From assembly GCF_963664965.1 (NCBI RefSeq), contig NZ_OY761823.1:2374001-2438000 (forward strand): a DNA stretch of 64,000 nucleotides. The letters run 5' to 3'. Of this stretch, positions 1 to 64,000 are shown in pieces. This stretch comes from an uncultured Pseudodesulfovibrio sp. GTDB lineage: Bacteria; Desulfobacterota; Desulfovibrionia; Desulfovibrionales; Desulfovibrionaceae. The first letter of the stretch is position 1, and each line of letters begins with the position of its first letter. The notes beneath the pieces were generated by a model that was not told the DNA's origin, searched no databases, and worked only from the letters and a program-made list of their open reading frames with translations. The translations under genes were made by a program, and so were the position numbers.

Positions 1-1554
1 CACCGCGTCATGGGGCCCGGTCCGTTTTCCGTGGCAGCCACTACCGAGTATTTCAAGACCATCAAGGATGACTGCAAAGTCGTCATTGATCCCGAAGTTC
101 GCAAGCAGTCGATCATTGAAGAAGGAAATCGTCTTGCCAAGGAATTTGGTGGCGAGATTGTCTGGAATGACGGTCTGCTTGAGGAAGTCGCGAATCTGGT
201 CGAATACCCCAAGCCGCTCATTGGCGACATAGACACGCTGTATCTGGAGCTGCCGCGAGAGGTTTTGCTGACCTCCATGCAGTCGCATCAGAAGAGCTTT
301 GGTGTGCAGGGAGCTGACGGTAAATTGCTGCCGCATTTTCTTACTACGCTGAATCTTGAGCCAAAAGACGTCGCGCTGGTCAAGAAAGGGTGGGAGCGTG
401 TGCTCAAGGCCCGTCTTGAAGACGCTCGCTTCTTCTGGGAGGCTGATTGCAAGGTCGAATTCAAGACCTGGCTGGATAAGCTGGAAAATGTCGTCTTCCT
501 CGGTCCTCTCGGATCTGTTGGTGACAAGTCGCGCCGTATTGAAATGCTGTGTGGCAAGCTTGCCGAGCGTCTGGGTGAATCCAAAGGGATTCTGCCCGGA
601 GAAATCGAAAAGTATGCTGAAGCAGGACGTCTTGCCAAAGCTGACCTCGTATCCGAAATGGTTATCGAGTTCGATAGCCTGCAAGGCAAGATGGGCGGCA
701 TTTATGCCGAGCGTACCGATAAGGGTGAAATCGTTTCCAAGGGTATCTATGAGCAGTATCTGCCTGCCGGTCCCGAGACCCCGGTTCCGTCCAGCCTTTC
801 CGGTGCCTTGGTCTCCATGGCAGACAAGGTTGACACCATGGCCGGTTGTTTCGGTCTCGGCAAGATGCCGACCGGTGCGAACGATCCGTACGCGCTCCGG
901 CGTTGTGCGCTGGGTATTGCCCGTATTATCATGGAGCATGAGCTTGATATCAATCTTGATGCACTTCTTTCTTTCGCGCAGAAGGCCTACAGTTCTGATA
1001 TCAAGTGGAAGGTGGAGCAGGGCGAGGCCCATGAGAAGCTTCTTGACTTCTTTGGTCAGCGTCTGCGTGCTCTGTTTACTGGGCAGGGTTTCGAAACCCG
1101 TGTTGTGGATGCCGCGCTCGGCGCAGGCTTCAATGACATTCGTACCCTCAAGGCCCGTCTTGAAGCCTTGAACGAATTCAGCAAGGAAGAGGATTTTGGA
1201 CAGGCTGTGTTGACCTTCAAACGTGCTGCCAATATTATTCGCAAACAGGGTGATGAAGCCGGTCAGAAATTGACTGGCAGCTACGATACCGACCTGTTTG
1301 ATGGAGAACATGAAGCCGCTTTCGGTGCCAAGCTCGAAGAAACCGCACCGCGTTTTGAGGACCTGTGGGGACGGGACGATTTCTCGGGCCTGCTTGGGTT
1401 GTTGCGCGAATTGCGTCCCAGCGTGGACGCCTTCTTCGACAATGTCATGGTCATGTGCGATGATAGTGCTGTCCGGTTGAATCGGCTGAATCTGCTGAAG
1501 GCATTGGTCGATCGACTTGGTCGTTTGGCTGATTTTAATGCGTTGCAAGTTTAA
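1..1554 (+). CDS. glyS: Glycine--tRNA ligase beta subunit, 5'-truncated
   Basis: C-terminal 517 residues of the beta subunit of the bacterial alpha2beta2 glycyl-tRNA synthetase, which charges tRNA-Gly in the cytoplasm. The frame is open to base 1 (H-R-V before the first Met), so the internal ATG at base 10 is not the start; the family is near 690 residues, so about a quarter lies upstream. Visible signs are the HRVMGPGPFSVAA segment, the SLSGALVSMADKVDT and GANDPYALRR motifs typical of GlyS, and a helical C-terminal anticodon-binding (DALR-like) region ending FFDNVMVM...RLNLL. glyQ is presumably just upstream. rpsT follows after its own promoter. Confidence 0.95.
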   Translation, partial: HRVMGPGPFSVAATTEYFKTIKDDCKVVIDPEVRKQSIIEEGNRLAKEFGGEIVWNDGLLEEVANLVEYPKPLIGDIDTLYLELPREVLLTSMQSHQKSFGVQGADGKLLPHFLTTLNLEPKDVALVKKGWERVLKARLEDARFFWEADCKVEFKTWLDKLENVVFLGPLGSVGDKSRRIEMLCGKLAERLGESKGILPGEIEKYAEAGRLAKADLVSEMVIEFDSLQGKMGGIYAERTDKGEIVSKGIYEQYLPAGPETPVPSSLSGALVSMADKVDTMAGCFGLGKMPTGANDPYALRRCALGIARIIMEHELDINLDALLSFAQKAYSSDIKWKVEQGEAHEKLLDFFGQRLRALFTGQGFETRVVDAALGAGFNDIRTLKARLEALNEFSKEEDFGQAVLTFKRAANIIRKQGDEAGQKLTGSYDTDLFDGEHEAAFGAKLEETAPRFEDLWGRDDFSGLLGLLRELRPSVDAFFDNVMVMCDDSAVRLNRLNLLKALVDRLGRLADFNALQV

Positions 1555-1561
1555 AAAAGTC

Positions 1562-1589
1562 TTGACATCAGAAGGAGAGTCCATATAAA
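1562..1589 (+). promoter_or_regulatory. Sigma-70-type promoter for rpsT
   Basis: TTGACA at 1562-1567 and TATAAA at 1584-1589 with a 16-base spacer, about 73 bases before the rpsT start. A GGAGAG/CTCTCC inverted repeat overlaps the -10 and may form a 5' hairpin in the transcript. Confidence 0.6.
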
Positions 1590-1661
1590 AGGCTCTCCCT
1601 TCGGGAATAATAGCAAGAAATTACGTTTTTAATACGATAAAAAAGATCAGGAGTACCTACC

Positions 1662-1928
1662 TTGGCTAATCACAAATCCGCCCTTAAGAGGCACCGTCAG
1701 AGCTTGAAGCGTCGCGCCCGTAACCGCATTTCCAAGACCCGCATCAAGAACACCGTCAAGGCTGTTCGTGTTGCTGTCGAAGAAAAGAACCTCGCAACAG
1801 CACAGGAAGCCCTCAAGGACGCCACTTCCATTCTGGATAAGGCTGCCCGCAAGAAGGTTATCCACGCCCGTCAGGCACAGCGTCGTATCGCTCGTTTGCA
1901 GGCTGCTGTGAACAAGCTCGCCGAGTAG
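1662..1928 (+). CDS. rpsT: 30S ribosomal protein S20
   Basis: 88-residue primary binding protein of 16S rRNA in the small subunit. The sequence MANHKSALKRHRQS...RNRISKTRIKNTVK is the classic lysine/arginine-rich S20 pattern, of usual length. The start is TTG, chosen because AGGAG at 1649-1653 sits 8 bases upstream and the protein begins exactly at the family N-terminus. The rare start codon fits S20, whose E. coli homologue also uses a weak start (UUG) linked to translational autocontrol; such control is inference here. Monocistronic, with its own promoter and terminator. Confidence 0.97.
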   Translation: MANHKSALKRHRQSLKRRARNRISKTRIKNTVKAVRVAVEEKNLATAQEALKDATSILDKAARKKVIHARQAQRRIARLQAAVNKLAE

Positions 1929-1953
1929 CTCTTTTTATCGCTACGATATGAGT

Positions 1954-1986
1954 AGCCCGCCACACATATGTGTGGCGGGCTTTTCG
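1954..1986 (+). terminator. Rho-independent terminator of rpsT
   Basis: Perfect stem AGCCCGCCACACA/TGTGTGGCGGGCT at 1954-1981 followed by a short T-rich tail. Confidence 0.85.
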
Positions 1987-2013
1987 TGTTTGAATTGTCG
2001 GGAGATGCTTTTT

Positions 2014-2688
2014 TTAACGTCCTTCGTCCGCAATCTCTTGTAGTTGTGCTCTGTCCAGAATGGTAATTCCCTTACCATTGATCTCCATGATGCCCTGTTC
2101 TGCAAATTTTTTGAAAATGCGGGAGAGGGTTTCCTGTATTGTGCCGAGGTAAAAGGCGATTTGTCCTTTGGGAAGGTCGAGCTTGAACGTGTCCGATTCC
2201 TGTGATGCCCGGAGGAGCAGCAGGTAGGCGGCCACGCGTGACGGGGTCTCCTTGAGGCTCAGGTCGTCAATCTTGTTGACCAGAATTCGTAGGCGCTGGG
2301 AGAGTAGGGCCATCATGTTCATGGCGAGATCAGGATCGTCCGCGATGACTTTTCTGAAACTGTCACGCGGAAAAAAGAGTGTCTCAAGATTTTCCAATGC
2401 TTGGGCCGACGCGGGAAATGTGCCGCCTTCAAACACCGGCACCTCTCCAAATGCTTCCCCCGGTCCGAATACATGCAGGATGTGTTCTTTGCCGGATGGT
2501 GACGTGCGGAATATCTTTACCCGGCCAGAAGCCGGGGCATAGAAGCCGTCAGCTTGAACATCGGCCTCGAAAAGCACCTGTCCCTTCCTGAATTTCTTTA
2601 CCACTGCTATATCGGCAAGCTTGATGAACTGTTCTTCCGGCAATCCATCGAAAAACATGACAGCCCGTGTCGCTTCCAGTTTATCCAT
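2014..2688 (-). CDS. Crp/Fnr-family transcriptional regulator
   Basis: 224-residue regulator: N-terminal cyclic-nucleotide-binding-like beta-roll (FFDGLPEEQFIKLA..., FGPGEAFGEVPVFEGGTFPASAQA), a dimerisation helix, and a C-terminal winged helix (PKGQIAFYLGTIQETLSRIFKKF as recognition region). The start at 2688 is preferred over an ATG-less upstream extension to 2769 because GGAG lies 9 bases before it; the longer frame would run over the divergent intergenic region. No N-terminal Fe-S cysteine cluster like that of FNR is seen. It is divergent from an Fe-S/siroheme operon and an FNR-like palindrome lies between them, so it probably controls that operon and itself. HcpR, the nitrosative/nitrite-stress regulator of Desulfovibrio, is the closest idea, but this is inference. 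Confidence 0.88.
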   Translation of the reverse strand: MDKLEATRAVMFFDGLPEEQFIKLADIAVVKKFRKGQVLFEADVQADGFYAPASGRVKIFRTSPSGKEHILHVFGPGEAFGEVPVFEGGTFPASAQALENLETLFFPRDSFRKVIADDPDLAMNMMALLSQRLRILVNKIDDLSLKETPSRVAAYLLLLRASQESDTFKLDLPKGQIAFYLGTIQETLSRIFKKFAEQGIMEINGKGITILDRAQLQEIADEGR

Positions 2689-2724
2689 GTAATAATTCTC
2701 CAATATGTATTCTTTCAGCATAAG

Positions 2725-2738
2725 TTGACCTAAGTCAT
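2725..2738. promoter_or_regulatory. FNR/HcpR-like palindromic operator
   Basis: TTGAC-CTAA-GTCAT, an inverted repeat with 9 of 10 arm positions matching TTGAC-N4-GTCAA. It lies between the divergent regulator (start 2688) and the operon starting at 2787. Same 5-4-5 geometry as the FNR consensus TTGAT-N4-ATCAA. Binding by the adjacent regulator is inferred. Confidence 0.55.
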
Positions 2739-2786
2739 GGCGATCGTCAAAAAAAATGTCATTCTGCAATCACGGAGATTGAAAAA

Positions 2787-4103
2787 GTGAAAAAGACTCT
2801 GCTCGCCATACCTGTTTCAGCCCTTTTGCTTCTGGCTGCCCATTCCCTGAGACAGGGGGACTTCGGACTGACCTCGACCTTTGTGTTGCTCGCCGGTCTG
2901 ATGTTTACCCGTCAGGCGTGGGTGCGGTTGGTCGCGATTTCGGCTTTGGTGTGGGGCGGATATATCTGGGCCGATGTCACAGTTGATTTTATCAGCTTCA
3001 GGCAGACGTTGGGAATGCCGTGGCACAGGCTGGCATTCATCATGGGCGGCGTTATCCTTTTTGATGCTTTGGCCTTGGCGGTTCTGGCGGGGGAGACGTG
3101 TCGCAGGTTTTTCGATCGTTCAAGAGAACAGGCGCTTGCTCGGGCAGCCATTGCTATCATGACTGTTTTCGGTCTTGCTCTCGCCCGTTCCAAAGTGTCG
3201 TTTGCCATTCTTTTGGCGGATCGCTTTTTCCCCGGATGGGGATGGTTTGAGATAGCCATGCTCGCTTTCTATGCCCAGTGGATTGGTGGGGTCATGCTTT
3301 CCCCCAAGGGACATCGTGTCAATCGTCCGCGCATCTGGGGCCTGTTTTCGTTTGTCTTTTTCCTGCAACTGACGCTTGGACTGCTTGGAGTTGATCAGAT
3401 GCTCATGACCGGGACGTTGCATCTGCCTGTGCCCGCCCTGATCGTTGCCGGACCAGTGTTTCGCGGGGAAGGCTTATTCATGATTATCCTGTTCTCAGTA
3501 ACTTTGTTCTTGGTCGGTTCCGCATGGTGCAGCCATCTTTGTTATATCGGTGCGTGGGACGACGCCATGAGCCGTATGGGTGAACGCCCTGTGCCGAGTG
3601 CCCAAATGCGGCGGTGGAGCATTTTCGGGCGTTCTGCAACGCTGGTTCTCGTTGTCGGCATGGCACTGCTGTTGCGGCATGCGGGAGTTTCCGGTTTATC
3701 AGCCGTGATACTGGCTGCTGTTTTCGGTTTGCTCGGGGTTGGGGTGATGTTTTTTGCCTCCCGAAAAGCCGGGGTGATGCTTCATTGTACGACATTCTGC
3801 CCCATGGGCATTCTCGCAAACATATTTGGCAGGATTTCTCCATGGCGAATTCGAGTGAAAAAGGACTGTACGCAATGTGGCGCCTGTTTTTCTGTGTGCC
3901 GCTATAACGCGCTTGATGAGAAGCACGTTGTCTCCGGCAAGCCTGCGCTTTCCTGTACGCTGTGCGGAGATTGTGTGTCGGCCTGCGCGCACGGTCAGAT
4001 CGAATATTCGTTTCCCGGATTGTCCGGCGATGCGGCGCGGTCCCTGTTTATCGTCTTGATTGTAAGTCTCCACGCCATTTTTATCGGTGTGGCAAGAATA
4101 TGA
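2787..4103 (+). CDS. NapH-like integral membrane 4Fe-4S protein
   Basis: 438 residues. About nine hydrophobic segments make up the first 330 residues; the membrane-facing end carries CSHLC and a CTTFCPMG motif, as in NapH/MauN/CcoG-type membrane ferredoxins. The C-terminus holds two [4Fe-4S] motifs, CTQCGACFSVCRYNA and CTLCGDCVSACAHG. Such proteins pass electrons from quinol or the membrane to periplasmic or cytoplasmic redox partners. Start is GTG with GGAG 9 bases before it. First gene of an operon with a soluble ferredoxin, a cupin and two siroheme proteins, so it plausibly feeds electrons to the reductase pair; the actual substrate is unknown. Confidence 0.8.
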   Translation: MKKTLLAIPVSALLLLAAHSLRQGDFGLTSTFVLLAGLMFTRQAWVRLVAISALVWGGYIWADVTVDFISFRQTLGMPWHRLAFIMGGVILFDALALAVLAGETCRRFFDRSREQALARAAIAIMTVFGLALARSKVSFAILLADRFFPGWGWFEIAMLAFYAQWIGGVMLSPKGHRVNRPRIWGLFSFVFFLQLTLGLLGVDQMLMTGTLHLPVPALIVAGPVFRGEGLFMIILFSVTLFLVGSAWCSHLCYIGAWDDAMSRMGERPVPSAQMRRWSIFGRSATLVLVVGMALLLRHAGVSGLSAVILAAVFGLLGVGVMFFASRKAGVMLHCTTFCPMGILANIFGRISPWRIRVKKDCTQCGACFSVCRYNALDEKHVVSGKPALSCTLCGDCVSACAHGQIEYSFPGLSGDAARSLFIVLIVSLHAIFIGVARI

Positions 4104-4132
4104 ATTTTATTGAATAAAAAAGGAGTAATATT

Positions 4133-4927
4133 ATGCTCAGCAAAAGAAAAATGATCACGATTGATGAAGAGTTGTGCAATGGCTGCGGCCAGTGTGTGCC
4201 TTCCTGTGACGAAGGCGCTCTTGCCATCGTGGACGGCAAGGCAAAGCTCGTGAAGGATATTTATTGTGACGGTCTTGGCGCTTGTTTGGGGGATTGTCCC
4301 ACCGGCGCGCTCAAGGTGACTGTGCGTGAAGCCGAGGACTTTGATCCTGAGGCTGTCGCCGAACACCTCAAGGCGCAGGGGCGAAAGGTCCCGGACCATA
4401 TGCCTGACCCGAAAAGTCTGCGTCTTGACGGGAAGTCTTCCGGACATGCAAAGCCCGTTGGCGGGTGCCCCGGTACGGCCCTGAAGACCATGACTCCGTG
4501 TGGGCAGGCCAATATCCCCACATCCGCGTCAGCCAGTGCCTCAGCATTGTCTCATTGGCCTGTGCAGCTCCGCCTTGTGCCGCCGAACGCTCCGTTCCTC
4601 AAGGAGGCGGATTTGCTGTTGACGGCTGACTGCGTGCCGGTTGCATTTGCCGGATACCACAGCGAGTTCCTGCCCGGGCGGGTCGTGCTTATGGGATGTC
4701 CCAAGTTCGACAACCAGATGGAGTATGTCGAAAAGCTGACCGGAATTATCGCTGAAAATGACTTGAAGTCCATCACTGTTCTGGAAATGGAAGTTCCATG
4801 CTGCGCTTCCATGAGCGCCATTCTGGGCGAAGCTGTCAAGCGTGCCGGTCGTCAGGTGAAGATTGAGCGAGTCACCATTTCACGAAGCGGTGAAGTACTC
4901 GAAACAGTTCCTCTCTCTTTTGGGTAA
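4133..4927 (+). CDS. Ferredoxin-type 4Fe-4S protein with C-terminal domain
   Basis: 264 residues, starting with strong RBS AAGGAG. N-terminal dicluster ferredoxin: CNGCGQCVPSC (residues about 15-25) and CDGLGACLGDCP (about 44-55). A proline/serine linker leads to a roughly 110-residue domain (LKEADLLLTADCVPVAFAGYHSEF, VVLMGCPKFDN, EVPCCASM) with further cysteines that might hold another cluster or metal. This architecture matches the iron-sulfur protein (frdX-type) often found next to hcp in anaerobes. Soluble, with no signal peptide. Second gene of the operon; probably an electron carrier to the downstream siroheme proteins. Family assignment is from memory. Confidence 0.78.
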   Translation: MLSKRKMITIDEELCNGCGQCVPSCDEGALAIVDGKAKLVKDIYCDGLGACLGDCPTGALKVTVREAEDFDPEAVAEHLKAQGRKVPDHMPDPKSLRLDGKSSGHAKPVGGCPGTALKTMTPCGQANIPTSASASASALSHWPVQLRLVPPNAPFLKEADLLLTADCVPVAFAGYHSEFLPGRVVLMGCPKFDNQMEYVEKLTGIIAENDLKSITVLEMEVPCCASMSAILGEAVKRAGRQVKIERVTISRSGEVLETVPLSFG

Positions 4928-4939
4928 CAGGAGATTGTC

Positions 4940-5257
4940 ATGCAGAAGTTTGAATTATTTGAAGAACATGGTTTCAAGGATTTGACGTTTTCGAATTATC
5001 TGGTTCATGAGTCCGAATTCATGAAGGTGATCAATTTCAACTTCAAGGCCGGACAGAAGCTTCCGGTTCACTCCCATGATCTGGAAGGAGAGTTGACTTT
5101 GACCATTCTCGAAGGCACTGGAGAGTTCCTCGGTGCGGATGGGGCAACCATGCCCGCCCGTACCGGTGACGTTCTCGTGTCGGAAATTCGTGAACCGCAT
5201 GGCGTGGCTGCGACTACGGACATGCGTGTCCTCGTAACCATCGCACCCCCGATCTAG
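4940..5257 (+). CDS. Small cupin-domain protein
   Basis: 105 residues forming one cupin barrel: motif 1 GQKLPVHSHDLEGELTLTILEG and motif 2 PARTGDVLVSEIREPHGVAA. The H-S-H...E...H ligand set needed for a mononuclear metal is present. RBS AGGAG is 7 bases upstream. It sits between the ferredoxin and the sulfite reductase-like genes, 12 bases from each neighbour, so it is co-translated with them. Function unknown: possibly a metal-dependent sensor or sulfur dioxygenase-like enzyme, but nothing in the sequence decides. Confidence 0.8.
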   Translation: MQKFELFEEHGFKDLTFSNYLVHESEFMKVINFNFKAGQKLPVHSHDLEGELTLTILEGTGEFLGADGATMPARTGDVLVSEIREPHGVAATTDMRVLVTIAPPI

Positions 5258-5269
5258 AAAAGGAAAAAT

Positions 5270-5914
5270 ATGATACCTGAAAATTTGCCAAAAGGTGCCG
5301 TCGCCCAGCGTGGCGGCACTCTTTATTCTGTTCGTCCCCGCACTCCGCTTGGTGAAATTTCTGCCGAGCAGCTGAATGTCATCAATTCCGTGGTTCAGGA
5401 TTTCAACCTGCCCGGTGTGCGCGTCACTGCTGCACAGCGTTTGAGCATCCGGGGAATTCCCGGAGAAAAGGTGGCTGAAGTCATTGAACGGCTCGGGCCG
5501 GTCGGTGAATTGTGCCATTATTACGTGCAGGCCTGTCTCGGTACGACTGGGTGCCGGCTTGCCATGCAGGACTCCATGAAACTGGGTGCCCGGTTGGAAG
5601 AGTTCCTTAATGAATTCGAACTTCCGGCAAAACTCAAATGCGGTGTCTCCGGTTGTTCCATGTGCTGTTCCGAAAGCTATGTGCGCGATGTCGGACTTGT
5701 GGGCACGGCAAAGGGGTGGACCGTGGTTTTCGGCGGCAACGCCGGAAAGGGCGTACGGAAAGGGGATGTCATTGCAGAGAATGTCTCGGACGATAAAGCC
5801 CTTGAGGTGATTGGCAAAGTACTTGATTTTTATCGGGACAATGCGAAAAAGAAAGAACGCACTGCGCGTTTTGTCGCTCGTGTCGGTATTGAAGCTGTTT
5901 TGAAAGCCCTGTAG
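5270..5914 (+). CDS. Sulfite/nitrite reductase-like siroheme protein, copy 1
   Basis: 214 residues, matching the short (about 218 residue) low-spin assimilatory-type sulfite reductase described from Desulfovibrio vulgaris. It has the half-size nitrite/sulfite reductase fold: ferredoxin-like N-terminal domain (RTPLGEISAEQ...), then siroheme/[4Fe-4S] ligands CX5C in HYYVQACLGTTGC and CX3C in KCGVSGCSMCCSES, then SYVRDVGL and KGWTVVFGGNAG. All four cluster cysteines are intact. It would reduce sulfite or nitrite by six electrons, with siroheme as the active site. The next gene is a clear paralogue, so a duplication produced this pair. Confidence 0.88.
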   Translation: MIPENLPKGAVAQRGGTLYSVRPRTPLGEISAEQLNVINSVVQDFNLPGVRVTAAQRLSIRGIPGEKVAEVIERLGPVGELCHYYVQACLGTTGCRLAMQDSMKLGARLEEFLNEFELPAKLKCGVSGCSMCCSESYVRDVGLVGTAKGWTVVFGGNAGKGVRKGDVIAENVSDDKALEVIGKVLDFYRDNAKKKERTARFVARVGIEAVLKAL

Positions 5915-5934
5915 CCCTTTCTCTGGAGGTTGAT

Positions 5935-6594
5935 GTGTCAGACAAAGATTTGCCCGCTGGAGCCATCCTTCAGCGCGATAAGAAAACATATGCCATTGTT
6001 CCGCGTACGCCCGTAGGTGTCGTGACACCGGACGTCCTTGAGGCCCTTGCCCGTGTCGGCCGCAAGTTCGAGATACCGATCATGAAGATAACTTCCGGCC
6101 AGCGTATCGCCTTGGTCGGATTGGAAAAAGAGCAGGTCGATCAGGTCTGGGAAGATCTCAAGATGGACATCGGTCCTGCTGTCGGTTTGTGTGTGCATTA
6201 TGTGCAGGCATGTCCCGGTACTGAAGTCTGCAAGTTCGGACTTCGGGACTCGCTTGGCCTTGGGCTGGAGCTTGAAAAGATGTTTGTCGGCAAGGAGCTG
6301 CCCGCCAAGATGAAGGTCGGCGTGTCAGGCTGCACCATGTGCTGTGCAGAGAGCTATGTGCGTGATGTCGGCCTTATCGGCAAGAAAAAAGGCTGGACCA
6401 TGGTCGTTGGAGGTAATGCCTCGGGCAGGCCTCGCATTGCCGATGTTCTGGCTGAGGATCTGACGCGAGGGGAGGCCATAGAGCTTGTCGGGCGTTTCAT
6501 GGATTATTACCGTGATAATTCCAATAAGCGCAGCCGTTCCTCCCTGTTTGTGAAGAAGGTCGGCATTGATGCCGTCAAGAAGGCTATTCTGTAA
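5935..6594 (+). CDS. Sulfite/nitrite reductase-like siroheme protein, copy 2
   Basis: 219 residues, paralogous over its whole length with the preceding gene (shared HYVQAC, VSGC-MCC-ESYVRDVGL, GGNA and YRDN blocks). The cluster ligands are CPGTEVC (CX5C) and GCTMCC (CX3C). Start is GTG at 5935, set by GGAGG at 5925-5929; the overlapping ATG two bases earlier is out of frame. It differs from copy 1 by a two-residue longer loop (KMDIGPAVGLC) and by V instead of C in the residues before the VSGC motif. The two may act as hetero-oligomer partners or on different substrates (sulfite versus nitrite). Last gene of the operon, followed by a terminator. Confidence 0.88.
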   Translation: MSDKDLPAGAILQRDKKTYAIVPRTPVGVVTPDVLEALARVGRKFEIPIMKITSGQRIALVGLEKEQVDQVWEDLKMDIGPAVGLCVHYVQACPGTEVCKFGLRDSLGLGLELEKMFVGKELPAKMKVGVSGCTMCCAESYVRDVGLIGKKKGWTMVVGGNASGRPRIADVLAEDLTRGEAIELVGRFMDYYRDNSNKRSRSSLFVKKVGIDAVKKAIL

Positions 6595-6623
6595 CTCCTT
6601 CCTGCTGTATTTCTGCTGTTATT

Positions 6624-6665
6624 GAGGGGCAGTCCTGTGAAAAGCAGGGCTGTCCTCACGTTTTT
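6624..6665 (+). terminator. Terminator of the siroheme operon
   Basis: Stem formed by GAGG-GCAG-CCTG and CAGG-CTG-CCTC (small mismatches) at 6624-6657, then a T5 run at 6661. Confidence 0.7.
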
Positions 6666-6775
6666 CAGCTTGTAGCAGGCAACTGATTGAATGGCCTTTC
6701 ATGTTGTTGCGTAGACTGGAAAACATGAGTACAAGGCAGGGGGTTGCGTATTCTCATTTTTATAGGAGAGACCTT

Positions 6776-8143
6776 TTGAGGATTATCATCATAGGTGCCG
6801 GTGAAGTCGGATTCCATATCGCTCAGCGACTGGCTGTCGAAAACAAGGAAGTCGTGATTATCGACAAGAGCGCGGAAGCGCTTCGGAAGATTGCCGAAAC
6901 CTCCGACGTCCAGACTATTCGCGGGTCCGGCAGCAGTCCGGAAGTTCTGGAAGAGGCCGGCATCATGGATGCCGACATATTTCTTGCAGTTACCGATAGT
7001 GATGAGATCAACCTCATTGCCTGTTTCTTTGCCAACATGCTGAATGAAAAGGTGACCAAGCTCGCTCGTATTCGGAGCGGGATGTACACCAATTACAAGC
7101 ATCTCCTTACGGGCGAAGGGGCTGGAATAACCAAGATCATCAATCCGGATGAGGAAGTCGTGAACTCGGTGCTTCGGCTCATGAGTGTGCCCGGTGCCGT
7201 GGAAATCAATGAATTTGCCAATGGCAAGATTCGTCTGATCGGTATCAACCTGCCCGAGGACAGTCCTGTTGTCGGCGTGAAGCTGATGGAACTGCGCCAG
7301 AAAATCGGTGACGAATTCGGTATCGTTATTGCCGCGCTTGTGCGTGACGGCGAGTTGATTATCCCCAGCGGCCTGAACACGATTCAGAAGGACGATGTCG
7401 TTTATTTCGTCTGTGATATCAGGGAACAGGAAGAAATTCTTGAACGACTTGGTGTGCCGTCGAAACCGGTTCGCGAGGTCATGATTATCGGTGGCGGAAA
7501 TATCGGCTACAAGCTGGCCAAGGCTCTCGATAATAAGTATTATCACACCCGCTTGCTCGAAAATCGTCAGAAACGTTGCGAATTCCTGTCCGAACGGCTT
7601 GATCGTCCCATCGTGCTCATGGGTGACTCCACGGATCAGGACATTCTGCGTGAAGAGAATATTCAGGACATGGACATGGTTATTGCCGTGACCGGTGATG
7701 AGGAAACCAATATCCTGACCTGTCTGCTCGCAAAAAGTCTTGGTGCGAAAAGCACTGTCACAAGAGTGAACAACTTCGGGTATATGCCGCTTATTGAGCC
7801 TATCGGCATCGATTATGTGGTGTGCCCGAGGCAGTCGGCTATCAATTCGCTGTTGCACTTCATTCGTCGAGGCAAGATCATCTCCACGGTGAGCATCAAG
7901 GGAGAAGCGGCCGAGGCGCTGGAAGTCATCGCACATGAGGATTCGCCCATCATCGGCAAGAAAGTCATGGATCTGGCTTTTCCCAAGGGCTGTCTGGTGC
8001 TGTGTTTTCAGCGTGGCGATGAAGTCGTCATTCCGCGTGGTGATACCGTTATTGAGCAGCAGGACCGGCTTATCATCATTTCTGCGCGCAACAATATCCC
8101 CAAGCTGGAAAAAGCGCTCACGACCAAGGTGGAGTTTTTCTAG
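6776..8143 (+). CDS. trkA: Trk system potassium uptake protein TrkA
   Basis: 455-residue peripheral NAD-binding regulator of the Trk K+ channel. Two RCK repeats: RCK-N at residue 1 (RIIIIGAGEVGFHIA) and at about 235 (VMIIGGGNIGYKLA), each followed by an RCK-C domain (SPVVGVKLMEL..., SPIIGKKVMDL...). The start is TTG at 6776, preceded by GGAG 7 bases upstream; a frame extension to 6701 would add 25 residues ahead of the nucleotide-binding strand that the family lacks. The stop codon directly abuts the ATG of trkH, so the two are translationally coupled. Confidence 0.95.
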   Translation: MRIIIIGAGEVGFHIAQRLAVENKEVVIIDKSAEALRKIAETSDVQTIRGSGSSPEVLEEAGIMDADIFLAVTDSDEINLIACFFANMLNEKVTKLARIRSGMYTNYKHLLTGEGAGITKIINPDEEVVNSVLRLMSVPGAVEINEFANGKIRLIGINLPEDSPVVGVKLMELRQKIGDEFGIVIAALVRDGELIIPSGLNTIQKDDVVYFVCDIREQEEILERLGVPSKPVREVMIIGGGNIGYKLAKALDNKYYHTRLLENRQKRCEFLSERLDRPIVLMGDSTDQDILREENIQDMDMVIAVTGDEETNILTCLLAKSLGAKSTVTRVNNFGYMPLIEPIGIDYVVCPRQSAINSLLHFIRRGKIISTVSIKGEAAEALEVIAHEDSPIIGKKVMDLAFPKGCLVLCFQRGDEVVIPRGDTVIEQQDRLIIISARNNIPKLEKALTTKVEFF

Positions 8144-9601
8144 ATGCGCTGGCAATACGTGCTGCACATCATAGGCGCTCTGGTTGCCTGTGTCGGTATG
8201 ACCATGGTCCTGCCGCTCGCGTGGGGTGCATATTATGGTGATGGAACGGCGGCTCCCATGGCCTTGTCCATGGCAATCACCATCCTGTCCGGCGCACTCA
8301 TGTTTTTCGTGTTTCGCGATCCTGTTGCGGCCAAGTCCGCAATGACGCACCGGGAGGGCATGGCCATTGTCGCGCTCGGGTGGTTTGCCGCCGGAGCCTT
8401 CGGCGGGCTGCCGTTTTATCTTGGCGGGACATTTGAAACCGTAGTGGACTGCGTGTTCGAATCCCTGTCCGGTTTTAGTACTACCGGCTCTTCCGTTTTG
8501 ACGAATATCGAGGCGGTTCCCCGCGGCATATTGTTCTGGCGCAGTCTGACACACTGGCTCGGCGGTATGGGAATTATCGTCCTGTCGCTCGCCATCCTGC
8601 CGTTTCTCGGCGTTGGTGGCATGCAGCTGTACAAAGCCGAGGTTCCCGGTCCTGTGCCGGATAAACTGAAGCCGCGCATCAAGGATACGGCCATGACTCT
8701 CTGGAAGGTCTACGTGCTTTTCAGTGTCATTGAGACCATCCTTTTGATGTTTGGCGGCATGGATTTCTTCGATGCGCTTTGCCACACCTTCGGAACTATG
8801 GCAACCGGCGGTTTTTCAACGAAAAATACGTCTGTCGCTGCGTTTGACAGTGCGTACATCGATTATGTCATCACCATCTTCATGCTCATTGCCGGTGTGA
8901 ATTTTTCCCTGCATTACCTGTTGTTGAAGTGGCGTCCGTCCGCCATGTTCAAGGACCCTGAATTTCGGGTCTTTGGCGTGATGACGGCCGTTTTCATCAT
9001 CATTATCACCATAGCAGTCTACGCTGGTGGCAATTATGATTCCGTGTCGGATTCCGTGCGGTATACGTCATTTCAGGTGGCAGCCATCCTGACAACCACT
9101 GGATTCGCTACGGCAGACTATGAGCTGTGGCCGGGAATAACGCAGGCGATACTGCTTTTCTGCATGTTTGTTGGCGGATGTGCCGGGTCTACCGGTGGCG
9201 GCATGAAAGTCATGCGTATCATGCTGTTGGTCAAACATTCCTACAAGGAACTGTTTCGTCTGATACATCCCCGTTCGGTCAATCGTGTGAAGATGGGCAA
9301 GACAGTGGTGCAGGACGATGTCATCAGCGGCGTCTGGGGCTTTTTCATTCTCTGGATCGGCCTGTTTGTTCTGGCAGCGTTTGTCGTCGCCGGAACCGGC
9401 GTGGATGTGGTTACATCCTTTGCCGCGTCCCTGGCCTGTATCGGCAACATTGGCCCTGGAATCGGCGGTGTCGGTCCGACGGATAATTTCGCATGGTTGC
9501 CTGACACTGCAAAGTGGGTCCTGACCTTTTGCATGGTCCTCGGACGACTGGAAATCTATACGGTCATCATTCTGTTTGTGCCAGAGTTCTGGCGCAAGTA
9601 A
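8144..9601 (+). CDS. trkH: Trk system potassium channel TrkH
   Basis: 485-residue inner-membrane K+ translocating subunit. Four pore-loop repeats are visible through their selectivity-filter segments: GFSTTGSSVL, TMATGGFSTKN, LTTTGFATADYE and CIGNIGPGIG, in a protein with about ten membrane helices. The LGGMGIIVLSLAILP segment is typical of TrkH/KtrB. Start ATG abuts the trkA stop. The gate is expected to respond to nucleotide bound by TrkA. A terminator follows at 9624. Confidence 0.96.
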   Translation: MRWQYVLHIIGALVACVGMTMVLPLAWGAYYGDGTAAPMALSMAITILSGALMFFVFRDPVAAKSAMTHREGMAIVALGWFAAGAFGGLPFYLGGTFETVVDCVFESLSGFSTTGSSVLTNIEAVPRGILFWRSLTHWLGGMGIIVLSLAILPFLGVGGMQLYKAEVPGPVPDKLKPRIKDTAMTLWKVYVLFSVIETILLMFGGMDFFDALCHTFGTMATGGFSTKNTSVAAFDSAYIDYVITIFMLIAGVNFSLHYLLLKWRPSAMFKDPEFRVFGVMTAVFIIIITIAVYAGGNYDSVSDSVRYTSFQVAAILTTTGFATADYELWPGITQAILLFCMFVGGCAGSTGGGMKVMRIMLLVKHSYKELFRLIHPRSVNRVKMGKTVVQDDVISGVWGFFILWIGLFVLAAFVVAGTGVDVVTSFAASLACIGNIGPGIGGVGPTDNFAWLPDTAKWVLTFCMVLGRLEIYTVIILFVPEFWRK

Positions 9602-9623
9602 ATTGCTCCATACATAAATACAG

Positions 9624-9655
9624 AAAAGGCCGCTCATTTGAGTGGCCTTTTTGTT
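9624..9655 (+). terminator. Terminator of trkAH
   Basis: AAAAGGCCGCTC/GAGTGGCCTTTT hairpin with a T5 tail. Confidence 0.85.
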
Positions 9656-9749
9656 GTTTATCGTATTGGATTTATCTGGAGAATGTCTAGAGAATATCCA
9701 GAGTTGTTGCCTCGCAACGGCTAATACAAAGACGTTGTAAATTCTGAGA

Positions 9750-11351
9750 TTAGTCGGCCCGGTAGTGGCAGCCTTTTGTTTCCTTGTTTCGCAGTGCCGC
9801 AAGGGTCACGATATAAGCGGCCTGAGAGCCGTGAAAAAGATCAATCAGCGGTTTGCTGATGGCTGTTTCGCGGTAGAAATCATGCAGGTCCTTGGTGAGT
9901 TTGCGGAGGTCGGAAAAAGCACGGCTCAGTCGGCTGTTGGTGCGGGATACACCGACGTAATTCCACATGGTGTTGCGGATGTTGGCCCAGTCCTGCGAGA
10001 TGAGTGCCGGGTCTTCATTCTGCATGTTGCCCTGACTGACCCAGTCGGGAATGGCTTCGTCCAGCTTGTGGCTGAGGGGCGAAGTATTGTTCATGCGGGA
10101 TGCCATGTCATTGCCGACGCTGTAGCCCCAGAGCATGCCTTCAAGCAGTGAGGTGCTGGCAAGGCGGTTGGCACCGTGCACGCCGGTGCAGCTGCATTCT
10201 CCTGCTGCATAGAGGTGCTCAAGTGTGGTGCGGCCATGATTGTCGACATGGATGCCACCGCAGAAATAGTGTGCGGCCGGAACCACGGGAACAGGATCGC
10301 AACTCATGTCCACGCCGATCGATTTACAACGGTCATAGATCGTGGGGAAACGTTTTTGGACATCGTGCTTAACCTTGGAAACATCCAGATAGACGCAGTC
10401 ATCACCGGAGTGGAGCATTTCGTCCATGATGGCCCGGGTCACGATGTCACGCGGGGCGAGATCGGCGCGGGGGTCGCGTTTTTTCATGAATGCTTCGCCC
10501 TTGCCGTTCACAAGGATCGCGCCTTCACCCCGTACAGCCTCCGAGACCAGAAAGCGCTTTTCGCCGCGTTTGGAGCCGCCGTACATCGCTGTTGGATGGA
10601 ACTGCACATATTCGCAGTTCATGAGACGGGCACCGGCACGGGAGGCCATGGCGAGCCCTGAACCGATCGAACCGGGGGTATTGGTCGTGTGCAGGTATAT
10701 CTGCCCGATGCCGCCGGTTGCGAGAAGGGTGAATCGCGAAAGAATGGTTTCGACTTTGCCAAGTTCTTCATTGAAGACGTAGGCACCGGTACAGTGGTTT
10801 GACAGGCTGTACTTGAAGTCGAGATGCTTGGCGTGGTGCTGTGTGGTCAGCAGGTCGATGGCAGTGCGCTTGGTAAGCACGCGAATGTTCTCATGCGCTT
10901 CCACTGCCGATCCGAGCACTTCCATGATGTTCCGACCGGTGTGGTCGTCGCAATAAAGGATACGGGCCAGAGAGTGTCCGCCTTCCTTGGTCAGGTACCA
11001 GTCACCGGGCTTTCGCTGATTGAATGGAATTTCGTATTTTTCAAGGAACAGTTTTTTCAGTACTTCAGGACCCTTGCGGCAAAGATAGCGAACGGCGCGG
11101 GTGGAGTTCTGTTCCCAGCCTGCCGTGAGGATGTCTCTTTCCAGAATTTTGGGATCGTCATCCTCGCTGCGGTAGACGATACCGCCTTGGGCGAGAGAGG
11201 TGTTGCCGGAAGCCAGTTTGTCGCCAGCGGTGATGAGAATGACGTCAACCCCCTGATCGGCAAGAGTAAGGGCTGCGACTGAACCGGCGATACCGGAGCC
11301 GATAATGAGAGCGTCACTGTGAAGTCGAAGGTCGTGCATGGATTCAGTCAT
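9750..11351 (-). CDS. nadB: L-aspartate oxidase
   Basis: 533-residue FAD enzyme oxidising L-aspartate to iminoaspartate, the first step of de novo NAD synthesis; in anaerobes fumarate is the likely electron acceptor. N-terminal Rossmann motif ALIIGSGIAGSVAAL, succinate dehydrogenase-type motifs SLAQGGI, HPTA, RGEGAILVNGKGE, and the catalytic loop ...LAPRDIVTRAI; FAD motif HYFCGGIHVDNHGRT and LYAAGECSCTGVHGANRLASTSLLEG. The ATG at 11351 is preferred; an alternative TTG at 11375 would overlap nadA by 13 bases. Last gene of nadC-nadA-nadB. Confidence 0.95.
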   Translation of the reverse strand: MTESMHDLRLHSDALIIGSGIAGSVAALTLADQGVDVILITAGDKLASGNTSLAQGGIVYRSEDDDPKILERDILTAGWEQNSTRAVRYLCRKGPEVLKKLFLEKYEIPFNQRKPGDWYLTKEGGHSLARILYCDDHTGRNIMEVLGSAVEAHENIRVLTKRTAIDLLTTQHHAKHLDFKYSLSNHCTGAYVFNEELGKVETILSRFTLLATGGIGQIYLHTTNTPGSIGSGLAMASRAGARLMNCEYVQFHPTAMYGGSKRGEKRFLVSEAVRGEGAILVNGKGEAFMKKRDPRADLAPRDIVTRAIMDEMLHSGDDCVYLDVSKVKHDVQKRFPTIYDRCKSIGVDMSCDPVPVVPAAHYFCGGIHVDNHGRTTLEHLYAAGECSCTGVHGANRLASTSLLEGMLWGYSVGNDMASRMNNTSPLSHKLDEAIPDWVSQGNMQNEDPALISQDWANIRNTMWNYVGVSRTNSRLSRAFSDLRKLTKDLHDFYRETAISKPLIDLFHGSQAAYIVTLAALRNKETKGCHYRAD

Positions 11352-11362
11352 ATCACTCTGGC

Positions 11363-12406
11363 CTATCTGGAGCAAACTTCAAGCATGCGTTCAAGTGATA
11401 ATCTGGCTGGAGCCTTGATATCGTCAGGAACGTCGATCGGCGTTGCCTTATCAATGTTTTCGAGCAGGGCGGCCAGATTTTCTTCCGTTGTCTTGCCCAT
11501 GTCTTCGCACAGGCTGACATTCAGCGGCCTGATCGTCTTTTCGCCAGCATATTGCGCTGCGAGTCGTTTTACCAGATTTTCTTCGGTGCCGATGTAGACA
11601 GTTGATCCGGCGGGCGCTTCCTTCGCGTATTTGATGAGGAAGGTGGTGGAGCCGTGGCCGTCCGAGGCGTCAACCACAGAGGAGTCGCATTCGGGATGAA
11701 CGACTATTTTTGCATCAGGCTCTTCAGCCCTGATTGTTTCCACGGTTTCCAGTTGGAATTCTTCATGGATCGGGCAGTATCCGGGCCAGATGATGAACTC
11801 TTTGTCTTTTACGTTGTCCGGATTGATGAAAAGTTTCGGGTCGCCGTCGATGACGCCTGCGGGAAGAATGATACGCTTGTCTTTCGGGATGTTCAGGGTG
11901 TTTGCGGTATTGGTGGCGAGGTGCTTGTCCGGGAGAAAAAGTACGGCGTCACCTTGTTTCATTGCCCATGAGAGCATGGTTTCCGCGTTGGCTGACGTGC
12001 AGACTGAGCCGTCGTATTCACCGACGACGCCTTTGACCGCCGCAGAAGAGTTTACATACGTGAGCGGAATGATCTTGCGCCCGTCGGCTTGAAGTATGTC
12101 AAGCGTCTGTCTCACGCGTCCCGCTTCGGCCATGTCGGCCATGGGGCAGGTGGCTGTGGGGTCGGGGATGTGGATTTTCTGGTCTTCGCGTCGAAGAATG
12201 GCTGCGGATTCCGCCATGAAATAGACACCGCAGAAAACGATGTGTTCGGCATCCAGACCGCTGATGTGGCGTGATAGTTCCAGTGAATCACCGCGAATGT
12301 CCGTATGCGCCATAACTGCATCCGCTTGGTAGTGATGGCCGAGAATGGCGAGGCGGCTCCCCATCTTTTTCCTGACGGTTTCGATGGTTTCTGCGAACTT
12401 TTCCAC
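11363..12406 (-). CDS. nadA: Quinolinate synthase
   Basis: 347-residue [4Fe-4S] enzyme condensing iminoaspartate with dihydroxyacetone phosphate to quinolinate. Family marks: LGHHYQADAVMAHTDIRGDSLELSR, the cluster cysteines around TATCPMADMA/CGVYF, CTSANAE and the later VHPECDSSV, plus FLPDKHLATNT. Start is GTG, preceded by AGGAGG. Placed between nadC (12 bases upstream) and nadB, so NadA receives the unstable iminoaspartate from its operon neighbour. Confidence 0.95.
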   Translation of the reverse strand: MEKFAETIETVRKKMGSRLAILGHHYQADAVMAHTDIRGDSLELSRHISGLDAEHIVFCGVYFMAESAAILRREDQKIHIPDPTATCPMADMAEAGRVRQTLDILQADGRKIIPLTYVNSSAAVKGVVGEYDGSVCTSANAETMLSWAMKQGDAVLFLPDKHLATNTANTLNIPKDKRIILPAGVIDGDPKLFINPDNVKDKEFIIWPGYCPIHEEFQLETVETIRAEEPDAKIVVHPECDSSVVDASDGHGSTTFLIKYAKEAPAGSTVYIGTEENLVKRLAAQYAGEKTIRPLNVSLCEDMGKTTEENLAALLENIDKATPIDVPDDIKAPARLSLERMLEVCSR

Positions 12407-12417
12407 AATGTTCCTCC

Positions 12418-13287
12418 TTACGCTAAGGGTATGAACTGCATACTGAAATCAGACACCGGAGCCGAGTGGGTGAGCTTGCCGACCGAGATGTAATTCGGTC
12501 CTAATTCGGCGACGGATCGGATATTTTCGAGAGATATGTTTCCGCTTATTTCGGTCTCAATGGTGTCGGGAATGATGCCGAGTGCTGTTTTGGTGGTTTC
12601 CGTATCCATGTTGTCTAACATGATGCGTTGGATTTCGCACTGACTGGCTTCTTCCACTTCTTCAAGAGTCCGACACTCGACCTCAATGGGCGGGCAGGGT
12701 GAATGGGCACGCAGCAGTGCGTCAACGGCCTGTGTGATGCCACCTGCGCGGTCGATGTGATTGTCCTTGAGCATGAGCATGTCGGACAGAGTCAGGCGGT
12801 GATTTTTGGCTCCACCGGCTAGAACGGCGTACTTTTCAGGGAAACGCAGACCGGGCAGGGTTTTTCTCGTGTCGAGCAGTTGTGTATTCGTGCCTTCAAG
12901 TTCTTTTACGTACCGGGCGGTCAGGTTGGCGACACCGGACAGATGGCAGAGAAAATTCATGATGACACGTTCAGCCTTGAGAAGCTGGAGGGCTGGACCT
13001 TGCAATGCGGCCACCATGGTGCCTTCGGAGACCTTGTCACCATCATCCACATTGAGATGCGTTTGGCATTCTGCGCCGCCGAATTCGAGAATCATGGGAA
13101 TGAGCGGAAGGCCGGCCACGACAGTGTCCTGTTTGGCGACAATCATGGCCTGAGCCATGTCGTTTTCCGTGAAAAGTCCCATGGACGTAAGGTCGGAGCC
13201 GTCTTCGGCGAGGGCTATGCGGATGGTCGCCAGCAGGAACATGCGGGCTTCGGCCTGAAAGAAATCTTCAAAAGTATTGGTAGGCAT
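12418..13287 (-). CDS. nadC: Nicotinate-nucleotide pyrophosphorylase (quinolinate phosphoribosyltransferase)
   Basis: 289 residues; converts quinolinate and PRPP to nicotinate mononucleotide. Motifs: IALAEDGSDLTSMGL near the N-terminus, LLDTRKTLPGLRFPEKYAV with the PRPP/quinolinate-binding arginine and lysine, GGAKNHRLTLSDMLMLKDNH and EVECRTLEEVEEA. Start 13287 was chosen over a 15-codon extension because GGGAG lies just upstream. First gene of the minus-strand NAD operon; promoter presumably in 13288-13445, which it shares with divergent mgtE. Confidence 0.95.
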   Translation of the reverse strand: MPTNTFEDFFQAEARMFLLATIRIALAEDGSDLTSMGLFTENDMAQAMIVAKQDTVVAGLPLIPMILEFGGAECQTHLNVDDGDKVSEGTMVAALQGPALQLLKAERVIMNFLCHLSGVANLTARYVKELEGTNTQLLDTRKTLPGLRFPEKYAVLAGGAKNHRLTLSDMLMLKDNHIDRAGGITQAVDALLRAHSPCPPIEVECRTLEEVEEASQCEIQRIMLDNMDTETTKTALGIIPDTIETEISGNISLENIRSVAELGPNYISVGKLTHSAPVSDFSMQFIPLA

Positions 13288-13445
13288 GGTTTCTCCCATT
13301 TTCCTAGAGTGGTTGAAGGGCAAGTAAAGCACGTATGTTCTTTCGTCAAGGGTTAGGGGAGATGATGAAATTTTTCACAATAAATTGAGAGCCTGCGGTG
13401 TGTAATTCTTTGACCTGACCTTTGAATTGGGCTAGGTATTCGCCC

Positions 13446-14777
13446 ATGAGTTCAAAAGAGGAAATTCGTCCTGAAGATGTCGAAATCGACGGCCTGACTG
13501 CCGCCGAACTTGAAGCGCAGCATCCTGCCGATGCCGCTGAAGCCATCGAGGGACTCGACCTTACGGATCAGATAAAATTCATTAAACAGCTTCCGGTCAA
13601 GGATGCTGCGCTTTCCCTTGCGGAAATGGAAACCCATGACCAGAAAGAGATCATTCAGAATCTCAATAGAGGGCTTGCCGGACGTATCGTTGCCCATATG
13701 TCGCCTGATGATGCGACTGACCTTCTTGATGAGCTAGACTACGAATTGCAGCAAGCGCTGCTCAGGCGCGTCCCGGCAGAGGAACGTGCCGAACTCAAGA
13801 CTCTGCTGACCTTTGATCCGGATACCGCCGGTGGTGTCATGAACACCGAGGTGGTCATTCTGGATCAGGATCTCAATGTCGATCTGGCAATTACAAAGAT
13901 TCGGGAAGAGGTCGAAGACAAGGAAATTCCTTATTATGCGTACCTGACAGATGAGAAGGATCGTCTGGTCGGCGTTGTTTCACTGAGGGATATTCTCCTG
14001 GCCAGACGCGGGGCGATGCTCAAGGATCTTGTCAAGACGCAGAGTCTCGTCACGGTCGGGTATAATATCGACAAGGAAGAAGTCGCGCATCTCATCGCGC
14101 ACTATAACCTGCTCGCGCTTCCTGTTGTCGATTTCGGCAACCGCCTGCTCGGGGTTGTCACTGTTGATGATGTCATTGACATTATTCACGAAGAAGCCAG
14201 TGAAGATATGCAGGCAATGGTTGGTGCCGGTGCCGATGAAACCACGGACTCCCCGTGGCTGTATTCGGTCCGCATGCGTTTGCCGTGGCTGATAATAAAC
14301 GTACTTTTTTCGGCTATTTCCGCGTGGGTGGTTCATCTTTTCGAAGGAAATATCGCGGAGATGGCGGTGCTTGCCGTGCTTATGCCCATTGTGGCGAACC
14401 AAGCGGGCAATACAGGACAGCAGGCATTGGCGGTCATGATCCGCCAACTCGCAATGGAGCGTTTCGACCGCAAGCGAGCATGGCTGGCTGTGGTCAGGGA
14501 ACTCAGGATCGGACTGCTCAACGGTGCGATTATTTCTTCCCTTGTGTTCGGTGTGGCGTTTGGGCTTACGGGGAAATTGTCTTTATCCCTTGTCATGGGG
14601 TTGGCCCTTGGCGTGGATATGGTCCTTGGAGCTGTCGCTGGAGCATCAATACCGCTTTTGCTCAAGGAAGTCGGGCGTGACCCGGCACAGGCCTCGAGTA
14701 TTTTCCTGACAACCATTACCGATTCCATGGGATTCTTTTTCCTGCTTGGTCTGGCCGGTCTGGTTTTATTGACTTGA
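13446..14777 (+). CDS. mgtE: Magnesium transporter MgtE
   Basis: 443-residue Mg2+ channel. N-terminal MgtE_N domain (AAELEAQHPADAAEAIEGL...), paired CBS domains (about residues 130-260: VVSLRDILLA, VVTVDDVIDIIHEEASEDMQ) and a five-helix membrane domain with MRLPWLIIN, PIVANQAGNTGQQALAVMIRQLA and the C-terminal pore helix TDSMGFFFLLGLAGL. ATG 13446 is favoured over a TTG at 13422, although the ribosome site is weak for both. I saw no M-box riboswitch in the short upstream gap. Ends at a bidirectional terminator. Confidence 0.94.
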   Translation: MSSKEEIRPEDVEIDGLTAAELEAQHPADAAEAIEGLDLTDQIKFIKQLPVKDAALSLAEMETHDQKEIIQNLNRGLAGRIVAHMSPDDATDLLDELDYELQQALLRRVPAEERAELKTLLTFDPDTAGGVMNTEVVILDQDLNVDLAITKIREEVEDKEIPYYAYLTDEKDRLVGVVSLRDILLARRGAMLKDLVKTQSLVTVGYNIDKEEVAHLIAHYNLLALPVVDFGNRLLGVVTVDDVIDIIHEEASEDMQAMVGAGADETTDSPWLYSVRMRLPWLIINVLFSAISAWVVHLFEGNIAEMAVLAVLMPIVANQAGNTGQQALAVMIRQLAMERFDRKRAWLAVVRELRIGLLNGAIISSLVFGVAFGLTGKLSLSLVMGLALGVDMVLGAVAGASIPLLLKEVGRDPAQASSIFLTTITDSMGFFFLLGLAGLVLLT

Positions 14778-14799
14778 TTGTCGAGTTTTATTCGAAAAC

Positions 14800-14837
14800 A
14801 AAAAACCGTCCCGGAAGCTCCGGGACGGTTTTTTTTA
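14800..14837. terminator. Bidirectional terminator between mgtE and cheZ
   Basis: AAAAAACCGTCCCGGA/TCCGGGACGGTTTTTT stem with A-tract on one side and T-tract on the other, ending convergent transcripts. Confidence 0.9.
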
Positions 14838-14857
14838 TTGTCAGCCTAATGAACGGA

Positions 14858-15595
14858 TTAATCGAGGCCGAGTGAAGCGAGCAGGTCGTCCACATCTCCT
14901 TGATTGGTGCCCTCTGACGGGCCTTGCAGCTTTGATGAGGCTTCTTCCTTGGCATCCACGGAAAGGCTGTCGATGTCTTTTTCGGGCTCTTCTTCGCGTT
15001 GACGAATCATCAGTCCGGTGGAGAGCATGACTTCGCGAACGATTTTTTCCACTTCGCGGATGGAATTGATGATGATTTTGATTCTTTGGCCGGTCAGGTC
15101 CTGAAAGCTGAGCGTAACCATGATGGTGGAAAGGTCGGTGCCCAGCGTGTTGTTGATCGCTTTCAACTGTTCACGATCTTGTTTGGTGACACCGCCGGAC
15201 TCGAAGCCTTTGACGATCTTTGCGACACTGCCTTGGAGGTCTTGCAGTTTTTCAACGATTTCAATGATGTCTACAGCGGCTTTTTCCGTTGTTTGAAGGA
15301 CTGCGTCAAGCTGGTCCGATGTCTCGCTGAAGAGTTCTTCAGGGTCGATGTTGGCTTCGATGCTTTTGATTTCGTTTCCGCCACGGGCTGCCTTGACTTC
15401 GTGGTAGATTTTTTTCAGGCCGGTTTGCAAGTCGTCATTGACACGACGGTAAAACTCTCCTTCAAGCAGAGATTTTGAAAGATTGGCGGCGATTTCCTTT
15501 TCGACCGCAGAAGTGATGGAATCTTTCAGGCTTTCGACAAGTTCCACGGAAACCTGATCCATCATTTCCTTGAGTATCTCTTCATTGCTCGTCAT
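14858..15595 (-). CDS. cheZ: CheZ-type CheY-P phosphatase
   Basis: 245 residues. A long helical hairpin carries the catalytic segment LSFQDLTGQRIKIIINSIREVE, in which Asp and Gln match the D-x3-Q pair that attacks the CheY aspartyl phosphate. The extreme C-terminus DVDDLLASLGLD matches the CheZ tail helix that docks on CheY-P. It is longer than the E. coli protein (214) because of a longer acidic linker. Last gene of the ileS-to-cheZ run, directly after a PilZ protein, suggesting that motility output and c-di-GMP sensing are produced together. Confidence 0.88.
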   Translation of the reverse strand: MTSNEEILKEMMDQVSVELVESLKDSITSAVEKEIAANLSKSLLEGEFYRRVNDDLQTGLKKIYHEVKAARGGNEIKSIEANIDPEELFSETSDQLDAVLQTTEKAAVDIIEIVEKLQDLQGSVAKIVKGFESGGVTKQDREQLKAINNTLGTDLSTIMVTLSFQDLTGQRIKIIINSIREVEKIVREVMLSTGLMIRQREEEPEKDIDSLSVDAKEEASSKLQGPSEGTNQGDVDDLLASLGLD

Positions 15596-15615
15596 GCGTT
15601 GCTCCTGGAGAGTGG

Positions 15616-16134
15616 CTACATTTTTGCGTTTCTGATCTGTTCTCGTTGTTGTTGGAAAACAAATTGGACAATGGCCTCCATGTCCGATCCGCGTGTGTCG
15701 ACAAATTCGAATCGGTACAGTCCAGTGTCGTCATCAATACCAAGAATACGTCCCTTGCTGCTTGCCATTCTTACCGGGACATGGCTGAGCAAAAGCACCA
15801 GTTCCAAGCTGTCGTCGGGGTGAAATGGTTGCGTAGAACGTATTTTGACGCCAGCGGCTGACAGTTCGAGAATTTCAACATCAAGAGGGAATTCGGTACG
15901 GAGATGTTCCTGACTCATCAGGCTCAGTACCCGATCAAGCTTACGGTCCATTTCTGCAAGGAAATTCGTTAAATCTTCCGGGAGTTTGCTGTTTCGAAAC
16001 AGCTCGTCCCTGCATGAAGTCTCGCTGATGACGTCTCCGCTGAAAATCTGTGAAGAGTCGATGGACTGCATGGTCCTGGCATAGCCTTTCAGTCTGACAG
16101 GTATGCGGGAGAAGGTTCGTTTTTCCTCGCTCAT
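15616..16134 (-). CDS. PilZ-domain protein
   Basis: 172 residues. RTFSRIPVRL (RxxxR) near the N-terminus and LELSAAGVKI (D/NxSxxG-like) near residue 100 are c-di-GMP contacts of PilZ domains. Between them lies a helical insertion of about 70 residues (LPEDLTNFLAEMDRKLDRVLSLM), so the arginine motif is separated from the barrel, unlike the compact PilZ of YcgR. In the same operon as cheZ (20 bases apart) and likely a c-di-GMP effector affecting motility. No catalytic domain. Confidence 0.8.
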   Translation of the reverse strand: MSEEKRTFSRIPVRLKGYARTMQSIDSSQIFSGDVISETSCRDELFRNSKLPEDLTNFLAEMDRKLDRVLSLMSQEHLRTEFPLDVEILELSAAGVKIRSTQPFHPDDSLELVLLLSHVPVRMASSKGRILGIDDDTGLYRFEFVDTRGSDMEAIVQFVFQQQREQIRNAKM

Positions 16135-16147
16135 GAAATACCTCTGC

Positions 16148-16588
16148 TTACTGTCGGTCGTCCTCGAGATCCAATGTCATTGCCTTGACCGGGCAAACGC
16201 GTGTGCACATGCCGCAGGCGGAACATTTATCAACATCAAAGATCACGGTCCGGTTGCTGGGTTCCAGCGTGAGGGCGTCTGTGGGGCACATGGCGGTACA
16301 CAGCCCGCAATGTATGCAGGATTCCTCGTTGCGGAAAATCTTGTGTGCAACCGGTGTAATCCGTACACCGTTTTCCTTGAGATAGCCGATACCTTTGTGG
16401 AAATCCTCTTCCAGACCGGTCATTTCAAGAGTCAGCGAGCCTTCGTGACGAGGGCTGATGTCTGCCTTGAGAATATTGAAGCTCAGGTCGAAAAGCCGTG
16501 TCAGATTGCATACCACGGGGCGGCCTGAACTTTCCGGGGGGAAGGACAGATAAACGATTTTTCTAAAGCCTTTGACTACTTCTTTCAT
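16148..16588 (-). CDS. NIL-domain 4Fe-4S ferredoxin
   Basis: 146 residues. N-terminal NIL domain (ligand-binding fold also found on MetN transporters: KIVYLSFPPES...LTRLFDLSFNILKADI, GSLTLEMTG) followed by two [4Fe-4S] motifs, CIHCGLCTAMCPTDA and CSACGMCTRVCPVKA. NIL-ferredoxins of anaerobes have been linked to homocysteine/sulfur transfer steps in methionine synthesis; no such partner gene is adjacent here, so the role stays open. 13 bases upstream of the PilZ gene. Confidence 0.87.
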   Translation of the reverse strand: MKEVVKGFRKIVYLSFPPESSGRPVVCNLTRLFDLSFNILKADISPRHEGSLTLEMTGLEEDFHKGIGYLKENGVRITPVAHKIFRNEESCIHCGLCTAMCPTDALTLEPSNRTVIFDVDKCSACGMCTRVCPVKAMTLDLEDDRQ

Positions 16589-16644
16589 AGAGACATCCTG
16601 CTCACGAGTATGGCACAGCGGACGGAATTACCGCAAGTACCAGA

Positions 16645-17574
16645 TTATTTCATTTTTTTGAGAAAGCGTTTGGCTTGCGTGGCCTCAACGGACTTGGGAA
16701 ACTTCTTGATGACCTCGTCCATACGCATCTTGGCAAGTTCCGGTTTGCCAAGATAATTCCACGAGTATCCAGCCTTGAGAAGGGCTGATTTGTATTTTGA
16801 ACTTTTCTTGTATTTTTCAATAACATCCTCAAAAAGGATGGCGGCCCGTGCGTAGTCTTTCAGTTTGTAATAGCACTGCCCCTGCCAGAAAACGGCGCTG
16901 GCCGAGAAGGGGTGCCCTTTGAACGTATCGGTGAATTCGGCCCAGTAGGAGCGGGCATTTTCAAACTTGCCGTCCTTGTAAAGGGCGTACGCCTTGTCGT
17001 AGAGGGCTTTTGCCGGGTCGGTATCAGCGGGTTTGGCCTGTGGTTTCGGTTGTTCCAGCGGTGCAGCGGTTGCTGCGATGGTTGCGTTTGCATCTCCGGA
17101 AGGCGTTGCCGCAACTGCGGCGGCAGCGGACGCTGCAAGAGCTGCTGCCCGTTCTTCCCGCACTTTTGGCAGGTCGACTTGCAGCTGGTTTTCGAGAACG
17201 AATTCGATTTCGTCGAGCTGGTCTCCCAGAGAAGACATGGTCATGGTCGAGTTGGTGGCTCCAACCTGACGGTCCATGCGGATTTCCATGGTTTCAAGTT
17301 CGCCGCGAAGTTTGGCGAAATCCGCCCTGAGGGACTGTATTTCAGCCCACATGTCTGCTGTTCGCTGACGGACAGGAGACTGGGATTTTTCAATTTCTTC
17401 CTTGAGAAGCTGTTTGGATTCCTCCAATTCAGCTTCAAGCTGCTTGATTCTTCCGCGATCCTGCTGCCGTTCGATTTGCAACGTATCCATATCGGTCTGA
17501 GTAACACAGCCGAAGGTCAGGAGAAGGGCGAAAGTAGCTACAACAAGTCGAATTAAATGAGACTTTTTTTTCAT
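16645..17574 (-). CDS. YbgF/CpoB-like coiled-coil TPR lipoprotein
   Basis: 309 residues. Signal peptide with lipobox LLTFGC (Cys about residue 22), then a coiled coil (about 30-130), an alanine-rich linker (AALAASAAAAVAATPSGDAN) and C-terminal tetratricopeptide repeats from about residue 190 (AKALYDKAYALYKDGKFENARSYW..., SASAVFWQGQCYYKLKDYARAAILF...). The layout equals the Tol-Pal partner YbgF/CpoB, which couples outer-membrane constriction to peptidoglycan synthesis. Family members are usually not lipidated, so the lipobox is somewhat unusual. tol-pal genes are not in the window. Overlaps the upstream gene by 4 bases. Confidence 0.8.
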   Translation of the reverse strand: MKKKSHLIRLVVATFALLLTFGCVTQTDMDTLQIERQQDRGRIKQLEAELEESKQLLKEEIEKSQSPVRQRTADMWAEIQSLRADFAKLRGELETMEIRMDRQVGATNSTMTMSSLGDQLDEIEFVLENQLQVDLPKVREERAAALAASAAAAVAATPSGDANATIAATAAPLEQPKPQAKPADTDPAKALYDKAYALYKDGKFENARSYWAEFTDTFKGHPFSASAVFWQGQCYYKLKDYARAAILFEDVIEKYKKSSKYKSALLKAGYSWNYLGKPELAKMRMDEVIKKFPKSVEATQAKRFLKKMK

Positions 17575-17798
17575 GCTCGTTTGCTCCCTCGTTTTCTACC
17601 GAGAGCAAGATACGCGAGAGAGCCGAGAATGGGAATAAAAATAGAGATCTGAATCCAGAGAACCTTTTCATTGACCGACTCGAAATTCCGCTTCCAGGCA
17701 TCCAGAATGGACCATGCGCTGAAGGAAAAACAGACTGCGACCAGTGAAATGATGACAATCCATTGCGTCATGGTGAGGGCAGAAAAATCCGCGATCAT
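17571..17798 (-). CDS. PLDc_N-domain small membrane protein
   Basis: 75 residues with two hydrophobic helices (TQWIVIISLVAVCFSFSAWSILD and WIQISIFIPILGSLAYLALG) and a basic tail RKRGSKRA. This is the short N-terminal transmembrane module of cardiolipin synthase-like proteins (PLDc_N), here alone without a phospholipase domain. ATGA overlap with the next gene implies translational coupling. Function unknown. Confidence 0.78.
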   Translation of the reverse strand: MIADFSALTMTQWIVIISLVAVCFSFSAWSILDAWKRNFESVNEKVLWIQISIFIPILGSLAYLALGRKRGSKRA

Positions 17799-17829
17799 GA
17801 TATGTTCTCCTTAAAAACTGGACAGGCTG

Positions 17830-18318
17830 TTACCGCGCGTCCATTGAATGGCGATTTAAAAACATGGAAATGAGTATGCAGCCTGCCCCTACGGTTAGGG
17901 CGCAGTCTGCGACATTGAAAGCGGGCCAGTGGTAGGTCCCGACATAAAAATCAAGAAAATCGACTACTACGCCAAGACGCACGCGGTCAATAAGGTTGCC
18001 GACTGCGCCACCGGCGATCAGGCCGAGACCGGTAATCATCCAGGAATCGGAAGACTCGGTTGTTTTCAGCATGTATCCGATGAAACCAAGAGCAAGCAGC
18101 GCCACGCCTATGAAAAGCGGGCGCTGCCAACTGATGTTTTCGCTGTCAAGAAAACCCCACGCCGCGCCTCTGTTGAGAACGTGAACAAGGTTGAAGAATC
18201 CGGGAATGACGGATTTTCCAGTCCATACGTCCATGGCGGAGGAAACCCAGGCTTTGGTGGCCTGATCGATGACGATCATGACCACCGCCCAGATGGAAGC
18301 TCGCTGATAGCGATTCAT
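17830..18318 (-). CDS. lspA: Lipoprotein signal peptidase (signal peptidase II)
   Basis: 162-residue inner-membrane aspartyl protease that removes signal peptides from prolipoproteins. Four membrane helices; conserved NRGAAWGFL and GGAVGNLIDRVRLGVVVDFLDF segments carry the two catalytic aspartates (GNLIDR and VVDFLD). It lies 10 bases after ileS, the common ileS-lspA arrangement of bacteria, and upstream of a lipoprotein gene it may process. Confidence 0.96.
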   Translation of the reverse strand: MNRYQRASIWAVVMIVIDQATKAWVSSAMDVWTGKSVIPGFFNLVHVLNRGAAWGFLDSENISWQRPLFIGVALLALGFIGYMLKTTESSDSWMITGLGLIAGGAVGNLIDRVRLGVVVDFLDFYVGTYHWPAFNVADCALTVGAGCILISMFLNRHSMDAR

Positions 18319-18328
18319 TCCGAGCTGC

Positions 18329-21145
18329 CTAGTTCAGTTTTTTCAGCACTTCGGTACAGCGCGGACAGGCGTCGGCTAATTCCGGATCGGTGCCGAGGTC
18401 TTCGCTGATACGCCAGCAGCGCTCGCATTTGTCTCCAGTGGCGGGCTCAACTGTGATTTTCAGGTTTTCGACATCTTCACCCTGGAATGCGTCGGTCGGA
18501 GCTTCGGCAACGTCCTTGAGGTCAATCTTGGACACGATGAAGAATTCTCGTGCGTCCAGTTCGTCGGACTCGACGAGTGCGCGGATTTCTTCGGTGGTGT
18601 ACAGCGTGATCTGAGCATCAAGCGACTTGCCGATGACGCGATCCTTGCGTTTGGGTTCAATGGCCTTGTTCACTTCGCCGCGAACCGCAGCCAGTTTTTC
18701 CCAGCGGGCGCGCTCGTCGTCGGTCAGGTCGGTTGCATCAGGTGCAAAGCGCAGAGCGAAGACGGTTTCCTGCTGGTTCAGGTCGGCCTTGATGGCGTCC
18801 GGCAGATTCTGGAACGCTTCTTCCGCAGTGAAGGACAGGACCGGGGCCATGTCTTGCAGAAGCATGAGCAGTACCTGCCACAGTACGGTCTGGGCGGAGC
18901 GGCGTTTGAGGCCGTTCTGTTCCTCTACGTAGAGGCGGTCCTTGATGATATCAAGGTAGAATGCCGAGAGGTCCACAACGCACAGGTTGTGCAGGGTGTG
19001 GTAAACCTTGTGGAATTCGAATTTTTTGTATGCTTCCTGAATGGTCGCATGATGACGCGACACCATGTCCAGTGCGTAGCGGTCCAACGGCAGCATATCG
19101 GCTGCGGCGACTTTGTCCTTCGGGTCGAAGTCGTTCAGGTTGGACAGCAGGTAGCGGCAGGTGTTGCGGATGCGGCGATAGGCGTCCACGAGCCTGTTCA
19201 GGGTTTCGTCGGAGATGCGGATGTCTTCCTGATAGTTGGAAGCGGATACCCACATACGCAGGATTTCGGCACCGAACTTGTCGATGATTTCCTGCGGGGC
19301 AATGACGTTGCCGATGGACTTGGACATTTTGCGGCCCTCGGCGTCCACCACGTAACCGTGAGTGAGAACCGTCTTGTAGGGCGGAACTTCGCGGGTGCCC
19401 ATGGAGGCGAGCAGGGAGCTGTGGAACCATCCGCGGTGCTGGTCCGAACCTTCAAGGTAGAGGTCGGCCGGGAAGCGGGTTTCCTTGCGCTGTTCAACAA
19501 CGGCGGCAAAGCTGGTGCCGGAATCGAACCAGACGTCGAGGATGTCGGTTTCACGCTTCCAGTGAGTACCGCCGCACTTGGCGCACTTGAGTCCTTCGGG
19601 GACGATCTCTTCAATGGGCGCTTCAAACCAGTAGTCGCAACCAGTCTCATGGTTGGCGTATTTGTCGCAGATGTCATAGACCCACTGGGCGTCGAACCAG
19701 GTTTCGTCACAATCTTCGCAGATCAGTGCGGAGATCGGGACACCCCAGTTGCGCTGACGGGAGATGCACCAGTCAGGACGGTTGGCAACCATGTTGTAAA
19801 TGCGTTCTTCACCCCATCCCGGAACCCATTCAACCTTGTTGCGGATTGCGTCAAGGGAGCGGTCGCGCAGTTTGTTTTCGTCCATGCCGATGAACCACTG
19901 TGTCGTGGCGCGGAAGATGACAGGCTTCTTGCAGCGCCAGCAGTGGGGGTAGGAGTGGGAAATCTCTTCGGATGCGAGAAGGTTTCCGAGTTCGGTCAGT
20001 TTTTCGATGACCTTGGGGTTGGCGTCCCATACATTCAGGCCGGCGAAATGTTCGACTTCCGGCAGGAATTCGCCACGGTCATTCATGGGCGAGTAGACTT
20101 CCAGACCGTACTTGAGGCCGGTTTCAAAGTCCTCACGACCATGACCGGGAGCTGTGTGAACACAGCCCGTGCCGGTTTCGAGAGTGACGTAGTCGGCAAG
20201 GACGACCGGTGATTCGCGATCATAGATGGGATGCTTGGCCTTGAGTCCTTCAAGCTCGGAACCGCTGACGGTGGCGATGGTCTTGACGGAATCCCATCCG
20301 AATTTGGACGCACAGTCTTCAAGCAGACCTTCGGCAAGGATGTAGTAGTCGCCGTTTGCTTCGACGAGAACGTAGTCGAAGTCCGGGTGTACGGCCACAG
20401 CCATGTTGTCGGGAATCGTCCACGGGGTCGTGGTCCAGATGGCGATATACAGGTTGCTGACATCTATGTCGGCGATCTTTTTGGCATTCTCATCGGCCAT
20501 GGGGAAGCGGACGTAGATGGACGGGGAGGAGTGGTCCTCGTATTCGACTTCGGCTTCCGCCAGTGCGGTTCGGCAATCGCAGCACCAGTAGATAGGCTTC
20601 TTGCCGCGTACGACGCCGTCGCGTTCCATGAAACGGCCCAGTTCACGAGCTGTGGCTGCTTCATATTCGGGCTTCATGGTCATGTAGGGATCTTCCCACT
20701 CGCCCATGACGCCAAGGCGCTTGAATTCTTTGCGCTGCGTGTCCAGCCACTTGGCCGCGTAGGTGCGGCAGATTTTGCGGATGGTCAGCGTGTCGAGTTC
20801 CTTGTTCTTTTTCTTGAGTTCCTGTTCGACCTTGTGCTCGATGGGCAGGCCGTGACAGTCCCAACCGGGAACATACTGAGCCTGCTGGCCCTGCATGTTG
20901 CGGGATTTGACCACGATGTCCTTCAGGACTTTGTTGAGCGCGGTGCCCATGTGAATGTGGCCGTTGGCATATGGCGGGCCGTCGTGCAGGACGTATTCAT
21001 CGTCCGGGTTTCCGGCGGCGACCATCTTGTCGTAAGCCTTTTGTTCTTCCCAGAATTTTAGCATCTCAGGCTCACGCTGCTTGAGATTGGCCTTCATGGG
21101 GAATTTGGTCTTGGGCAGGAGCAGTGTTTTCTTGTAGTCGCTCAT
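18329..21145 (-). CDS. ileS: Isoleucine--tRNA ligase
   Basis: 938-residue class I synthetase. HIGH-type motif [11 protein letters not shown] near residue 60, editing CP1 domain with TTPWTIPDN and [14 protein letters not shown] motif [11 protein letters not shown] near residue 605, and a C-terminal zinc finger [12 protein letters not shown]...CPRC. Start 21145 (MSDYKKT) has GGAGG upstream; the TTG at 21166 overlaps that RBS and is unlikely. First gene of the minus-strand run that extends to cheZ. No T-box leader is visible. Confidence 0.97.
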
Positions 21146-21356
21146 GGGTTTTCGGTCCTCCGGCAACGATATATTTCAATAAAATTAACGGTCCATTCAA
21201 ATGAATCGAAAGATATTGGTGGAACCCGGCCCGGAAGTCAAGCCTTACGCCACATTTGCACTCTCCAACATGGTATTTTTCGTGGCTTCAATGGTATGAG
21301 TTTGCTACACTCTTGAGTGCGCTATTGATAAATCATACCTTGAAGGGAGAAAATAA

Positions 21357-21977
21357 ATGGGCATTCATAAAAGAGAACGTGAAATGGAAGAATTAAAAGA
21401 ACACTATGTCAAGAAAACGTCATGCATGATGCTGGTTTTCGGGGCACTGCTTGTCGGAGCTTTTATCGGCAATGCCATTACGATGGTTTATGTCGGGAAG
21501 CAGGCAACCCCGCAGGGAAGCGGGCCTGTTGTGCAGCAGAATGCTCCCAAGGCCGGGGGAGACGCACGGAAGTTGGCGCAATTGGAATCCAATGCCCAGA
21601 ATAATCCCACCAATGCCGACGCATGGATCAAGCTCGGCAATTATTGCTTTGACAACAGGATGCCCCAGAAGGCTGCAAATGCCTATGAGCGTGCTGTTGA
21701 GCTTGCGCCGAGAAGGGAGCATGTCTGGTCCGATCTCGGGGTCATGTACAGACAGCTTGGTCAATACGACAAGGCCTTGGAGGCATTCGGGAGCGCAGCA
21801 AAGCTGGACCCTGAGCACAAGACGTCATGGTTTAATATGGGGATTGTTTATCTGTATGATCTGAATGATAAGGCGAATGCGGTCAGGGTCTGGAAAAAGG
21901 TGCTGGCTATTGATCCCGATGCCAAGACGCCGAATGGAGATTCGGTGGCCGAGTTGGTGAAGGGGCTGCAAAAATAA
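21357..21977 (+). CDS. Membrane-anchored TPR protein
   Basis: 206 residues: short cytoplasmic N-terminus, one membrane helix (about 21-45, CMMLVFGALLVGAFIGNAITMVYV), a glutamine/proline linker and three tetratricopeptide repeats (NADAWIKLGNYCFDN..., EHVWSDLGVMYRQLGQYDKALEAF..., KTSWFNMGIVYLYDL...). AAGGGAG precedes the ATG. Resembles periplasm-facing TPR adaptors (cytochrome c biogenesis- or NrfG-like). No partner gene is evident, so the function is not assigned. Confidence 0.83.
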   Translation: MGIHKREREMEELKEHYVKKTSCMMLVFGALLVGAFIGNAITMVYVGKQATPQGSGPVVQQNAPKAGGDARKLAQLESNAQNNPTNADAWIKLGNYCFDNRMPQKAANAYERAVELAPRREHVWSDLGVMYRQLGQYDKALEAFGSAAKLDPEHKTSWFNMGIVYLYDLNDKANAVRVWKKVLAIDPDAKTPNGDSVAELVKGLQK

Positions 21978-22013
21978 TTTTCTTTCATGGTGCAATCCTG
22001 TTAGATTTGTACC

Positions 22014-22574
22014 ATGCGTAGAAATAATTCCCAGATGAACCTCTATGGAAAAGGCAGTCTGCCGATTGTGGGCTGCCTTGTTCTGTTTTCAGTTGTTCTC
22101 GGTACAACTGATTTGGGGTTCATTCCTGTGCCTACTGCTGCAAAAAGTGCGACCATCATGCATTTGCCAACCATCGTGGCGAGCCTGCTTGAGGGGTGGC
22201 CTGCGGGGATGATTGTCGGGGCCGTATTCGGTCTGACGTCGATGTATACACCGTCGTCTGCTGTTGCCTCGGATCCTCTGGTCGTATTGCTTCCACGCAT
22301 TCTTGTCGGCATTACACCGTATTTGACTTATCGTTGGACGGGGATGCTGGGTGAGTATTCCCGGCTCGGTCTGGCGGCTGTTGTCGGGACGCTGACGAAT
22401 ACGGTCGGTTTTTTGGGCATGGCCTGGTTTTTGGGATATTTTGATTTTGAAACGATAGTGGACGTCGCTTGGAAACATGGGCTGCCGGAGATTGTGGTTG
22501 CTGTGTTGATAGTCCTTCCGGCGGTTGTGCTTTTGCGAAAAGCGCAGGTGTGGATCGAGACTGTTTTGGATTGA
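22014..22574 (+). CDS. ECF transporter S component-like membrane protein
   Basis: 186 residues with five or six hydrophobic segments; the pattern (GTTDLGFIPVPTAAKSATIMHLPTIVASLLEGWPAGMIVGAVFGLTS) matches substrate-binding S components of energy-coupling factor transporters, which capture vitamins or metals for a shared ECF module. No ecfA or ecfT gene is nearby, so it would depend on a module encoded elsewhere. Substrate unknown. The start may be 22014 or the ATG at 22035; neither has a good ribosome site. Ends at a bidirectional terminator. Confidence 0.75.
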   Translation: MRRNNSQMNLYGKGSLPIVGCLVLFSVVLGTTDLGFIPVPTAAKSATIMHLPTIVASLLEGWPAGMIVGAVFGLTSMYTPSSAVASDPLVVLLPRILVGITPYLTYRWTGMLGEYSRLGLAAVVGTLTNTVGFLGMAWFLGYFDFETIVDVAWKHGLPEIVVAVLIVLPAVVLLRKAQVWIETVLD

Positions 22575-22591
22575 TTTCGCGTTGAAAACAG

Positions 22592-22629
22592 AAAAGGCGC
22601 AGGATTGCTTTTGCGATCCTGCGCCTTTT
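22592..22629. terminator. Bidirectional terminator between ECF gene and cysE
   Basis: Perfect AAAAGGCGCAGGAT/ATCCTGCGCCTTTT stem, with T-rich tail on the plus side. Confidence 0.9.
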
Positions 22630-22646
22630 CTGTTGTTAGACTGGAT

Positions 22647-23567
22647 TTAAATGCCACCGCCGTCAATGAATGATTGATGCATGGCGCGTGACTGTACAAT
22701 CTGTGCGCCGGCCGGAACATCTCGTGTTATCCAGACGTTACCGCCGATGACCGCACCTTTGCCGATGGTAATTCGTCCAAGGATGGTGGCTCCGGCATAG
22801 ATGATGACGTCGTCTTCGACCACAGGGTGCCGGGGCAGTCCTTTGATGAGGCGCTCGTCTTCTCCTTTGGGGAAGCTTTTTGCGCCAAGGGTGACCCCTT
22901 GGTATACGCGTACGTTGTCTCCGATAATGCAGGTCTCACCGACAACGGTTCCGGTCCCGTGATCCATGAAAAAGTTTTTGCCGATAGTCGCGCCCGGATG
23001 AATGTCGATACCGGTATCGGAATGTGCCATTTCGCCTATGATGCGGGGAATGATATCAACGCCGAGCCGATAGAGTTCATGGGCAATGCGATGATTGGTC
23101 AAGGCTCGGATCGACGGATAACAGAAAATGGTTTCGCCATGGGTCTTGGCCGCAGGGTCACCGTCGTATGCCGCTTCAACGTCACCGAGCAGGTCTTCCC
23201 TGATTTTAGGGAGTTTTCTGATGAATTTTCGTGCCATCTCTTTTGCCCGCGCATCACAGTCGTGACACGTTTCTGTATTGGTCTTTTCGCAGACGAAACA
23301 GTAGCCGCGCCTGATCTGGTCGCTGAGATGACGTTCAACGCGATCAAGGGTAGAGCCTATATAATAGGGCATGGTGTCCGGGGTGATTTCCGAGGGGCCG
23401 TAGTAACCTGGAAACAGAACTGTACGCAGGTCCTCGACTATTTCTGACAGGGTCTCCACGGACGGCATGGGGATATCGTCGGAATAACGATGCGAGGCCG
23501 GACCGCTGTCGCCGGATTCGACGAGCAGTGCCACGACGTCGGCAAGTGAGTAGTCTCTTTCAGTCAT
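22647..23567 (-). CDS. cysE: Serine O-acetyltransferase (EpsC-type)
   Basis: 306 residues; acetylates L-serine for cysteine synthesis. Long helical N-terminal domain with a cysteine cluster (FVCEKTNTETCHDC), then the left-handed beta-helix acyltransferase: DIHPGATIGKNFFMDHGTGTVVGETCIIGDNVRVYQGVTLGAK, and PVVEDDVIIYAGATILGRITIGKGAVIGGNVWIT. The longer N-terminus is the EpsC subtype rather than the E. coli CysE. Last gene of nifU-nifS-cysK-cysE; the product feeds CysK encoded just upstream. Confidence 0.92.
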   Translation of the reverse strand: MTERDYSLADVVALLVESGDSGPASHRYSDDIPMPSVETLSEIVEDLRTVLFPGYYGPSEITPDTMPYYIGSTLDRVERHLSDQIRRGYCFVCEKTNTETCHDCDARAKEMARKFIRKLPKIREDLLGDVEAAYDGDPAAKTHGETIFCYPSIRALTNHRIAHELYRLGVDIIPRIIGEMAHSDTGIDIHPGATIGKNFFMDHGTGTVVGETCIIGDNVRVYQGVTLGAKSFPKGEDERLIKGLPRHPVVEDDVIIYAGATILGRITIGKGAVIGGNVWITRDVPAGAQIVQSRAMHQSFIDGGGI

Positions 23568-23576
23568 GGCAGGGTC

Positions 23577-24509
23577 CTATTCAAAAAGGGCTGTGCTGAG
23601 ATAACGTTCGCCTGTATCGCAGACGATGAATACGATCATTTTTCCCGCATTTTCTTCCCGTTTGGCCAACTCAATGGCAGCCGCACAGTTTGCGCCGGAT
23701 GAGATGCCACACAGGATGCCTTCTTCGGCGATCATGCGTTTGGCGGTTTCAAGGGCCGTGTCTCCATCCATCCTGATGATTTCATTAATGATGTCGGTGT
23801 TGAGTGTGTCGGGGACGAATCCTGCGCCAATGCCCTGAATAGTGTGGGGAGCCGGTGAACCGCCTGACAGCACGGGCGAGGCATCCGGTTCGACAGCCAC
23901 TGCCAGCAGCTCGGGCTTTTTGCTTTTCAGCTTTTCGCCGACGCCGGTGATAGTGCCGCCAGTTCCGACGCCTGCCACGAAGATGTCTACCTGTCCGTCC
24001 GTGTCGGTCCAGATTTCCTCTGCGGTTGTCTCGCGGTGTATCGCGGGATTGGACATGTTTTCGAACTGCATGGGCATGAAGGAGTTGTCGATCTGCGTGA
24101 GCAGTTCCCTCGCCTTTTCAATGGCTCCTTTCATACCGGTTTGAGCCGGAGTGAGGACGAGTTCGGCACCGAATCCCTTGAGAAGTTTGCGGCGCTCAAT
24201 GCTCATGTTTTCCGGCATGGTCAGGATGAGGCGCATGTTTTTGACTGCACAGACAAAAGCCAAGCCTATACCCGTGTTGCCGCTTGTCGGCTCAATAAGG
24301 GTCGTGTCTTGGTTGATCGTGCCGTCAGCAAGGGCGGTTTCGACCATGTGTTTGGCGATGCGGTCCTTGACCGATGCGCCGGGGTTATTGAATTCGAGCT
24401 TTGCCACCACGGTTGCCGGAAGGCCTGCCGATATCTTGTTGAGTCGAACCAGTGGGGTTTTCCCCACAAGTTCCGTCATGTCGTTTGCTATTTTCATGTG
24501 ATAATCCAT
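23577..24509 (-). CDS. cysK: Cysteine synthase A
   Basis: 310-residue PLP enzyme combining O-acetylserine and sulfide to cysteine. Internal aldimine lysine in [11 protein letters not shown], substrate loop [14 protein letters not shown] phosphate loop [13 protein letters not shown], and C-terminal [11 protein letters not shown]. The ATG directly follows the nifS stop codon, so translation is coupled. Sulfide is abundant in a sulfate reducer, which explains the direct sulfhydrylation route and the link with cysteine desulfurase. Confidence 0.96.
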
Positions 24510-25697
24510 TTATTTCTTTGTGCATGCCGTCGGAGCCTTGTCCGCGGAAAAAGGAGACAGCTTGCGAAGGTTGGCAATGATCGGCGGGAGTGATTCCAGA
24601 ACGGAGTCCACCTCTTTCTCTGTGTTGAATCGGCTCAGGCTGAACCGGATGGAGCCGTGGGCAAAGGTGAACGGGACGCCCATGGCCCGCAGTACATGCG
24701 AAGGTTCAAGGCTGCCCGACGTACAGGCCGAACCAGAACTTGCACAGATGCCGAGCTGGTCCATCATGAGTAGAATGGCTTCACCTTCAACATACCCAAA
24801 TGAAATGTTGGAGGTGTTGGGAAGACGGTTGTCCTTGTCGCCGTTGAGAACGGAGTCCGGGATGCTTTCAAGGAGGCCGTTCTCCAGTTTGTCGCGAAGG
24901 GCTCGGACTTCAGTGACCTCGGTAGTCATATGTTGTTTTGCAAGCTCACACGCCTTGCCGAGTGCGATGATGCCGGTGGTATTTTCCGTACCGGCTCTGC
25001 GGCTTCCTTCCTGATGGCCACCGATGAGTAGGGGGCGGAAAGGAAGGCGCTTGCGTACGAAAAGGGCTCCAATTCCCTTGGGGGCGTGGAGCTTGTGTCC
25101 GGAAAGGGAAAGCATGTCTATGGGCGTCTTGGCCAGATCGATGGGGATCTTGCCGACAGCCTGTACTGCGTCGGTGTGGAGATAGACGTCGTTGGCCTTG
25201 GCAATTTTTGCGATTTCTTCAAGCGGAAAAATATTGCCGGTTTCGTTGTTGGCCCACATGACTGAAATGATTGCCGTGTCCTTGCGGATGCTGGCTTTCA
25301 GTTCCTCGATGTCGAGCCTGCCGTTTTCATCTGTCCCGAGGTAGGTGACTTCGTATCCTTCTTTTTTTTCGAGGAATTTACACAGACTGAGTATGGCAGG
25401 GTGTTCCACCCTTGTGGTGATGATGTGCCGTTTTTCAGGCTGGGCGTTGAGGGCGGAGCGGATTGCCGTGTTGTCGGATTCCGTGCCGCAGGAGGTGAAA
25501 ATGATTTCTTCCGGGGCGCAATTCAAGAGTGCGGCCACTCTTTCTCTGGCCTCCCTGATTTTGGCTCCAACCTGTCCTCCGAAACGGTGCATCGAGGAAG
25601 GGTTGCCGTAGAGGTCGGTGAAGAAAGGTTTCATTTCATCGAATACAGCCGGATCGACTTGAGTGGTCGCATTGTTGTCCATGTATATAGTTTTCAT
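24510..25697 (-). CDS. nifS: Cysteine desulfurase NifS
   Basis: 395-residue class V aminotransferase-fold enzyme taking sulfur from cysteine for Fe-S assembly. PLP site SLSGHKLHAPKGIGAL; persulfide cysteine loop GSACTSGSLEPSHVL, the short NifS/IscS-type loop; DNNATTQVDP at the N-terminus. Start 25697 has AAGGA upstream; an in-frame extension to 25763 overlaps nifU and is rejected. Lies 4 bases after nifU, its scaffold partner. Confidence 0.96.
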   Translation of the reverse strand: MKTIYMDNNATTQVDPAVFDEMKPFFTDLYGNPSSMHRFGGQVGAKIREARERVAALLNCAPEEIIFTSCGTESDNTAIRSALNAQPEKRHIITTRVEHPAILSLCKFLEKKEGYEVTYLGTDENGRLDIEELKASIRKDTAIISVMWANNETGNIFPLEEIAKIAKANDVYLHTDAVQAVGKIPIDLAKTPIDMLSLSGHKLHAPKGIGALFVRKRLPFRPLLIGGHQEGSRRAGTENTTGIIALGKACELAKQHMTTEVTEVRALRDKLENGLLESIPDSVLNGDKDNRLPNTSNISFGYVEGEAILLMMDQLGICASSGSACTSGSLEPSHVLRAMGVPFTFAHGSIRFSLSRFNTEKEVDSVLESLPPIIANLRKLSPFSADKAPTACTKK

Positions 25698-25701
25698 GGG
25701 A

Positions 25702-26553
25702 TTATCCTTCTTGTACGATGATTTGCGGGTCGACTTTTTCCCTGAGCTTGGCTTCGACGACATTTTGTCGTGTCAGTTGGCTCGAAGGACAGTTGGCACA
25801 CATGCCCATGAATTTTACGGTGACAGTGGATTTGTCGATATCCTGAAGCTGAATGTCGCCACCGTCGGCCTGAAGCATGGGGCGAATTTCTTCGTCAATA
25901 ACGGACTCAATGAGGTGCATGCGCTGGATGTTGGTCATCCCCTGACCCGGGAAAGCTGGTTCAGATGATGGAGTGGGGCAGACATCCTCTCCCTGAGCTT
26001 CAGCCAGCAGGCGTTCCAAATCGTCAACGCATTTACCGCAACCACCTCCGGCCTTGGTAAAGGAAGTGATGTCTTCGACCGTTTTGAGGTCGTTTTCCTT
26101 GATGGCACGAAGAATTTCTTCATCAAAAACGCCGAAGCATTCGCAGATGAGTTCCCCTTCATGAGAGTGCTCGGCCTGAGGCGGTGCTTCGCCGCGCATG
26201 TTCTTGATGGCCTGTTCAAGAGCTTCCTGTCCCATGACGGAGCAGTGCATTTTTTCCCGTGGCAGCCCACCAAGGTATTTGGCGATATCCTTGTTGCTGA
26301 GCTTTTCCGCTTCTTCGACGGTTTTACCGACGAGCAGTTCAGTTAATGCCGAACTGGAGGCAATGGCGCTGGCGCAGCCGAACGTCTGGAATTTGGCATC
26401 GGTTATGATGTTGTCATCGACTTTGATATATAAAGTCAGTGCGTCGCCACAGGCCAGTGAACCCACTTCTCCGACGCCGTCTGCGTCTTCGATGGTGCCG
26501 ACATTGCGGGGGTTGAGAAAATGATCTTTGACTTTATCCGTATATTCCCACAT
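25702..26553 (-). CDS. nifU: Fe-S cluster scaffold NifU
   Basis: 283 residues with the full three-domain NifU layout: IscU-like N-terminus with three scaffold cysteines (SLACGDA, TFGCASA, KMHCSVMG), a central [2Fe-2S] BFD-type domain (ICECFGV...GGGCGKCV) and a C-terminal NFU domain with CANCPSSQL. It builds and delivers clusters with sulfur from NifS. In non-diazotrophic anaerobes this pair is the housekeeping system. First gene of the operon; an IscR-like operator overlaps its promoter. Confidence 0.96.
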   Translation of the reverse strand: MWEYTDKVKDHFLNPRNVGTIEDADGVGEVGSLACGDALTLYIKVDDNIITDAKFQTFGCASAIASSSALTELLVGKTVEEAEKLSNKDIAKYLGGLPREKMHCSVMGQEALEQAIKNMRGEAPPQAEHSHEGELICECFGVFDEEILRAIKENDLKTVEDITSFTKAGGGCGKCVDDLERLLAEAQGEDVCPTPSSEPAFPGQGMTNIQRMHLIESVIDEEIRPMLQADGGDIQLQDIDKSTVTVKFMGMCANCPSSQLTRQNVVEAKLREKVDPQIIVQEG

Positions 26554-26606
26554 GGAGATCTCCTTGGAGTATCAATGGTTTCAGATAGTAAGAAGCTATT
26601 GCCCCT

Positions 26607-26635
26607 CTGTCCAACTCATTGAGTCGGGTATCATA
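26607..26635 (-). promoter_or_regulatory. nifU promoter -10 overlapped by IscR type I-like operator
   Basis: On the minus strand the operator reads ATACCCGACT-CAATG-AGTTGGACAG (26607-26631). Its first arm agrees with the IscR type I consensus (ATAnYYGACT) and the second partly with AGTC-RR. A candidate -10 TATGAT (26630-26635) overlaps it, so binding would block transcription. No iscR-like gene is present in the window. Confidence 0.5.
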
Positions 26636-26650
26636 CCAAAGAAAGGTAAG

Positions 26651-26667
26651 CACGGCTATATGCCGTG
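26651..26667. promoter_or_regulatory. Perfect palindrome at the nifU -35 position
   Basis: CACGGC-TATAT-GCCGTG, 6-base arms and a 5-base spacer, centred where the -35 hexamer would lie for the TATGAT at 26630-26635. No good -35 is seen, so an activator or second repressor site is possible. Confidence 0.4.
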
Positions 26668-26734
26668 TAAAGCGGACAAGGAGAAAAACAGAGTAAAACA
26701 GTGGGAAATTTGGAGGTGGTTGAAAAAAAGTCAA

Positions 26735-26995
26735 TTACAAGGACATGATGCCGGGAATCTCCGCAGCCTTTTCGTAAACAGCCATGACTTCCTTGCTGGA
26801 ACACATGTTGGATTCCATGGTGACGCTGGTGTATTTTCCGGTTTTTGATTCGCGGGTATGGAGCTCGGCTTCAGGAAATGTTTTCTGAAAAAGGGGAAGA
26901 TTTTCAGTAGGAACAATGAATTTGAATGCATACGGGCATGGCCACTGATGATGGTCGTCCAGTACTTGCTTGAATTGTTCATGTTTGTCGTTCAT
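26735..26995 (-). CDS. DUF493 (YbeD-like) protein
   Basis: 86 residues, MNDKHEQFKQVLDDHHQWPCPYAFKFIVP..., with the ferredoxin-like alpha/beta fold pattern of YbeD/DUF493, a small cytosolic family resembling allosteric ACT domains. GGAG precedes the ATG. Monocistronic and divergent from the GGDEF-EAL gene. Function unknown. Confidence 0.85.
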   Translation of the reverse strand: MNDKHEQFKQVLDDHHQWPCPYAFKFIVPTENLPLFQKTFPEAELHTRESKTGKYTSVTMESNMCSSKEVMAVYEKAAEIPGIMSL

Positions 26996-27026
26996 TTTTC
27001 GACTCCTTGAAAATATGTCGTAGCGG

Positions 27027-27055
27027 TCTATAATTTGACGCGCAGTTTGTCAAAT
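27027..27055 (-). promoter_or_regulatory. Promoter of the DUF493 gene with embedded inverted repeat
   Basis: Minus-strand TTGACA (27048-27053) and TATAGA (27027-27032), spacer only 15 bases. A perfect inverted repeat ATTTGAC-N9-GTCAAAT (27033-27055) fills the spacer and the -35, as expected for a repressor site. Confidence 0.4.
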
Positions 27056-27200
27056 GTTTGTAATGGTTTGATTTTTATGTTTAAAATTTGTTTCAAAAAA
27101 ATAATTCGATTGGAAGACAAAAACATTCTCTCATTGTTTTGATTGTGTTACGGTGAAACGTGTATTTGAAACTGTAAAAAATGATCCGCAATACTGAATT

Positions 27201-29336
27201 ATGAGTAATACTGTAGATATACTTGTAGTCGATGATGAACGTATCAATCTCAAGCTGATTGAAGGTATTCTGAAGGGAGGGGATGTCAATCCCATTTCGG
27301 TCTCTTCTGGACCTGAAGCTCTGCATGAGGTGGAAAAGCATGATTTTGCCGTAGCGCTTCTTGATGTGATGATGCCGGGAATGGACGGTTTCGAGCTGGC
27401 TGAAGCCTTGCGGAGTTCTGATTTGACGAGTGGAATTCCGATCATTTTCATTACTGCCATCAGCAAAGAGCAACGACACGTTTTTCGTGGCTATGAACTC
27501 GGTGCGGTTGATTATCTTTTCAAGCCTGTCGAGCCGGAAGTCCTTCGAGGAAAAGTCGGTATTTTTGCGGATCTTCATAGAAAGAAGCGCTCCCTTGAAG
27601 AGACGACACGTCGTCTTGAGTCGACAGTCAAGGCGCTTGAGGAGTCTCGGCAAGCTCTTCAGGGGTCGGAAGAGCGTTATCGGATGGTGGCTGATTACAA
27701 TCATGACTGGGAGAGCTGGATTGATCCCGAAGGGACGTCCATTTATGTTTCTCCTTCGTGCGAACGAATCTGCGGATATCCCCCGCAACGTTTTCTTGAT
27801 GACAGTGGTTTTTTCCAGCGGATCATTCACCGTGATGATCTGCCTGCCTGGAAACATTATATGCTTTCGGATTCTCCTACCGACGAGAGTCTTGATTTGC
27901 GTATCCACCATGCGAATGCCAGAATCAAGTGGGTCAATCTAGTCAAGCATAATGTCAGAGGCGAGAACGGAAGTGCCATGGGTGTACGCACCAGTATGCG
28001 GGACGTGACAAGCCGTAAACGCATGGAGGCGCAACTGAAACACAGTTCCCTTCATGATCCGCTTACCGGATTGCCCAACAGGGTGCTTCTGCTTGATCGA
28101 ATCAGTCAGGCCATTGAAAGATCCACGAGAACGGAAAAGTATTTTGGTGTTTTGTTTGTAAATATAGACCGTTTTCAGGCCGTTAATGATCTTTATGGCC
28201 ACACCATGGGCGATCGGATTTTGGTCGCCATGGGAGGACGGTTGGTGCAGACTGTGCGGCCTGTCGATACGGTTGCCCGTTTTGGTGGTGATGAATTCGT
28301 TGTCCTTGTTGAAGATATGGTTCGAAAGACGGATGTGCGTGAGCTGGTCAAGCTGGTACAGAAGTCACTTGATGAGCCGTTTACTTTTGACGGTATCGAT
28401 TTCAGTGTTTCAGTCAGTCTGGGGCTTGAAATAGGCAGGAACGGTCAAGCTGCCACTCAGGAAAATCTGGTTCATAATGCTCAGTTGGCCATGTACAAAG
28501 CCAAGAGGCTGGGAAAGAATCGCAGTGTGGAATACTCCTCCAAGATGCGTGAGGGACTTGTTGATATTCTTGCCATTGAAAGTGACGTGAGGCGTGGCCT
28601 TCGTAATGGCGAGTTTGAAGCATATTACCAGCCCATAGTTAATCTTGCGGATGGGACTCTCTATGGATTTGAGGCTCTTGCTCGGTGGAACCATCCTGAG
28701 CGCGGCCTGGTAGGCCCTGGTGAATTCATTCCTGTCGCAGAGGAAACCGGACTTATTGTGGAACTCGGTGTTCAGATTCTCGAGCAGGCATGTTCTGCTT
28801 TGAGTGCTTGGCGAAACAGGTACCCGCAGGCCGATGATTTGACCATCTCCGTTAATATCTCTGCCAAACAGTTTGGTGAAGCCACGCTTGTCGGCGATGT
28901 GAAGAATATCATTGAAGCTACCAGTGTTCCTCCTGACAGGCTGAAACTTGAGATCACCGAAACGGTCGTCATGCTGGATGCCGTGGAATCCTCGACCCGG
29001 TTGAACTTGCTGAAGGCTTTGGGGATCCTGTTGTCTATTGATGATTTCGGCACGGGATATTCTTCAATGAGTTATTTGCAGAAATTCCCCATGGACCAGT
29101 TGAAGGTGGATTTGAGTTTTGTTCGACAGATGGAAAAGGCACCAGAGAATATCGAAATCATTCGTGCCATCGTCAACATGGCGCACAGTCTCAGGCTTCG
29201 AGTGGTTGCTGAAGGAATTGAAACCGAGCGGCAGCGTGATCTGCTTTATTCCTTGCAATGTGATTACGGACAGGGCTATCTCTACTCGAAACCGCTTCGC
29301 GGCGCTGATGCCGAGGAGCTTCTTAAAAAAAATTGA
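27201..29336 (+). CDS. Response regulator with PAS, GGDEF and EAL domains
   Basis: 711 residues. REC domain 1-125 (VDILVVDDE, phospho-acceptor Asp in LLDVMMPGMDG, FKPVEPE), coiled linker, PAS about 155-270 (ERYRMVADYNHDWESWIDP), GGDEF about 280-440 with intact GGDEF and an upstream RPVD inhibitory site five residues before it, EAL about 455-705 with all catalytic residues visible (FEALARW, SVNISAKQF, EITETVV, DDFGTGYSS, KVDLSFV, EGIET). It can therefore in principle both make and break c-di-GMP under phosphorelay control. No cognate kinase is adjacent. Confidence 0.94.
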   Translation: MSNTVDILVVDDERINLKLIEGILKGGDVNPISVSSGPEALHEVEKHDFAVALLDVMMPGMDGFELAEALRSSDLTSGIPIIFITAISKEQRHVFRGYELGAVDYLFKPVEPEVLRGKVGIFADLHRKKRSLEETTRRLESTVKALEESRQALQGSEERYRMVADYNHDWESWIDPEGTSIYVSPSCERICGYPPQRFLDDSGFFQRIIHRDDLPAWKHYMLSDSPTDESLDLRIHHANARIKWVNLVKHNVRGENGSAMGVRTSMRDVTSRKRMEAQLKHSSLHDPLTGLPNRVLLLDRISQAIERSTRTEKYFGVLFVNIDRFQAVNDLYGHTMGDRILVAMGGRLVQTVRPVDTVARFGGDEFVVLVEDMVRKTDVRELVKLVQKSLDEPFTFDGIDFSVSVSLGLEIGRNGQAATQENLVHNAQLAMYKAKRLGKNRSVEYSSKMREGLVDILAIESDVRRGLRNGEFEAYYQPIVNLADGTLYGFEALARWNHPERGLVGPGEFIPVAEETGLIVELGVQILEQACSALSAWRNRYPQADDLTISVNISAKQFGEATLVGDVKNIIEATSVPPDRLKLEITETVVMLDAVESSTRLNLLKALGILLSIDDFGTGYSSMSYLQKFPMDQLKVDLSFVRQMEKAPENIEIIRAIVNMAHSLRLRVVAEGIETERQRDLLYSLQCDYGQGYLYSKPLRGADAEELLKKN

Positions 29337-29378
29337 TTTCACCTTGTTCAACCGCTTCAGCAAAGGGAGTCCTGCATC

Positions 29379-29561
29379 ATGAATCTGAGTGCCCCGCAAC
29401 TTCTTACCTGGGTTATCGGTGTCATCATCGGTCTGCTCGGCATCCTTATTCATCTTGACGTCATGTCCGTACCTGCACTTGAAGACCTGGTCCGGCCGTT
29501 TTGGCTGGTATCCACGGGTTTTGTGATTCTGGCCGCATCCAGTCTGTTCAGGAATTTGTGA
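29379..29561 (+). CDS. Small two-helix membrane protein
   Basis: 60 residues: MNLSAPQLLTWVIGVIIGLL... and ...PFWLVSTGFVILAASSLF form two membrane helices joined by a short acidic loop. AGGGAG lies about 10 bases before the ATG. It is 42 bases after the GGDEF-EAL gene and probably co-transcribed. Hypothetical. Confidence 0.65.
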   Translation: MNLSAPQLLTWVIGVIIGLLGILIHLDVMSVPALEDLVRPFWLVSTGFVILAASSLFRNL

Positions 29562-29596
29562 TCGGTCTTGTAGATTAGTTTTTCAAGAGCGTTTCA

Positions 29597-29634
29597 ACAA
29601 GAGGCCTGTCGTGAAAATACGGCAGGCCTCTTGT
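29597..29634 (+). terminator. Terminator-like hairpin after 29561
   Basis: ACAAGAGGCCTG/CAGGCCTCTTGT, 12-base perfect arms; the T-tract is poor. Confidence 0.6.
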
Positions 29635-29729
29635 CGTTGATTCCTGTTTTGTGATATCGGTTAATTGTTTCAATTTTTTAAAGATACCGTATGGCCCGAG
29701 TGTTGGATACATCAGGAGGATTCCTGCAT

Positions 29730-30116
29730 ATGGCTGATTTAAAGCGCTGGAGTCGGGATGAGATTACCCGAATGCGAAAAGAAATGGATAGGCTGTTTGA
29801 TGACTTGTGCACGGATTTCGATTTACCTGTCATGTTTTGCCGGATTGCCGGAGATCTCGATCTTCGGGAAGAGGGGGATGTGCTTGTTGCCCGTTTGGAG
29901 TTGGGGAATATAAAACCGGATGACGTGCATGTGACTGTAATGGGGCATCGTCTGATTATTTCGGCCGAGTCGGTAACCGATACTGTCGGACATCGAAAGA
30001 CGCATACCTTTCGCAAGGAAATCGGCTTGCCGTGCCTTATTCGGCCAGAGGGAGTCAAGGCGGTGTTTGATGACGGGGTGCTGGAAGTTCGATTGTTCAA
30101 ATGCTCTGCTCGATAG
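29730..30116 (+). CDS. Hsp20/alpha-crystallin family protein
   Basis: 128 residues. The alpha-crystallin core covers about 35-125: DLDLREEGDVLVARLELGNIKPDDVHVTVMGHRLIISAE, then HTFRKEIGLP and the GVLEV strand-end motif. Start 29730 is set by AGGAGG at 29714-29719. N-terminal helix (DEITRMRKEMDRLFDDL) is the usual Hsp20 arm; the C-terminal I-x-I tail is absent, which may limit oligomer size. Just upstream of a Lon-type protease, a sensible proteostasis pairing. Confidence 0.85.
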   Translation: MADLKRWSRDEITRMRKEMDRLFDDLCTDFDLPVMFCRIAGDLDLREEGDVLVARLELGNIKPDDVHVTVMGHRLIISAESVTDTVGHRKTHTFRKEIGLPCLIRPEGVKAVFDDGVLEVRLFKCSAR

Positions 30117-30162
30117 GTGGAATTTGGATCGTATCAGGATGTAACATTCGGAGATAGTAAAT

Positions 30163-32655
30163 ATGGCAGCTGCAAAGTCTTCTTTCAAGGTACCTGTGAA
30201 GAATCTCAAGTGGGCACTGGATACAAAAAAACTTTCATTCAAAACCACTGACGAGCTTGAACCTCAGTTGGATATTATCGGTCAGGAGCGTGGAGTCGAA
30301 GCCTTTCGTTTCGGCATGGGAATGCTCAAGAAAGGGTACAATATTTTCGTGACTGGCGAACCGGGGATCGGACGGTTGGCAACGGTCAAAAAATTATTGA
30401 GTGAATTGGCTGATAAAAAGGAGATTCCATGTGACCTTTGTTATGTGAATAATTTCAAGCACCCTGAAGCTCCCCTGATGCTCCGATTCAAGAAGGGTGA
30501 AGGAGGACGTTTCAAGAAGGAGATGCAGGAGTTTCTGGATACCGTGAAGCGTGAAGCTCCGCAGCTTTTTGAAAGTGAAGAATATATTGCCCGTAAAAAC
30601 GAGATTGCAGAGGCTCACGAAAAGAAGGTTATGAGTTTTTACAAGGCCATTGAAGACCAGGTCAAGGATACCGGGTTGGTGGTCGTGCGGATGCAGATGG
30701 GACCTATACAGCGTCCTGATGTTGTCCCGCTGGTCGATGGCGAGCCTAAGCGAATGATTGAAATCGAGGAGATGGTGGAAAAGGGGCGTTTCCCCCGTGA
30801 TGAATATGAACGCCTTCGTGACAAACGGATCGAGTTGAAGGAAGAGATTGATCTGATTGTTCATGAACTCAAGCGGTTGCAGAAGGAAATCGTCAAGAAA
30901 CATGAAGAAGTCGACCGACTCATGTTTACTGCGCTTGCTCAGGATTTCATGAAATCCCTGAGAGAATCATTCAATGACGAGAAGGTGCTGGCCTATCTTG
31001 ATTCCGTGCTGGAGCATATGGGTAACGAGCTTGACAGCATCAAGGCATTGGGAGCGTCTCCACAGCAGGGGCCTATTCCGGGACTGATGTTTTCCGGTCC
31101 GTCTCCGGAAGCGGTGTTTCGGTCGTATCAGGTCAATTTGCTTGTAGATAATTCCGAGCTTGAGGGGCCTCCTGTAATCATTGAATCGTATCCCACGTAT
31201 CGGAACCTTTTCGGCAGCATTGAGCGTGTCATGGATCGAAACGGCGGGTGGCATACCGACTATACGAAAATCAAGGCAGGTTCGTTCGTCAGGGCGAATG
31301 GCGGGTATCTCGTCATCAATCTCATGGACGCCATATTCGAGCCGGGGGTCTGGCAGACCCTGAAGCGTGCCTTGAAGACCGAGCAGATAGAAATAGAGAC
31401 TTTCGATCCGTACTATTTCATCAGCGCTACCGGTTTGAAGCCGGAGCCGGTTGATATGGAGGTGAAGGTCGTTGTTTTGGGTAGCCCGTATCTTTATGCG
31501 ATGCTCAAGCATTATGACGAGGATGTTCCCAAGATATTCAAGGTGCGTGCTGATTATGAGTCCAGCATGAACTTGAGTGATGATCTGGTGTTGCAGGTGG
31601 CGCGGTTCATTCGGTCCGAGTCGGAAAAGAATGAGCTGAAATCCTTTGACGCAAGCGGTGTCGGAGCAGTCATGGAAGAGGCCGTCCGGTGGGCAGGTCG
31701 TCAGGAAAAGATATCCGCCGCGTTCCCGGCTGTGGCCGATCTTTTGAGTGAAGCGGATTATTTCGCCGGACGCGAAAAAACGAAAATCGTTTCAGCCGAG
31801 CATGTCAAAATGGCGGTGGACGCCAAGGTGTATCGTTCCAATCAGGTTGAGGAGCGAATTCAGGAGATGATTGATCGCGGCAGCCTGTTTGTGGATACCG
31901 AAGGTGAAGTCGTGGGTCAGGTCAACGGATTGGCTGTGTATTCCATGGGTGATTACATGTTCGGCAAGCCTACCCGGATTACGGCTGTGACTTCGCTTGG
32001 CAAGGAGGGCATCATAAATATCGAGCGTGAAGCGGATATGTCCGGTCCCACTCATAACAAGGGCATGCTCATTCTGTCCGGTTATCTGCGTAGCCGGTTT
32101 GCACAGGACAAGCCTTTGTCATTGGCAGCCAGCATTGCGTTCGAGCAGTCTTACGGCGGGATAGACGGCGATTCAGCCTCTTCCACCGAGTTGTATGCGC
32201 TTTTGTCGAGCCTTTCCGGCAAGCCGCTTCGCCAGTATATCGCAGTGACCGGTTCCGTGAACCAGTATGGCGAAGTACAGCCGATTGGCGGTGTGAATGA
32301 GAAGATTGAAGGTTTTTATTTATGTTGCAAAAATAGCGGATTGAATGGAAAACAGGGAGTGATGATTCCGCATTCCAACGTCAAGGATCTCATGTTGCGG
32401 GATAATGTCATTGAAGCGGTCAAGTCCGGAAAATTCCATATATGGGCCGTGAAGACTATTGACGAAGGCATTGAGATATTGACAGGTATCAAGGCTGGAA
32501 GTCGAGGGAAGACTGGGCGTTATCCAAAGAACTCCATCAATGGCCTGGTTGACCAGCAGTTGAAGAATCTTGCCGATCAGCTCGTTGCTTTTGGCAAGGA
32601 TGAAAAAGAAAACAAGAAGTCTTCCCGGAAAAAAACTGCCGCAAAAAAGAAGTAG
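30163..32655 (+). CDS. Lon-family (S16) ATP-dependent protease, AAA_32 type
   Basis: 830 residues. N-terminal AAA-like region with a Walker A-like loop GEPGIGRLAT (residues 65-74), a helical insertion (about 110-260), a second AAA segment, and a C-terminal S16 domain. The proteolytic dyad is intact: Ser671 in GDSASS and Lys714 in GGVNEKIEG, 43 residues apart as in E. coli Lon. No Lon N-terminal substrate domain, so this is the LonB/LonC-like group (relatives of E. coli YcbZ), not classical LonA. The Walker A lysine is replaced by Arg71, so ATP use is uncertain. Confidence 0.88.
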   Translation: MAAAKSSFKVPVKNLKWALDTKKLSFKTTDELEPQLDIIGQERGVEAFRFGMGMLKKGYNIFVTGEPGIGRLATVKKLLSELADKKEIPCDLCYVNNFKHPEAPLMLRFKKGEGGRFKKEMQEFLDTVKREAPQLFESEEYIARKNEIAEAHEKKVMSFYKAIEDQVKDTGLVVVRMQMGPIQRPDVVPLVDGEPKRMIEIEEMVEKGRFPRDEYERLRDKRIELKEEIDLIVHELKRLQKEIVKKHEEVDRLMFTALAQDFMKSLRESFNDEKVLAYLDSVLEHMGNELDSIKALGASPQQGPIPGLMFSGPSPEAVFRSYQVNLLVDNSELEGPPVIIESYPTYRNLFGSIERVMDRNGGWHTDYTKIKAGSFVRANGGYLVINLMDAIFEPGVWQTLKRALKTEQIEIETFDPYYFISATGLKPEPVDMEVKVVVLGSPYLYAMLKHYDEDVPKIFKVRADYESSMNLSDDLVLQVARFIRSESEKNELKSFDASGVGAVMEEAVRWAGRQEKISAAFPAVADLLSEADYFAGREKTKIVSAEHVKMAVDAKVYRSNQVEERIQEMIDRGSLFVDTEGEVVGQVNGLAVYSMGDYMFGKPTRITAVTSLGKEGIINIEREADMSGPTHNKGMLILSGYLRSRFAQDKPLSLAASIAFEQSYGGIDGDSASSTELYALLSSLSGKPLRQYIAVTGSVNQYGEVQPIGGVNEKIEGFYLCCKNSGLNGKQGVMIPHSNVKDLMLRDNVIEAVKSGKFHIWAVKTIDEGIEILTGIKAGSRGKTGRYPKNSINGLVDQQLKNLADQLVAFGKDEKENKKSSRKKTAAKKK

Positions 32656-32690
32656 GCCTGACCTCTTTGAACAGGGGTGTTGCCGAAAAC

Positions 32691-32720
32691 AAAAGGGTTG
32701 CGTGGTTGCAGCCCTTTTTA
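32691..32720 (+). terminator. Terminator after the Lon-like gene
   Basis: AAAAGGGTTGC/GTTGCAGCCCTTTT-type stem of about 11 pairs at 32691-32718, then T-rich sequence. Confidence 0.75.
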
Positions 32721-32736
32721 TTGGAGCATTAATTAC

Positions 32737-32904
32737 ATGAATTTGTTGAAATTGAATGTTTGGCGAAAGTGTATTCTTGTCGGTTTTGTCGTGAGTGTTG
32801 CTGCCATGTTCGGCATTGATTGGGGATATCATTTCCATATCGGACATGTCGTACGGCTTGCCGTGGGGGCGGCGGCTTTTTGGCTGGCCGTGGATAGGCT
32901 CTAG
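32737..32904 (+). CDS. Small hydrophobic protein
   Basis: 55 residues with two hydrophobic stretches (CILVGFVVSVAAMFGI and VVRLAVGAAAFWLAV). GGAG lies 10 bases before the ATG. It starts only 17 bases after the Lon terminator, so expression would need read-through or a promoter inside the hairpin region. Hypothetical; moderate support. Confidence 0.5.
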   Translation: MNLLKLNVWRKCILVGFVVSVAAMFGIDWGYHFHIGHVVRLAVGAAAFWLAVDRL

Positions 32905-32934
32905 ACGGGAAGTTCATTCTTTTTTGAAAATGGC

Positions 32935-32940
32935 TTGACG
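32935..32940 (+). promoter_or_regulatory. Candidate -35 element of the ilv operon
   Basis: TTGACG about 60 bases ahead of the leader peptide start. A matching -10 is not clear (TATTGA at the 17-base distance is weak). Confidence 0.3.
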
Positions 32941-32997
32941 GAAGGTGCTGACCTGATTATTGAATTCCTTAAGAATACTCAAAGGAAAATTTCGTTT

Positions 32998-33105
32998 ATG
33001 CGTAACTTCGACACCACATCTTCTCTTTACAGCGTTTACCTAACGGTAAGCGTATCTGTAGTAGTGGATGTAGTAGTAGGTGATGTCGATAGGGACGCAC
33101 CATAG
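32998..33105 (+). CDS. ilvL: ilv operon leader peptide (valine-rich attenuator peptide)
   Basis: A 35-codon open frame in the ilvB 5' region with AAGGA 8-12 bases before its ATG. It encodes ten valines and two leucines: SVYLTVSVSVVVDVVVGDVD. Seven of the ten valine codons are GTA. An 8-pair hairpin (33033-33040 with 33045-33052) lies inside it, and an intrinsic terminator follows 28 bases after its stop. This is the layout of branched-chain amino acid attenuators: charged tRNA-Val lets the ribosome finish and termination occurs; stalling at the valine runs would disrupt it. Confidence 0.85.
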   Translation: MRNFDTTSSLYSVYLTVSVSVVVDVVVGDVDRDAP

Positions 33106-33170
33106 CGGGATTTCGAGTAACTTCAGACTTTTAAACCCCCGTCGGTGCAACCGACGGGGGTTTTTCTTTT
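33105..33170 (+). promoter_or_regulatory. ilv attenuator: antiterminator strand and terminator
   Basis: Terminator stem AAACCCCCGTCGG/CCGACGGGGGTTT at 33133-33162 with a T5 tail to 33165. GCGGGATTT at 33105-33113 can pair with AAACCCCCG of the terminator's left arm and may be the antiterminator strand. No gene lies between this terminator and ilvB, so it can only regulate read-through. Confidence 0.8.
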
Positions 33171-33202
33171 CGTCGGGCACCGCAAAGACAAGGAGACTCG
33201 GA

Positions 33203-34879
33203 ATGGAACTCAGTGGCGCGGAAATTATTATCAAATTACTCGAAAGGCAGGGGATTGAGACTATTGCCGGTATACCCGGTGGTGCGAATTTGCCTCTTTA
33301 TGACGCATTGTCTCAGAGTGAACAGATTCGACATGTCTTGACCAGACATGAGCAGGGGGCTGGATTCATAGCTCAGGGGATGGCACGGGTTACTGGGGAA
33401 CCTGCTGTTTTCTTTGCAACTTCAGGTCCGGGAGCAACCAACACGCTGACTGCCATTGCTGACGCGAAGCTCGATTCCATCCCTGTCATCTGCATCACCG
33501 GGCAGGTCCCTTTGAGCATGATCGGGACTGATGCCTTTCAGGAAGTCGATACCTACGGATTAAGTGTTCCTATTACCAAGCATAATTATCTTGTGCGCTC
33601 TGTCGAGGAACTGCTGCGTGTCATTCCCGAGGCGTTCAGCGTTGCGGCTTCCGGCCGTCCCGGACCTGTCGTGATTGACGTTCCCAAAGACGTGCAGTGT
33701 GCGATGATGGAAATTGATTCCTGGCCCGAACCGGGGATGCGTGAAGAAGGCCCTGAGTTGATTGACGCTGAGGTGCGTCGGGCCGCAACCATGATAAACC
33801 GGGCAAAGAAGCCCATTTTGTACCTTGGTGGCGGTGTGATTCAGTCCGGTTCAGCCAATGAGGCTCTTTCGCTTGCCGAGAAAGGTTCCATCCCTTCCGC
33901 ATTGACGCTCATGGGGCTGGGGGTTGTCCCTCACGATCATCCGTTGAATCTCGGGATGCTTGGCATGCACGCAGCGAGATATACCAATATGGCTCTTGAG
34001 AAATGTGATTTGCTGGTTGCGGTCGGCGTTCGTTTCGATGACCGGGCAACGGGTAAAGTCGCGGAATTTTGTCCTGACGCAAAAATCATTCATGTCGATA
34101 TTGATCCGAGCGAGTTGGACAAGATCAAGACGAGCCACGCTTCCATTACTGGTGATGTTGCTGATTCCCTCAAGGCTCTGCTGCCTCAGATCGAGAAGGC
34201 TGAACGCACTGAATGGTTGCATGAAATCAGTCAATTGAAGAAATCCAATCCTATGGTTGTCGAAGGAGCCGAGGACCCGGTTTCGCCATATGGTGTTGTT
34301 TTGAAAACGGCTGAGTTGGCCGAGGACGACGCCATCGTGTGTACTGACGTCGGGCAGCACCAGATGCGTACGGCGCAGGTATATCCTTTTGAGCATCCGC
34401 GTCAGTGGCTGACGTCTGGCGGTCTCGGAACCATGGGATTCGGCATGCCTGCCGCGATCGGGGCCGCGCTTGCCGCACCGGACAGACAGGTGATCTGTTT
34501 CAGTGGAGACGGTTCCATCATGATGAATATTCAGGATCTTGCAACCGCTATGGAAAACAATGTCAACGTCAAGATTGTCCTGACGAACAACAACGCGCTG
34601 GGATTGGTGCGGCAGCAGCAGGATTTGTTCTATGGCAAGCGGTATTTTGCTTCCAATTATGAATATGCTGTTGATTTCGTGAAGATTGCCGATGGGTTCG
34701 GAATGCGTACCTATGATTTGGGTCTGAGTGAAAATCCGGCTGAAACCCTTGCCGAGGCCCTTGCTTTTGATGGGCCGGCATTCATTCATGTGCCTTTGAG
34801 TCCTGATGAGCCTGTGTATCCGATGGTTCCTCCCGGAGCTGCGAATTCCGAAATGATCGGAGGGAAAGCCGATGTGTAA
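33203..34879 (+). CDS. ilvB: Acetolactate synthase large subunit
   Basis: 558-residue ThDP enzyme condensing pyruvate to acetolactate (valine/leucine) or with 2-ketobutyrate (isoleucine). N-terminal ThDP glutamate region VLTRHEQGAGFIAQG, FATSGPGATN, FAD-binding middle domain (GVRFDDRATGK), C-terminal GDGSIMMNIQDLATAMENNVNVKIVLTNNN for Mg-ThDP. The true start is 33203 with AAGGAG upstream; a frame extending to 33080 would translate the attenuator and is rejected. Overlaps ilvN by 8 bases. Confidence 0.96.
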   Translation: MELSGAEIIIKLLERQGIETIAGIPGGANLPLYDALSQSEQIRHVLTRHEQGAGFIAQGMARVTGEPAVFFATSGPGATNTLTAIADAKLDSIPVICITGQVPLSMIGTDAFQEVDTYGLSVPITKHNYLVRSVEELLRVIPEAFSVAASGRPGPVVIDVPKDVQCAMMEIDSWPEPGMREEGPELIDAEVRRAATMINRAKKPILYLGGGVIQSGSANEALSLAEKGSIPSALTLMGLGVVPHDHPLNLGMLGMHAARYTNMALEKCDLLVAVGVRFDDRATGKVAEFCPDAKIIHVDIDPSELDKIKTSHASITGDVADSLKALLPQIEKAERTEWLHEISQLKKSNPMVVEGAEDPVSPYGVVLKTAELAEDDAIVCTDVGQHQMRTAQVYPFEHPRQWLTSGGLGTMGFGMPAAIGAALAAPDRQVICFSGDGSIMMNIQDLATAMENNVNVKIVLTNNNALGLVRQQQDLFYGKRYFASNYEYAVDFVKIADGFGMRTYDLGLSENPAETLAEALAFDGPAFIHVPLSPDEPVYPMVPPGAANSEMIGGKADV

Positions 34880-35150
34880 GCATACTGTTCTTGAATTGTC
34901 CGTGAACAACCATCCCGGCGTGATGTCGCATATTTGCGGCCTGTTTGCGCGTAGGGCGTACAATGTTGAAGGCATTGCCTGTATGCCGATCAATGGTGGC
35001 GGGAAAAGCCGTATATGGCTTCTGGTGAATGCTGATGAAAGGCTGGATCAAATGATCAAGCAGGTGGACAAGCTGCATGATGTCCTTGGGGTGGACAGGC
35101 ATGACGGTGGACACGAAGTGTTTGAAAAAATGACAGAATTTGTCAGTTGA
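34872..35150 (+). CDS. ilvN: Acetolactate synthase small (regulatory) subunit, short form
   Basis: 92 residues containing one ACT domain (TVLELSVNNHPGVMSHICGLFARRAYNVEGIACMP), which binds valine for feedback inhibition of IlvB. Short like E. coli IlvN (96) rather than the 160-residue IlvH type. GGAGG lies upstream within ilvB and the start overlaps the ilvB stop by 8 bases. Last gene before a terminator, so the operon is ilvL-ilvB-ilvN. Confidence 0.93.
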   Translation: MCKHTVLELSVNNHPGVMSHICGLFARRAYNVEGIACMPINGGGKSRIWLLVNADERLDQMIKQVDKLHDVLGVDRHDGGHEVFEKMTEFVS

Positions 35151-35172
35151 TACGAGTTTGAGTTTCCTTGGG

Positions 35173-35204
35173 CAAGGGCGTTCTTCGGAGCGCCCTTGTT
35201 TTTT
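35173..35204 (+). terminator. Terminator of ilvBN
   Basis: CAAGGGCG/CGCCCTTG stem (35173-35198) followed by T6. Confidence 0.85.
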
Positions 35205-35289
35205 GGGGAAGGGCTGTCGGTTGAAGGGCGGAATATCATGACGAAATAGCGTGTGTGCAGTGGAGACGCAAAAAAGGTTTGAAAGGGTC

Positions 35290-35316
35290 TAAAGAAATCT
35301 TTTGTTGTGCCGATAA
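35290..35316 (+). promoter_or_regulatory. Sigma-28 (FliA) promoter of the flagellin-like gene
   Basis: TAAAGAAA (35290-35297), exactly 11 bases, then GCCGATAA (35309-35316). The -10 is a perfect match and the -35 core TAAAG agrees with the flagellar sigma-28 consensus TAAAGTTT-N11-GCCGATAA. 38 bases before the gene start. Confidence 0.85.
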
Positions 35317-35354
35317 AAATAACGGGTAGTTGTAACCGTTGTTCGGGAGACAGG

Positions 35355-36188
35355 ATGGCACTTTCAGAAAGCCAGAAAACTTTTATACTGGATTATTCCA
35401 CACGCCTGCTGCAACAGGATATTCTGACGAACTCTCTTTTTGGAAGTTCCAGCGTTGGCAGGGATTTGCGTAGCCTTGTGCTTGGGGATGCCCGTACTGC
35501 CACCACTTTTACGAATCCTTTTGAGCAGGCCATCAGCGGGACGTTGCGGGCTGATGCCGGTGCTACGCGTCAGGCGAGTCGTAATGTGGGCGAGGCTGCG
35601 TCCATGATGGGCGTTGCGCGAACCGATATGGCGACCATCGTTGATGCACTCAATGACATGGAAGATATTATCGATAAAATCGATACGGGTGAGTTGGATG
35701 GTTCCAGCGCTGTTGTTCAGGCGGACTATGACGCCTTGAAGGAAAAGATTACCGGGACGATTTCCAATTCCGATTTTAACGGGATCGCTCTTTTGGACGG
35801 CACAAAGTGGGGGACGAGCCAGATTGACGCCAATGGAAATGTCTTTATCCAGTCAAGCAAGGAAGGCGGTTTCAATATCACATTTCACAATGTCGAAGCG
35901 GAGAACTGGGCCGGACTGGATAAAACCAAGCTCGAACTTCCGGCAGACAGGGCCGATCAGTTGGCGCTTGTCCAGAGCCTCCAATCGGACATGAATGCGA
36001 TTCTGGATGTCTATGAAGGCAAGGAGGACAGTCTCAAATCTCAGGAATTGCACCTGCAAAGCCAGTCGCAGATACTCGACAAGGCCGCGCAGTTACGCAT
36101 GCCTGAATCAGGAACAGCGGATTTAGAAAAGCTGATTGCCGATCTCGTCGCCAAGAACCTTGGAGATATTATCAATACGGTCGGATGA
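35355..36188 (+). CDS. Flagellin-like protein
   Basis: 277 residues. The N-terminal half resembles the flagellin D0/D1 helices: ATRQASRNVGEAASMMGVARTDMATIVDALNDME (compare the flagellin ...ARNINDGISMVQTAEGAL pattern) and ISNSDFNGIALLDG (compare FNGxxLLDG). The C-terminal helix (LHLQSQSQILDKAAQLR) is less typical and the final flagellin signature is missing. Start at 35355 is set by GGGAG. The sigma-28 promoter supports a late-flagellar product. It could be a minor filament, cap or hook-associated protein or a decayed flagellin paralogue. No chaperone or other flagellar gene is adjacent. Confidence 0.75.
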   Translation: MALSESQKTFILDYSTRLLQQDILTNSLFGSSSVGRDLRSLVLGDARTATTFTNPFEQAISGTLRADAGATRQASRNVGEAASMMGVARTDMATIVDALNDMEDIIDKIDTGELDGSSAVVQADYDALKEKITGTISNSDFNGIALLDGTKWGTSQIDANGNVFIQSSKEGGFNITFHNVEAENWAGLDKTKLELPADRADQLALVQSLQSDMNAILDVYEGKEDSLKSQELHLQSQSQILDKAAQLRMPESGTADLEKLIADLVAKNLGDIINTVG

Positions 36189-36212
36189 TGGGGGGTTTTG
36201 TGCTTTAGGAGG

Positions 36213-36243
36213 ACCGGTCAGATGAATCTGGCCGGTTTTTTTG
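36213..36243 (+). terminator. Terminator after the flagellin-like gene
   Basis: ACCGGTCAGA/TCTGGCCGGT stem with a TGAA loop, followed by T6. Confidence 0.85.
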
Positions 36244-36267
36244 TGATCTTCAAGAGGAAAAGGTAAA

Positions 36268-36303
36268 AAGAAAATCGCCTTTCGTTAGAAAGGCGATTTT
36301 CTT
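36268..36303 (-). terminator. Terminator of tRNA cassette 1
   Basis: AAAGAAAATCGCCTTT pairs with AAAGGCGATTTTCTTT; on the minus strand a T-tract follows. Lies directly after tRNA-Thr. Confidence 0.85.
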
Positions 36304-36310
36304 TGATATA

Positions 36311-36386
36311 TGGAGCTGACGAGCAGGATTGAACTGCCTACCTCATCCTTACCAAGGATGCGCTCTACCGATTGAGCTACGTCAGC
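36311..36386 (-). tRNA. tRNA-Thr(GGT), copy 1
   Basis: 76 bases with encoded CCA. Acceptor GCTGACG/CGTCAGC, anticodon stem CATCC/GGATG around loop TTGGTAA (anticodon GGT), T arm GCAGG-TTCAATC-CCTGC type. Minus strand, second tRNA in the Pro-Thr cassette. Confidence 0.95.
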
Positions 36387-36397
36387 ATTTTTGATTT

Positions 36398-36480
36398 GGT
36401 TGCCGCATCTGCGTCGTTCCGGGACACTTGGAGTATTCAGGCTACACCTTCGTGTCCCGCGCCTAGCATCTACGGCAACC
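36398..36480 (-). ncRNA. Structured spacer hairpin, copy 1
   Basis: Between the two tRNAs of cassette 1. Outer stem GGTTGCCG/CGGCAACC (extended by A/T-rich pairs from 36387 to about 36491), inner perfect stem CGGGACAC/GTGTCCCG, apical loop with GTAGCCTGA. Copy 2 at 36898 keeps the pairing with different bases. Probably a processed spacer element or a small RNA; function unknown. Confidence 0.5.
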
Positions 36481-36537
36481 AAATTAAAAATGCTGTGCAT
36501 TTCGTGGTAACCGTATGCGGTCAAATCTAAAGAACTT

Positions 36538-36588
36538 CGATGAAATGGTGGACCGAATGTTTCGTCGGCCCACCGGGGTGTTTCATCG
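36538..36588 (-). repeat. Second spacer hairpin near tRNA-Pro, copy 1
   Basis: CGATGAAA/TTTCATCG outer arms and GGTGGGCCGA/TCGGTCCACC inner arms immediately 3' of tRNA-Pro in the transcript. Conserved in cassette 2 (37051-37101). Confidence 0.55.
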
Positions 36589-36590
36589 TC

Positions 36591-36667
36591 TGGTCGGGAT
36601 GAAAGGATTTGAACCTTCGACCCCTTGAACCCCATTCAAGTGCGCTCCCAAGCTGCGCTACATCCCG
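36591..36667 (-). tRNA. tRNA-Pro(GGG), copy 1
   Basis: 77 bases with CCA. Acceptor CGGGATG/CATCCCG, anticodon loop ATGGGGT (anticodon GGG), T loop TTCAAAT. First tRNA of cassette 1. Confidence 0.95.
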
Positions 36668-36679
36668 ACGCGAGAAGAG

Positions 36680-36708
36680 TGTCTATCTTCGGGGCGGAGA
36701 GAAGTCAA
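36680..36708 (-). promoter_or_regulatory. Promoter of tRNA cassette 1
   Basis: Minus-strand TTGACT (36703-36708), 17-base spacer, TAGACA (36680-36685), 13 bases before tRNA-Pro. Confidence 0.65.
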
Positions 36709-36774
36709 TCATTTTTTAACTATTTGATGTTTAAGATTTTTGTAGGGGGGCGAGGAGGGCAGAAGAAAAAAGAC

Positions 36775-36802
36775 AAGGCCATCTGATTTCTCAGATGGCC
36801 TT
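36775..36802 (-). terminator. Terminator of tRNA cassette 2
   Basis: AAGGCCATCTGA/TCAGATGGCCTT perfect stem; a T-rich run follows on the minus strand. Confidence 0.85.
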
Positions 36803-36809
36803 TGATATA

Positions 36810-36885
36810 TGGAGCTGACGAGCAGGATTGAACTGCCTACCTCGTCCTTACCAAGGACGCGCTCTACCGATTGAGCTACGTCAGC
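36810..36885 (-). tRNA. tRNA-Thr(GGT), copy 2
   Basis: 76 bases with CCA, same as copy 1 except one pair of the anticodon stem (GTCC/GGAC-type instead of ATCC/GGAT), a compensated change. Anticodon GGT. Confidence 0.95.
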
Positions 36886-36897
36886 TTTTTTGTCGAT

Positions 36898-36979
36898 GGT
36901 GCCGCATCTGACTGCGTTACGGATCACTTGAAGTAGTCAGGCTACATCTGCGTGTTCCGTGCCTTGCAGCTACGGCACC
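36898..36979 (-). ncRNA. Structured spacer hairpin, copy 2
   Basis: Outer stem GGTGCCG/CGGCACC, extended by TTTTTTGTCGA/TCGACAAAAAA (36886-36991), inner stem ACGGAACAC/GTGATCCGT with one mismatch, loop again containing GTAGCCTGA. Base changes relative to copy 1 are paired on both arms. Confidence 0.5.
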
Positions 36980-37050
36980 CTCGACAAAAAAGCTTTATCT
37001 CAGGGCCGCGTTGCGGTTTTTCGACAATGGTATCGATTTGAAAGAACTTT

Positions 37051-37101
37051 CGATGAAATGGCGGGCCGAGTGTTTCGTCGGCCCACCGGGGTACTTCATC
37101 G
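37051..37101 (-). repeat. Second spacer hairpin near tRNA-Pro, copy 2
   Basis: Arms CGATGAA/TTCATCG and GGTGGGCCGA/TCGGCCCGCC. Differs from copy 1 at paired positions while keeping the stem. Confidence 0.55.
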
Positions 37102-37103
37102 TC

Positions 37104-37180
37104 TGGTCGGGATGAAAGGATTTGAACCTTCGACCCCTTGAACCCCATTCAAGTGCGCTCCCAAGCTGCGCTACATCCCG
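37104..37180 (-). tRNA. tRNA-Pro(GGG), copy 2
   Basis: 77 bases, identical to copy 1 as far as read; anticodon GGG, CCA encoded. Confidence 0.95.
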
Positions 37181-37192
37181 ACGCGAGGTGTG

Positions 37193-37222
37193 TTACTATC
37201 TGCGTGAGGGGGCAGTTGTCAA
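37193..37222 (-). promoter_or_regulatory. Promoter of tRNA cassette 2
   Basis: Minus-strand TTGACA (37217-37222) and TAGTAA/ATAGTA at 37193-37199 with a 17-18 base spacer. Stronger than the cassette 1 promoter. Confidence 0.7.
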
Positions 37223-37307
37223 TCTCTTTTTGTGAAAAAATTCAAAGAAAGTGAAATTTTTATGCCCAATGAGAAATATGCTTCCGGTTTGGAGAAAAAA
37301 AATATAA

Positions 37308-37334
37308 CTGACAGAATGTTTGGATATTTATAAT
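37308..37334 (+). promoter_or_regulatory. Candidate cheW promoter
   Basis: CTGACA (37308-37313) and perfect TATAAT (37329-37334), short 15-base spacer. The rest of the 285-base gap 37181-37465 shows no further feature. Confidence 0.35.
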
Positions 37335-37465
37335 AGTTTTTTCAATCAGCTTGTATAAAGATGCCAACAGATGAAGTCTTGTACTGTCGGTGTCTGATAG
37401 GCGTCAGCCCGACTGGAATGAGTGTATAAATGTACGTAAATCCTCAATAGATTGGAGGAATGATT

Positions 37466-38011
37466 ATGTCAGATGAAACGTTGAAAGACATTAACCAGTT
37501 TCTGACCTTTACCCTTGGTAAGGAAATTTTTGCTTTGGATATTGGTACGGTCAGGGAAGTCCTTGAATTGACTTCGATTACCAAGATCCCCCGTACTCCG
37601 GAGTTCATGCGTGGAGTGATCAATCTTCGCGGTCATGCCGTGCCGGTTGTCGATATGCGCCTCAAGCTGGGCATGTCCAAGGGCGAAGATACCGTCGATA
37701 CTTGTATCATTATCGTTGAGATCGAATTCGACGGCGAATTTACCGTGATGGGTGCTTTGGTTGATTCCGTGCGTGAAGTCTTTGAAATGACACCTGACAC
37801 CATTGAGCCTGCTCCCAAGATGGGTGCCGCGATCAATGCCGAGTACATCCGCGGTATGGGCCGTCAGAACGAGCAGTTCATTATTATCATCGATATCAAC
37901 AAGATTTTCTCCGCCGAAGAGCTGGCCATGGCCAAGGAGATGGCCGGAGCCGGTGGTAGCCCTGAGCAGCTTCCGACAGAGGATGCGGCTTCAGCAACCA
38001 TTTCGCTTTAA
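37466..38011 (+). CDS. cheW: Chemotaxis coupling protein CheW
   Basis: 181-residue adaptor linking chemoreceptors to CheA. SH3-like CheW fold: FLTFTLGKEIFALDIGTVREVLE, PRTPEFMRGVINLRGHAVPVVDMRLKLGM (the conserved NLRG...PVVD block), ALVDSVREVFEM. Start at 37466 because GGAGG (37454-37458) is 7 bases before it and only 1 base before the alternative ATG at 37460. Stand-alone gene; a C-terminal tail of about 20 residues is extra. Ends at a bidirectional terminator. Confidence 0.94.
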   Translation: MSDETLKDINQFLTFTLGKEIFALDIGTVREVLELTSITKIPRTPEFMRGVINLRGHAVPVVDMRLKLGMSKGEDTVDTCIIIVEIEFDGEFTVMGALVDSVREVFEMTPDTIEPAPKMGAAINAEYIRGMGRQNEQFIIIIDINKIFSAEELAMAKEMAGAGGSPEQLPTEDAASATISL

Positions 38012-38015
38012 TTCC

Positions 38016-38054
38016 AAAAGGGCCTTCATCGTCAGGATGAAGGCCCTTTTTTTG
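38016..38054. terminator. Bidirectional terminator between cheW and the Smr gene
   Basis: AAAAGGGCCTTCATC/GATGAAGGCCCTTTT-type stem with A- and T-tracts on either side. Confidence 0.88.
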
Positions 38055-38058
38055 TTCA

Positions 38059-38787
38059 TTATTCCGGTTTTTCATCCCAGTTGAACACTTTGTCCCAGGA
38101 GATTTTTCCCTGGGTCTTTTTTTGTTTTCGGAGCAGTACGTAAATCGCACCGGCTCCCCCGTCCTTGGGTTGTGCGGTGCAGAATGCGAGAGTAACGCGC
38201 TTGAGCGGGTCACGGGTCAGCCATGTCTCAGTTTCTCGCCTGAGTATGCTCTGGCCTCCGGGGGAGTTGATGCCGCGCCCGGTGACGACCAGCACGCATC
38301 GATGCCCCTGAAGGTAACTTTCACGAATGAAAAACAGCAGGCTCTCGTGGGCCTGATCTGAAGTCATTCCATGGAGGTCGAGATGGGCCGCGACGCTCAG
38401 GCTGCCCGCCTTGAGTTGCTGAAATGTCTTGATGTCCAGCCCGCGAACATAGCCGTACATGAATTCATCGGTGTACTCGAGTTCAAACTCCACATCGCCA
38501 CGCATGAAGCGTTTGAGGTCGTTTTCAGCGTCATCTTCCAGAGGTGTGGCTGTCGCCTTGGGAGCGGGCTGCGGGGTGACCTGCCTTCCGCCGGGAGAAT
38601 TTATCTGTTTAACCCCCTGCATTGCGGCCATGAAGATTTCTTCATCCGGTGGAGGTGCGGCCTCTTCTTCTGTCTGCTTGGGAGATGCCTTCTTTTTGTA
38701 CGGCAGGGCGTAGGCATCCTTCTTTTCTTTTTTCGGTCCAAGTGATGCAAGGTCGCTCAAGCTCTTTATACGTTTCTTTTTGCTCAT
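38059..38787 (-). CDS. Smr-domain protein
   Basis: 242 residues. Low-complexity charged N-terminus, then a C-terminal Smr domain: LDLHGMTSDQAHESLLFFIRES and the VVTGRGINSPGGQSILRRE...WL loop (LDxHG and TGxG motifs). Smr domains nick branched DNA or cleave RNA, as on MutS2 C-termini and in E. coli SmrA/SmrB. No MutS domain here, so it is the stand-alone type. Confidence 0.88.
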   Translation of the reverse strand: MSKKKRIKSLSDLASLGPKKEKKDAYALPYKKKASPKQTEEEAAPPPDEEIFMAAMQGVKQINSPGGRQVTPQPAPKATATPLEDDAENDLKRFMRGDVEFELEYTDEFMYGYVRGLDIKTFQQLKAGSLSVAAHLDLHGMTSDQAHESLLFFIRESYLQGHRCVLVVTGRGINSPGGQSILRRETETWLTRDPLKRVTLAFCTAQPKDGGAGAIYVLLRKQKKTQGKISWDKVFNWDEKPE

Positions 38788-38936
38788 TTTTATCTCCGAT
38801 TTCGGGTCCGCTTGCGATTTTTATGCTTTTACCTATGGACTCTGTGTATTCCGTGCATATGTAGGTGATTCACTGGACTTCCGAATCAGGCTTCAGTAAA
38901 GAGCCTTTTGCACATAGACACAAAGTGAGGGAATAC

Positions 38937-39695
38937 ATGCTGACCATTGAAGACTTGCATGTCAATATCGGGGATAAACAAGTACTGGATGGAATCAACC
39001 TCCAGATCAATGAAGGGGAGACCTTTATCCTCTTCGGGCCCAACGGTTCCGGCAAGACGTCGCTGCTTATGACCTTGATGGGGTTTGGCGGATACGAAAT
39101 CACCAAGGGCAAAATCTTTTTCAAGGGCGAAGATATTACCGACGCTCCCATGTACGAGCGCGCTCGACTCGGAATCGGCATGTCGTTTCAGCGTCCGCCG
39201 ACCATTCACGGGCTGCGTACCCGGCATCTGGTCGAGCTTTGTTCCCGCAAAGGGAAAGTGAATGCTGATCTTTTGGCCGATACGGTCAATATGACCGATT
39301 TTCTTGATCGTGATATCAACTCCGGATTTTCCGGTGGTGAAATCAAGCGTTCGGAGTTGTTGCAGCTCATGGCGCAACAGCCTGATTTGGTTCTTTTCGA
39401 TGAGCCTGAATCCGGTGTAGACATGGAAAACATGCAGTTGGTCGGCAAGGTCGCTCGCGACGTGCTCGACGGCAATTTCGATGTGACTCCGGACCTGAGC
39501 CTGAAGCAACGCAAGGAACAGGCCAGCACCGCAGGGCTTATCATTACCCATACCGGATACATTCTTGATTATGTCAATGCCGACCGTGGGCAGGTGCTCT
39601 ATCAGGGCCACCTGTGCTGTGAAGGCCGTCCCAGAGACATTCTGGATCACATCCGCGAGCACGGCTACAAAGAGTGCGTGCGCTGCATGAACTAG
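38937..39695 (+). CDS. sufC: SufC-like Fe-S assembly ATPase
   Basis: 252-residue ABC ATPase. Walker A GPNGSGKTSLL, Q-loop SFQRPP, signature FSGGEIKRSELLQL, Walker B LVLFDEPESGVD. The E-S-G-V-D end and absence of any permease gene mark the SufC group. Start 38937 (MLTIEDLHVN) has GAGGG; a 24-codon upstream extension is rejected. It is followed after 22 bases by the SufB-like gene, its scaffold partner. The loop VRDVLDGNFDVTPDLSLKQRKEQAS looks longer than in E. coli SufC. Confidence 0.9.
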   Translation: MLTIEDLHVNIGDKQVLDGINLQINEGETFILFGPNGSGKTSLLMTLMGFGGYEITKGKIFFKGEDITDAPMYERARLGIGMSFQRPPTIHGLRTRHLVELCSRKGKVNADLLADTVNMTDFLDRDINSGFSGGEIKRSELLQLMAQQPDLVLFDEPESGVDMENMQLVGKVARDVLDGNFDVTPDLSLKQRKEQASTAGLIITHTGYILDYVNADRGQVLYQGHLCCEGRPRDILDHIREHGYKECVRCMN

Positions 39696-39717
39696 CAACT
39701 CCTTTTGGAGAATCGAT

Positions 39718-40878
39718 ATGAAAAAAGTTGATCTTTCCGATTTCAAGTTTGACGGCCTTGAGCAGGAAGCACTGACAGACCTGAATGATCTGTCTCAGGA
39801 AGACAAGGACCAGCTGCTGATGGCCGGTGTTGTCGCTGACGAATCCATGCGTTCCGCTTCCTACCTTCAGATGGACCATTCCGCTGTCCACTGTTCTTCA
39901 AAGGACGAAGGCGTCGAGATCATGGATATCAAGGACGCTCTTGAGAAATATGACGGTCTCAAGGATTATTACTGGACACTCGTGGACGGCGACAAGGATG
40001 AGTTCACCAAGGCAGCTCATGACAATCTGCATGGTGGGTATTTCATTCGCGTCAAGGCCGGAGCTAAGATCAAGGACCCCATTCAGTCCTGTCTGATGCT
40101 CAAGTCCGAGAATGTCGGGCAGAATGTTCATAACCTTGTCATAATCGAAGAAGAGGCCGAGGCGCATATTATTACCGGCTGTTCTGTTGCCCATGGCACC
40201 AAGGCAGGCGCGCATCTCGGTATTTCCGAATTTTTTGTCAAGAAAAACGCTTCCCTGACTTTTACCATGGTCCATAACTGGGGTGAGGATGTCGCTGTCC
40301 GTCCCCGGTCTGCCGGTGTTGTCGAGGAGGGCGGCAAGTTTCTTTCGAATTATGTCCTGCTCAAGCCAGTCAAGGATTTGCAGATGTACCCGAGCATTAC
40401 CATGAACGGCCCGCATTCCGTGGCTCGCTTCAATTCCGTGGTTGTCGCTCCCAAGGGATCGCATCTGGATATGGGCAACAAGGTGGTCATGAACGCGCCG
40501 CATACCCGCTGTGAGATCATTGCGCGGACTATCGCGACTGGCGGAACCATCATCAACCGCGGTCACATTGGTGCTCACCATGTCCCGAGCAAGGGGCATC
40601 TGGAGTGTCAGGGCCTTATCCTCGGTGACGGGCGCATCTGGGCCATTCCTGAGCTTGACGGCTCGGCTGAAGGCGTGGAGCTTTCTCATGAAGCCTCTGT
40701 CGGCAAGATCGCGCAGGACGAGATCGAGTATCTCATGGCCCGCGGGCTGGATGAGGACGAAGCGACTTCCACGATCGTTCGTGGTTTCCTGAATACGGAC
40801 ATCATGGGCCTGCCGGTTCGTTTGCAAGAGGAAATCAACAAGCAGATCGAGGAATTGCAGTCATCTGACGCAATGTAG
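39718..40878 (+). CDS. sufB: SufB/SufD-family Fe-S scaffold protein
   Basis: 386 residues with the right-handed beta-helix core of SufB/D: VKAGAKIKDPIQSCLMLKSENVGQNVHNLVIIEEEAEAHIITGC..., HLGISEFFVKKNASLTFTMVHNWG, and the C-terminal block ELSHEASVGKIAQDEIEYLMARGLDEDEATSTIVRGFL. Shorter than E. coli SufB (495). With SufC alone and no sufS, sufU or sufE, it resembles minimal two-gene SUF systems of archaea and anaerobes. RBS GGAG upstream. Followed by a terminator. Confidence 0.9.
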   Translation: MKKVDLSDFKFDGLEQEALTDLNDLSQEDKDQLLMAGVVADESMRSASYLQMDHSAVHCSSKDEGVEIMDIKDALEKYDGLKDYYWTLVDGDKDEFTKAAHDNLHGGYFIRVKAGAKIKDPIQSCLMLKSENVGQNVHNLVIIEEEAEAHIITGCSVAHGTKAGAHLGISEFFVKKNASLTFTMVHNWGEDVAVRPRSAGVVEEGGKFLSNYVLLKPVKDLQMYPSITMNGPHSVARFNSVVVAPKGSHLDMGNKVVMNAPHTRCEIIARTIATGGTIINRGHIGAHHVPSKGHLECQGLILGDGRIWAIPELDGSAEGVELSHEASVGKIAQDEIEYLMARGLDEDEATSTIVRGFLNTDIMGLPVRLQEEINKQIEELQSSDAM

Positions 40879-40900
40879 TTCTTTTGTTATTCAAAAAAAT

Positions 40901-40929
40901 GGCGGGGCGATTGCCTCGCCTTTTTTTTT
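40901..40929 (+). terminator. Terminator of sufCB
   Basis: GGCGGGGC/GCCTCGCC stem, GATT loop, then T9. Confidence 0.9.
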
Positions 40930-40956
40930 GCGGATTTCAGTAAAATGAAAATGCAC

Positions 40957-41015
40957 TTGAATAAAGCTGCTGACCGTACTAAGCACGGTAGGTATTGTTT
41001 AGGACTGCTGCCTAA
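40957..41015 (+). promoter_or_regulatory. tetR-type gene promoter with two palindromes
   Basis: -35 TTGAAT (40957-40962), 17 bases, -10 TAAGCA (40980-40985). A 17-base palindrome ACCGTACT-A-AGCACGGT (40973-40989, one mismatched pair) covers the -10, and a second, TTAGG-N7-CCTAA (40999-41015), lies just downstream. Likely autoregulatory operators. Confidence 0.5.
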
Positions 41016-41058
41016 GTGATTGGCAGATGGGTGTTTCCGGATTACCGAGGGGGATTTG

Positions 41059-41643
41059 ATGTCGAAGAAGGAAAAGATTTTGGTGGCCGCCCAGGAGCTT
41101 TTTGCTCGTTATGGATACGCCGGAACGACCATGAAGATGGTTGCGGAGCAGGCGGGCGTCGCATCAGGATTGGTGTTTCACTACTTCGATAGCAAGGAAA
41201 AGCTTTTCATGTCAGCCGGTTCCGACCTGATTGACACCATGATACTAATTTTGCGGGACAGGATTGTTGATACCCCAAACGGCTGCGAGGCCCTTGGCGT
41301 GTTTGTTCGTGCGTATTTGCAGTTCACTCTTGAAAATGAAAAGACGTTTCCTACGGTTATTCGTTGCTCGCCGTTCAGTGATGACAACCCTGATCTGGAT
41401 CGACAGAAGATCGGGGCGAAGTTCCGTGAATTGATTGATATCATAGAAGAAATATTGCGGCGTGGAGTTGAAGACGGTTCGATTGCCGACCTCCCGCTCA
41501 CGCAGACTGCATTCATGGTGTATGGCAATATCGTCGGTGCAGTGCGTACGCGTTTTCTTGCTCCGTACGAGATTCCGGGGCTGTATGATGAAGCCTGTGA
41601 CTTTGTGATGCGTAGTGTCTGCGCGCCTTCAGCAATTCGTTAA
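41059..41643 (+). CDS. TetR/AcrR-family transcriptional regulator
   Basis: 194 residues. N-terminal HTH (KEKILVAAQELFARYGYAGTTMKMVAEQAGVASGLVFHYFDSKEKLF), the canonical TetR DNA-binding domain, followed by an all-helical ligand domain. Start 41059 is set by GAGGGGG. Three bases before the next membrane-protein gene, so the two form an operon, and the palindromes upstream suggest self-control. Ligand unknown. Confidence 0.92.
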   Translation: MSKKEKILVAAQELFARYGYAGTTMKMVAEQAGVASGLVFHYFDSKEKLFMSAGSDLIDTMILILRDRIVDTPNGCEALGVFVRAYLQFTLENEKTFPTVIRCSPFSDDNPDLDRQKIGAKFRELIDIIEEILRRGVEDGSIADLPLTQTAFMVYGNIVGAVRTRFLAPYEIPGLYDEACDFVMRSVCAPSAIR

Positions 41644-41646
41644 GTT

Positions 41647-42099
41647 ATGCCTGGATACAAAGGCCATCTTGCCGGTGGCCTCTTTTTTGCCGTCATGGGG
41701 ATTGTCGGAGCGGTTCTACTGGGCTGGTTCGTGGTCGATCCGATTCTGGCTGCCGGACTTACCGGGTTTTGTCTGCTTGGCGCGTTATTCCCGGATGTCG
41801 ATACTGATTCCAAAGGGCAGAATCTTTATTATGCCGTTTTTGCATTGGTAGATCTTGGCCTGATTATTCGGGAACAGTTTGTCTGGGCCGCCTGGTTTGG
41901 GCTGTTTGCCATGCTTCCCGCACTTGGTTCACACAGAGGCTGGACGCATTCCTGGTGGGCTATGCTTGTTGTCCCCCTGCCGATTCTTGGGCTTCCGGCG
42001 TTTGTTCTTGGCGCAGAAAGTGTTGGCCGCTTTGTGCCTTTTTATGTGGCATTTGGTGGCGGATATTTTTCTCATCTGCTGTTGGACGGCGAATTCTAG
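41647..42099 (+). CDS. DUF457/YdjM-like membrane-bound metal-dependent hydrolase
   Basis: 150 residues, three or four membrane helices. Conserved HLAGGLFF at the N-terminus, LFPDVDTDSKG and SHRGWTHSWW supply the His/Asp residues of the YdjM family, whose E. coli member is a LexA-controlled inner-membrane protein. Ends HLLLDGEF, shorter than YdjM by a few residues. In an operon with the TetR regulator; substrate unknown. Confidence 0.82.
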   Translation: MPGYKGHLAGGLFFAVMGIVGAVLLGWFVVDPILAAGLTGFCLLGALFPDVDTDSKGQNLYYAVFALVDLGLIIREQFVWAAWFGLFAMLPALGSHRGWTHSWWAMLVVPLPILGLPAFVLGAESVGRFVPFYVAFGGGYFSHLLLDGEF

Positions 42100-42135
42100 C
42101 CGTACCGCTTATTCCCGTAGAATTGGTAGAGGGGG

Positions 42136-43194
42136 TTAGGACATGAGTCTCCGGTAGAGAGCCATGTATTTGTCCGCCATGGCTTTGTCCGTGAACTTTT
42201 TGCAGGTTCCCGAGCCATTTTTCACAAGATTTTTCGCGAGTTGGGAATCGTTGACGATCCGGCTGATCGCGGTGGCGAGTTCTTTGGCATCCCGGTTTCT
42301 GAAAACCAGTCCATCATGTTCATGGGTGACGAGTTCCAGATTCGACGGCAGGTCAGAGGTGATGACAGGCGTTGCTGAAGCCCAGCCTTCCTTGATAACG
42401 GCATTCGAGCCTTCTCCATCCACAGACGGAATAGTGAGGACGTCGATTTCCGGCAGAACTTCGCGGCTGTCACGGTATCCGAGAAAGAGTATGGATTCGG
42501 CAAGCCCCAGAGCGTCCGCCTTAACCTTGAGTTCCTGAAAGAGCGGGCCGTCTCCGGCAATGAGGCATTGCCAGTCAGGCATGGTTGTGTCTTTTTTGAG
42601 TTCCGCCAAGGCATCTATCAGAACTTCAAAGCCTTTTTGCGTGCTGAGCGCACCAACGGCACCGACTGTCAGTACCGGATGCCAGTGCTTATCCGTGGAA
42701 TACATCTCCGCATCGATGCCGCTGTGAAATGTATGCGTTTTCTCTGCCGGGATACCGGAGTCGATCAATACGTCACATATTTCCTGACTGACTGCCACAA
42801 GTGCGTCGCCCGCCAGATATTTGTTTTTGCTCCATCCCGGTTTCAAGCGGTAGGAAACACGTCTGCTGTGGACCAGTTTGAAGTCGCCAAGCATCTTTTT
42901 TGCCAGAGCGGCAAGAGATGCCCCCTTGGCATCGTTTGTGTGGACGACAGCAGGTTGGTGTGTTGCGATAATGCGTGATAATTTGAAAATATTCAGTGGG
43001 TTGAAGTCACTTGAAGTTGGGAGCGTGAGAAAAGGGATACCCGCCTCTTCAAGCAGGGGCGTAAGTGGAGCCTTTTTCGGGACCACTACAAGCGGTTCGA
43101 AATCGGGTGATTGCATCAGGCGACGGGCAAGGTAGAAAACCTGCCGTTGCCCTCCGCGAATTATTTTCCCTAAATCCAGAAGCAATATTTTCAA
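42136..43194 (-). CDS. Glycosyltransferase, GT4 family
   Basis: 352 residues of GT-B fold. N-terminal KILLLDLGKIIRGGQRQVFYLARRL (acceptor-side glycine loop), C-terminal donor site with VGALSTQKGFEVLIDAL and EGSNAVIKEGWASATPVI, which has the E-x7-E signature of retaining GT4 enzymes. No signal peptide, cytosolic face. It starts 12 bases after the end of the succinyl-CoA synthetase gene on the same strand. Sugar and acceptor cannot be read from the sequence; cell-surface polysaccharide or lipid is likely. Confidence 0.87.
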   Translation of the reverse strand: MKILLLDLGKIIRGGQRQVFYLARRLMQSPDFEPLVVVPKKAPLTPLLEEAGIPFLTLPTSSDFNPLNIFKLSRIIATHQPAVVHTNDAKGASLAALAKKMLGDFKLVHSRRVSYRLKPGWSKNKYLAGDALVAVSQEICDVLIDSGIPAEKTHTFHSGIDAEMYSTDKHWHPVLTVGAVGALSTQKGFEVLIDALAELKKDTTMPDWQCLIAGDGPLFQELKVKADALGLAESILFLGYRDSREVLPEIDVLTIPSVDGEGSNAVIKEGWASATPVITSDLPSNLELVTHEHDGLVFRNRDAKELATAISRIVNDSQLAKNLVKNGSGTCKKFTDKAMADKYMALYRRLMS

Positions 43195-43206
43195 GACTAA
43201 ATCCTG

Positions 43207-45285
43207 TTATTTCAATGTATTTTGAGTCATTTGAGCGATGTCTTCAAGGCTCTGGCAAACGGTAAATCCGGCTTTACGCATGCTTTCCAGCTTTCCTTCT
43301 ATGCCTCCGCCTTTTTCCAAGATGGCTCCGGCGTGTCCAAGCCGTTTGCCTGGAGGTGCTGTGCGGCCGGCAATAAAGGCCACAACAGGTTTGTCAAAGC
43401 CCGTTTGGACGACGTATTCAGCCAGATTCTCTTCGGCTTGTCCACCGATTTCACCAAGCACGACAACTGCCTTTGTTTCTTCATGATTTCGTATCATTTC
43501 AAACATCTCTACAAAGCCGGTGCCGATGAAAGGATCGCCGCCGATTCCAACGCTCAGGGATTGCCCTATGCCGGAGGCTGTCAGTCGTGCGGCCACCTCA
43601 TAAGTCAGGGTGCCGCTTCTTGAAAGGACTGCGACAGGACCGGGCATGAAGGGGATGGTCGGAAGGATGCCGATTTTGGTTTGACCCGGAACGATGATGC
43701 CGGGGGTATTCGGTCCGATGACCTTTGTGGGTTTGTCCTTGATTTGTTCGAAAATGGATAGCATGTCGTGTTGAACGATTCCCTCAGTGATGCATACGGC
43801 CCAAGGGATTTCATTGAATGCAGCCTCAAGCACGGCGTCCGCCGCCATTTTGGGAGGAACAAAGATGATGCTCGCTCCGATGTCATGCGTGCGCTTCGCT
43901 TCGGCGATGGAGTTGTAGACCGGAACGCCAAGTACTTCCTGACCTCCCTTGAATGGTGTAACTCCGGCAACGATATTGGCTCCGTATTCCTGCATGAGTG
44001 ACGTGTGCAACTGGCCTTCGCGTCCCGTGATTCCCTGAACGAGGATCGGGGTGTCCTTGTTGATTTCAAAGGTGGCGTCAGAAGTATATCCCTTGTCGTC
44101 AGGTCGTGCTTCCTGTGTACAGTCTTTGGGGGTGGCAAATTCGATCTTGGGAGGATTGACAGGGGTGAGCGTCCCCAGAATGTCGATAGCTTCTTTCATG
44201 TTTTCAGCTATATGGATGTTTTCAGCTCCCATGCTGCCGAGAATTTCAAGGCCGCTTTTCGCATCCTTGCCAGCCATTCGAATGATGATCGGCTTTTGCG
44301 GGGAGTTGCCGCCGAGGGCTCCCTGCATGGCAAGCGCCACTTTTTCACAGGAAAGTATTCCGCCGAACAGGTTGATGAAAATGGCCTGCACCTGAGAGTC
44401 GTCGAACAGGAGTTCAAGAGCGGTTTGCATTCGCTTCTGATCGGCAGCGCCGCCCAGATCGAGAAAGTTGCTGGCTGGAAGATTGGAGAAGTTCAGGAGG
44501 TCCATGGTGGCCATGGCAAGGCCTGCGCCATTGACCATCAGTCCGACCCAGCCGGGGAGTTTGACGAATGAAAGTCCTGCGTCGCGGGCTTCGTTTTCTT
44601 CTGTTGAAGCGTGTTCGCGCTGGTAGAATTCTTCCATTTCAGCGGTTAGGTCCACGAAGTTGTCATCGACTTCAACCTTGCCGTCCAGCGCGATGAAATC
44701 TCCATCGCCACTGATGATGAGTGGATTGATTTCCGCCATGAGCAGGCCGTAGTCCGTCATGGCCTTGAAAAGGCTTGTCAGCAGGTGGGCAAATCCCTTA
44801 AAATATTCTTTTTCCAGTTGAAGATGGAAGAAGGCTGCGCGAATCTGGTTGGGCGACAGGCCGGCAGGGAGTTTGACTTCCTGAACGAGCAGGTTTTCCT
44901 TGCCGAGATTTTCGATTTCGACTCCGCCTTCACGCCCGATGGTGAGCAGAATGCACTGCCGCTCGCGTGAAACCGTCAATGAAAGGTAAAATTCTCGTTT
45001 GATGTCGGCAGCGGGTTCCACTCGGATGAACGGTACTGTGTGACCTTTGAGGTCGAGATTGAATATCTTGCGGGCTGTGGCAGAGAAGTTGTTTTCGTTG
45101 TCCACTCTCAGGATGCCACCGGCTTTCCCCCGGCCGCCGGTCAAGACCTGGGCCTTGAGAAACCATGGAAGCTTGAAATCGGGTTGAAAATCCTTTTCCT
45201 CGCCTGGGAAGACTGCGATCCCGTTTGGGGTGGGGATGTTCGCTTTCTCAAAAAGTCGTTTGCTGTTATGTTCGTTGAGCAGCAT
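43207..45285 (-). CDS. Succinate--CoA ligase, fused beta-alpha subunits
   Basis: 692 residues joining SucC-like and SucD-like parts in one chain. Residues 1-370: ATP-grasp beta subunit (LNEHNSKRLFEKANIPTPNG, KAQVLTGGRGKAGG, AEINPLII, GWVGLMVNGAGLAMATMD). Linker about 370-410. Residues 410-692: alpha subunit with CoA-binding DTPILVQGITGREGQLHTSLMQEYG and the phosphohistidine motif AGRTAPPGKRLGHAGAI. Makes or uses succinyl-CoA with ATP or GTP. Order beta-alpha equals the usual sucC-sucD order, so a fusion by loss of the intergenic stop is easy to imagine. The CoA specificity may be other than succinate. Confidence 0.88.
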   Translation of the reverse strand: MLLNEHNSKRLFEKANIPTPNGIAVFPGEEKDFQPDFKLPWFLKAQVLTGGRGKAGGILRVDNENNFSATARKIFNLDLKGHTVPFIRVEPAADIKREFYLSLTVSRERQCILLTIGREGGVEIENLGKENLLVQEVKLPAGLSPNQIRAAFFHLQLEKEYFKGFAHLLTSLFKAMTDYGLLMAEINPLIISGDGDFIALDGKVEVDDNFVDLTAEMEEFYQREHASTEENEARDAGLSFVKLPGWVGLMVNGAGLAMATMDLLNFSNLPASNFLDLGGAADQKRMQTALELLFDDSQVQAIFINLFGGILSCEKVALAMQGALGGNSPQKPIIIRMAGKDAKSGLEILGSMGAENIHIAENMKEAIDILGTLTPVNPPKIEFATPKDCTQEARPDDKGYTSDATFEINKDTPILVQGITGREGQLHTSLMQEYGANIVAGVTPFKGGQEVLGVPVYNSIAEAKRTHDIGASIIFVPPKMAADAVLEAAFNEIPWAVCITEGIVQHDMLSIFEQIKDKPTKVIGPNTPGIIVPGQTKIGILPTIPFMPGPVAVLSRSGTLTYEVAARLTASGIGQSLSVGIGGDPFIGTGFVEMFEMIRNHEETKAVVVLGEIGGQAEENLAEYVVQTGFDKPVVAFIAGRTAPPGKRLGHAGAILEKGGGIEGKLESMRKAGFTVCQSLEDIAQMTQNTLK

Positions 45286-45430
45286 GGGTCCCTCGAAAAT
45301 GCCGTTTATCCTGTGTGTTTTTAAGCCCTTATGTGGAGACTTTGCCTGTAAGTGCCGTTTGCCCTGATGTGAGGGGCAAAAAAGTTAGAGCCTCTATAAG
45401 ATATTACTCGGCAATGTGCTAGGAGTTATC

Positions 45431-46201
45431 ATGGTAGATTTTGAAGATTTTGCAGATCAGTTGCAGCAGGAAGTGGTCACCGATATGGCTGAGTCCTATT
45501 TTGGTGATCGGAAAAATCTTGACGATATGATGAGTGCTTTTGCCAATATGGTGGAGGAATTTCGCCATATGGTCTTAAAGCTCTCCCGAGCGTCAGCTAC
45601 GCTTCATCATCTGCTTCTGGACAGGGAGACTGCCAAGTCGTTCTTCATCGCTTTGGATATTGTTCCGTCATGTATACCTTTTTCTGATGATCCGCCGCGT
45701 CTGCTCCTTGATTCATTGCCCTTTGCCTTTACAGGGGCAGGTCGATATCAAAAGTGTGTTTTCAGGGCTTTCAGCATGTTCCAAAAGGTGGCCGACGAGT
45801 ATCTGAACGGAGTGTATTATGATGATCCCGAATTCAAAGGCAGAAAACGTCTGACGGTTCATTACCTGCGGCTTAAGGCTCTTTGCGATCACATCAATGA
45901 AGAAGTTGAGCGGATAAACAGCAACATGTCTCCCAGCGGGACACTGCGATACATTAAGGAGATGAATCCTGTTCGGGCAAAGCAGGAAAAGCTGATTGGT
46001 GATACCTGTTTGAGTGAAGGCTGCACAATTGACAAGGAATTGGCATTTAGCCCCATAGATTTCGATGCGTTGGGACTGCCTGTCGTGCAGGACTTACCGC
46101 CGCTTTATAAGGTCAAAGGTGTTATCAGTGAATTTTGCAAAGAGGTCTATTCCTTGCGAAAAGATGCTGTCCACAAGGCAATGGATGATTTGCGTGACTA
46201 A
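45431..46201 (+). CDS. Conserved hypothetical protein
   Basis: 256 residues, no signal peptide or membrane segment, predominantly helical (MVEEFRHMVLKLSRASATLHHLLL; VHYLRLKALCDHINEEVERINSN). I do not recognise a domain. The sequence has scattered cysteines (SEGCTIDKELAF) but no metal motif. Start 45431 is set by TAGGAG; an upstream extension to 45416 is unlikely. It converges on a response regulator gene 9 bases away. The best guess is a signalling-associated or cytoplasmic structural protein. Confidence 0.75.
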   Translation: MVDFEDFADQLQQEVVTDMAESYFGDRKNLDDMMSAFANMVEEFRHMVLKLSRASATLHHLLLDRETAKSFFIALDIVPSCIPFSDDPPRLLLDSLPFAFTGAGRYQKCVFRAFSMFQKVADEYLNGVYYDDPEFKGRKRLTVHYLRLKALCDHINEEVERINSNMSPSGTLRYIKEMNPVRAKQEKLIGDTCLSEGCTIDKELAFSPIDFDALGLPVVQDLPPLYKVKGVISEFCKEVYSLRKDAVHKAMDDLRD

Positions 46202-46210
46202 CTGAAGCGA

Positions 46211-46612
46211 TTATACCAGATCGATTTTTTTGAGATTTTCAATCAGGCATTCCGACAGTGATTCCTTGTGGATGTAAGCATCTGCACCTCCTTTGAAGAA
46301 AGATGTGCTGACATTTTTTACATCTTTATGGGCTGTGAGCATGACGAGTTTGAATGCCTTGAGTGGATCGATCTTGTTTTGTCTTTCAATTTTACGCATT
46401 TTTTCAACCACTTCATGGCCATCCATTTGGGGCATTTCAATGTCCATGAATACTGCATGAAAAGGAGCGCCTGTTCCAAGGTGGTGTTCAAACTGAAGGA
46501 GTGCGTCATCACCCCTGAGGGAGATGACGCACTGGGCATACTTTTCCAGCTTTTTGGCAACAAGAGCGGTAAATCGTTCGTCGTCATCGACGATGAGAAA
46601 TCTTTTGGACAT
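46211..46612 (-). CDS. Stand-alone response regulator receiver protein
   Basis: 133 residues, single REC domain: FLIVDDDERF acidic pocket, phospho-acceptor Asp in VFMDIEMPQMDG, switch Thr in VMLTAHK and conserved Lys in AYIHKES. No output domain, so a CheY- or Spo0F-like relay protein. It is 15 bases after the DHH phosphoesterase gene. No histidine kinase adjoins. Confidence 0.92.
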   Translation of the reverse strand: MSKRFLIVDDDERFTALVAKKLEKYAQCVISLRGDDALLQFEHHLGTGAPFHAVFMDIEMPQMDGHEVVEKMRKIERQNKIDPLKAFKLVMLTAHKDVKNVSTSFFKGGADAYIHKESLSECLIENLKKIDLV

Positions 46613-46627
46613 TGTTAGGCTGTCTCC

Positions 46628-47539
46628 TCAGCCGTCAGCATTAATCGTTTCAAGCATTTTTTTCAATGTTTCTGATACTTCGTTTTCACTTACCTGACAT
46701 GTGCCGACGGCTTGGTGTCCACCTCCGCCGAACGAGAGCATCAGCTTGCCGACATCTGTTTTGCTGGTTCGGTTTGTAATGGAGTGTCCCACAGTGAATA
46801 CGACGTTTTGTTTCTTGAATCCCCAGATGATGCGTATGCTTACATTGCAGTCTGGGTGCAGGGTGTAAATCATGAAGCGATTGCCGCAATAAATGGTTTC
46901 CTGATTTCGCAGGTCAAGGACAACCGCATTGCCCTGAACGGACGTATTGTCTTGCAGCATTTTTATGAACAGGGGCTCATCTGCGCGGTATTTATCGATT
47001 CTTTCTTTAACATCCTCGATTTCCATGATTTCTTCAGCAGGCATTGACCGGCAGTATTCAATCATATCAAGCATCAGTTGATAATTGCTGATGCGGTAAT
47101 CCCTGTAACGTCCGAGACCGGTGCGCGGATCCATGACGTAGCCGAGCATTATCCAGCCGCTCGGGTTCCTGATTTCCTCCGGGGTCAGGTTGGCGGAATC
47201 GACTTTATCCACGGCTTCCATCATCGGGACGAAATTTTCAGGAAATTTGTCGGCGCCGTAATATTCGTAGATTACCCGAGCGCAACTTGGCAGGGGTTTG
47301 CTTTCACCTTCGAATTCAATATCCCCGAGACGGTCGTTTTCGCTGGTGTGGTGGTCAAACCAAAGGCCGCAACCCGGTACGTAAGGCACGTTGGCCAGCA
47401 CGTCCTTTTTACCGACTTCCACTTTGCCGTCCTGTAAATCCTTGGGATGGGCGAACAGGTAGTCATCGATTATATTCAGATGCTTGAGCAGGGTAGCGCA
47501 AACAAGGCCATCAAAATCGGAGCGGGTTACGAGTCTCAT
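46628..47539 (-). CDS. DHH-family phosphoesterase
   Basis: 303 residues. Metal motifs of the DHH/DHHA1 superfamily: RSDFDGLVCA, GLWFDHHTSEN (the DHH signature) and GGGGHQAVGTCQ at the C-terminus (DHHA1 GGGH). Members hydrolyse oligoribonucleotides, pAp, polyphosphate or cyclic dinucleotides; this one is closest in length to NrnA-type (about 310). GGGAG precedes the ATG. Substrate is not decidable by eye. Confidence 0.87.
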   Translation of the reverse strand: MRLVTRSDFDGLVCATLLKHLNIIDDYLFAHPKDLQDGKVEVGKKDVLANVPYVPGCGLWFDHHTSENDRLGDIEFEGESKPLPSCARVIYEYYGADKFPENFVPMMEAVDKVDSANLTPEEIRNPSGWIMLGYVMDPRTGLGRYRDYRISNYQLMLDMIEYCRSMPAEEIMEIEDVKERIDKYRADEPLFIKMLQDNTSVQGNAVVLDLRNQETIYCGNRFMIYTLHPDCNVSIRIIWGFKKQNVVFTVGHSITNRTSKTDVGKLMLSFGGGGHQAVGTCQVSENEVSETLKKMLETINADG

Positions 47540-47652
47540 GGTGCAATCTCCCGTTAAGTCCGTTGATTGTAAGAGAGTTAGGGTCGGTCATTGGTAATAC
47601 TTTTCAATTTCTATTCTTATCTGGAAGAGAATTTTTTGTCAAAATCAAGACG

Positions 47653-48765
47653 TTATTTTCTGTTTCGTTTCGAGAGCGTTTGAGCACGCAACTCCCTGAG
47701 TCTTTTCCCGGATTCTGTTCCTTGATTCATTTCCTGCGGGGTGAGTTTGACACTCAGTATTTTTTGCAGGTCGCGTTTGGCTCGTTGGCTGTAATCTTCA
47801 TCCATATCTGCCTGAACGAGTTCAAAGAGCGGCTCAAGAGTTCGTGTTCTGTGTAAATCGTATAGCAAATCCACTTTTGTACCCGGTCGAAGTTCCGGGT
47901 ATCGGCCAGCGATCATATGCCATTCAGCGGCTTTGCTGCCTGCAATGTCGAATGTGTTGGGCATTCGGATTCGCCGTGCAAGTCTGCTCGCCATTTGTAT
48001 CCCCACCCGGTCATGTCCATGATGGGTTGGCAGTTTTTCCCTGTCTGTAGTGCTTTTGCCTATGTCATGACAGAGAGCCATCCAGACGCAAAGCTCATCC
48101 CCGGCGACGCAGTCCATGGTTCGCGCCGTGTGCTCGATAACGGAACTGTCATGATAGGGGAGAGGGCCTGCGGGAATGTTCAAGCAATCCTTGAACTCTG
48201 AGAACCATGGAGTCAGGCAGTCTGTTTGTGACAACAATCTCAGATAGTTGCCCGGTGCATTCGTTTTCAGCGCTTTGCGTGTTTCCTGACCGATTCTGTC
48301 GGGCGCGATATCTTTGAGGAGGTTCTTTCGGGCAATGAATCGCATTGTTTCAATGAGCTCGTCGTGCGGGGTGAATTCGGGCATTTTGGCCCAGAATCTG
48401 GCAGCTCTGAATACTCGTAGCGGATCATCAATAAAAGCCTGACGAGATGTCGGACGGAGTGAGCGGTTGTGAAGATCTTGCAGGCTGTTCGGATGGCAGA
48501 ACAGATTGCCTTCGCTGTCCAGCAGCATTGCATTGACAGTGAGGTCTCTGGATTCTAATTCATCTTCTATGCGATGCGCACGAGGAAATGAGTATTCCTG
48601 TCGTTCCAGAAGAAAGATCGGAAAGCTGTGACCGACTTCTGTCGCTTTGGGGAATCGGGCTTGAAATTCCTCCTTGGAGGAATTCATGACAAGATAGTCC
48701 CGATCAGAAAGTTTTCTCCCGAGAAGAAGGTCGCGGACAGCGCCGCCAGCGAGATATATATTCAT
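47653..48765 (-). CDS. cca: Multifunctional CCA tRNA nucleotidyltransferase with HD domain
   Basis: 370 residues. N-terminal nucleotidyltransferase NIYLAGGAVRDLLLGRKLSDRDYLV with the G-G-A-V-R-D-x-L-L and D-x-D metal motifs; ERRD-like RDLTVNAML; RxxR segment DPLRVFRAARF. C-terminal HD domain (ALCHDIGKSTT, HHGHDRVG) typical of the class with 2',3'-cyclic phosphatase activity. Start M at 48765 matches the family N-terminus; an ATG at 48795 has a weak RBS and would overlap divergent birA. Confidence 0.9.
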   Translation of the reverse strand: MNIYLAGGAVRDLLLGRKLSDRDYLVMNSSKEEFQARFPKATEVGHSFPIFLLERQEYSFPRAHRIEDELESRDLTVNAMLLDSEGNLFCHPNSLQDLHNRSLRPTSRQAFIDDPLRVFRAARFWAKMPEFTPHDELIETMRFIARKNLLKDIAPDRIGQETRKALKTNAPGNYLRLLSQTDCLTPWFSEFKDCLNIPAGPLPYHDSSVIEHTARTMDCVAGDELCVWMALCHDIGKSTTDREKLPTHHGHDRVGIQMASRLARRIRMPNTFDIAGSKAAEWHMIAGRYPELRPGTKVDLLYDLHRTRTLEPLFELVQADMDEDYSQRAKRDLQKILSVKLTPQEMNQGTESGKRLRELRAQTLSKRNRK

Positions 48766-48793
48766 TTGAGCTACATATAACATAAGGTAAATC

Positions 48794-49702
48794 ATGCTGC
48801 CACCAGGAATTTTTATATGGGAAAGTGAGTCGAGGCGACCGGAACCACAGTCGCTGGCTGCGTTACATCAAGGATGGAAGGCTGATGTTGACGCCTTTGG
48901 TCCGTGGCAGGAGTCGGTTTATATCGATGGTGTCGGTGAATTTTTGCAGGGTGGCTCGGAGAGTCGAACAACGGTTGTTGTCACCGAATCCTGTTCGTCC
49001 ACGATGGAGCAGGCCCGGGTGCTGGCCGAGCAGGGGGTGCTTGGCGAGTGGGGTGCTTTGGTGGCGGGGGTGCAACTGAGTGGCAGAGGGCAGTTGAGAC
49101 GGCCTTGGATGTCTTCTGCGGGAAATTTGCATGTATCGGTTGTGATGCCTGCTTCGCCGAAGACGGGTGCATGGCAAACCGCTCTGGATTCTTTACTTTC
49201 CTTGTTCGCAGGATACATTTTCAGTGTTGTCCTGACTCAGTTGGGAACGAATATTCAGCTCAAATGGCCTAACGATCTTTTGCAGGATGGCAAAAAGGTC
49301 GGCGGGCTGTTGATTGAAGAGAAAAATGGGATTGTTATTCTGGGGCTTGGGATAAATCTTGTCGAGTGTCCTTCTGATGAAGCCATGCGCGAAGATCATT
49401 CTGCTCAGGCCGGAGTTTTGGAAATTTCTGATAACGGTGGTGCCCCTTTATCTCTATGGTGTACGCTTGTGAATCGTGGAAAAAGCGTGTATTCAGTCTT
49501 GCTCGACGAGTTGGAACCTCCTCAATTCATATCGCTCGCGGAGAAGCAGCTCGCCTGGGTGGGACGTAAAGTTCTGGTTCGGGAAGGGGATGAAAATTCC
49601 TATCACGCCGAAATCTCGGGACTGTCACCTGATGGCGGACTTCTTTTACGTAGAGGTTCGCAAGAGGCCGTTCTTTACTCTGGTTCCATTTTTCCTCTTT
49701 AG
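48794..49702 (+). CDS. birA: Biotin--[acetyl-CoA-carboxylase] ligase
   Basis: 302 residues. Attaches biotin to carrier domains through biotinyl-AMP. Catalytic loop VQLSGRGQLRRPW (GRGRxGRxW family motif) and substrate motif KWPNDLLQDGKKVGGLLIE are visible, then a small C-terminal SH3-like domain (ISGLSPDGGLLLR). The N-terminal winged helix of regulatory BirA is missing; the extra first 60 residues have no HTH. Directly upstream of pyruvate carboxylase, its most probable substrate. Confidence 0.92.
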   Translation: MLPPGIFIWESESRRPEPQSLAALHQGWKADVDAFGPWQESVYIDGVGEFLQGGSESRTTVVVTESCSSTMEQARVLAEQGVLGEWGALVAGVQLSGRGQLRRPWMSSAGNLHVSVVMPASPKTGAWQTALDSLLSLFAGYIFSVVLTQLGTNIQLKWPNDLLQDGKKVGGLLIEEKNGIVILGLGINLVECPSDEAMREDHSAQAGVLEISDNGGAPLSLWCTLVNRGKSVYSVLLDELEPPQFISLAEKQLAWVGRKVLVREGDENSYHAEISGLSPDGGLLLRRGSQEAVLYSGSIFPL

Positions 49703-49762
49703 GTGTCGTGGCATGCCTGCGGAGCCAAGAGGTCTTTTTAGTTTTATCTTCCAAGGAGATCA

Positions 49763-52700
49763 GTGAATTCCATGCAACCGAAGTCCTTTGAAAAGGTGCT
49801 TGAAGAGGTACAAGGGAAGCGTATTCTTGTTGCCAACCGGGGTATTCCGGCACGGCGCATTTGTCGTTCCATTACGGAGATGTTTAATGCCAAGGCGATA
49901 ATGACCGCCACTGACGTTGATAAAACCTCCCCCGCAACCTCTGGCGCTAATGAGCTGCTCATGCTCGGTGCCGACCCTCGTGCGTATCTAGACTTGGACA
50001 TGGTGATTCGTGAGGCCAAGGCCAATGATGTGGTTGCCATTCATCCCGGCTGGGGATTTGGCGCTGAGGATGATTCCTTCCCTGCCAAATGCGAGAAGGC
50101 CGGTATCATCTTCATTGGTCCTCCGCAGGAACCCATGCGTATTCTGGGCAACAAGGTTGCCGTTCGTAAACTCGCCTTGGAGCAGGGGGTTCCTGTTGTG
50201 CCCGGTTCCGAAGGCGCTGTTTCCATCCCCGAAGCTCGTGAAATCGCCAAGGAAATCGGCTTCCCGGTTATGCTCAAGGCTGAAGGCGGCGGCGGTGGCC
50301 GTGGCATTTACGAGGTCTACAAGGATGAAGATTTGGAGAATGCGTTTTCCAAGGCTTCTGCTCTTGCTCAGGCTTCCTTCGGTAATCCGCGCCTCTATGT
50401 CGAGAAACTGCTGACCTCGGTTCGTCATATCGAAATTCAGGTTATTGCCGACCAGCATGGCAATGTCTTCTGTTTTGACGAACGCGATTGTTCGGTGCAG
50501 CGTAATCACCAGAAGCTCATCGAAATCACGCCGTCTCCGTGGCCCAAGTATACCGAGGAACTGCGTGCACAGCTCAAGGAATACTCCAGAAGGCTTGTCT
50601 CTGCCGTTGGTTATTATTCTTTGGCAACCGTCGAATTTCTCGTTGATGCCGAAGGCGTGCCTTACCTGATTGAGGTGAACACCCGGTTGCAGGTCGAGCA
50701 CGGCATTACCGAATGTCGTTACGGCATTGATTTGGTTGAGGAACAGATTGCCATTGCCTTTGGTGCCGAGCTTCGATTCAGTGAAGAAAAGACCAAACCG
50801 TATCAGTGGGCGTTCCAGTGCAGAATCAACTGTGAGGACCCACAGAAGAATTTTGAACCGAATTCCGGTCGTATCACCCGTTACGTGTCTCCGGGGGGGC
50901 AGGGTATCCGTATCGACTCCTGTGTCGGTGACGGCTACCGTTTCCCGTCGAACTATGATTCGGCAGCTTCGTTGCTGATCGCGTACGGTAATTCCTGGCT
51001 CAAGGTTGTTTCCCTGATGAACCGCGCTTTGCGCGAGTACATGATCGGTGGTCTCAAAACCACGATTCCGTTCCATTGCAAGATTATTGCTCATCAGAAG
51101 TTCATTGATGCGGACTATGACACCAATTTTGTCCGTCAGAATTATGCCGAGCTCATGGACTATTCGGATCATGAGCCTGACTCTCTGCGTATGATGCGTC
51201 TTGTGGCCGAAGTGTCGGCGCTTGGCTACAACAAGTATGTGCAGCTTGGGGAATACCGCGGTCGTGAAGACAAGCGGGTGGGGCGGTTTGAACTGGTTCA
51301 TCCTCCCAAGGTCTCCAGCGGGTTTGAGGCGCGCTTCAAACGCGGAATGGATCGTGATTCCATTCTTGATACGTTGCGTTCCGATCGTGAGGCCGGTGTG
51401 GTTCACATGACCGACACCACCACGCGAGACATCACACAGTCCAATAGCGGCAACCGCTTCCGGCTTGCAGAAGATCGAATTGTCGGTCCGTCGCTTGACA
51501 AATGTGGTTTCTTTTCTCTGGAGAATGGTGGCGGAGCCCACTTCCATGTGGCCATGCTTGCCAACATGACCTATCCGTTTGCCGAGGCCGCTGAGTGGAA
51601 CAAGTTTGCACCCAACACGTTGAAGCAGATTCTCGTTCGCTCAACGAACGTGCTTGGATACAAGCCGCAGCCTCGAAATGTGATGCGTCTTACCGGAGAG
51701 ATGATCAACGAGCATTACGATGTTATTCGTTGCTTTGATTTCCTGAACCATATCGAGAATATGAGGCCTTTTGCCGAAGTTGCCATGGCCTCCAAGAAGA
51801 ACATCTTTGAACCGGCCATTTCACTCTCTTGGGCCAAGGGCTTTGATGCAGAGCGGTATGTGGCGGTTACGGATGAAATCATCCGCATGTGTTCTGATGT
51901 GGCCGGAGTCAGCAAGAAGCAGGCTGAGAAAATGATCATTCTCGGTCTCAAGGATATGGCTGGCGTCTGTCCGCCGAGGTTCATGACCGAACTGATTACC
52001 GCCATCAGCGAGAAATACCCTGAACTGGTTATTCATAGCCATCGCCATTATACCGATGGTCTGTTTGTCCCGACCATGGGAGCTGCCGCCAAGGCCGGCG
52101 CGCATATCGTTGATGTCGCCATTGGTTCGTCCGTCCGCTGGTACGGACAGGGCGAAGTGCTGTCCACGGCCTCCTATATTGAGGATGAGATCGGTCTCAA
52201 GACCCATCTTGATAAGGATATGATCCGCGCTACCAATTTCCAGCTCAAGCAGATCATGCCGTACTATGATCGTTATACTGCCCCGTACTTCCAGGGTATC
52301 GACCACGATGTCGTACGTCACGGTATGCCGGGTGGCGCAACGTCTTCTTCGCAGGAAGGTGCGCTCAAGCAGGGCTATATCAAGCTGCTGCCGTACATGC
52401 TGAAGTTCCTTGAAGGAACTCGCAAGGTGGTGCGCTACCATGACGTTACTCCCGGATCGCAGATCACCTGGAATACTTCATTCCTTGCCGTGACCGGCGC
52501 ATACAAGCGCGGCGGTGAACGGGAAGTCCGCAGGTTGCTCAACATGCTCGATATCGTGACTCTCTGCAAAGAGGGCGATTTGACTGAGCATGAGCGTCTT
52601 GCCCGTCTTGATATCTATCGCGATTCCAATGACGCATTCAGGAACCTGCTGCTTGGCAAGTTCGGAAAGCTGCCTCTTGGTTTCCCGGAAGACTGGGTTT

Positions 52701-53473
52701 ACCAGTCCGCGTTTGGCAAGGGCTGGGAAGCCGCTATTGCCGAACGGACCGAGGAGTCTCCGCTGACGACGTTGGCTGATGTCGATCTGGATGCCGAACG
52801 CGAAGCCTTGCAGACCCGCTTGCATCGTCAGCCTACGGATGAAGAATTCGTCATGTATCTCAACCATCCCGGCGATGCGATTGCGACCATCGAATTCTGT
52901 GAAAAATACGGAAATATCAATAATTTGCCAATTGATGTGTGGTTTGAAGGGCTTGAGAAGGGCGAGGTGCTCGACTTCCAGGGCAACTGTAAGAAGCCGC
53001 ACAGGATGCGTATCCTCGACATCTCTGAACCGGATGAAAACGGCATGGCTGTTGTCAGATATATTCTTGATTCCGAGATCATGAGTCATCAAGTCAAGGT
53101 GGCTGAGCCTGATGTTGGAGGCAAAGAGGTTACTGAAATGGCAGATCCGGCCAACATCTTCCATGTCGGCTCGCCCAGCAATGGTGATCTGTGGGTGACC
53201 CATGTACGTCCCGGCGACAAGGTCAAGGTCGGTGAGGAGCTGTTCAACATCTCCATCATGAAGCAGGAAAAGTCCGTGCTCGCTCCGGTCGATGGTACTG
53301 TTCGCAGGGTTCTCAAATCCGCTAATTACACCGAGGACAAGAAGATGGTTCCGGTGGTGGAAGGAGAGCTTCTGGTTGAACTCGGAGCGGCCGTCGGTAT
53401 CTGCCCCACATGCAAGACCGAAGTGCCGAGTGATGATTATAATTTCTGCCCGAGTTGTGGTCAGAAAATGTAA
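49763..53473 (+). CDS. pyc: Pyruvate carboxylase (divergent, with C-terminal zinc ribbon)
   Basis: 1236 residues; biotin enzyme making oxaloacetate from pyruvate and bicarbonate. Biotin carboxylase 20-470 (KRILVANRGIPARR, ATP loop GGGGGRGIYE, EVNTRLQVEHGITE); carboxyltransferase about 545-900 with DTTTRD, GLKDMAG (carbamylated Lys) and HSHRH metal ligands; biotin carrier at the end with Lys1167 in S-I-M-K-Q. Oddities: IMKQ instead of AMKM around the biotin lysine, and an added zinc ribbon CPTC-x12-CPSC at the very C-terminus. Start is GTG 49763 (AAGGAG close) or ATG 49772. Followed by a gene for PEP synthase. Confidence 0.88.
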   Translation: MNSMQPKSFEKVLEEVQGKRILVANRGIPARRICRSITEMFNAKAIMTATDVDKTSPATSGANELLMLGADPRAYLDLDMVIREAKANDVVAIHPGWGFGAEDDSFPAKCEKAGIIFIGPPQEPMRILGNKVAVRKLALEQGVPVVPGSEGAVSIPEAREIAKEIGFPVMLKAEGGGGGRGIYEVYKDEDLENAFSKASALAQASFGNPRLYVEKLLTSVRHIEIQVIADQHGNVFCFDERDCSVQRNHQKLIEITPSPWPKYTEELRAQLKEYSRRLVSAVGYYSLATVEFLVDAEGVPYLIEVNTRLQVEHGITECRYGIDLVEEQIAIAFGAELRFSEEKTKPYQWAFQCRINCEDPQKNFEPNSGRITRYVSPGGQGIRIDSCVGDGYRFPSNYDSAASLLIAYGNSWLKVVSLMNRALREYMIGGLKTTIPFHCKIIAHQKFIDADYDTNFVRQNYAELMDYSDHEPDSLRMMRLVAEVSALGYNKYVQLGEYRGREDKRVGRFELVHPPKVSSGFEARFKRGMDRDSILDTLRSDREAGVVHMTDTTTRDITQSNSGNRFRLAEDRIVGPSLDKCGFFSLENGGGAHFHVAMLANMTYPFAEAAEWNKFAPNTLKQILVRSTNVLGYKPQPRNVMRLTGEMINEHYDVIRCFDFLNHIENMRPFAEVAMASKKNIFEPAISLSWAKGFDAERYVAVTDEIIRMCSDVAGVSKKQAEKMIILGLKDMAGVCPPRFMTELITAISEKYPELVIHSHRHYTDGLFVPTMGAAAKAGAHIVDVAIGSSVRWYGQGEVLSTASYIEDEIGLKTHLDKDMIRATNFQLKQIMPYYDRYTAPYFQGIDHDVVRHGMPGGATSSSQEGALKQGYIKLLPYMLKFLEGTRKVVRYHDVTPGSQITWNTSFLAVTGAYKRGGEREVRRLLNMLDIVTLCKEGDLTEHERLARLDIYRDSNDAFRNLLLGKFGKLPLGFPEDWVYQSAFGKGWEAAIAERTEESPLTTLADVDLDAEREALQTRLHRQPTDEEFVMYLNHPGDAIATIEFCEKYGNINNLPIDVWFEGLEKGEVLDFQGNCKKPHRMRILDISEPDENGMAVVRYILDSEIMSHQVKVAEPDVGGKEVTEMADPANIFHVGSPSNGDLWVTHVRPGDKVKVGEELFNISIMKQEKSVLAPVDGTVRRVLKSANYTEDKKMVPVVEGELLVELGAAVGICPTCKTEVPSDDYNFCPSCGQKM

Positions 53474-53547
53474 AAGAAAATCCTCTGTGGATCGAAATGG
53501 TCCAATTGGTCAATATGGCTCCATGTATTGAGAGCTGAATGGTAAAA

Positions 53548-53590
53548 ACAAGGCCCGATGTACATAACTGTGCGTCGGGTTTTGTTTTTT
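53548..53590 (+). terminator. Terminator of pyc
   Basis: ACAAGGCCCGATG/CGTCGGGTTTTGT stem with two G-U pairs, T6 tail. Confidence 0.7.
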
Positions 53591-53838
53591 GTTTATTGCT
53601 ATGAGGTGTATTCTTATTGGTCAAGAGCTGATTCGCGTTGTTTTTGTTGTAAGATTTGTCCAATGGTTGGACCAATAGTTTAATTGACGAACTGTATAAT
53701 TACCTTGTAAGCGAGTATTCGAAACTCAAGTCGGGTTTGATCTTTGATTATTCACTTTAAATCGCAGGAAGTCGTTAACAGCGTAGCGTAGCGGATTGGA
53801 ATTTTGCTATGGAACGTACGGTTTCCCGGGAGGATAAA
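53591..53838 (+). promoter_or_regulatory. pyc-ppsA intergenic region with TTGGTC-type repeats and TATAAT
   Basis: Contains a palindrome GTCCAA-TGG-TTGGAC (53658-53672), a TTGGTCAA copy at 53617-53624, and TATAAT at 53695-53700 without a good -35. A related TTGGTCAA sits at 53506-53513 before the pyc terminator. GGGAGG for ppsA is at 53828. Nothing else is seen in this gap. Confidence 0.4.
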
Positions 53839-56800
53839 ATGGCCAAGACCCAGAAGAAAGCCGCCCCGAAGGCAGAAGACAGCAAAGCCGGAAAAGCGGG
53901 TGGAAAAACTGAGAGTCTCAAAAAGAAGTTGGTTCTGAACGGAGCCGACATCAAGAAAATCGGCGAAGAGGCCGAATTGCTCGTTGGCGGTAAAAACTAC
54001 AATACTGCCATTATCAGTCAGGTTGCTGGTATCAGGGCTCCTGAATTCAGGGCTATTTCATCGCATGCGTTTCATACCATTCTTGATGAAACAAAAGTGA
54101 ATGCCGCTGTCGTCCGTGCGACAGTGGAGAAAGAATATAATAATGTTGATTGGTATTCTGATGAAGTCAATCAGGATACCGAATTCCTTCAGAATTTTGT
54201 TCGCGAACTCGGCAAGAAAGTGCGTGAGCAGTCGGCCAAGCAGTCCGGTACTCCCATCAAGTTGCGTACATTCGTCAATAACGTTGTCGAAGGATTCGCG
54301 ACTTCTCCCGAAGGTATTGACCAACTGAGACAGCGCTCCGTGCTGGTTCAGTCGGCCATCCTTTCCGTTGAAGTGCCTGCTGACATCGCCAAGGAAGTCA
54401 AAGGCGCTTATCTTGCTATTTGCAAGGAAGCTGGAATGGATGATGTGCCTGTCGCTGTTCGTTCTTCTGCCGCTGGTGAAGATAGCCGCAAAAAGGCTTT
54501 TGCCGGTCTACAGGATACTTACCTTAATATAGTTGGAGCCGATACCTGTCTGGAAGCATACCACTGGGATTGTGCATCAGCGTACAACCTTCGTTCCATG
54601 ACCTACCGCCGTGAGGCAATTCTTGATGCCATCACCAAGGCGGAGGAGACAGGGGATGATTCCATTGCAGAGAACGCAAAGAAGGAGTGGGCCATCGAGC
54701 ATACTTCCTTGTCCGTGTGTCTCATGCGTATGATCAATCCGGTTATCTCCGGTACCGCGTTTAGTGCGGATACAGCCACCGGTTGTCGTGGAACGGACCG
54801 TAATGACCTTGTTTCCATCGATGCCAGTTACGGCCTTGGTGAGGCTGTTGTCGGTGGCATGGTAACCCCCGATAAATTTTATGTTTTCCAGCGTGACGGC
54901 GGTCGTGAGGTCGTTATCCGTTACATGGGATGCAAAGAGAAGAAAATTGTCTACAAGGAAGACGGCAGCGGCACGCATGTCGTGAAAGTCCCGGACAATG
55001 AAGTTACCCGTTGGGCGCTTTCCATTGCCCAGGCCGAAACTGTCGCTCAGGGCGTTCGGGCTATCTCCAAGGCCTACGACGGCATGATTATGGATACCGA
55101 GTTCTGCATCGACAAGACGGACCGCCTTTGGTTTGTTCAGGCTCGTCCGGAAACTCGTTGGAATGAAGATTTCGAACTTCATCCCGACACCATTTTCATG
55201 CGCCGTCTCGAAGTGGACAAGAAGGCAGTTGATTCTGCCGAGGTTATTCTCGAAGGAAACGGTGCATCCCGCGGTGCCGGACAGGGAACGGTCAAGTATC
55301 TCCGTTCCGCCCTTGAACTGAACAAGATCAATAAGGGTGACATTCTGGCTGCGGAACGCACCGATCCGGACATGGTCCCGGGCATGCGTATTGCCTCTGC
55401 CATTCTGGCCGATGTCGGTGGTGACACCAGTCATGCGGCTATTACGTCCAGAGAGCTTGGCATTCCGGCCATTATCGGTATTCAGCGTCTCGAAGCACTT
55501 CGTTCTCTCGAAGGCCAGCAGGTGACTGTTGATGGTTCTCGCGGCAAAGTATACCGCGGCGAATTGCCGTTGGTGGAAGTTGGCGGCGAAATCAACGTTG
55601 CCGAACTGCCTGCCACCAAGACCAAGGTAGGCCTGATTCTGGCTGACGTTGGTCAGTCCCTGTTCCTGTCCCGTCTGCGTAAGGTGCCTGATTTCGAAGT
55701 CGGCCTGCTGCGGGCAGAGTTCATGCTCGGTAATATTGGTGTTCATCCCATGGCTCTTGAAGCCTATGACAAGGCAGAGCTCAACGATCTGGTTGAAAAT
55801 AAGCTTGAGCAGATGGATACCCGTCTGACCAAGGTGATGAAAGAGCAGCTTGCTGACGGGCTTATTCGTATGCCGCTCAAGCTGCGTGAATACGTGGGCC
55901 TCGTGACTGGGCTGTCTCGCAAGATGGATTCTCTTGCAGAGCAGGAAGGTTCACGCAGTACTGATGAAGTGCTGGCCATGCATCGCAAGCTGCGTGAGAT
56001 GGACCGCAAACTTGATGAACACATCTCTTTTGCCACAGAACGTCTCGATATCCTGAAAACATCCATTGATCTTGATGCTCATGTCGCTGTCATTCTTGGG
56101 TATCACGATATGCTCGAATCCATGCCCGCACAGCATTCCGAAGCCTGGAAGATTCGCAAGGATCATGAACAGATCGTGGCGGAATACGTTGCTCGACTCA
56201 GGGAAGAGCCGGAAGTTGTGGAGTATATCGATCAGGTGACTGCGCTTCGTGAAGAGGTCGCACTCAAGATGGGCCTGAAATCCGAAATGGATGAAGTGGC
56301 TACGCTGCCTGACCGTATTCGCAAAATCCTTGAATCTCGCGGATTCACCACTGGTAAGGAAAATTATATCCAGACCCTTTCTCAGGGATTGGCACTCTTT
56401 GCCATGGCTTTCTACGGAAGCAATATCGTTTACAGAACCACTGACTTCAAGTCGAACGAATACCGCAATCTGCTCGGCGGACTGCTTTTCGAGGCTCATG
56501 AAGACAATCCGATGATCGGTTATCGCGGTGTGTCTCGTAATATTCACGACTGGGAATTGGAAGCCTTCAAGCTTGCACGCGGCATTTACGGCGGAAAGAA
56601 CCTGAGCATCATGTTCCCGTTTGTCCGTACGCTTGAAGAAGCTCGCAGCATGAAGCGTTACCTGAAACAGGTTCACAACCTCGAATCCGGCAAGGATGAT
56701 TTGAAAATCATCCTTATGGCGGAAATACCGAGTAACGCGGTGTTGTGTAAGGAATTCCTCAAGGAAGTGGACGGTTTCTCCATCGGTTCCAATGACATGA

Positions 56801-57429
56801 CGCAGATGGTGCTTGCTACCGATCGTGACAACGCCAGTCTTCAGCATATTTATGATGAAGAAGATCCGGCAGTTGTGTGGGCCATCCTCTCTGCCATTTT
56901 CGCAGGGCAGAAGGTCGGCAAAAAGGTCGGTTTCTGCGGGCAGGGCGTCAGCAACAGCGTCATCCTGCGCGGACTTGTCGCCATTGCCGGTATTGTTTCG
57001 GCTTCTGTTGTGCCGGATACCTACCGTCAGACCAAGTTCGATATGGCTGCGATTGAGGCCGAAGACATCAAGACCCGTGACTTGGGCAAGTGGCTCAAGG
57101 AACAGCACATGGCCAAGCTGCGTGAACTCCTTGAAGCCAACAGCTACGGACATATTCTGAAAAAGTACAAGTCTCCCGAGGACTTCATGGAATGGTACGA
57201 AGGCGAACTGGATCGGTTCAGCGAGCAGCTTCGTGAACACATGGAGACTCCCAAGGAAGAGTTCTACCGTCAGGAAATGGAGCAGTTCCGTTCCATGTTC
57301 CACAAGCCGGTTATCTATGCCAGCTGGGATTGGCATCACACTGTTCAGGATGCAATGCGTCACGCCGGCTTTGAGTCCTTTGAGGAACAGGAACAGGCGT
57401 TGGAGAAGCAGCGCACCAAGCAGTGGTAA
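53839..57429 (+). CDS. ppsA: Phosphoenolpyruvate synthase-related protein, enlarged
   Basis: 1196 residues versus about 790 in E. coli PpsA. N-terminal basic tail (AKTQKKAAPKAED), ATP-grasp PPDK_N domain (VGGKNYNTA, VAVRSSAAGEDSRKKAFAGLQDTYLN, GLGEAVVGGMVTPDKFYVF), phosphohistidine domain with GGDTSHAAITSRELG (His532), and PEP-binding barrel with GSNDMTQM and the acid/base Cys1033 in FCGQGVSN. An extra segment of about 160 residues, predicted coiled coil, lies between 640 and 840, and about 115 residues are added at the C-terminus. ATG 53839 has GGGAGG; an upstream ATG at 53809 is rejected. With PycA and BirA it forms a pyruvate-use block. Confidence 0.85.
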   Translation: MAKTQKKAAPKAEDSKAGKAGGKTESLKKKLVLNGADIKKIGEEAELLVGGKNYNTAIISQVAGIRAPEFRAISSHAFHTILDETKVNAAVVRATVEKEYNNVDWYSDEVNQDTEFLQNFVRELGKKVREQSAKQSGTPIKLRTFVNNVVEGFATSPEGIDQLRQRSVLVQSAILSVEVPADIAKEVKGAYLAICKEAGMDDVPVAVRSSAAGEDSRKKAFAGLQDTYLNIVGADTCLEAYHWDCASAYNLRSMTYRREAILDAITKAEETGDDSIAENAKKEWAIEHTSLSVCLMRMINPVISGTAFSADTATGCRGTDRNDLVSIDASYGLGEAVVGGMVTPDKFYVFQRDGGREVVIRYMGCKEKKIVYKEDGSGTHVVKVPDNEVTRWALSIAQAETVAQGVRAISKAYDGMIMDTEFCIDKTDRLWFVQARPETRWNEDFELHPDTIFMRRLEVDKKAVDSAEVILEGNGASRGAGQGTVKYLRSALELNKINKGDILAAERTDPDMVPGMRIASAILADVGGDTSHAAITSRELGIPAIIGIQRLEALRSLEGQQVTVDGSRGKVYRGELPLVEVGGEINVAELPATKTKVGLILADVGQSLFLSRLRKVPDFEVGLLRAEFMLGNIGVHPMALEAYDKAELNDLVENKLEQMDTRLTKVMKEQLADGLIRMPLKLREYVGLVTGLSRKMDSLAEQEGSRSTDEVLAMHRKLREMDRKLDEHISFATERLDILKTSIDLDAHVAVILGYHDMLESMPAQHSEAWKIRKDHEQIVAEYVARLREEPEVVEYIDQVTALREEVALKMGLKSEMDEVATLPDRIRKILESRGFTTGKENYIQTLSQGLALFAMAFYGSNIVYRTTDFKSNEYRNLLGGLLFEAHEDNPMIGYRGVSRNIHDWELEAFKLARGIYGGKNLSIMFPFVRTLEEARSMKRYLKQVHNLESGKDDLKIILMAEIPSNAVLCKEFLKEVDGFSIGSNDMTQMVLATDRDNASLQHIYDEEDPAVVWAILSAIFAGQKVGKKVGFCGQGVSNSVILRGLVAIAGIVSASVVPDTYRQTKFDMAAIEAEDIKTRDLGKWLKEQHMAKLRELLEANSYGHILKKYKSPEDFMEWYEGELDRFSEQLREHMETPKEEFYRQEMEQFRSMFHKPVIYASWDWHHTVQDAMRHAGFESFEEQEQALEKQRTKQW

Positions 57430-57453
57430 GCTTCGATCCTCAATAAGATAATA

Positions 57454-57486
57454 AAAAGGCCCTGTCATTTGACAGGGCCTTTTTTT
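57454..57486 (+). terminator. Terminator of ppsA
   Basis: AAAAGGCCCTGTC/GACAGGGCCTTTT perfect stem, ATTT loop, T-tail; also usable for the convergent small gene. Confidence 0.9.
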
Positions 57487-57504
57487 ATTAATTCTGACAA
57501 GTAG

Positions 57505-57798
57505 TTAAGCTATCTTGTTGGCGATCGAACCTATTCCGCTCATGAGTGTGCTGTTGATTGCCTGCTGAACGTCGACGTCGGTACCAGTGGAGGTGAAGTC
57601 TGGGCCGGATCCAATATAGTCACTTGTTCGTGAGGCTACTTCGGCACCGATGATGGTCTGTTCCATGGCATCGGCTCCATTCTCATTCAGTCCGGACATG
57701 ACTGTGCTGACAGTATCCTTGACGGATTCCATGCCGGCCAATTGATCATTTATTCCTGCTGAAGCGATGCTCATTGATGCCATGCTGATATCTGACAT
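57505..57798 (-). CDS. Small YjfB-like putative motility protein
   Basis: 97 residues. GGGAG upstream of ATG 57798 defines the start; the frame upstream belongs to noncoding sequence. The opening MSDISMASMSIASAGINDQL...MESVKDTV recalls YjfB (putative motility protein), with short Ser/Ala-rich helix repeats; the rest is longer than YjfB and ends ...LMSGIGSIANKIA. 121 bases downstream of flaG on the same strand and probably on the same sigma-28 transcript. Assignment weak. Confidence 0.6.
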   Translation of the reverse strand: MSDISMASMSIASAGINDQLAGMESVKDTVSTVMSGLNENGADAMEQTIIGAEVASRTSDYIGSGPDFTSTGTDVDVQQAINSTLMSGIGSIANKIA

Positions 57799-57866
57799 GC
57801 GATTCTCCCAGTTTATTTCCACTATAAATATGCACCAGGAGTGAACGATTTGCAAGCGCATGTAAG

Positions 57867-57897
57867 TACACCCCACCGCCATGGCGGGGTGTACTTG
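57867..57897 (-). other. Perfect hairpin between flaG and the small motility gene
   Basis: AGTACACCCC/GGGGTGTACT arms around ACCGCCATGGC; lacks a T-tract on either strand, so probably not a simple terminator. Possibly an RNA-processing or stability element. Confidence 0.45.
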
Positions 57898-57919
57898 TTG
57901 AGTCGTGTGTGCTTAGGCT

Positions 57920-58312
57920 CTAGGAAGTTTCGTCAAGAAATCCACGATCAAGATTTTTGAGTGATTCTGAGAGTTTGATAACCTCATCACTAGGAATCTT
58001 GCGAATGACTTTGCCGTCGTTGTCGACAATCTCGACTTGGACAAGGTCTTTTTCTTCCAGAACGTTGAAACTGAGCTTGACGTTATTGGCCTCAAGCTGC
58101 TTTTCCGCTTCTGTGACAAGCGCCTTGATCTGGTCTGTAGAAGGACTGTTGTGCTGCTTGTCCTTTTGTGCGTTTTCCTGCTTGTGTACTGCTTCTGCAC
58201 TCAACCTGTTGCCGTCCTTAGCGCCAAGTGGTTCAGCCACAGCCTGAGCTGAGTGCGTACTTTCCGTACGGTACCCCTGCTTCACATCATTTCTTATTTC
58301 TGGGATATTCAT
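57920..58312 (-). CDS. flaG: Flagellar protein FlaG
   Basis: 130 residues. C-terminal FlaG domain: LSFNVLEEKDLVQVEIVDNDGKVIRKIPSDEVIKLSESLK, matching the family block (lRFxxheexxxxvvxVvdxxtgEVIRqIPpee). The N-terminal half is disordered and rich in Gln/Lys. FlaG affects flagellar filament length. ATG 58312 is set by GGGAG; the 10-residue upstream extension is rejected. Sigma-28 promoter begins 60 bases upstream. Confidence 0.9.
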   Translation of the reverse strand: MNIPEIRNDVKQGYRTESTHSAQAVAEPLGAKDGNRLSAEAVHKQENAQKDKQHNSPSTDQIKALVTEAEKQLEANNVKLSFNVLEEKDLVQVEIVDNDGKVIRKIPSDEVIKLSESLKNLDRGFLDETS

Positions 58313-58371
58313 GGTCTCCCTCCCTGGTGTTACACGAATCATCCCGGCCTGATTTGCCGCTTACGTTCAAT

Positions 58372-58398
58372 TTATCGGCAAAAATAAGTAAAACTTTA
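58372..58398 (-). promoter_or_regulatory. Consensus sigma-28 (FliA) promoter of flaG
   Basis: On the minus strand TAAAGTTT (58398-58391), exactly 11 bases, GCCGATAA (58379-58372): a 16/16 match to the E. coli FliA consensus. Confidence 0.95.
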
Positions 58399-58454
58399 GG
58401 GGGGGCGGTGGATTAAGAAAGGTCAAGATATTTAAGGCGTATATTTTAAACAGA

Positions 58455-58483
58455 TTGACGAAGTGATGAAATTTTTATAAGGT
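58455..58483 (+). promoter_or_regulatory. Candidate sigma-70 promoter of the DUF342-mot operon
   Basis: TTGACG (58455-58460), 17 bases, TAAGGT (58478-58483), about 90 bases before the start of the DUF342 gene. Confidence 0.4.
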
Positions 58484-58574
58484 TTCGGCGTTAATAAAAA
58501 GTCTTTAAATTCAGATATTTGTTTTCTGATTGTGGCGAAGTTGTTTTTGTCGACATTTATTCCTTTCGAGATAC

Positions 58575-59690
58575 ATGCCCTTTTTGTTGAAACATCATTT
58601 TGATCCGGATTTGGATTGTCAGCATCTCACCCCGAAGCAACAGGACGACGGGAGTGTTGATCATTATGATTTGAGTTTTGTTCAAAATGTTGAAGCAGGG
58701 TGTGTTATTGCCGAATGGGGCGATCTTTCGGATGGGGAAAAAGCAGATCCACGATTTGTTTTTGATAAAAAGGTTTTCCCTGCCGGAAAAGGGACTGGGA
58801 TTAAACGGAAGCATCCTGACAAGCTGTATGCTGCTGTCAACGGATGGGTAACGTATAGAGATGATAAAATTGTTGTCCTTGAGTCCCTTGTGGTACCTGA
58901 AGAAGTTGATTTTCATACCGGGAATATTTGTTTTATTGGAAATTTGACTATTGGCGGAGGGGTTCGAACCGGCTTTGTCGTACAGGGACGGGATGTGACA
59001 ATTCAGGGGCAGATTGAGGCTGCCTCAATTGAAGCCTTGCAGGAGCTGAATTGTCGTGGCGGAGTCAAGGGGGCCAAGGAGGCTTTTCTTGAATCCGGGA
59101 AAAGTATGAAGCTGTCCTTTTGTGAATACGCTACCTTGAAATCCGGTGAGGATATTCTGGTAAAGGGTGCTTTGATGCACAGCAACGTGTATGCCGGAAG
59201 AAGACTTGCCGTTGGCGGCAGGCTTACCGGAGGCTCCATTTATAGTCACGAGTATGTCTATGTAGGAGAACAGCTTGGTGGTGGATTGGATACGCATACC
59301 TCCGTGGTAATTGGGTATAACCCCATCCTTCTTTATGCTGATGCTGAATACAACAGGCGTATCAAACGATTGCATGCCAATATCGCTTCATTCGAGAAAT
59401 TGTTGAATAAAAGCGATGATCATCGTGAAGAATATCAGCCAAAGTTACAGGCGGCCTTGAAGGAACTTGACTTGTTGAAGTTGCTGAAGGTCAAGTTGTG
59501 GGAAGGAATACAGGGAACAGAGCAGCTGGATCAATGCAAGGTACTTGTACCCGGCGTCGTCAAGCCAGGGGTGGAAATAAGTATCGGATCAGCGTATCTC
59601 AAAGTGGATGACTTCCTTGAGGATGTTTTTTTCTATTACGAAAATCATGAAGTAAAAATTGGTGCTTCCACCAAACAACTGCAAAGATAA
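58575..59690 (+). CDS. DUF342 (FapA-like) protein
   Basis: 371 residues. Central beta-helix repeats (GNICFIGNLTIGGGVRTGFVVQGRDVTIQGQIEAASIEALQEL...GEDILVKGALMHSNVYAGRRLAVGGRLTGGSIYSHEYVYVGEQLG) and a coiled-coil C-terminal stalk (about 275-325), the DUF342/FapA layout seen in polymer-forming and flagellar-position proteins. The start at 58575 has a weak ribosome site. Three bases before motA, so in one operon with the stator genes; a motility role is inferred from that. Confidence 0.82.
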   Translation: MPFLLKHHFDPDLDCQHLTPKQQDDGSVDHYDLSFVQNVEAGCVIAEWGDLSDGEKADPRFVFDKKVFPAGKGTGIKRKHPDKLYAAVNGWVTYRDDKIVVLESLVVPEEVDFHTGNICFIGNLTIGGGVRTGFVVQGRDVTIQGQIEAASIEALQELNCRGGVKGAKEAFLESGKSMKLSFCEYATLKSGEDILVKGALMHSNVYAGRRLAVGGRLTGGSIYSHEYVYVGEQLGGGLDTHTSVVIGYNPILLYADAEYNRRIKRLHANIASFEKLLNKSDDHREEYQPKLQAALKELDLLKLLKVKLWEGIQGTEQLDQCKVLVPGVVKPGVEISIGSAYLKVDDFLEDVFFYYENHEVKIGASTKQLQR

Positions 59691-59693
59691 TTT

Positions 59694-60446
59694 ATGGATA
59701 TTGCAACATTAATAGGTCTTGTGGGCGCGTTCGGTCTTGTTCTTACCACCATTTTCATGGGGGGAAATGCGGCTGGATTTGTTGACGTGCCGTCAGTTGT
59801 CGTTGTCATCGGCGGGACGTTTGCCGTTACTTTTGTCATGTTTCCCATGAATGTCGTTATCGGTACCATCAAGGTCGGATTGAAGACGCTACTTTTCAAG
59901 TCCAATGACCCGCAGGACATCATTCGTCAAATAACGAATCTTGCCGATACAGCTCGAAAAGAGAGTCTGGTTGCTCTTGAGAAAGTGGGCATTGAAGATC
60001 CATTCCTCAAGAAAGGTGTCATGCTTGTCGTAGACGGTTCAAGTGAGGCTCTGGTTCGATCTGTCATGGAAATCGAGTTGGAATTCATGAAGCAGCGTCA
60101 TCGTCAGGGACAAGCTGTTTTCAAAGGGATGGGGACCATGGCACCTGCATTCGGCATGATCGGTACTTTGATCGGTCTGGTCAACATGCTTTCCAACCTC
60201 TCTGATCCTTCGTCCATTGGACCAGCCATGGCCGTAGCATTGCTGACCACTTTTTATGGTGCAGTTATGGCAAACTGTGTTTTTCTGCCCCTAGCCACCA
60301 AGCTGGAGGAACGTTCTGCCGAAGACGCCCTGTTTATGCAGATAATGATTGAGGGGGTTTCTTCGTTGCAGCGAGGAGATCACCCCACCGTGGTCAAAGA
60401 GAAGCTTCAGGCCTTTTTGTCGCCCGCCATACGTGAGGAATCCTAG
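59694..60446 (+). CDS. motA: Flagellar motor stator protein MotA
   Basis: 250-residue inner-membrane stator subunit with four membrane helices. IATLIGLVGAFGLVL and GTFAVTFVMFPM at the N-terminus, long cytoplasmic loop containing LVRSVMEIELEFMKQRHRQG (charged rotor-contact residues), GTMAPAFGMIGTLIGLVNMLSNLSDPSSIGPAMAVALLTTFYGA. Closest to the sodium-type PomA in its motifs. Followed by two motB genes. Confidence 0.95.
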   Translation: MDIATLIGLVGAFGLVLTTIFMGGNAAGFVDVPSVVVVIGGTFAVTFVMFPMNVVIGTIKVGLKTLLFKSNDPQDIIRQITNLADTARKESLVALEKVGIEDPFLKKGVMLVVDGSSEALVRSVMEIELEFMKQRHRQGQAVFKGMGTMAPAFGMIGTLIGLVNMLSNLSDPSSIGPAMAVALLTTFYGAVMANCVFLPLATKLEERSAEDALFMQIMIEGVSSLQRGDHPTVVKEKLQAFLSPAIREES

Positions 60447-60466
60447 GATTCGTCGCAGGAGTTGCA

Positions 60467-61228
60467 ATGGCTGAACAAGCTGAACCAATCGCCAGAAAAA
60501 AACCTGAAGAACCGTCGGGGGACGAGGGGCTGCCGCCGTGGATGGCGACTTTCGCCGATATGGTTACGCTTTTATTGTGTTTTTTCGTCCTTTTGCTTTC
60601 TTTTGCCGAGCAGAGTGAAGAGAAATACCGTGATGCTCTTGGATCGATTAAAGGAGCATTCGGGGTCAAGGAATTACGTGCTGTTTCAGATGACATGGCG
60701 CAGTTCAATACGAGCAAGGCCGCAAAGGAGATGTCATCCAAGATATCTCATGATGAGCGAGTCCTGCTCGGTGTCATAATGCGTATTAAGTCATTGCTTG
60801 AGGATGAGGATGTCAAGCTCAAGGAAGGCACGGGCGTTACTGCCGACAGGGATGGTGTCGTTTTCAGTGCCAATTCAGCGTCCATGTTTGAACCCGGAAG
60901 TGCTGATTTGGCTCCTTCTGCTCGAAAGATTCTTGATAAGGTCATCAAGGTTCTCAAGGATTATAAACTGAATCTGGTCGTGAGAGGGCACACGGATGAT
61001 CGTCCTATCTCTACCAGAAAATTCCCTTCAAACTGGGAATTGTCTGCTGCCCGTGCCGCAGTGGCATTGAATTACATTCTGGATAAGGGAGGCATCGAAG
61101 TGAGTCGTGCCAAGGCCGTAGGGTATGCAGATACCCGTCCGGCTGTCCCCAATGATTCTGAAGAAAATCGCAAGAAAAATCAGCGTGTCGAATTTTATTT
61201 GCATATGCCGCAGCGCGATGCCTGGTAG
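60467..61228 (+). CDS. motB: Flagellar motor protein MotB, copy 1
   Basis: 253 residues. Single N-terminal membrane helix with the ion-binding Asp in WMATFADMVTLLLCFFVLLLSF, plug/linker region, and C-terminal OmpA-like peptidoglycan-binding domain (VRGHTDDRPISTRKFPSNWELSAARAAVALNYILDKG...GYADTRPAVPNDSEENRKKNQRVEF). AGGAG precedes the ATG. Complete and conventional. Confidence 0.95.
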   Translation: MAEQAEPIARKKPEEPSGDEGLPPWMATFADMVTLLLCFFVLLLSFAEQSEEKYRDALGSIKGAFGVKELRAVSDDMAQFNTSKAAKEMSSKISHDERVLLGVIMRIKSLLEDEDVKLKEGTGVTADRDGVVFSANSASMFEPGSADLAPSARKILDKVIKVLKDYKLNLVVRGHTDDRPISTRKFPSNWELSAARAAVALNYILDKGGIEVSRAKAVGYADTRPAVPNDSEENRKKNQRVEFYLHMPQRDAW

Positions 61229-61240
61229 TTGGTAAGGAAA

Positions 61241-61994
61241 ATGGCAGATCAGGACGTACAGGAACAGCCGCAAGGTGGGCCGAAACCGGAACCGCCAAAG
61301 AAAGAGGAGGGGATTCCGCCGTGGATGGCGACCTTCGCCGACATGGTGACGTTGCTTTTGTGCTTTTTTGTTTTGCTTTTGTCTTTTACCAATCAGGACA
61401 TCACGAATTTCAAAAAAATGATGGGCGCTATTCAAGACGCCCTTGGTGTTCAGACGGAAGATAAAACCGCTTTGGCCACTCCTTTTGCCGAGTCCAATTT
61501 CAAGGAACGCAGGAGTGTGCGGGAAAATCGTGAAATAGTGGAACTTGGTGCCCGCCTCAAAAAATTCATTCGGGCCAAGGACCTGTCGCAGATGTCTCGC
61601 GTCAGCAGTGACAAGTCCGGTGTTATGCTGCGGTTTCGACAATAGCGCCATGTTTGCCAGGGGGAGTGCCCAATTGACTCTGGAAGCGCAGAAGGCGATC
61701 GGGGTTGTCATTGAGGGGATGGAAAACAAAAGGTTCAATTTGATCATTCGAGGGCATACTGACGGTGAGAGGCCGGAATCGACTCTGTATGCGACGAACT
61801 GGGAATTGTCTGCGGCACGGGCTGCAACGTGTCTGCGGTATATTCTTGCTCATTCAGACATTCCGGCCAAGAGAATGAAAGCTGTCGGTTACGCCAGTGC
61901 CAAACCTATCTTGCCGAGTACCACTGAGGCGAACAAGCGAATGAATCGCAGGGTGGAGTTCTTCTATTTACCGGTAGGCCGATCCAAGTGGTAA
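61241..61994 (+). CDS. motB: Flagellar motor protein MotB, copy 2, read through a +1 frameshift
   Basis: A second MotB paralogue, 12 bases after the first. The first frame (61241-61645) encodes the TM helix WMATFADMVTLLLCFFVLLLSFTNQD and half the linker, ending in L-R-F-R-Q-stop. The rest of the protein (NSAMFARGSAQLT... IRGHTDGERPESTLYATNWELSAARAA...) lies in the +1 frame from 61637. Skipping one base at TTT-C (61634-61637) restores LRFDNSAMFARG, exactly the family sequence, giving 250 residues. Possibly programmed +1 slippage (UUU to UUC on tRNA-Phe before CGA), a recent indel, or a sequencing error. Confidence 0.7.
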
Positions 61995-62016
61995 GTTCCA
62001 ATGAGAGTTTTATTAG

Positions 62017-62052
62017 CGCCCCGGCAGTGAGAACTGACCGGGGCGTTTTTTT
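62017..62052 (+). terminator. Terminator after motB copy 2
   Basis: CGCCCCGG/CCGGGGCG stem followed by T7; also near the end of the convergent kinase gene. Confidence 0.88.
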
Positions 62053-64000
62053 AGGTTTCAGAGAATATCCGTTTGATGGCAATGGCGAGCTGTTCGAAGG
62101 AAACGGGTTTTGAAATATAGTCATTCATACCGACTTTAAGAAAATTATCGCGGTCTTCCGGCATGGCGTGAGCCGTGAGGGCAATAATCGGGATATTGGA
62201 TACATGTGCCATTTCCGGATATGTCCGGATATGTTTTGTCGTTTCTATTCCGTCCAGTATGGGCATTTGTATGTCCATGAAAATACAATCAAATTTATCC
62301 GTATTAAGGGTTTGAAGCGCTTTCTCGCCATTGCTGACGCAGGTGGCCGTGTGTCCCATTTTCTTTAGCATGCGACTGATGGATATCTGGTTGACCCTGT
62401 CGTCTTCAACGACCAGAATATGGAGCCCTGTAAGCTGTGGGCCAAGAGTTGCTTTCTGCGGCCTGTCCGCTATTCGCTTCTGAGTGGGGAGCTCCAATTG
62501 GATCGTTATGTACATGGTGGTACCGACTCCCGCTTCACTTTCCACCGCGATGGAGCCGTTCATGTATTCGACCAGACTGCGAACGATGCCCAAGCCCAGT
62601 CCTGTTCCTTGATACCGTCTGGTATATGTGCCGTCTACCTGAGTAAATGATTCGAATACATACGCTATTTTTTCGTCGGGTATGCCTATGCCTGTATCTG
62701 AAATGATAAAGAGTACATCCTCCATACCCTGTTTTCTCGGAGTGCCGAGATGCTGGGCATACACACTGATTTTTCCCTGATCGGTAAACTTGACTGCATT
62801 TCCCACAACGTTGAATAGAATTTGTCTGATTCGTATTTCGTCACCTATCAGGAGCTGAGGGAAACCTGGGGCCATATCCACGGATAGCTCGACTTCCTTT
62901 GACTCTATCGCATGTTTGAAAAACTTGTAGATGGTTTCCAAAACTTCCTGGAATGAGAACAGTTCGTTGTGCAGGGTCAGTTTGCCTGCTTCGATTTGTG
63001 CGATATTCAGGATATCGTTAATTACGTTCAGGAGTACCTTGCTTGAACTGATGGCTGTCTCGATATATTCCGCCTGTTCAGGTGACAAGGATGTATCCCT
63101 TGTCAGTTGCAGCATACCGAGAATTCCGTTGAGAGGTGTCCGCAATTCGTGGCTCATGTTTGTCAGAAATTCCGTTTTGGCCAGACTGGCGGATTCGGCG
63201 TCCTGTTTGGCAGACATCAGAGCGTTCTGGATAGCTTTTCTTTCTGTGATGTCCTCTGCAACGCCTACGATACGGACCCTGATGCCTTTTTCATCATACA
63301 CCGGAAATGACTGCGCTCTGATCCAACGTTCACTGCCGTCAGGCAATAGAATACGAAATTCTTCATCAAGAACTCTTCCTTCGGTCTGAAGTCGTTCATA
63401 TGCCTCGGTTACCCTGAGCCGGTCTTCATTCATGATTGCAAGAAAAAAAGACTCTGGCCTGTCATACAGGGCTTCGCGGCTTCGTCCCCATATAATCTCA
63501 TATGAGGGACTGGCATACATGATTTTGTTGTCTGAAAGACTGCTAATCCAATAAAATTCATGGATGTTTTCAACTAATTGTCGAAACCGTTCTTCGTTTT
63601 CCTTTATTTCGAGTTCTCGAGTCTTGATTTGACCGATCATGCTGTCGAATTTTTTTTCAATTACGGCCAGTTCGACAAAGCTATCGGTTGTTTCATCCGA
63701 TTTGCGGTAACGTCCTTGGGCCGTCAGTTCAATTGACTCCGTAAAGTGAGCCAGAGGCTCGATAATGCTCTGGTGCAGCCGACGCTGAAGATTGTGTGCA
63801 AACATGAAGAACAGGCATAGAATGGTGGTTAATAAAGCGAGCAGTGGAGATAAAATGGGAAGGAATACATCGCTGACCGGTTTGGAGATGATGAGTGTCC
63901 AATCTGTTTGCGGAATACGGGAGGCTGTTCCAAGATAGTAGGTACCATCTTCTTCGTAAATAGTTGTGTATGACTGCTTTGATTGGATTTTTTTAAGAAT
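62051..64000 (-). CDS. Hybrid sensor histidine kinase, 5'-truncated
   Basis: The frame is open to base 64000, so the N-terminus is outside; 649 residues are visible. From the window end: end of a periplasmic dCache-type sensor (GTYYLGTASRIPQTDWTLIIS), a membrane helix (LPILSPLLALLTTILCLFFMF), HAMP-like segment, PAS with PAC (ERFRQLVENIHEFYWISS...), HisKA (SLAKTEFLTNMSHELRTPLNG, phospho-His), HATPase_c (DTGIGIPDEKIAYVFESFTQVDGTYTRRYQGTGLGLGIVRSLVE) and a C-terminal receiver (ILVVEDDRVNQ, Asp in FMDIQMPILDG). Stimulus and partner unknown. Confidence 0.93.
   Translation of the reverse strand: MLKKIQSKQSYTTIYEEDGTYYLGTASRIPQTDWTLIISKPVSDVFLPILSPLLALLTTILCLFFMFAHNLQRRLHQSIIEPLAHFTESIELTAQGRYRKSDETTDSFVELAVIEKKFDSMIGQIKTRELEIKENEERFRQLVENIHEFYWISSLSDNKIMYASPSYEIIWGRSREALYDRPESFFLAIMNEDRLRVTEAYERLQTEGRVLDEEFRILLPDGSERWIRAQSFPVYDEKGIRVRIVGVAEDITERKAIQNALMSAKQDAESASLAKTEFLTNMSHELRTPLNGILGMLQLTRDTSLSPEQAEYIETAISSSKVLLNVINDILNIAQIEAGKLTLHNELFSFQEVLETIYKFFKHAIESKEVELSVDMAPGFPQLLIGDEIRIRQILFNVVGNAVKFTDQGKISVYAQHLGTPRKQGMEDVLFIISDTGIGIPDEKIAYVFESFTQVDGTYTRRYQGTGLGLGIVRSLVEYMNGSIAVESEAGVGTTMYITIQLELPTQKRIADRPQKATLGPQLTGLHILVVEDDRVNQISISRMLKKMGHTATCVSNGEKALQTLNTDKFDCIFMDIQMPILDGIETTKHIRTYPEMAHVSNIPIIALTAHAMPEDRDNFLKVGMNDYISKPVSFEQLAIAIKRIFSET

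Follow-up and report, generated by a model that had tools for sequence, protein, structure and literature searches.

The window (the whole stretch of DNA that was analysed, 64,000 nucleotides from an uncultured Pseudodesulfovibrio sp.) carries ilvB and ilvN, which were identified as the genes for the large and small subunits of AHAS I by using NCBIfam equivalog cut-offs. The closest named IlvB proteins were from Pseudodesulfovibrio, with an identity of 80% or less. The features at the locus are as follows.

32935..32963, + strand: promoter-like TTGACG-N17-TATTGA, read from the sequence
32982..32986, + strand: AAGGA, RBS-like, 11 nt before the leader ATG
32998..33105, + strand: leader ORF of 35 codons, ATG at 32998 and stop TAG at 33103-33105
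33058..33078, + strand: VVVDVVV run (codon positions), putative stall region
33097..33109, + strand: antiterminator 5' strand (predicted), GCACC-AUA-GCGGG, holding the leader stop 33103-33105
33138..33148, + strand: antiterminator 3' strand (predicted), CCCGU-C-GGUGC, common to the terminator 5' arm
33133..33163, + strand: intrinsic terminator hairpin, followed by a T-rich run
33203..34879, + strand: ilvB, AHAS I large subunit (NF006016/PRK08155, 958.5 bits; cut-off 870)
34872..35150, + strand: ilvN, AHAS I small subunit (NF006036/PRK08178, 151.1 bits; cut-off 128)

The leader peptide is MRNFDTTSSLYSVYLTVSVSVVVDVVVGDVDRDAP*, and its codons include ten for Val, seven of which are GTA, and two for Leu. 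The terminator stem has 14 pairs (nine G-C), and no further gene was seen between the leader and the ilvB start at 33203. An RBS-preceded leader of this length and valine content, and a strong terminator with no other gene between it and ilvB, had been described in a sequence-only reading of this DNA, and both were confirmed at the coordinates listed. A scan with consensus promoters matched no promoter-like site at 32935..32963. Upstream of the leader, a small ORF ends at 32904.

The same genome carries a second ilvB elsewhere, which is 52% identical; a comparable leader was not seen by eye in the 500 nt upstream of it. A flagellin-like ORF (35307-36188; identity by eye) lies 3' of ilvN on the same strand. 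It is followed at 36301-37204 by a direct duplication of about 500 bp, in which tRNA-Thr(GGU) and tRNA-Pro(GGG) occur twice, alternating, on the minus strand; the tRNA-bearing parts are 92-93% alike and the intervening stretch 78%.

Conservation of the leader and terminator in Desulfovibrionales

When both strands and all frames of the window were searched, the leader was the sole stop-bounded frame with at least 8 Val in 14 codons. We then compared 121 Desulfovibrionales loci of this ilvB type (39 and 82 from two sets, with at least 16 further listed rows left out). The rule for choosing the leader always returned the best Val frame, so that its output alone is no proof, and the starts are uncertain in some loci. 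A density of at least 7 Val in 14 codons was reached in 93 of the 121 real upstream regions versus 1 of 2420 dinucleotide-shuffled ones. Among the remaining 28 loci, the density was 5-6 of 14 in 12 and 3-4 in 16. In these 16, which were mostly short leaders of genus g15 (10 loci; the rest were from g19, g31, g38 and g42), it was not beyond that of the shuffled sequences, which often reach 3-4. Val density therefore lends no support to the 16 lowest loci, and the case for them stands on the shared core.

A hairpin scan placed a terminator hairpin after the leader frame in 120 of the 121 loci, and that of the last locus, L194, was found through model R1 (43.7 bits). The automatic frame was wrong in L194; the leader determined by hand is MNSLRLSLILTNPALAAISGVLVSVRLMEACAP*, which has a GTG start and contains more Leu than Val. 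With R1 at E <= 0.001, all 80 of the loci to which it was applied (L152-L231, of the 121) gave a match in the direction of the gene, the match being limited to the terminator part or little more in seven of them. Many orthologous leaders were preceded by RBS-like sites similar to that in the window, and in 105 of the 121 loci a TTGAC box lay 25-95 nt before the start chosen for the leader, compared with 8 of 121 after shuffling. The leader frame is thus conserved in relatives; its absence there had been named in the sequence-only reading as grounds for rejecting attenuation.

These data bear on a simpler explanation, namely that the terminator serves to end a transcription unit lying upstream and that the leader ORF is there by chance. 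A small ORF does end shortly upstream, and an intergenic terminator is an ordinary feature. However, the Val-rich frame and the terminator are conserved together before this ilvB type across the order and in other phyla, the TTGAC box lies upstream of the leader in most loci, and the antiterminator pairs covary, as described below. We consider an incidental leader very improbable.

The leaders of genus g25 (for example, L199, L202 and L219-L221) end in ...PEGRL*. In L199 and L219-L221, a possible antiterminator strand, AAGCCGG or GAGCCGG, is located about 12 nt before the stop, in a different register. In g25 rows such as G131, G127 and G175, the ilvB match contains one in-frame stop (TAA, TAG or TGA, depending on the genome), probably because the alignment overruns the true stop.

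Antiterminator pairing and the proposed switch

Folding predicted nine pairs and one G-U between 33097-33109 and 33138-33148, in which GCACC pairs with GGUGC and GCGGG with CCCGU, and the loop AUA lies opposite C. The leader stop codon is embedded in this strand, with the first two bases of UAG looped and the G in the G-U pair. The strand had earlier been placed at 33105-33113 and described as pairing only partly. The 3' part of that placement holds; the full strand starts 8 nt further upstream and spans the stop, and the description of the pairing as partial is not borne out.

The antiterminator strands were aligned in a fixed register set by the stop codon (6 nt, stop codon and 4 nt), and the terminators were aligned separately. 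The 163 loci used (120 of the 121 and 43 named loci) gave 121 distinct rows. At least nine of the ten pairs were formed in 101 loci and at least seven in 122. Over the distinct rows, 927 of 1200 cells were paired (77%), compared with fractions of 0.35-0.51 when the register was slid by 1-3. Cells with changes on both sides numbered 42; the 500 whole-arm permutations, which ignore relatedness, averaged 18.9 and never exceeded 32, and slides of this unselected set gave 9-35, the slide of +3 (35) being near the observed value. The paired fraction itself (0.772) exceeded the permutation mean of 0.764 by a narrow margin (maximum, 0.777), because the arms are strongly conserved.

We also analysed 33 diverse sequences that were preselected for at least eight pairs. 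In this subset, both-side changes were found in 13 antiterminator cells (slides, 0-6) and 24 terminator cells (slides, 1-4), and neither number was reached in any of 500 shuffles; two weaker measures of antiterminator covariation were reached by 33 and 25 of the 500 shuffles. A natural compensatory example is L195, with GGGAAUGCCG opposite CGGCAUUCCC. The fixed register failed, with fewer than seven pairs, in 41 of the 163 loci, in L179 through a wrongly picked hairpin. Shifted registers were considered as further support and rejected: a free-register scan gives 8 of 10 pairs by chance, so that such registers are weak and were not counted.

The fold was then predicted for different states of the leader, with assumed ribosome positions and an assumed reach of 14-16 nt. 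With only the 5' arm of the terminator transcribed, stalls at Val 4, 6, 7 and 9 gave antiterminator probabilities of 0.71, 0.95, 0.95 and 0.95, respectively; the value was 0.44 at Val 10, and 0.02 for the transcript from position 32968 without a ribosome. A ribosome at the stop codon gave 0.00, because its assumed footprint then covers the strand. Folding in the leader states had been suggested as a check, and the antiterminator is indeed favoured with a ribosome assumed to be stalled on the Val run. Once the full terminator had been transcribed, it was preferred on energy in all states (probability, 0.96-0.97), and the switch must therefore be kinetic.

A protecting 1:2 pairing in the absence of a ribosome is a feature of the trp type and is not required of all attenuators. 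The window's own fold contains one (single-sequence, z -5.35). A comparison across 87 loci did not show such a protector to be conserved in the no-ribosome state, the values being 0.66 for real and 0.64 for shuffled sequences, with 8 of the 87 loci above 90% of their shuffles, and we do not claim it. As in the four-segment attenuators of the E. coli trp type (described in PMC1183508), alternative 2:3 and 3:4 structures are predicted to form according to ribosome position; unlike in that type, no conserved 1:2 segment was found here, and segment 2 holds the leader stop codon.

Prediction and covariation together indicate that the antiterminator excludes the terminator and that a stalled ribosome would leave the antiterminator strand accessible. 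For the events in the cell, from the stall itself to termination or readthrough and their dependence on valine, we infer the following. When charged tRNA-Val is ample, the ribosome would reach the stop codon at 33103-33105 and cover 33097-33109, the terminator at 33133-33163 would fold, and transcription would end short of ilvB. Under valine shortage, the ribosome would stall on the Val codons (mostly GUA) at 33058-33078 and leave 33097-33109 free; this strand would pair with 33138-33148 as the latter emerges, the terminator would come too late, and ilvBN would be transcribed. The bacterium would thus most likely turn the operon on only at valine shortage. In E. coli, deletion of RF3 is reported to raise attenuation, an effect ascribed to greater occupancy of leader stop codons by ribosomes, the ivbL UAG among them (PMC5373646); an antiterminator strand with an embedded stop codon agrees with this.

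The operon type (AHAS I), the Val-rich leader and the terminator are those of E. coli ivbL-ilvBN. The antiterminator core is also shared with E. coli ivbL (L279), in which GCGCCG-UAG lies opposite CGGCGC. Model R1, which was built without E. coli or Enterobacter rows and with one Dickeya row, matched L279 at 47.7 bits and L103 at 47.9 bits, indicating that the RNA core is homologous to that of E. coli. At the peptide level, the IvbL profiles PF08049 and NF007579 gave no hits for the window leader; the Enterobacter IvbL passes PF08049 (60.6 bits) and falls just below the cut-off of NF007579 (58.2 against 60). With an AHAS I operon and a core homologous to that of E. coli, the element belongs with the ivbL-ilvBN kind of attenuator, and this system is a better comparison than ilvGMEDA, which had been chosen earlier. 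Conservation, compensatory antiterminator changes and the operon's identity all support the proposal of amino acid attenuation before ilvBN. On the anatomy, conservation, compensatory changes and predicted structures, we regard ribosome-mediated attenuation of transcription, of the ivbL-ilvBN kind, as the highly probable function of the element. Its mechanism would be an ordinary one, and at the level of sequence it is well supported.

Control of ilvB by a metabolite- or tRNA-binding RNA (a riboswitch or T-box), with the peptide secondary, was also considered. Some bacterial ilvB genes are under ppGpp riboswitches (PMC10272879). However, neither in the window nor in 17 related loci did the element attain the gathering score of any Rfam 15 family, and the best match below threshold was itself an attenuator, His_leader (29.7 bits against a gathering score of 49); the related loci gave just two Rfam hits, both to istR and both away from the element, in the E. 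coli and Enterobacter loci. A binding RNA in place of the ribosome-mediated attenuator is highly unlikely. The attenuator resembles the ilvB-II and ilvB-OMG motifs, in which, according to PMC10272879, a uORF rich in branched-chain amino acids precedes ilvB and attenuation is proposed; ilvB-II is a Corynebacterium motif, and ilvB-OMG, which comes from "various bacterial phyla" with 41 representatives, was compared by description alone. No report of this attenuator in Desulfovibrio was among the matches listed in the literature searched, from which subscription papers were missing; two comparative attenuator studies, of 2004 and 2010, may include some of these leaders.

Valine codon choice in the leaders

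GTA accounted for 128 of 1288 Val codons (9.9%) in 49 ORFs of the window and for seven of ten in the leader (binomial p = 8.7e-6), in accord with the selective use of GTA noted earlier. In 29 Pseudodesulfovibrio-type leaders, 158 of 286 Val codons were GTA, compared with 48 of 1080 in their ilvB genes. The tRNA-Val genes of the genome have the anticodons UAC (two genes), GAC (one) and CAC (one), a count that leaves out 11 of 61 tRNA hits, all longer than 80 nt and too long for Val. GUA is expected to be decoded solely by tRNA-Val(UAC). The codon choice of the leader may tell of control by a single tRNA-Val isoacceptor. The idea that GTA was chosen to keep the antiterminator free finds no support, since 138 of 200 random synonymous recodings gave a probability at least as high.

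A survey of 42 genomes in 23 groups (21 genera, with the window's genus split in three; 1100-17000 background codons each) showed enrichment of GTA in the leaders of 20 groups and of GTG in one. No correlation was observed between the GTA share of leaders and that of genes (42 genomes, rho -0.23, p = 0.15; 23 groups, rho -0.03, p = 0.89). The commonest Val codon of the leaders was the rarest in neighbouring genes in 16 of 23 groups (p = 0.007) and 14 of 21 genera (p = 0.009); this comparison is post hoc and rests on 4-13 Val codons per leader, and is thus a lead. The GTA bias is not universal, as other lineages take GTC or GTG. A mostly Rhodocyclales set, Hydrogenedentota and one Acidobacteriota leader favoured GTA, which makes up 1-2% of Val codons in their ilvB genes, and GTA was not favoured in Enterobacterales, Verrucomicrobiota and a Desulfocapsaceae set, where it makes up 10-17%. 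Enterobacteria depart from the rarest-codon pattern: GTA is the rarest in ilvB (15 of 102), and the leaders use GTC and GTG. The window leader, with mostly GTA, differs in this respect from the E. coli-type ivbL of three enterobacterial loci.

Leucine codons raise the alternative of a mixed branched-chain sensor, in which Leu (CTA) contributes as much as Val. CTA made up 32 of 81 Leu codons in the 29 Pseudodesulfovibrio-type leaders compared with 32 of 1793 in the window ORFs, the L194 leader is richer in Leu than in Val, and the second units of the tandem loci described below mix Val, Leu and Ile. However, Val dominates the leader of the window (ten codons to two), and it is the Val runs that sit just upstream of the antiterminator strand. 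An equal contribution of Leu is unlikely.

Related elements in other phyla and tandem units

Outside the order, 51 of 80 named loci were viewed, and 43 were analysed after eight were dropped as duplicates or too short. According to the locus labels, the core was also present before ilvB in Verrucomicrobiota, Hydrogenedentota, Acidobacteriota, Elusimicrobiota, Rhodocyclales, Enterobacterales and Desulfocapsaceae; the phyla other than that of the window number five, and the cases include E. coli ivbL. Mis-binning is possible, because Acidobacteriota and Elusimicrobiota are represented by one metagenome bin each and Hydrogenedentota entirely by bins. All seven IlvB proteins tested from these outside groups passed NF006016. 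Deep branches of the IlvB tree were weak, and transfer and old inheritance were not separable in it. In some loci the triplet in the antiterminator loop is a sense codon (UUU in L212, UUG in L028 and L060, UCG in L069 and L094, and AUG in L299) and the stop lies downstream; the embedded stop codon is therefore usual and not universal.

In a search of the phylum with R1, 67 of 395 genomes gave a match at E <= 0.01. Outside the family, seven hits scored above 43 bits, six of which were before ilvB with a Val-containing leader and one (G374) before ilvD. Two hits scored 40-43 bits: that in G611 was before ilvB, and at the locus in G384 neither ilvB nor a leader was found. No ilvB was seen at the thirteen viewed hits below 40 bits.

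Four congeners of the window's genome (G023, G020, G013 and G016; L235-L238) have two leader-terminator units before ilvB. R1 matched both units in all four loci (23.4-54.5 bits), and the second leaders mix Val, Leu and Ile. A doubled arrangement of leader ORF and attenuator is also reported for Salmonella mgtCBR (PMC3641672); there, the units sense ATP and proline, whereas both units of L235-L238 hold runs of Val codons.

A broader reading may be considered, which we rate a little short of an even chance: that homologous copies of a single attenuator RNA, in which the antiterminator strand generally includes the leader stop, have accompanied the AHAS I ilvB in six or more phyla; that the leaders repeatedly switch to the rarest Val codon of the host, codon choice tracking isoacceptor demand; that the stop moved downstream in some lineages while the pairing was kept; and that the switch was duplicated in a branch of the window's genus. 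The breadth of the shared core, the embedded stop, the tandem units and the codon switching may be unexpected to specialists. A switch known from E. coli textbooks would thereby be placed in the sulfate reducers, which are only distantly related to E. coli, and in several further phyla, in the form of a single RNA element that can be recognised by its core. The differing leader codons, shifted stops and doubled units form a natural comparative series for testing synonymous codon use in attenuators, a subject treated in theory for E. coli (PMC1183508).

Within the window's genome, R1 had a single strong site, the window element (66.6 bits), the next hit scoring 33.7 bits. Of ten lower hits, six were viewed (33.7 to 19.4 bits), and none had a Val-rich leader or ilvB; one lower hit is the same terminator on the opposite strand, and three score under 18 bits. 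The hit in G374 (L296, from 1501) consists of an attenuator core with a short V/L leader before ilvD, not ilvB. In the window's genome, a weak hit of 19.4 bits (L287; G000:C1:1745960-1746043, minus strand) lies 3' of a frame ending in ...HEHHHHSTRILFQLLLWILVYPRLRFGRVCAVASR* and 5' of another ORF, and this frame could be another leader.
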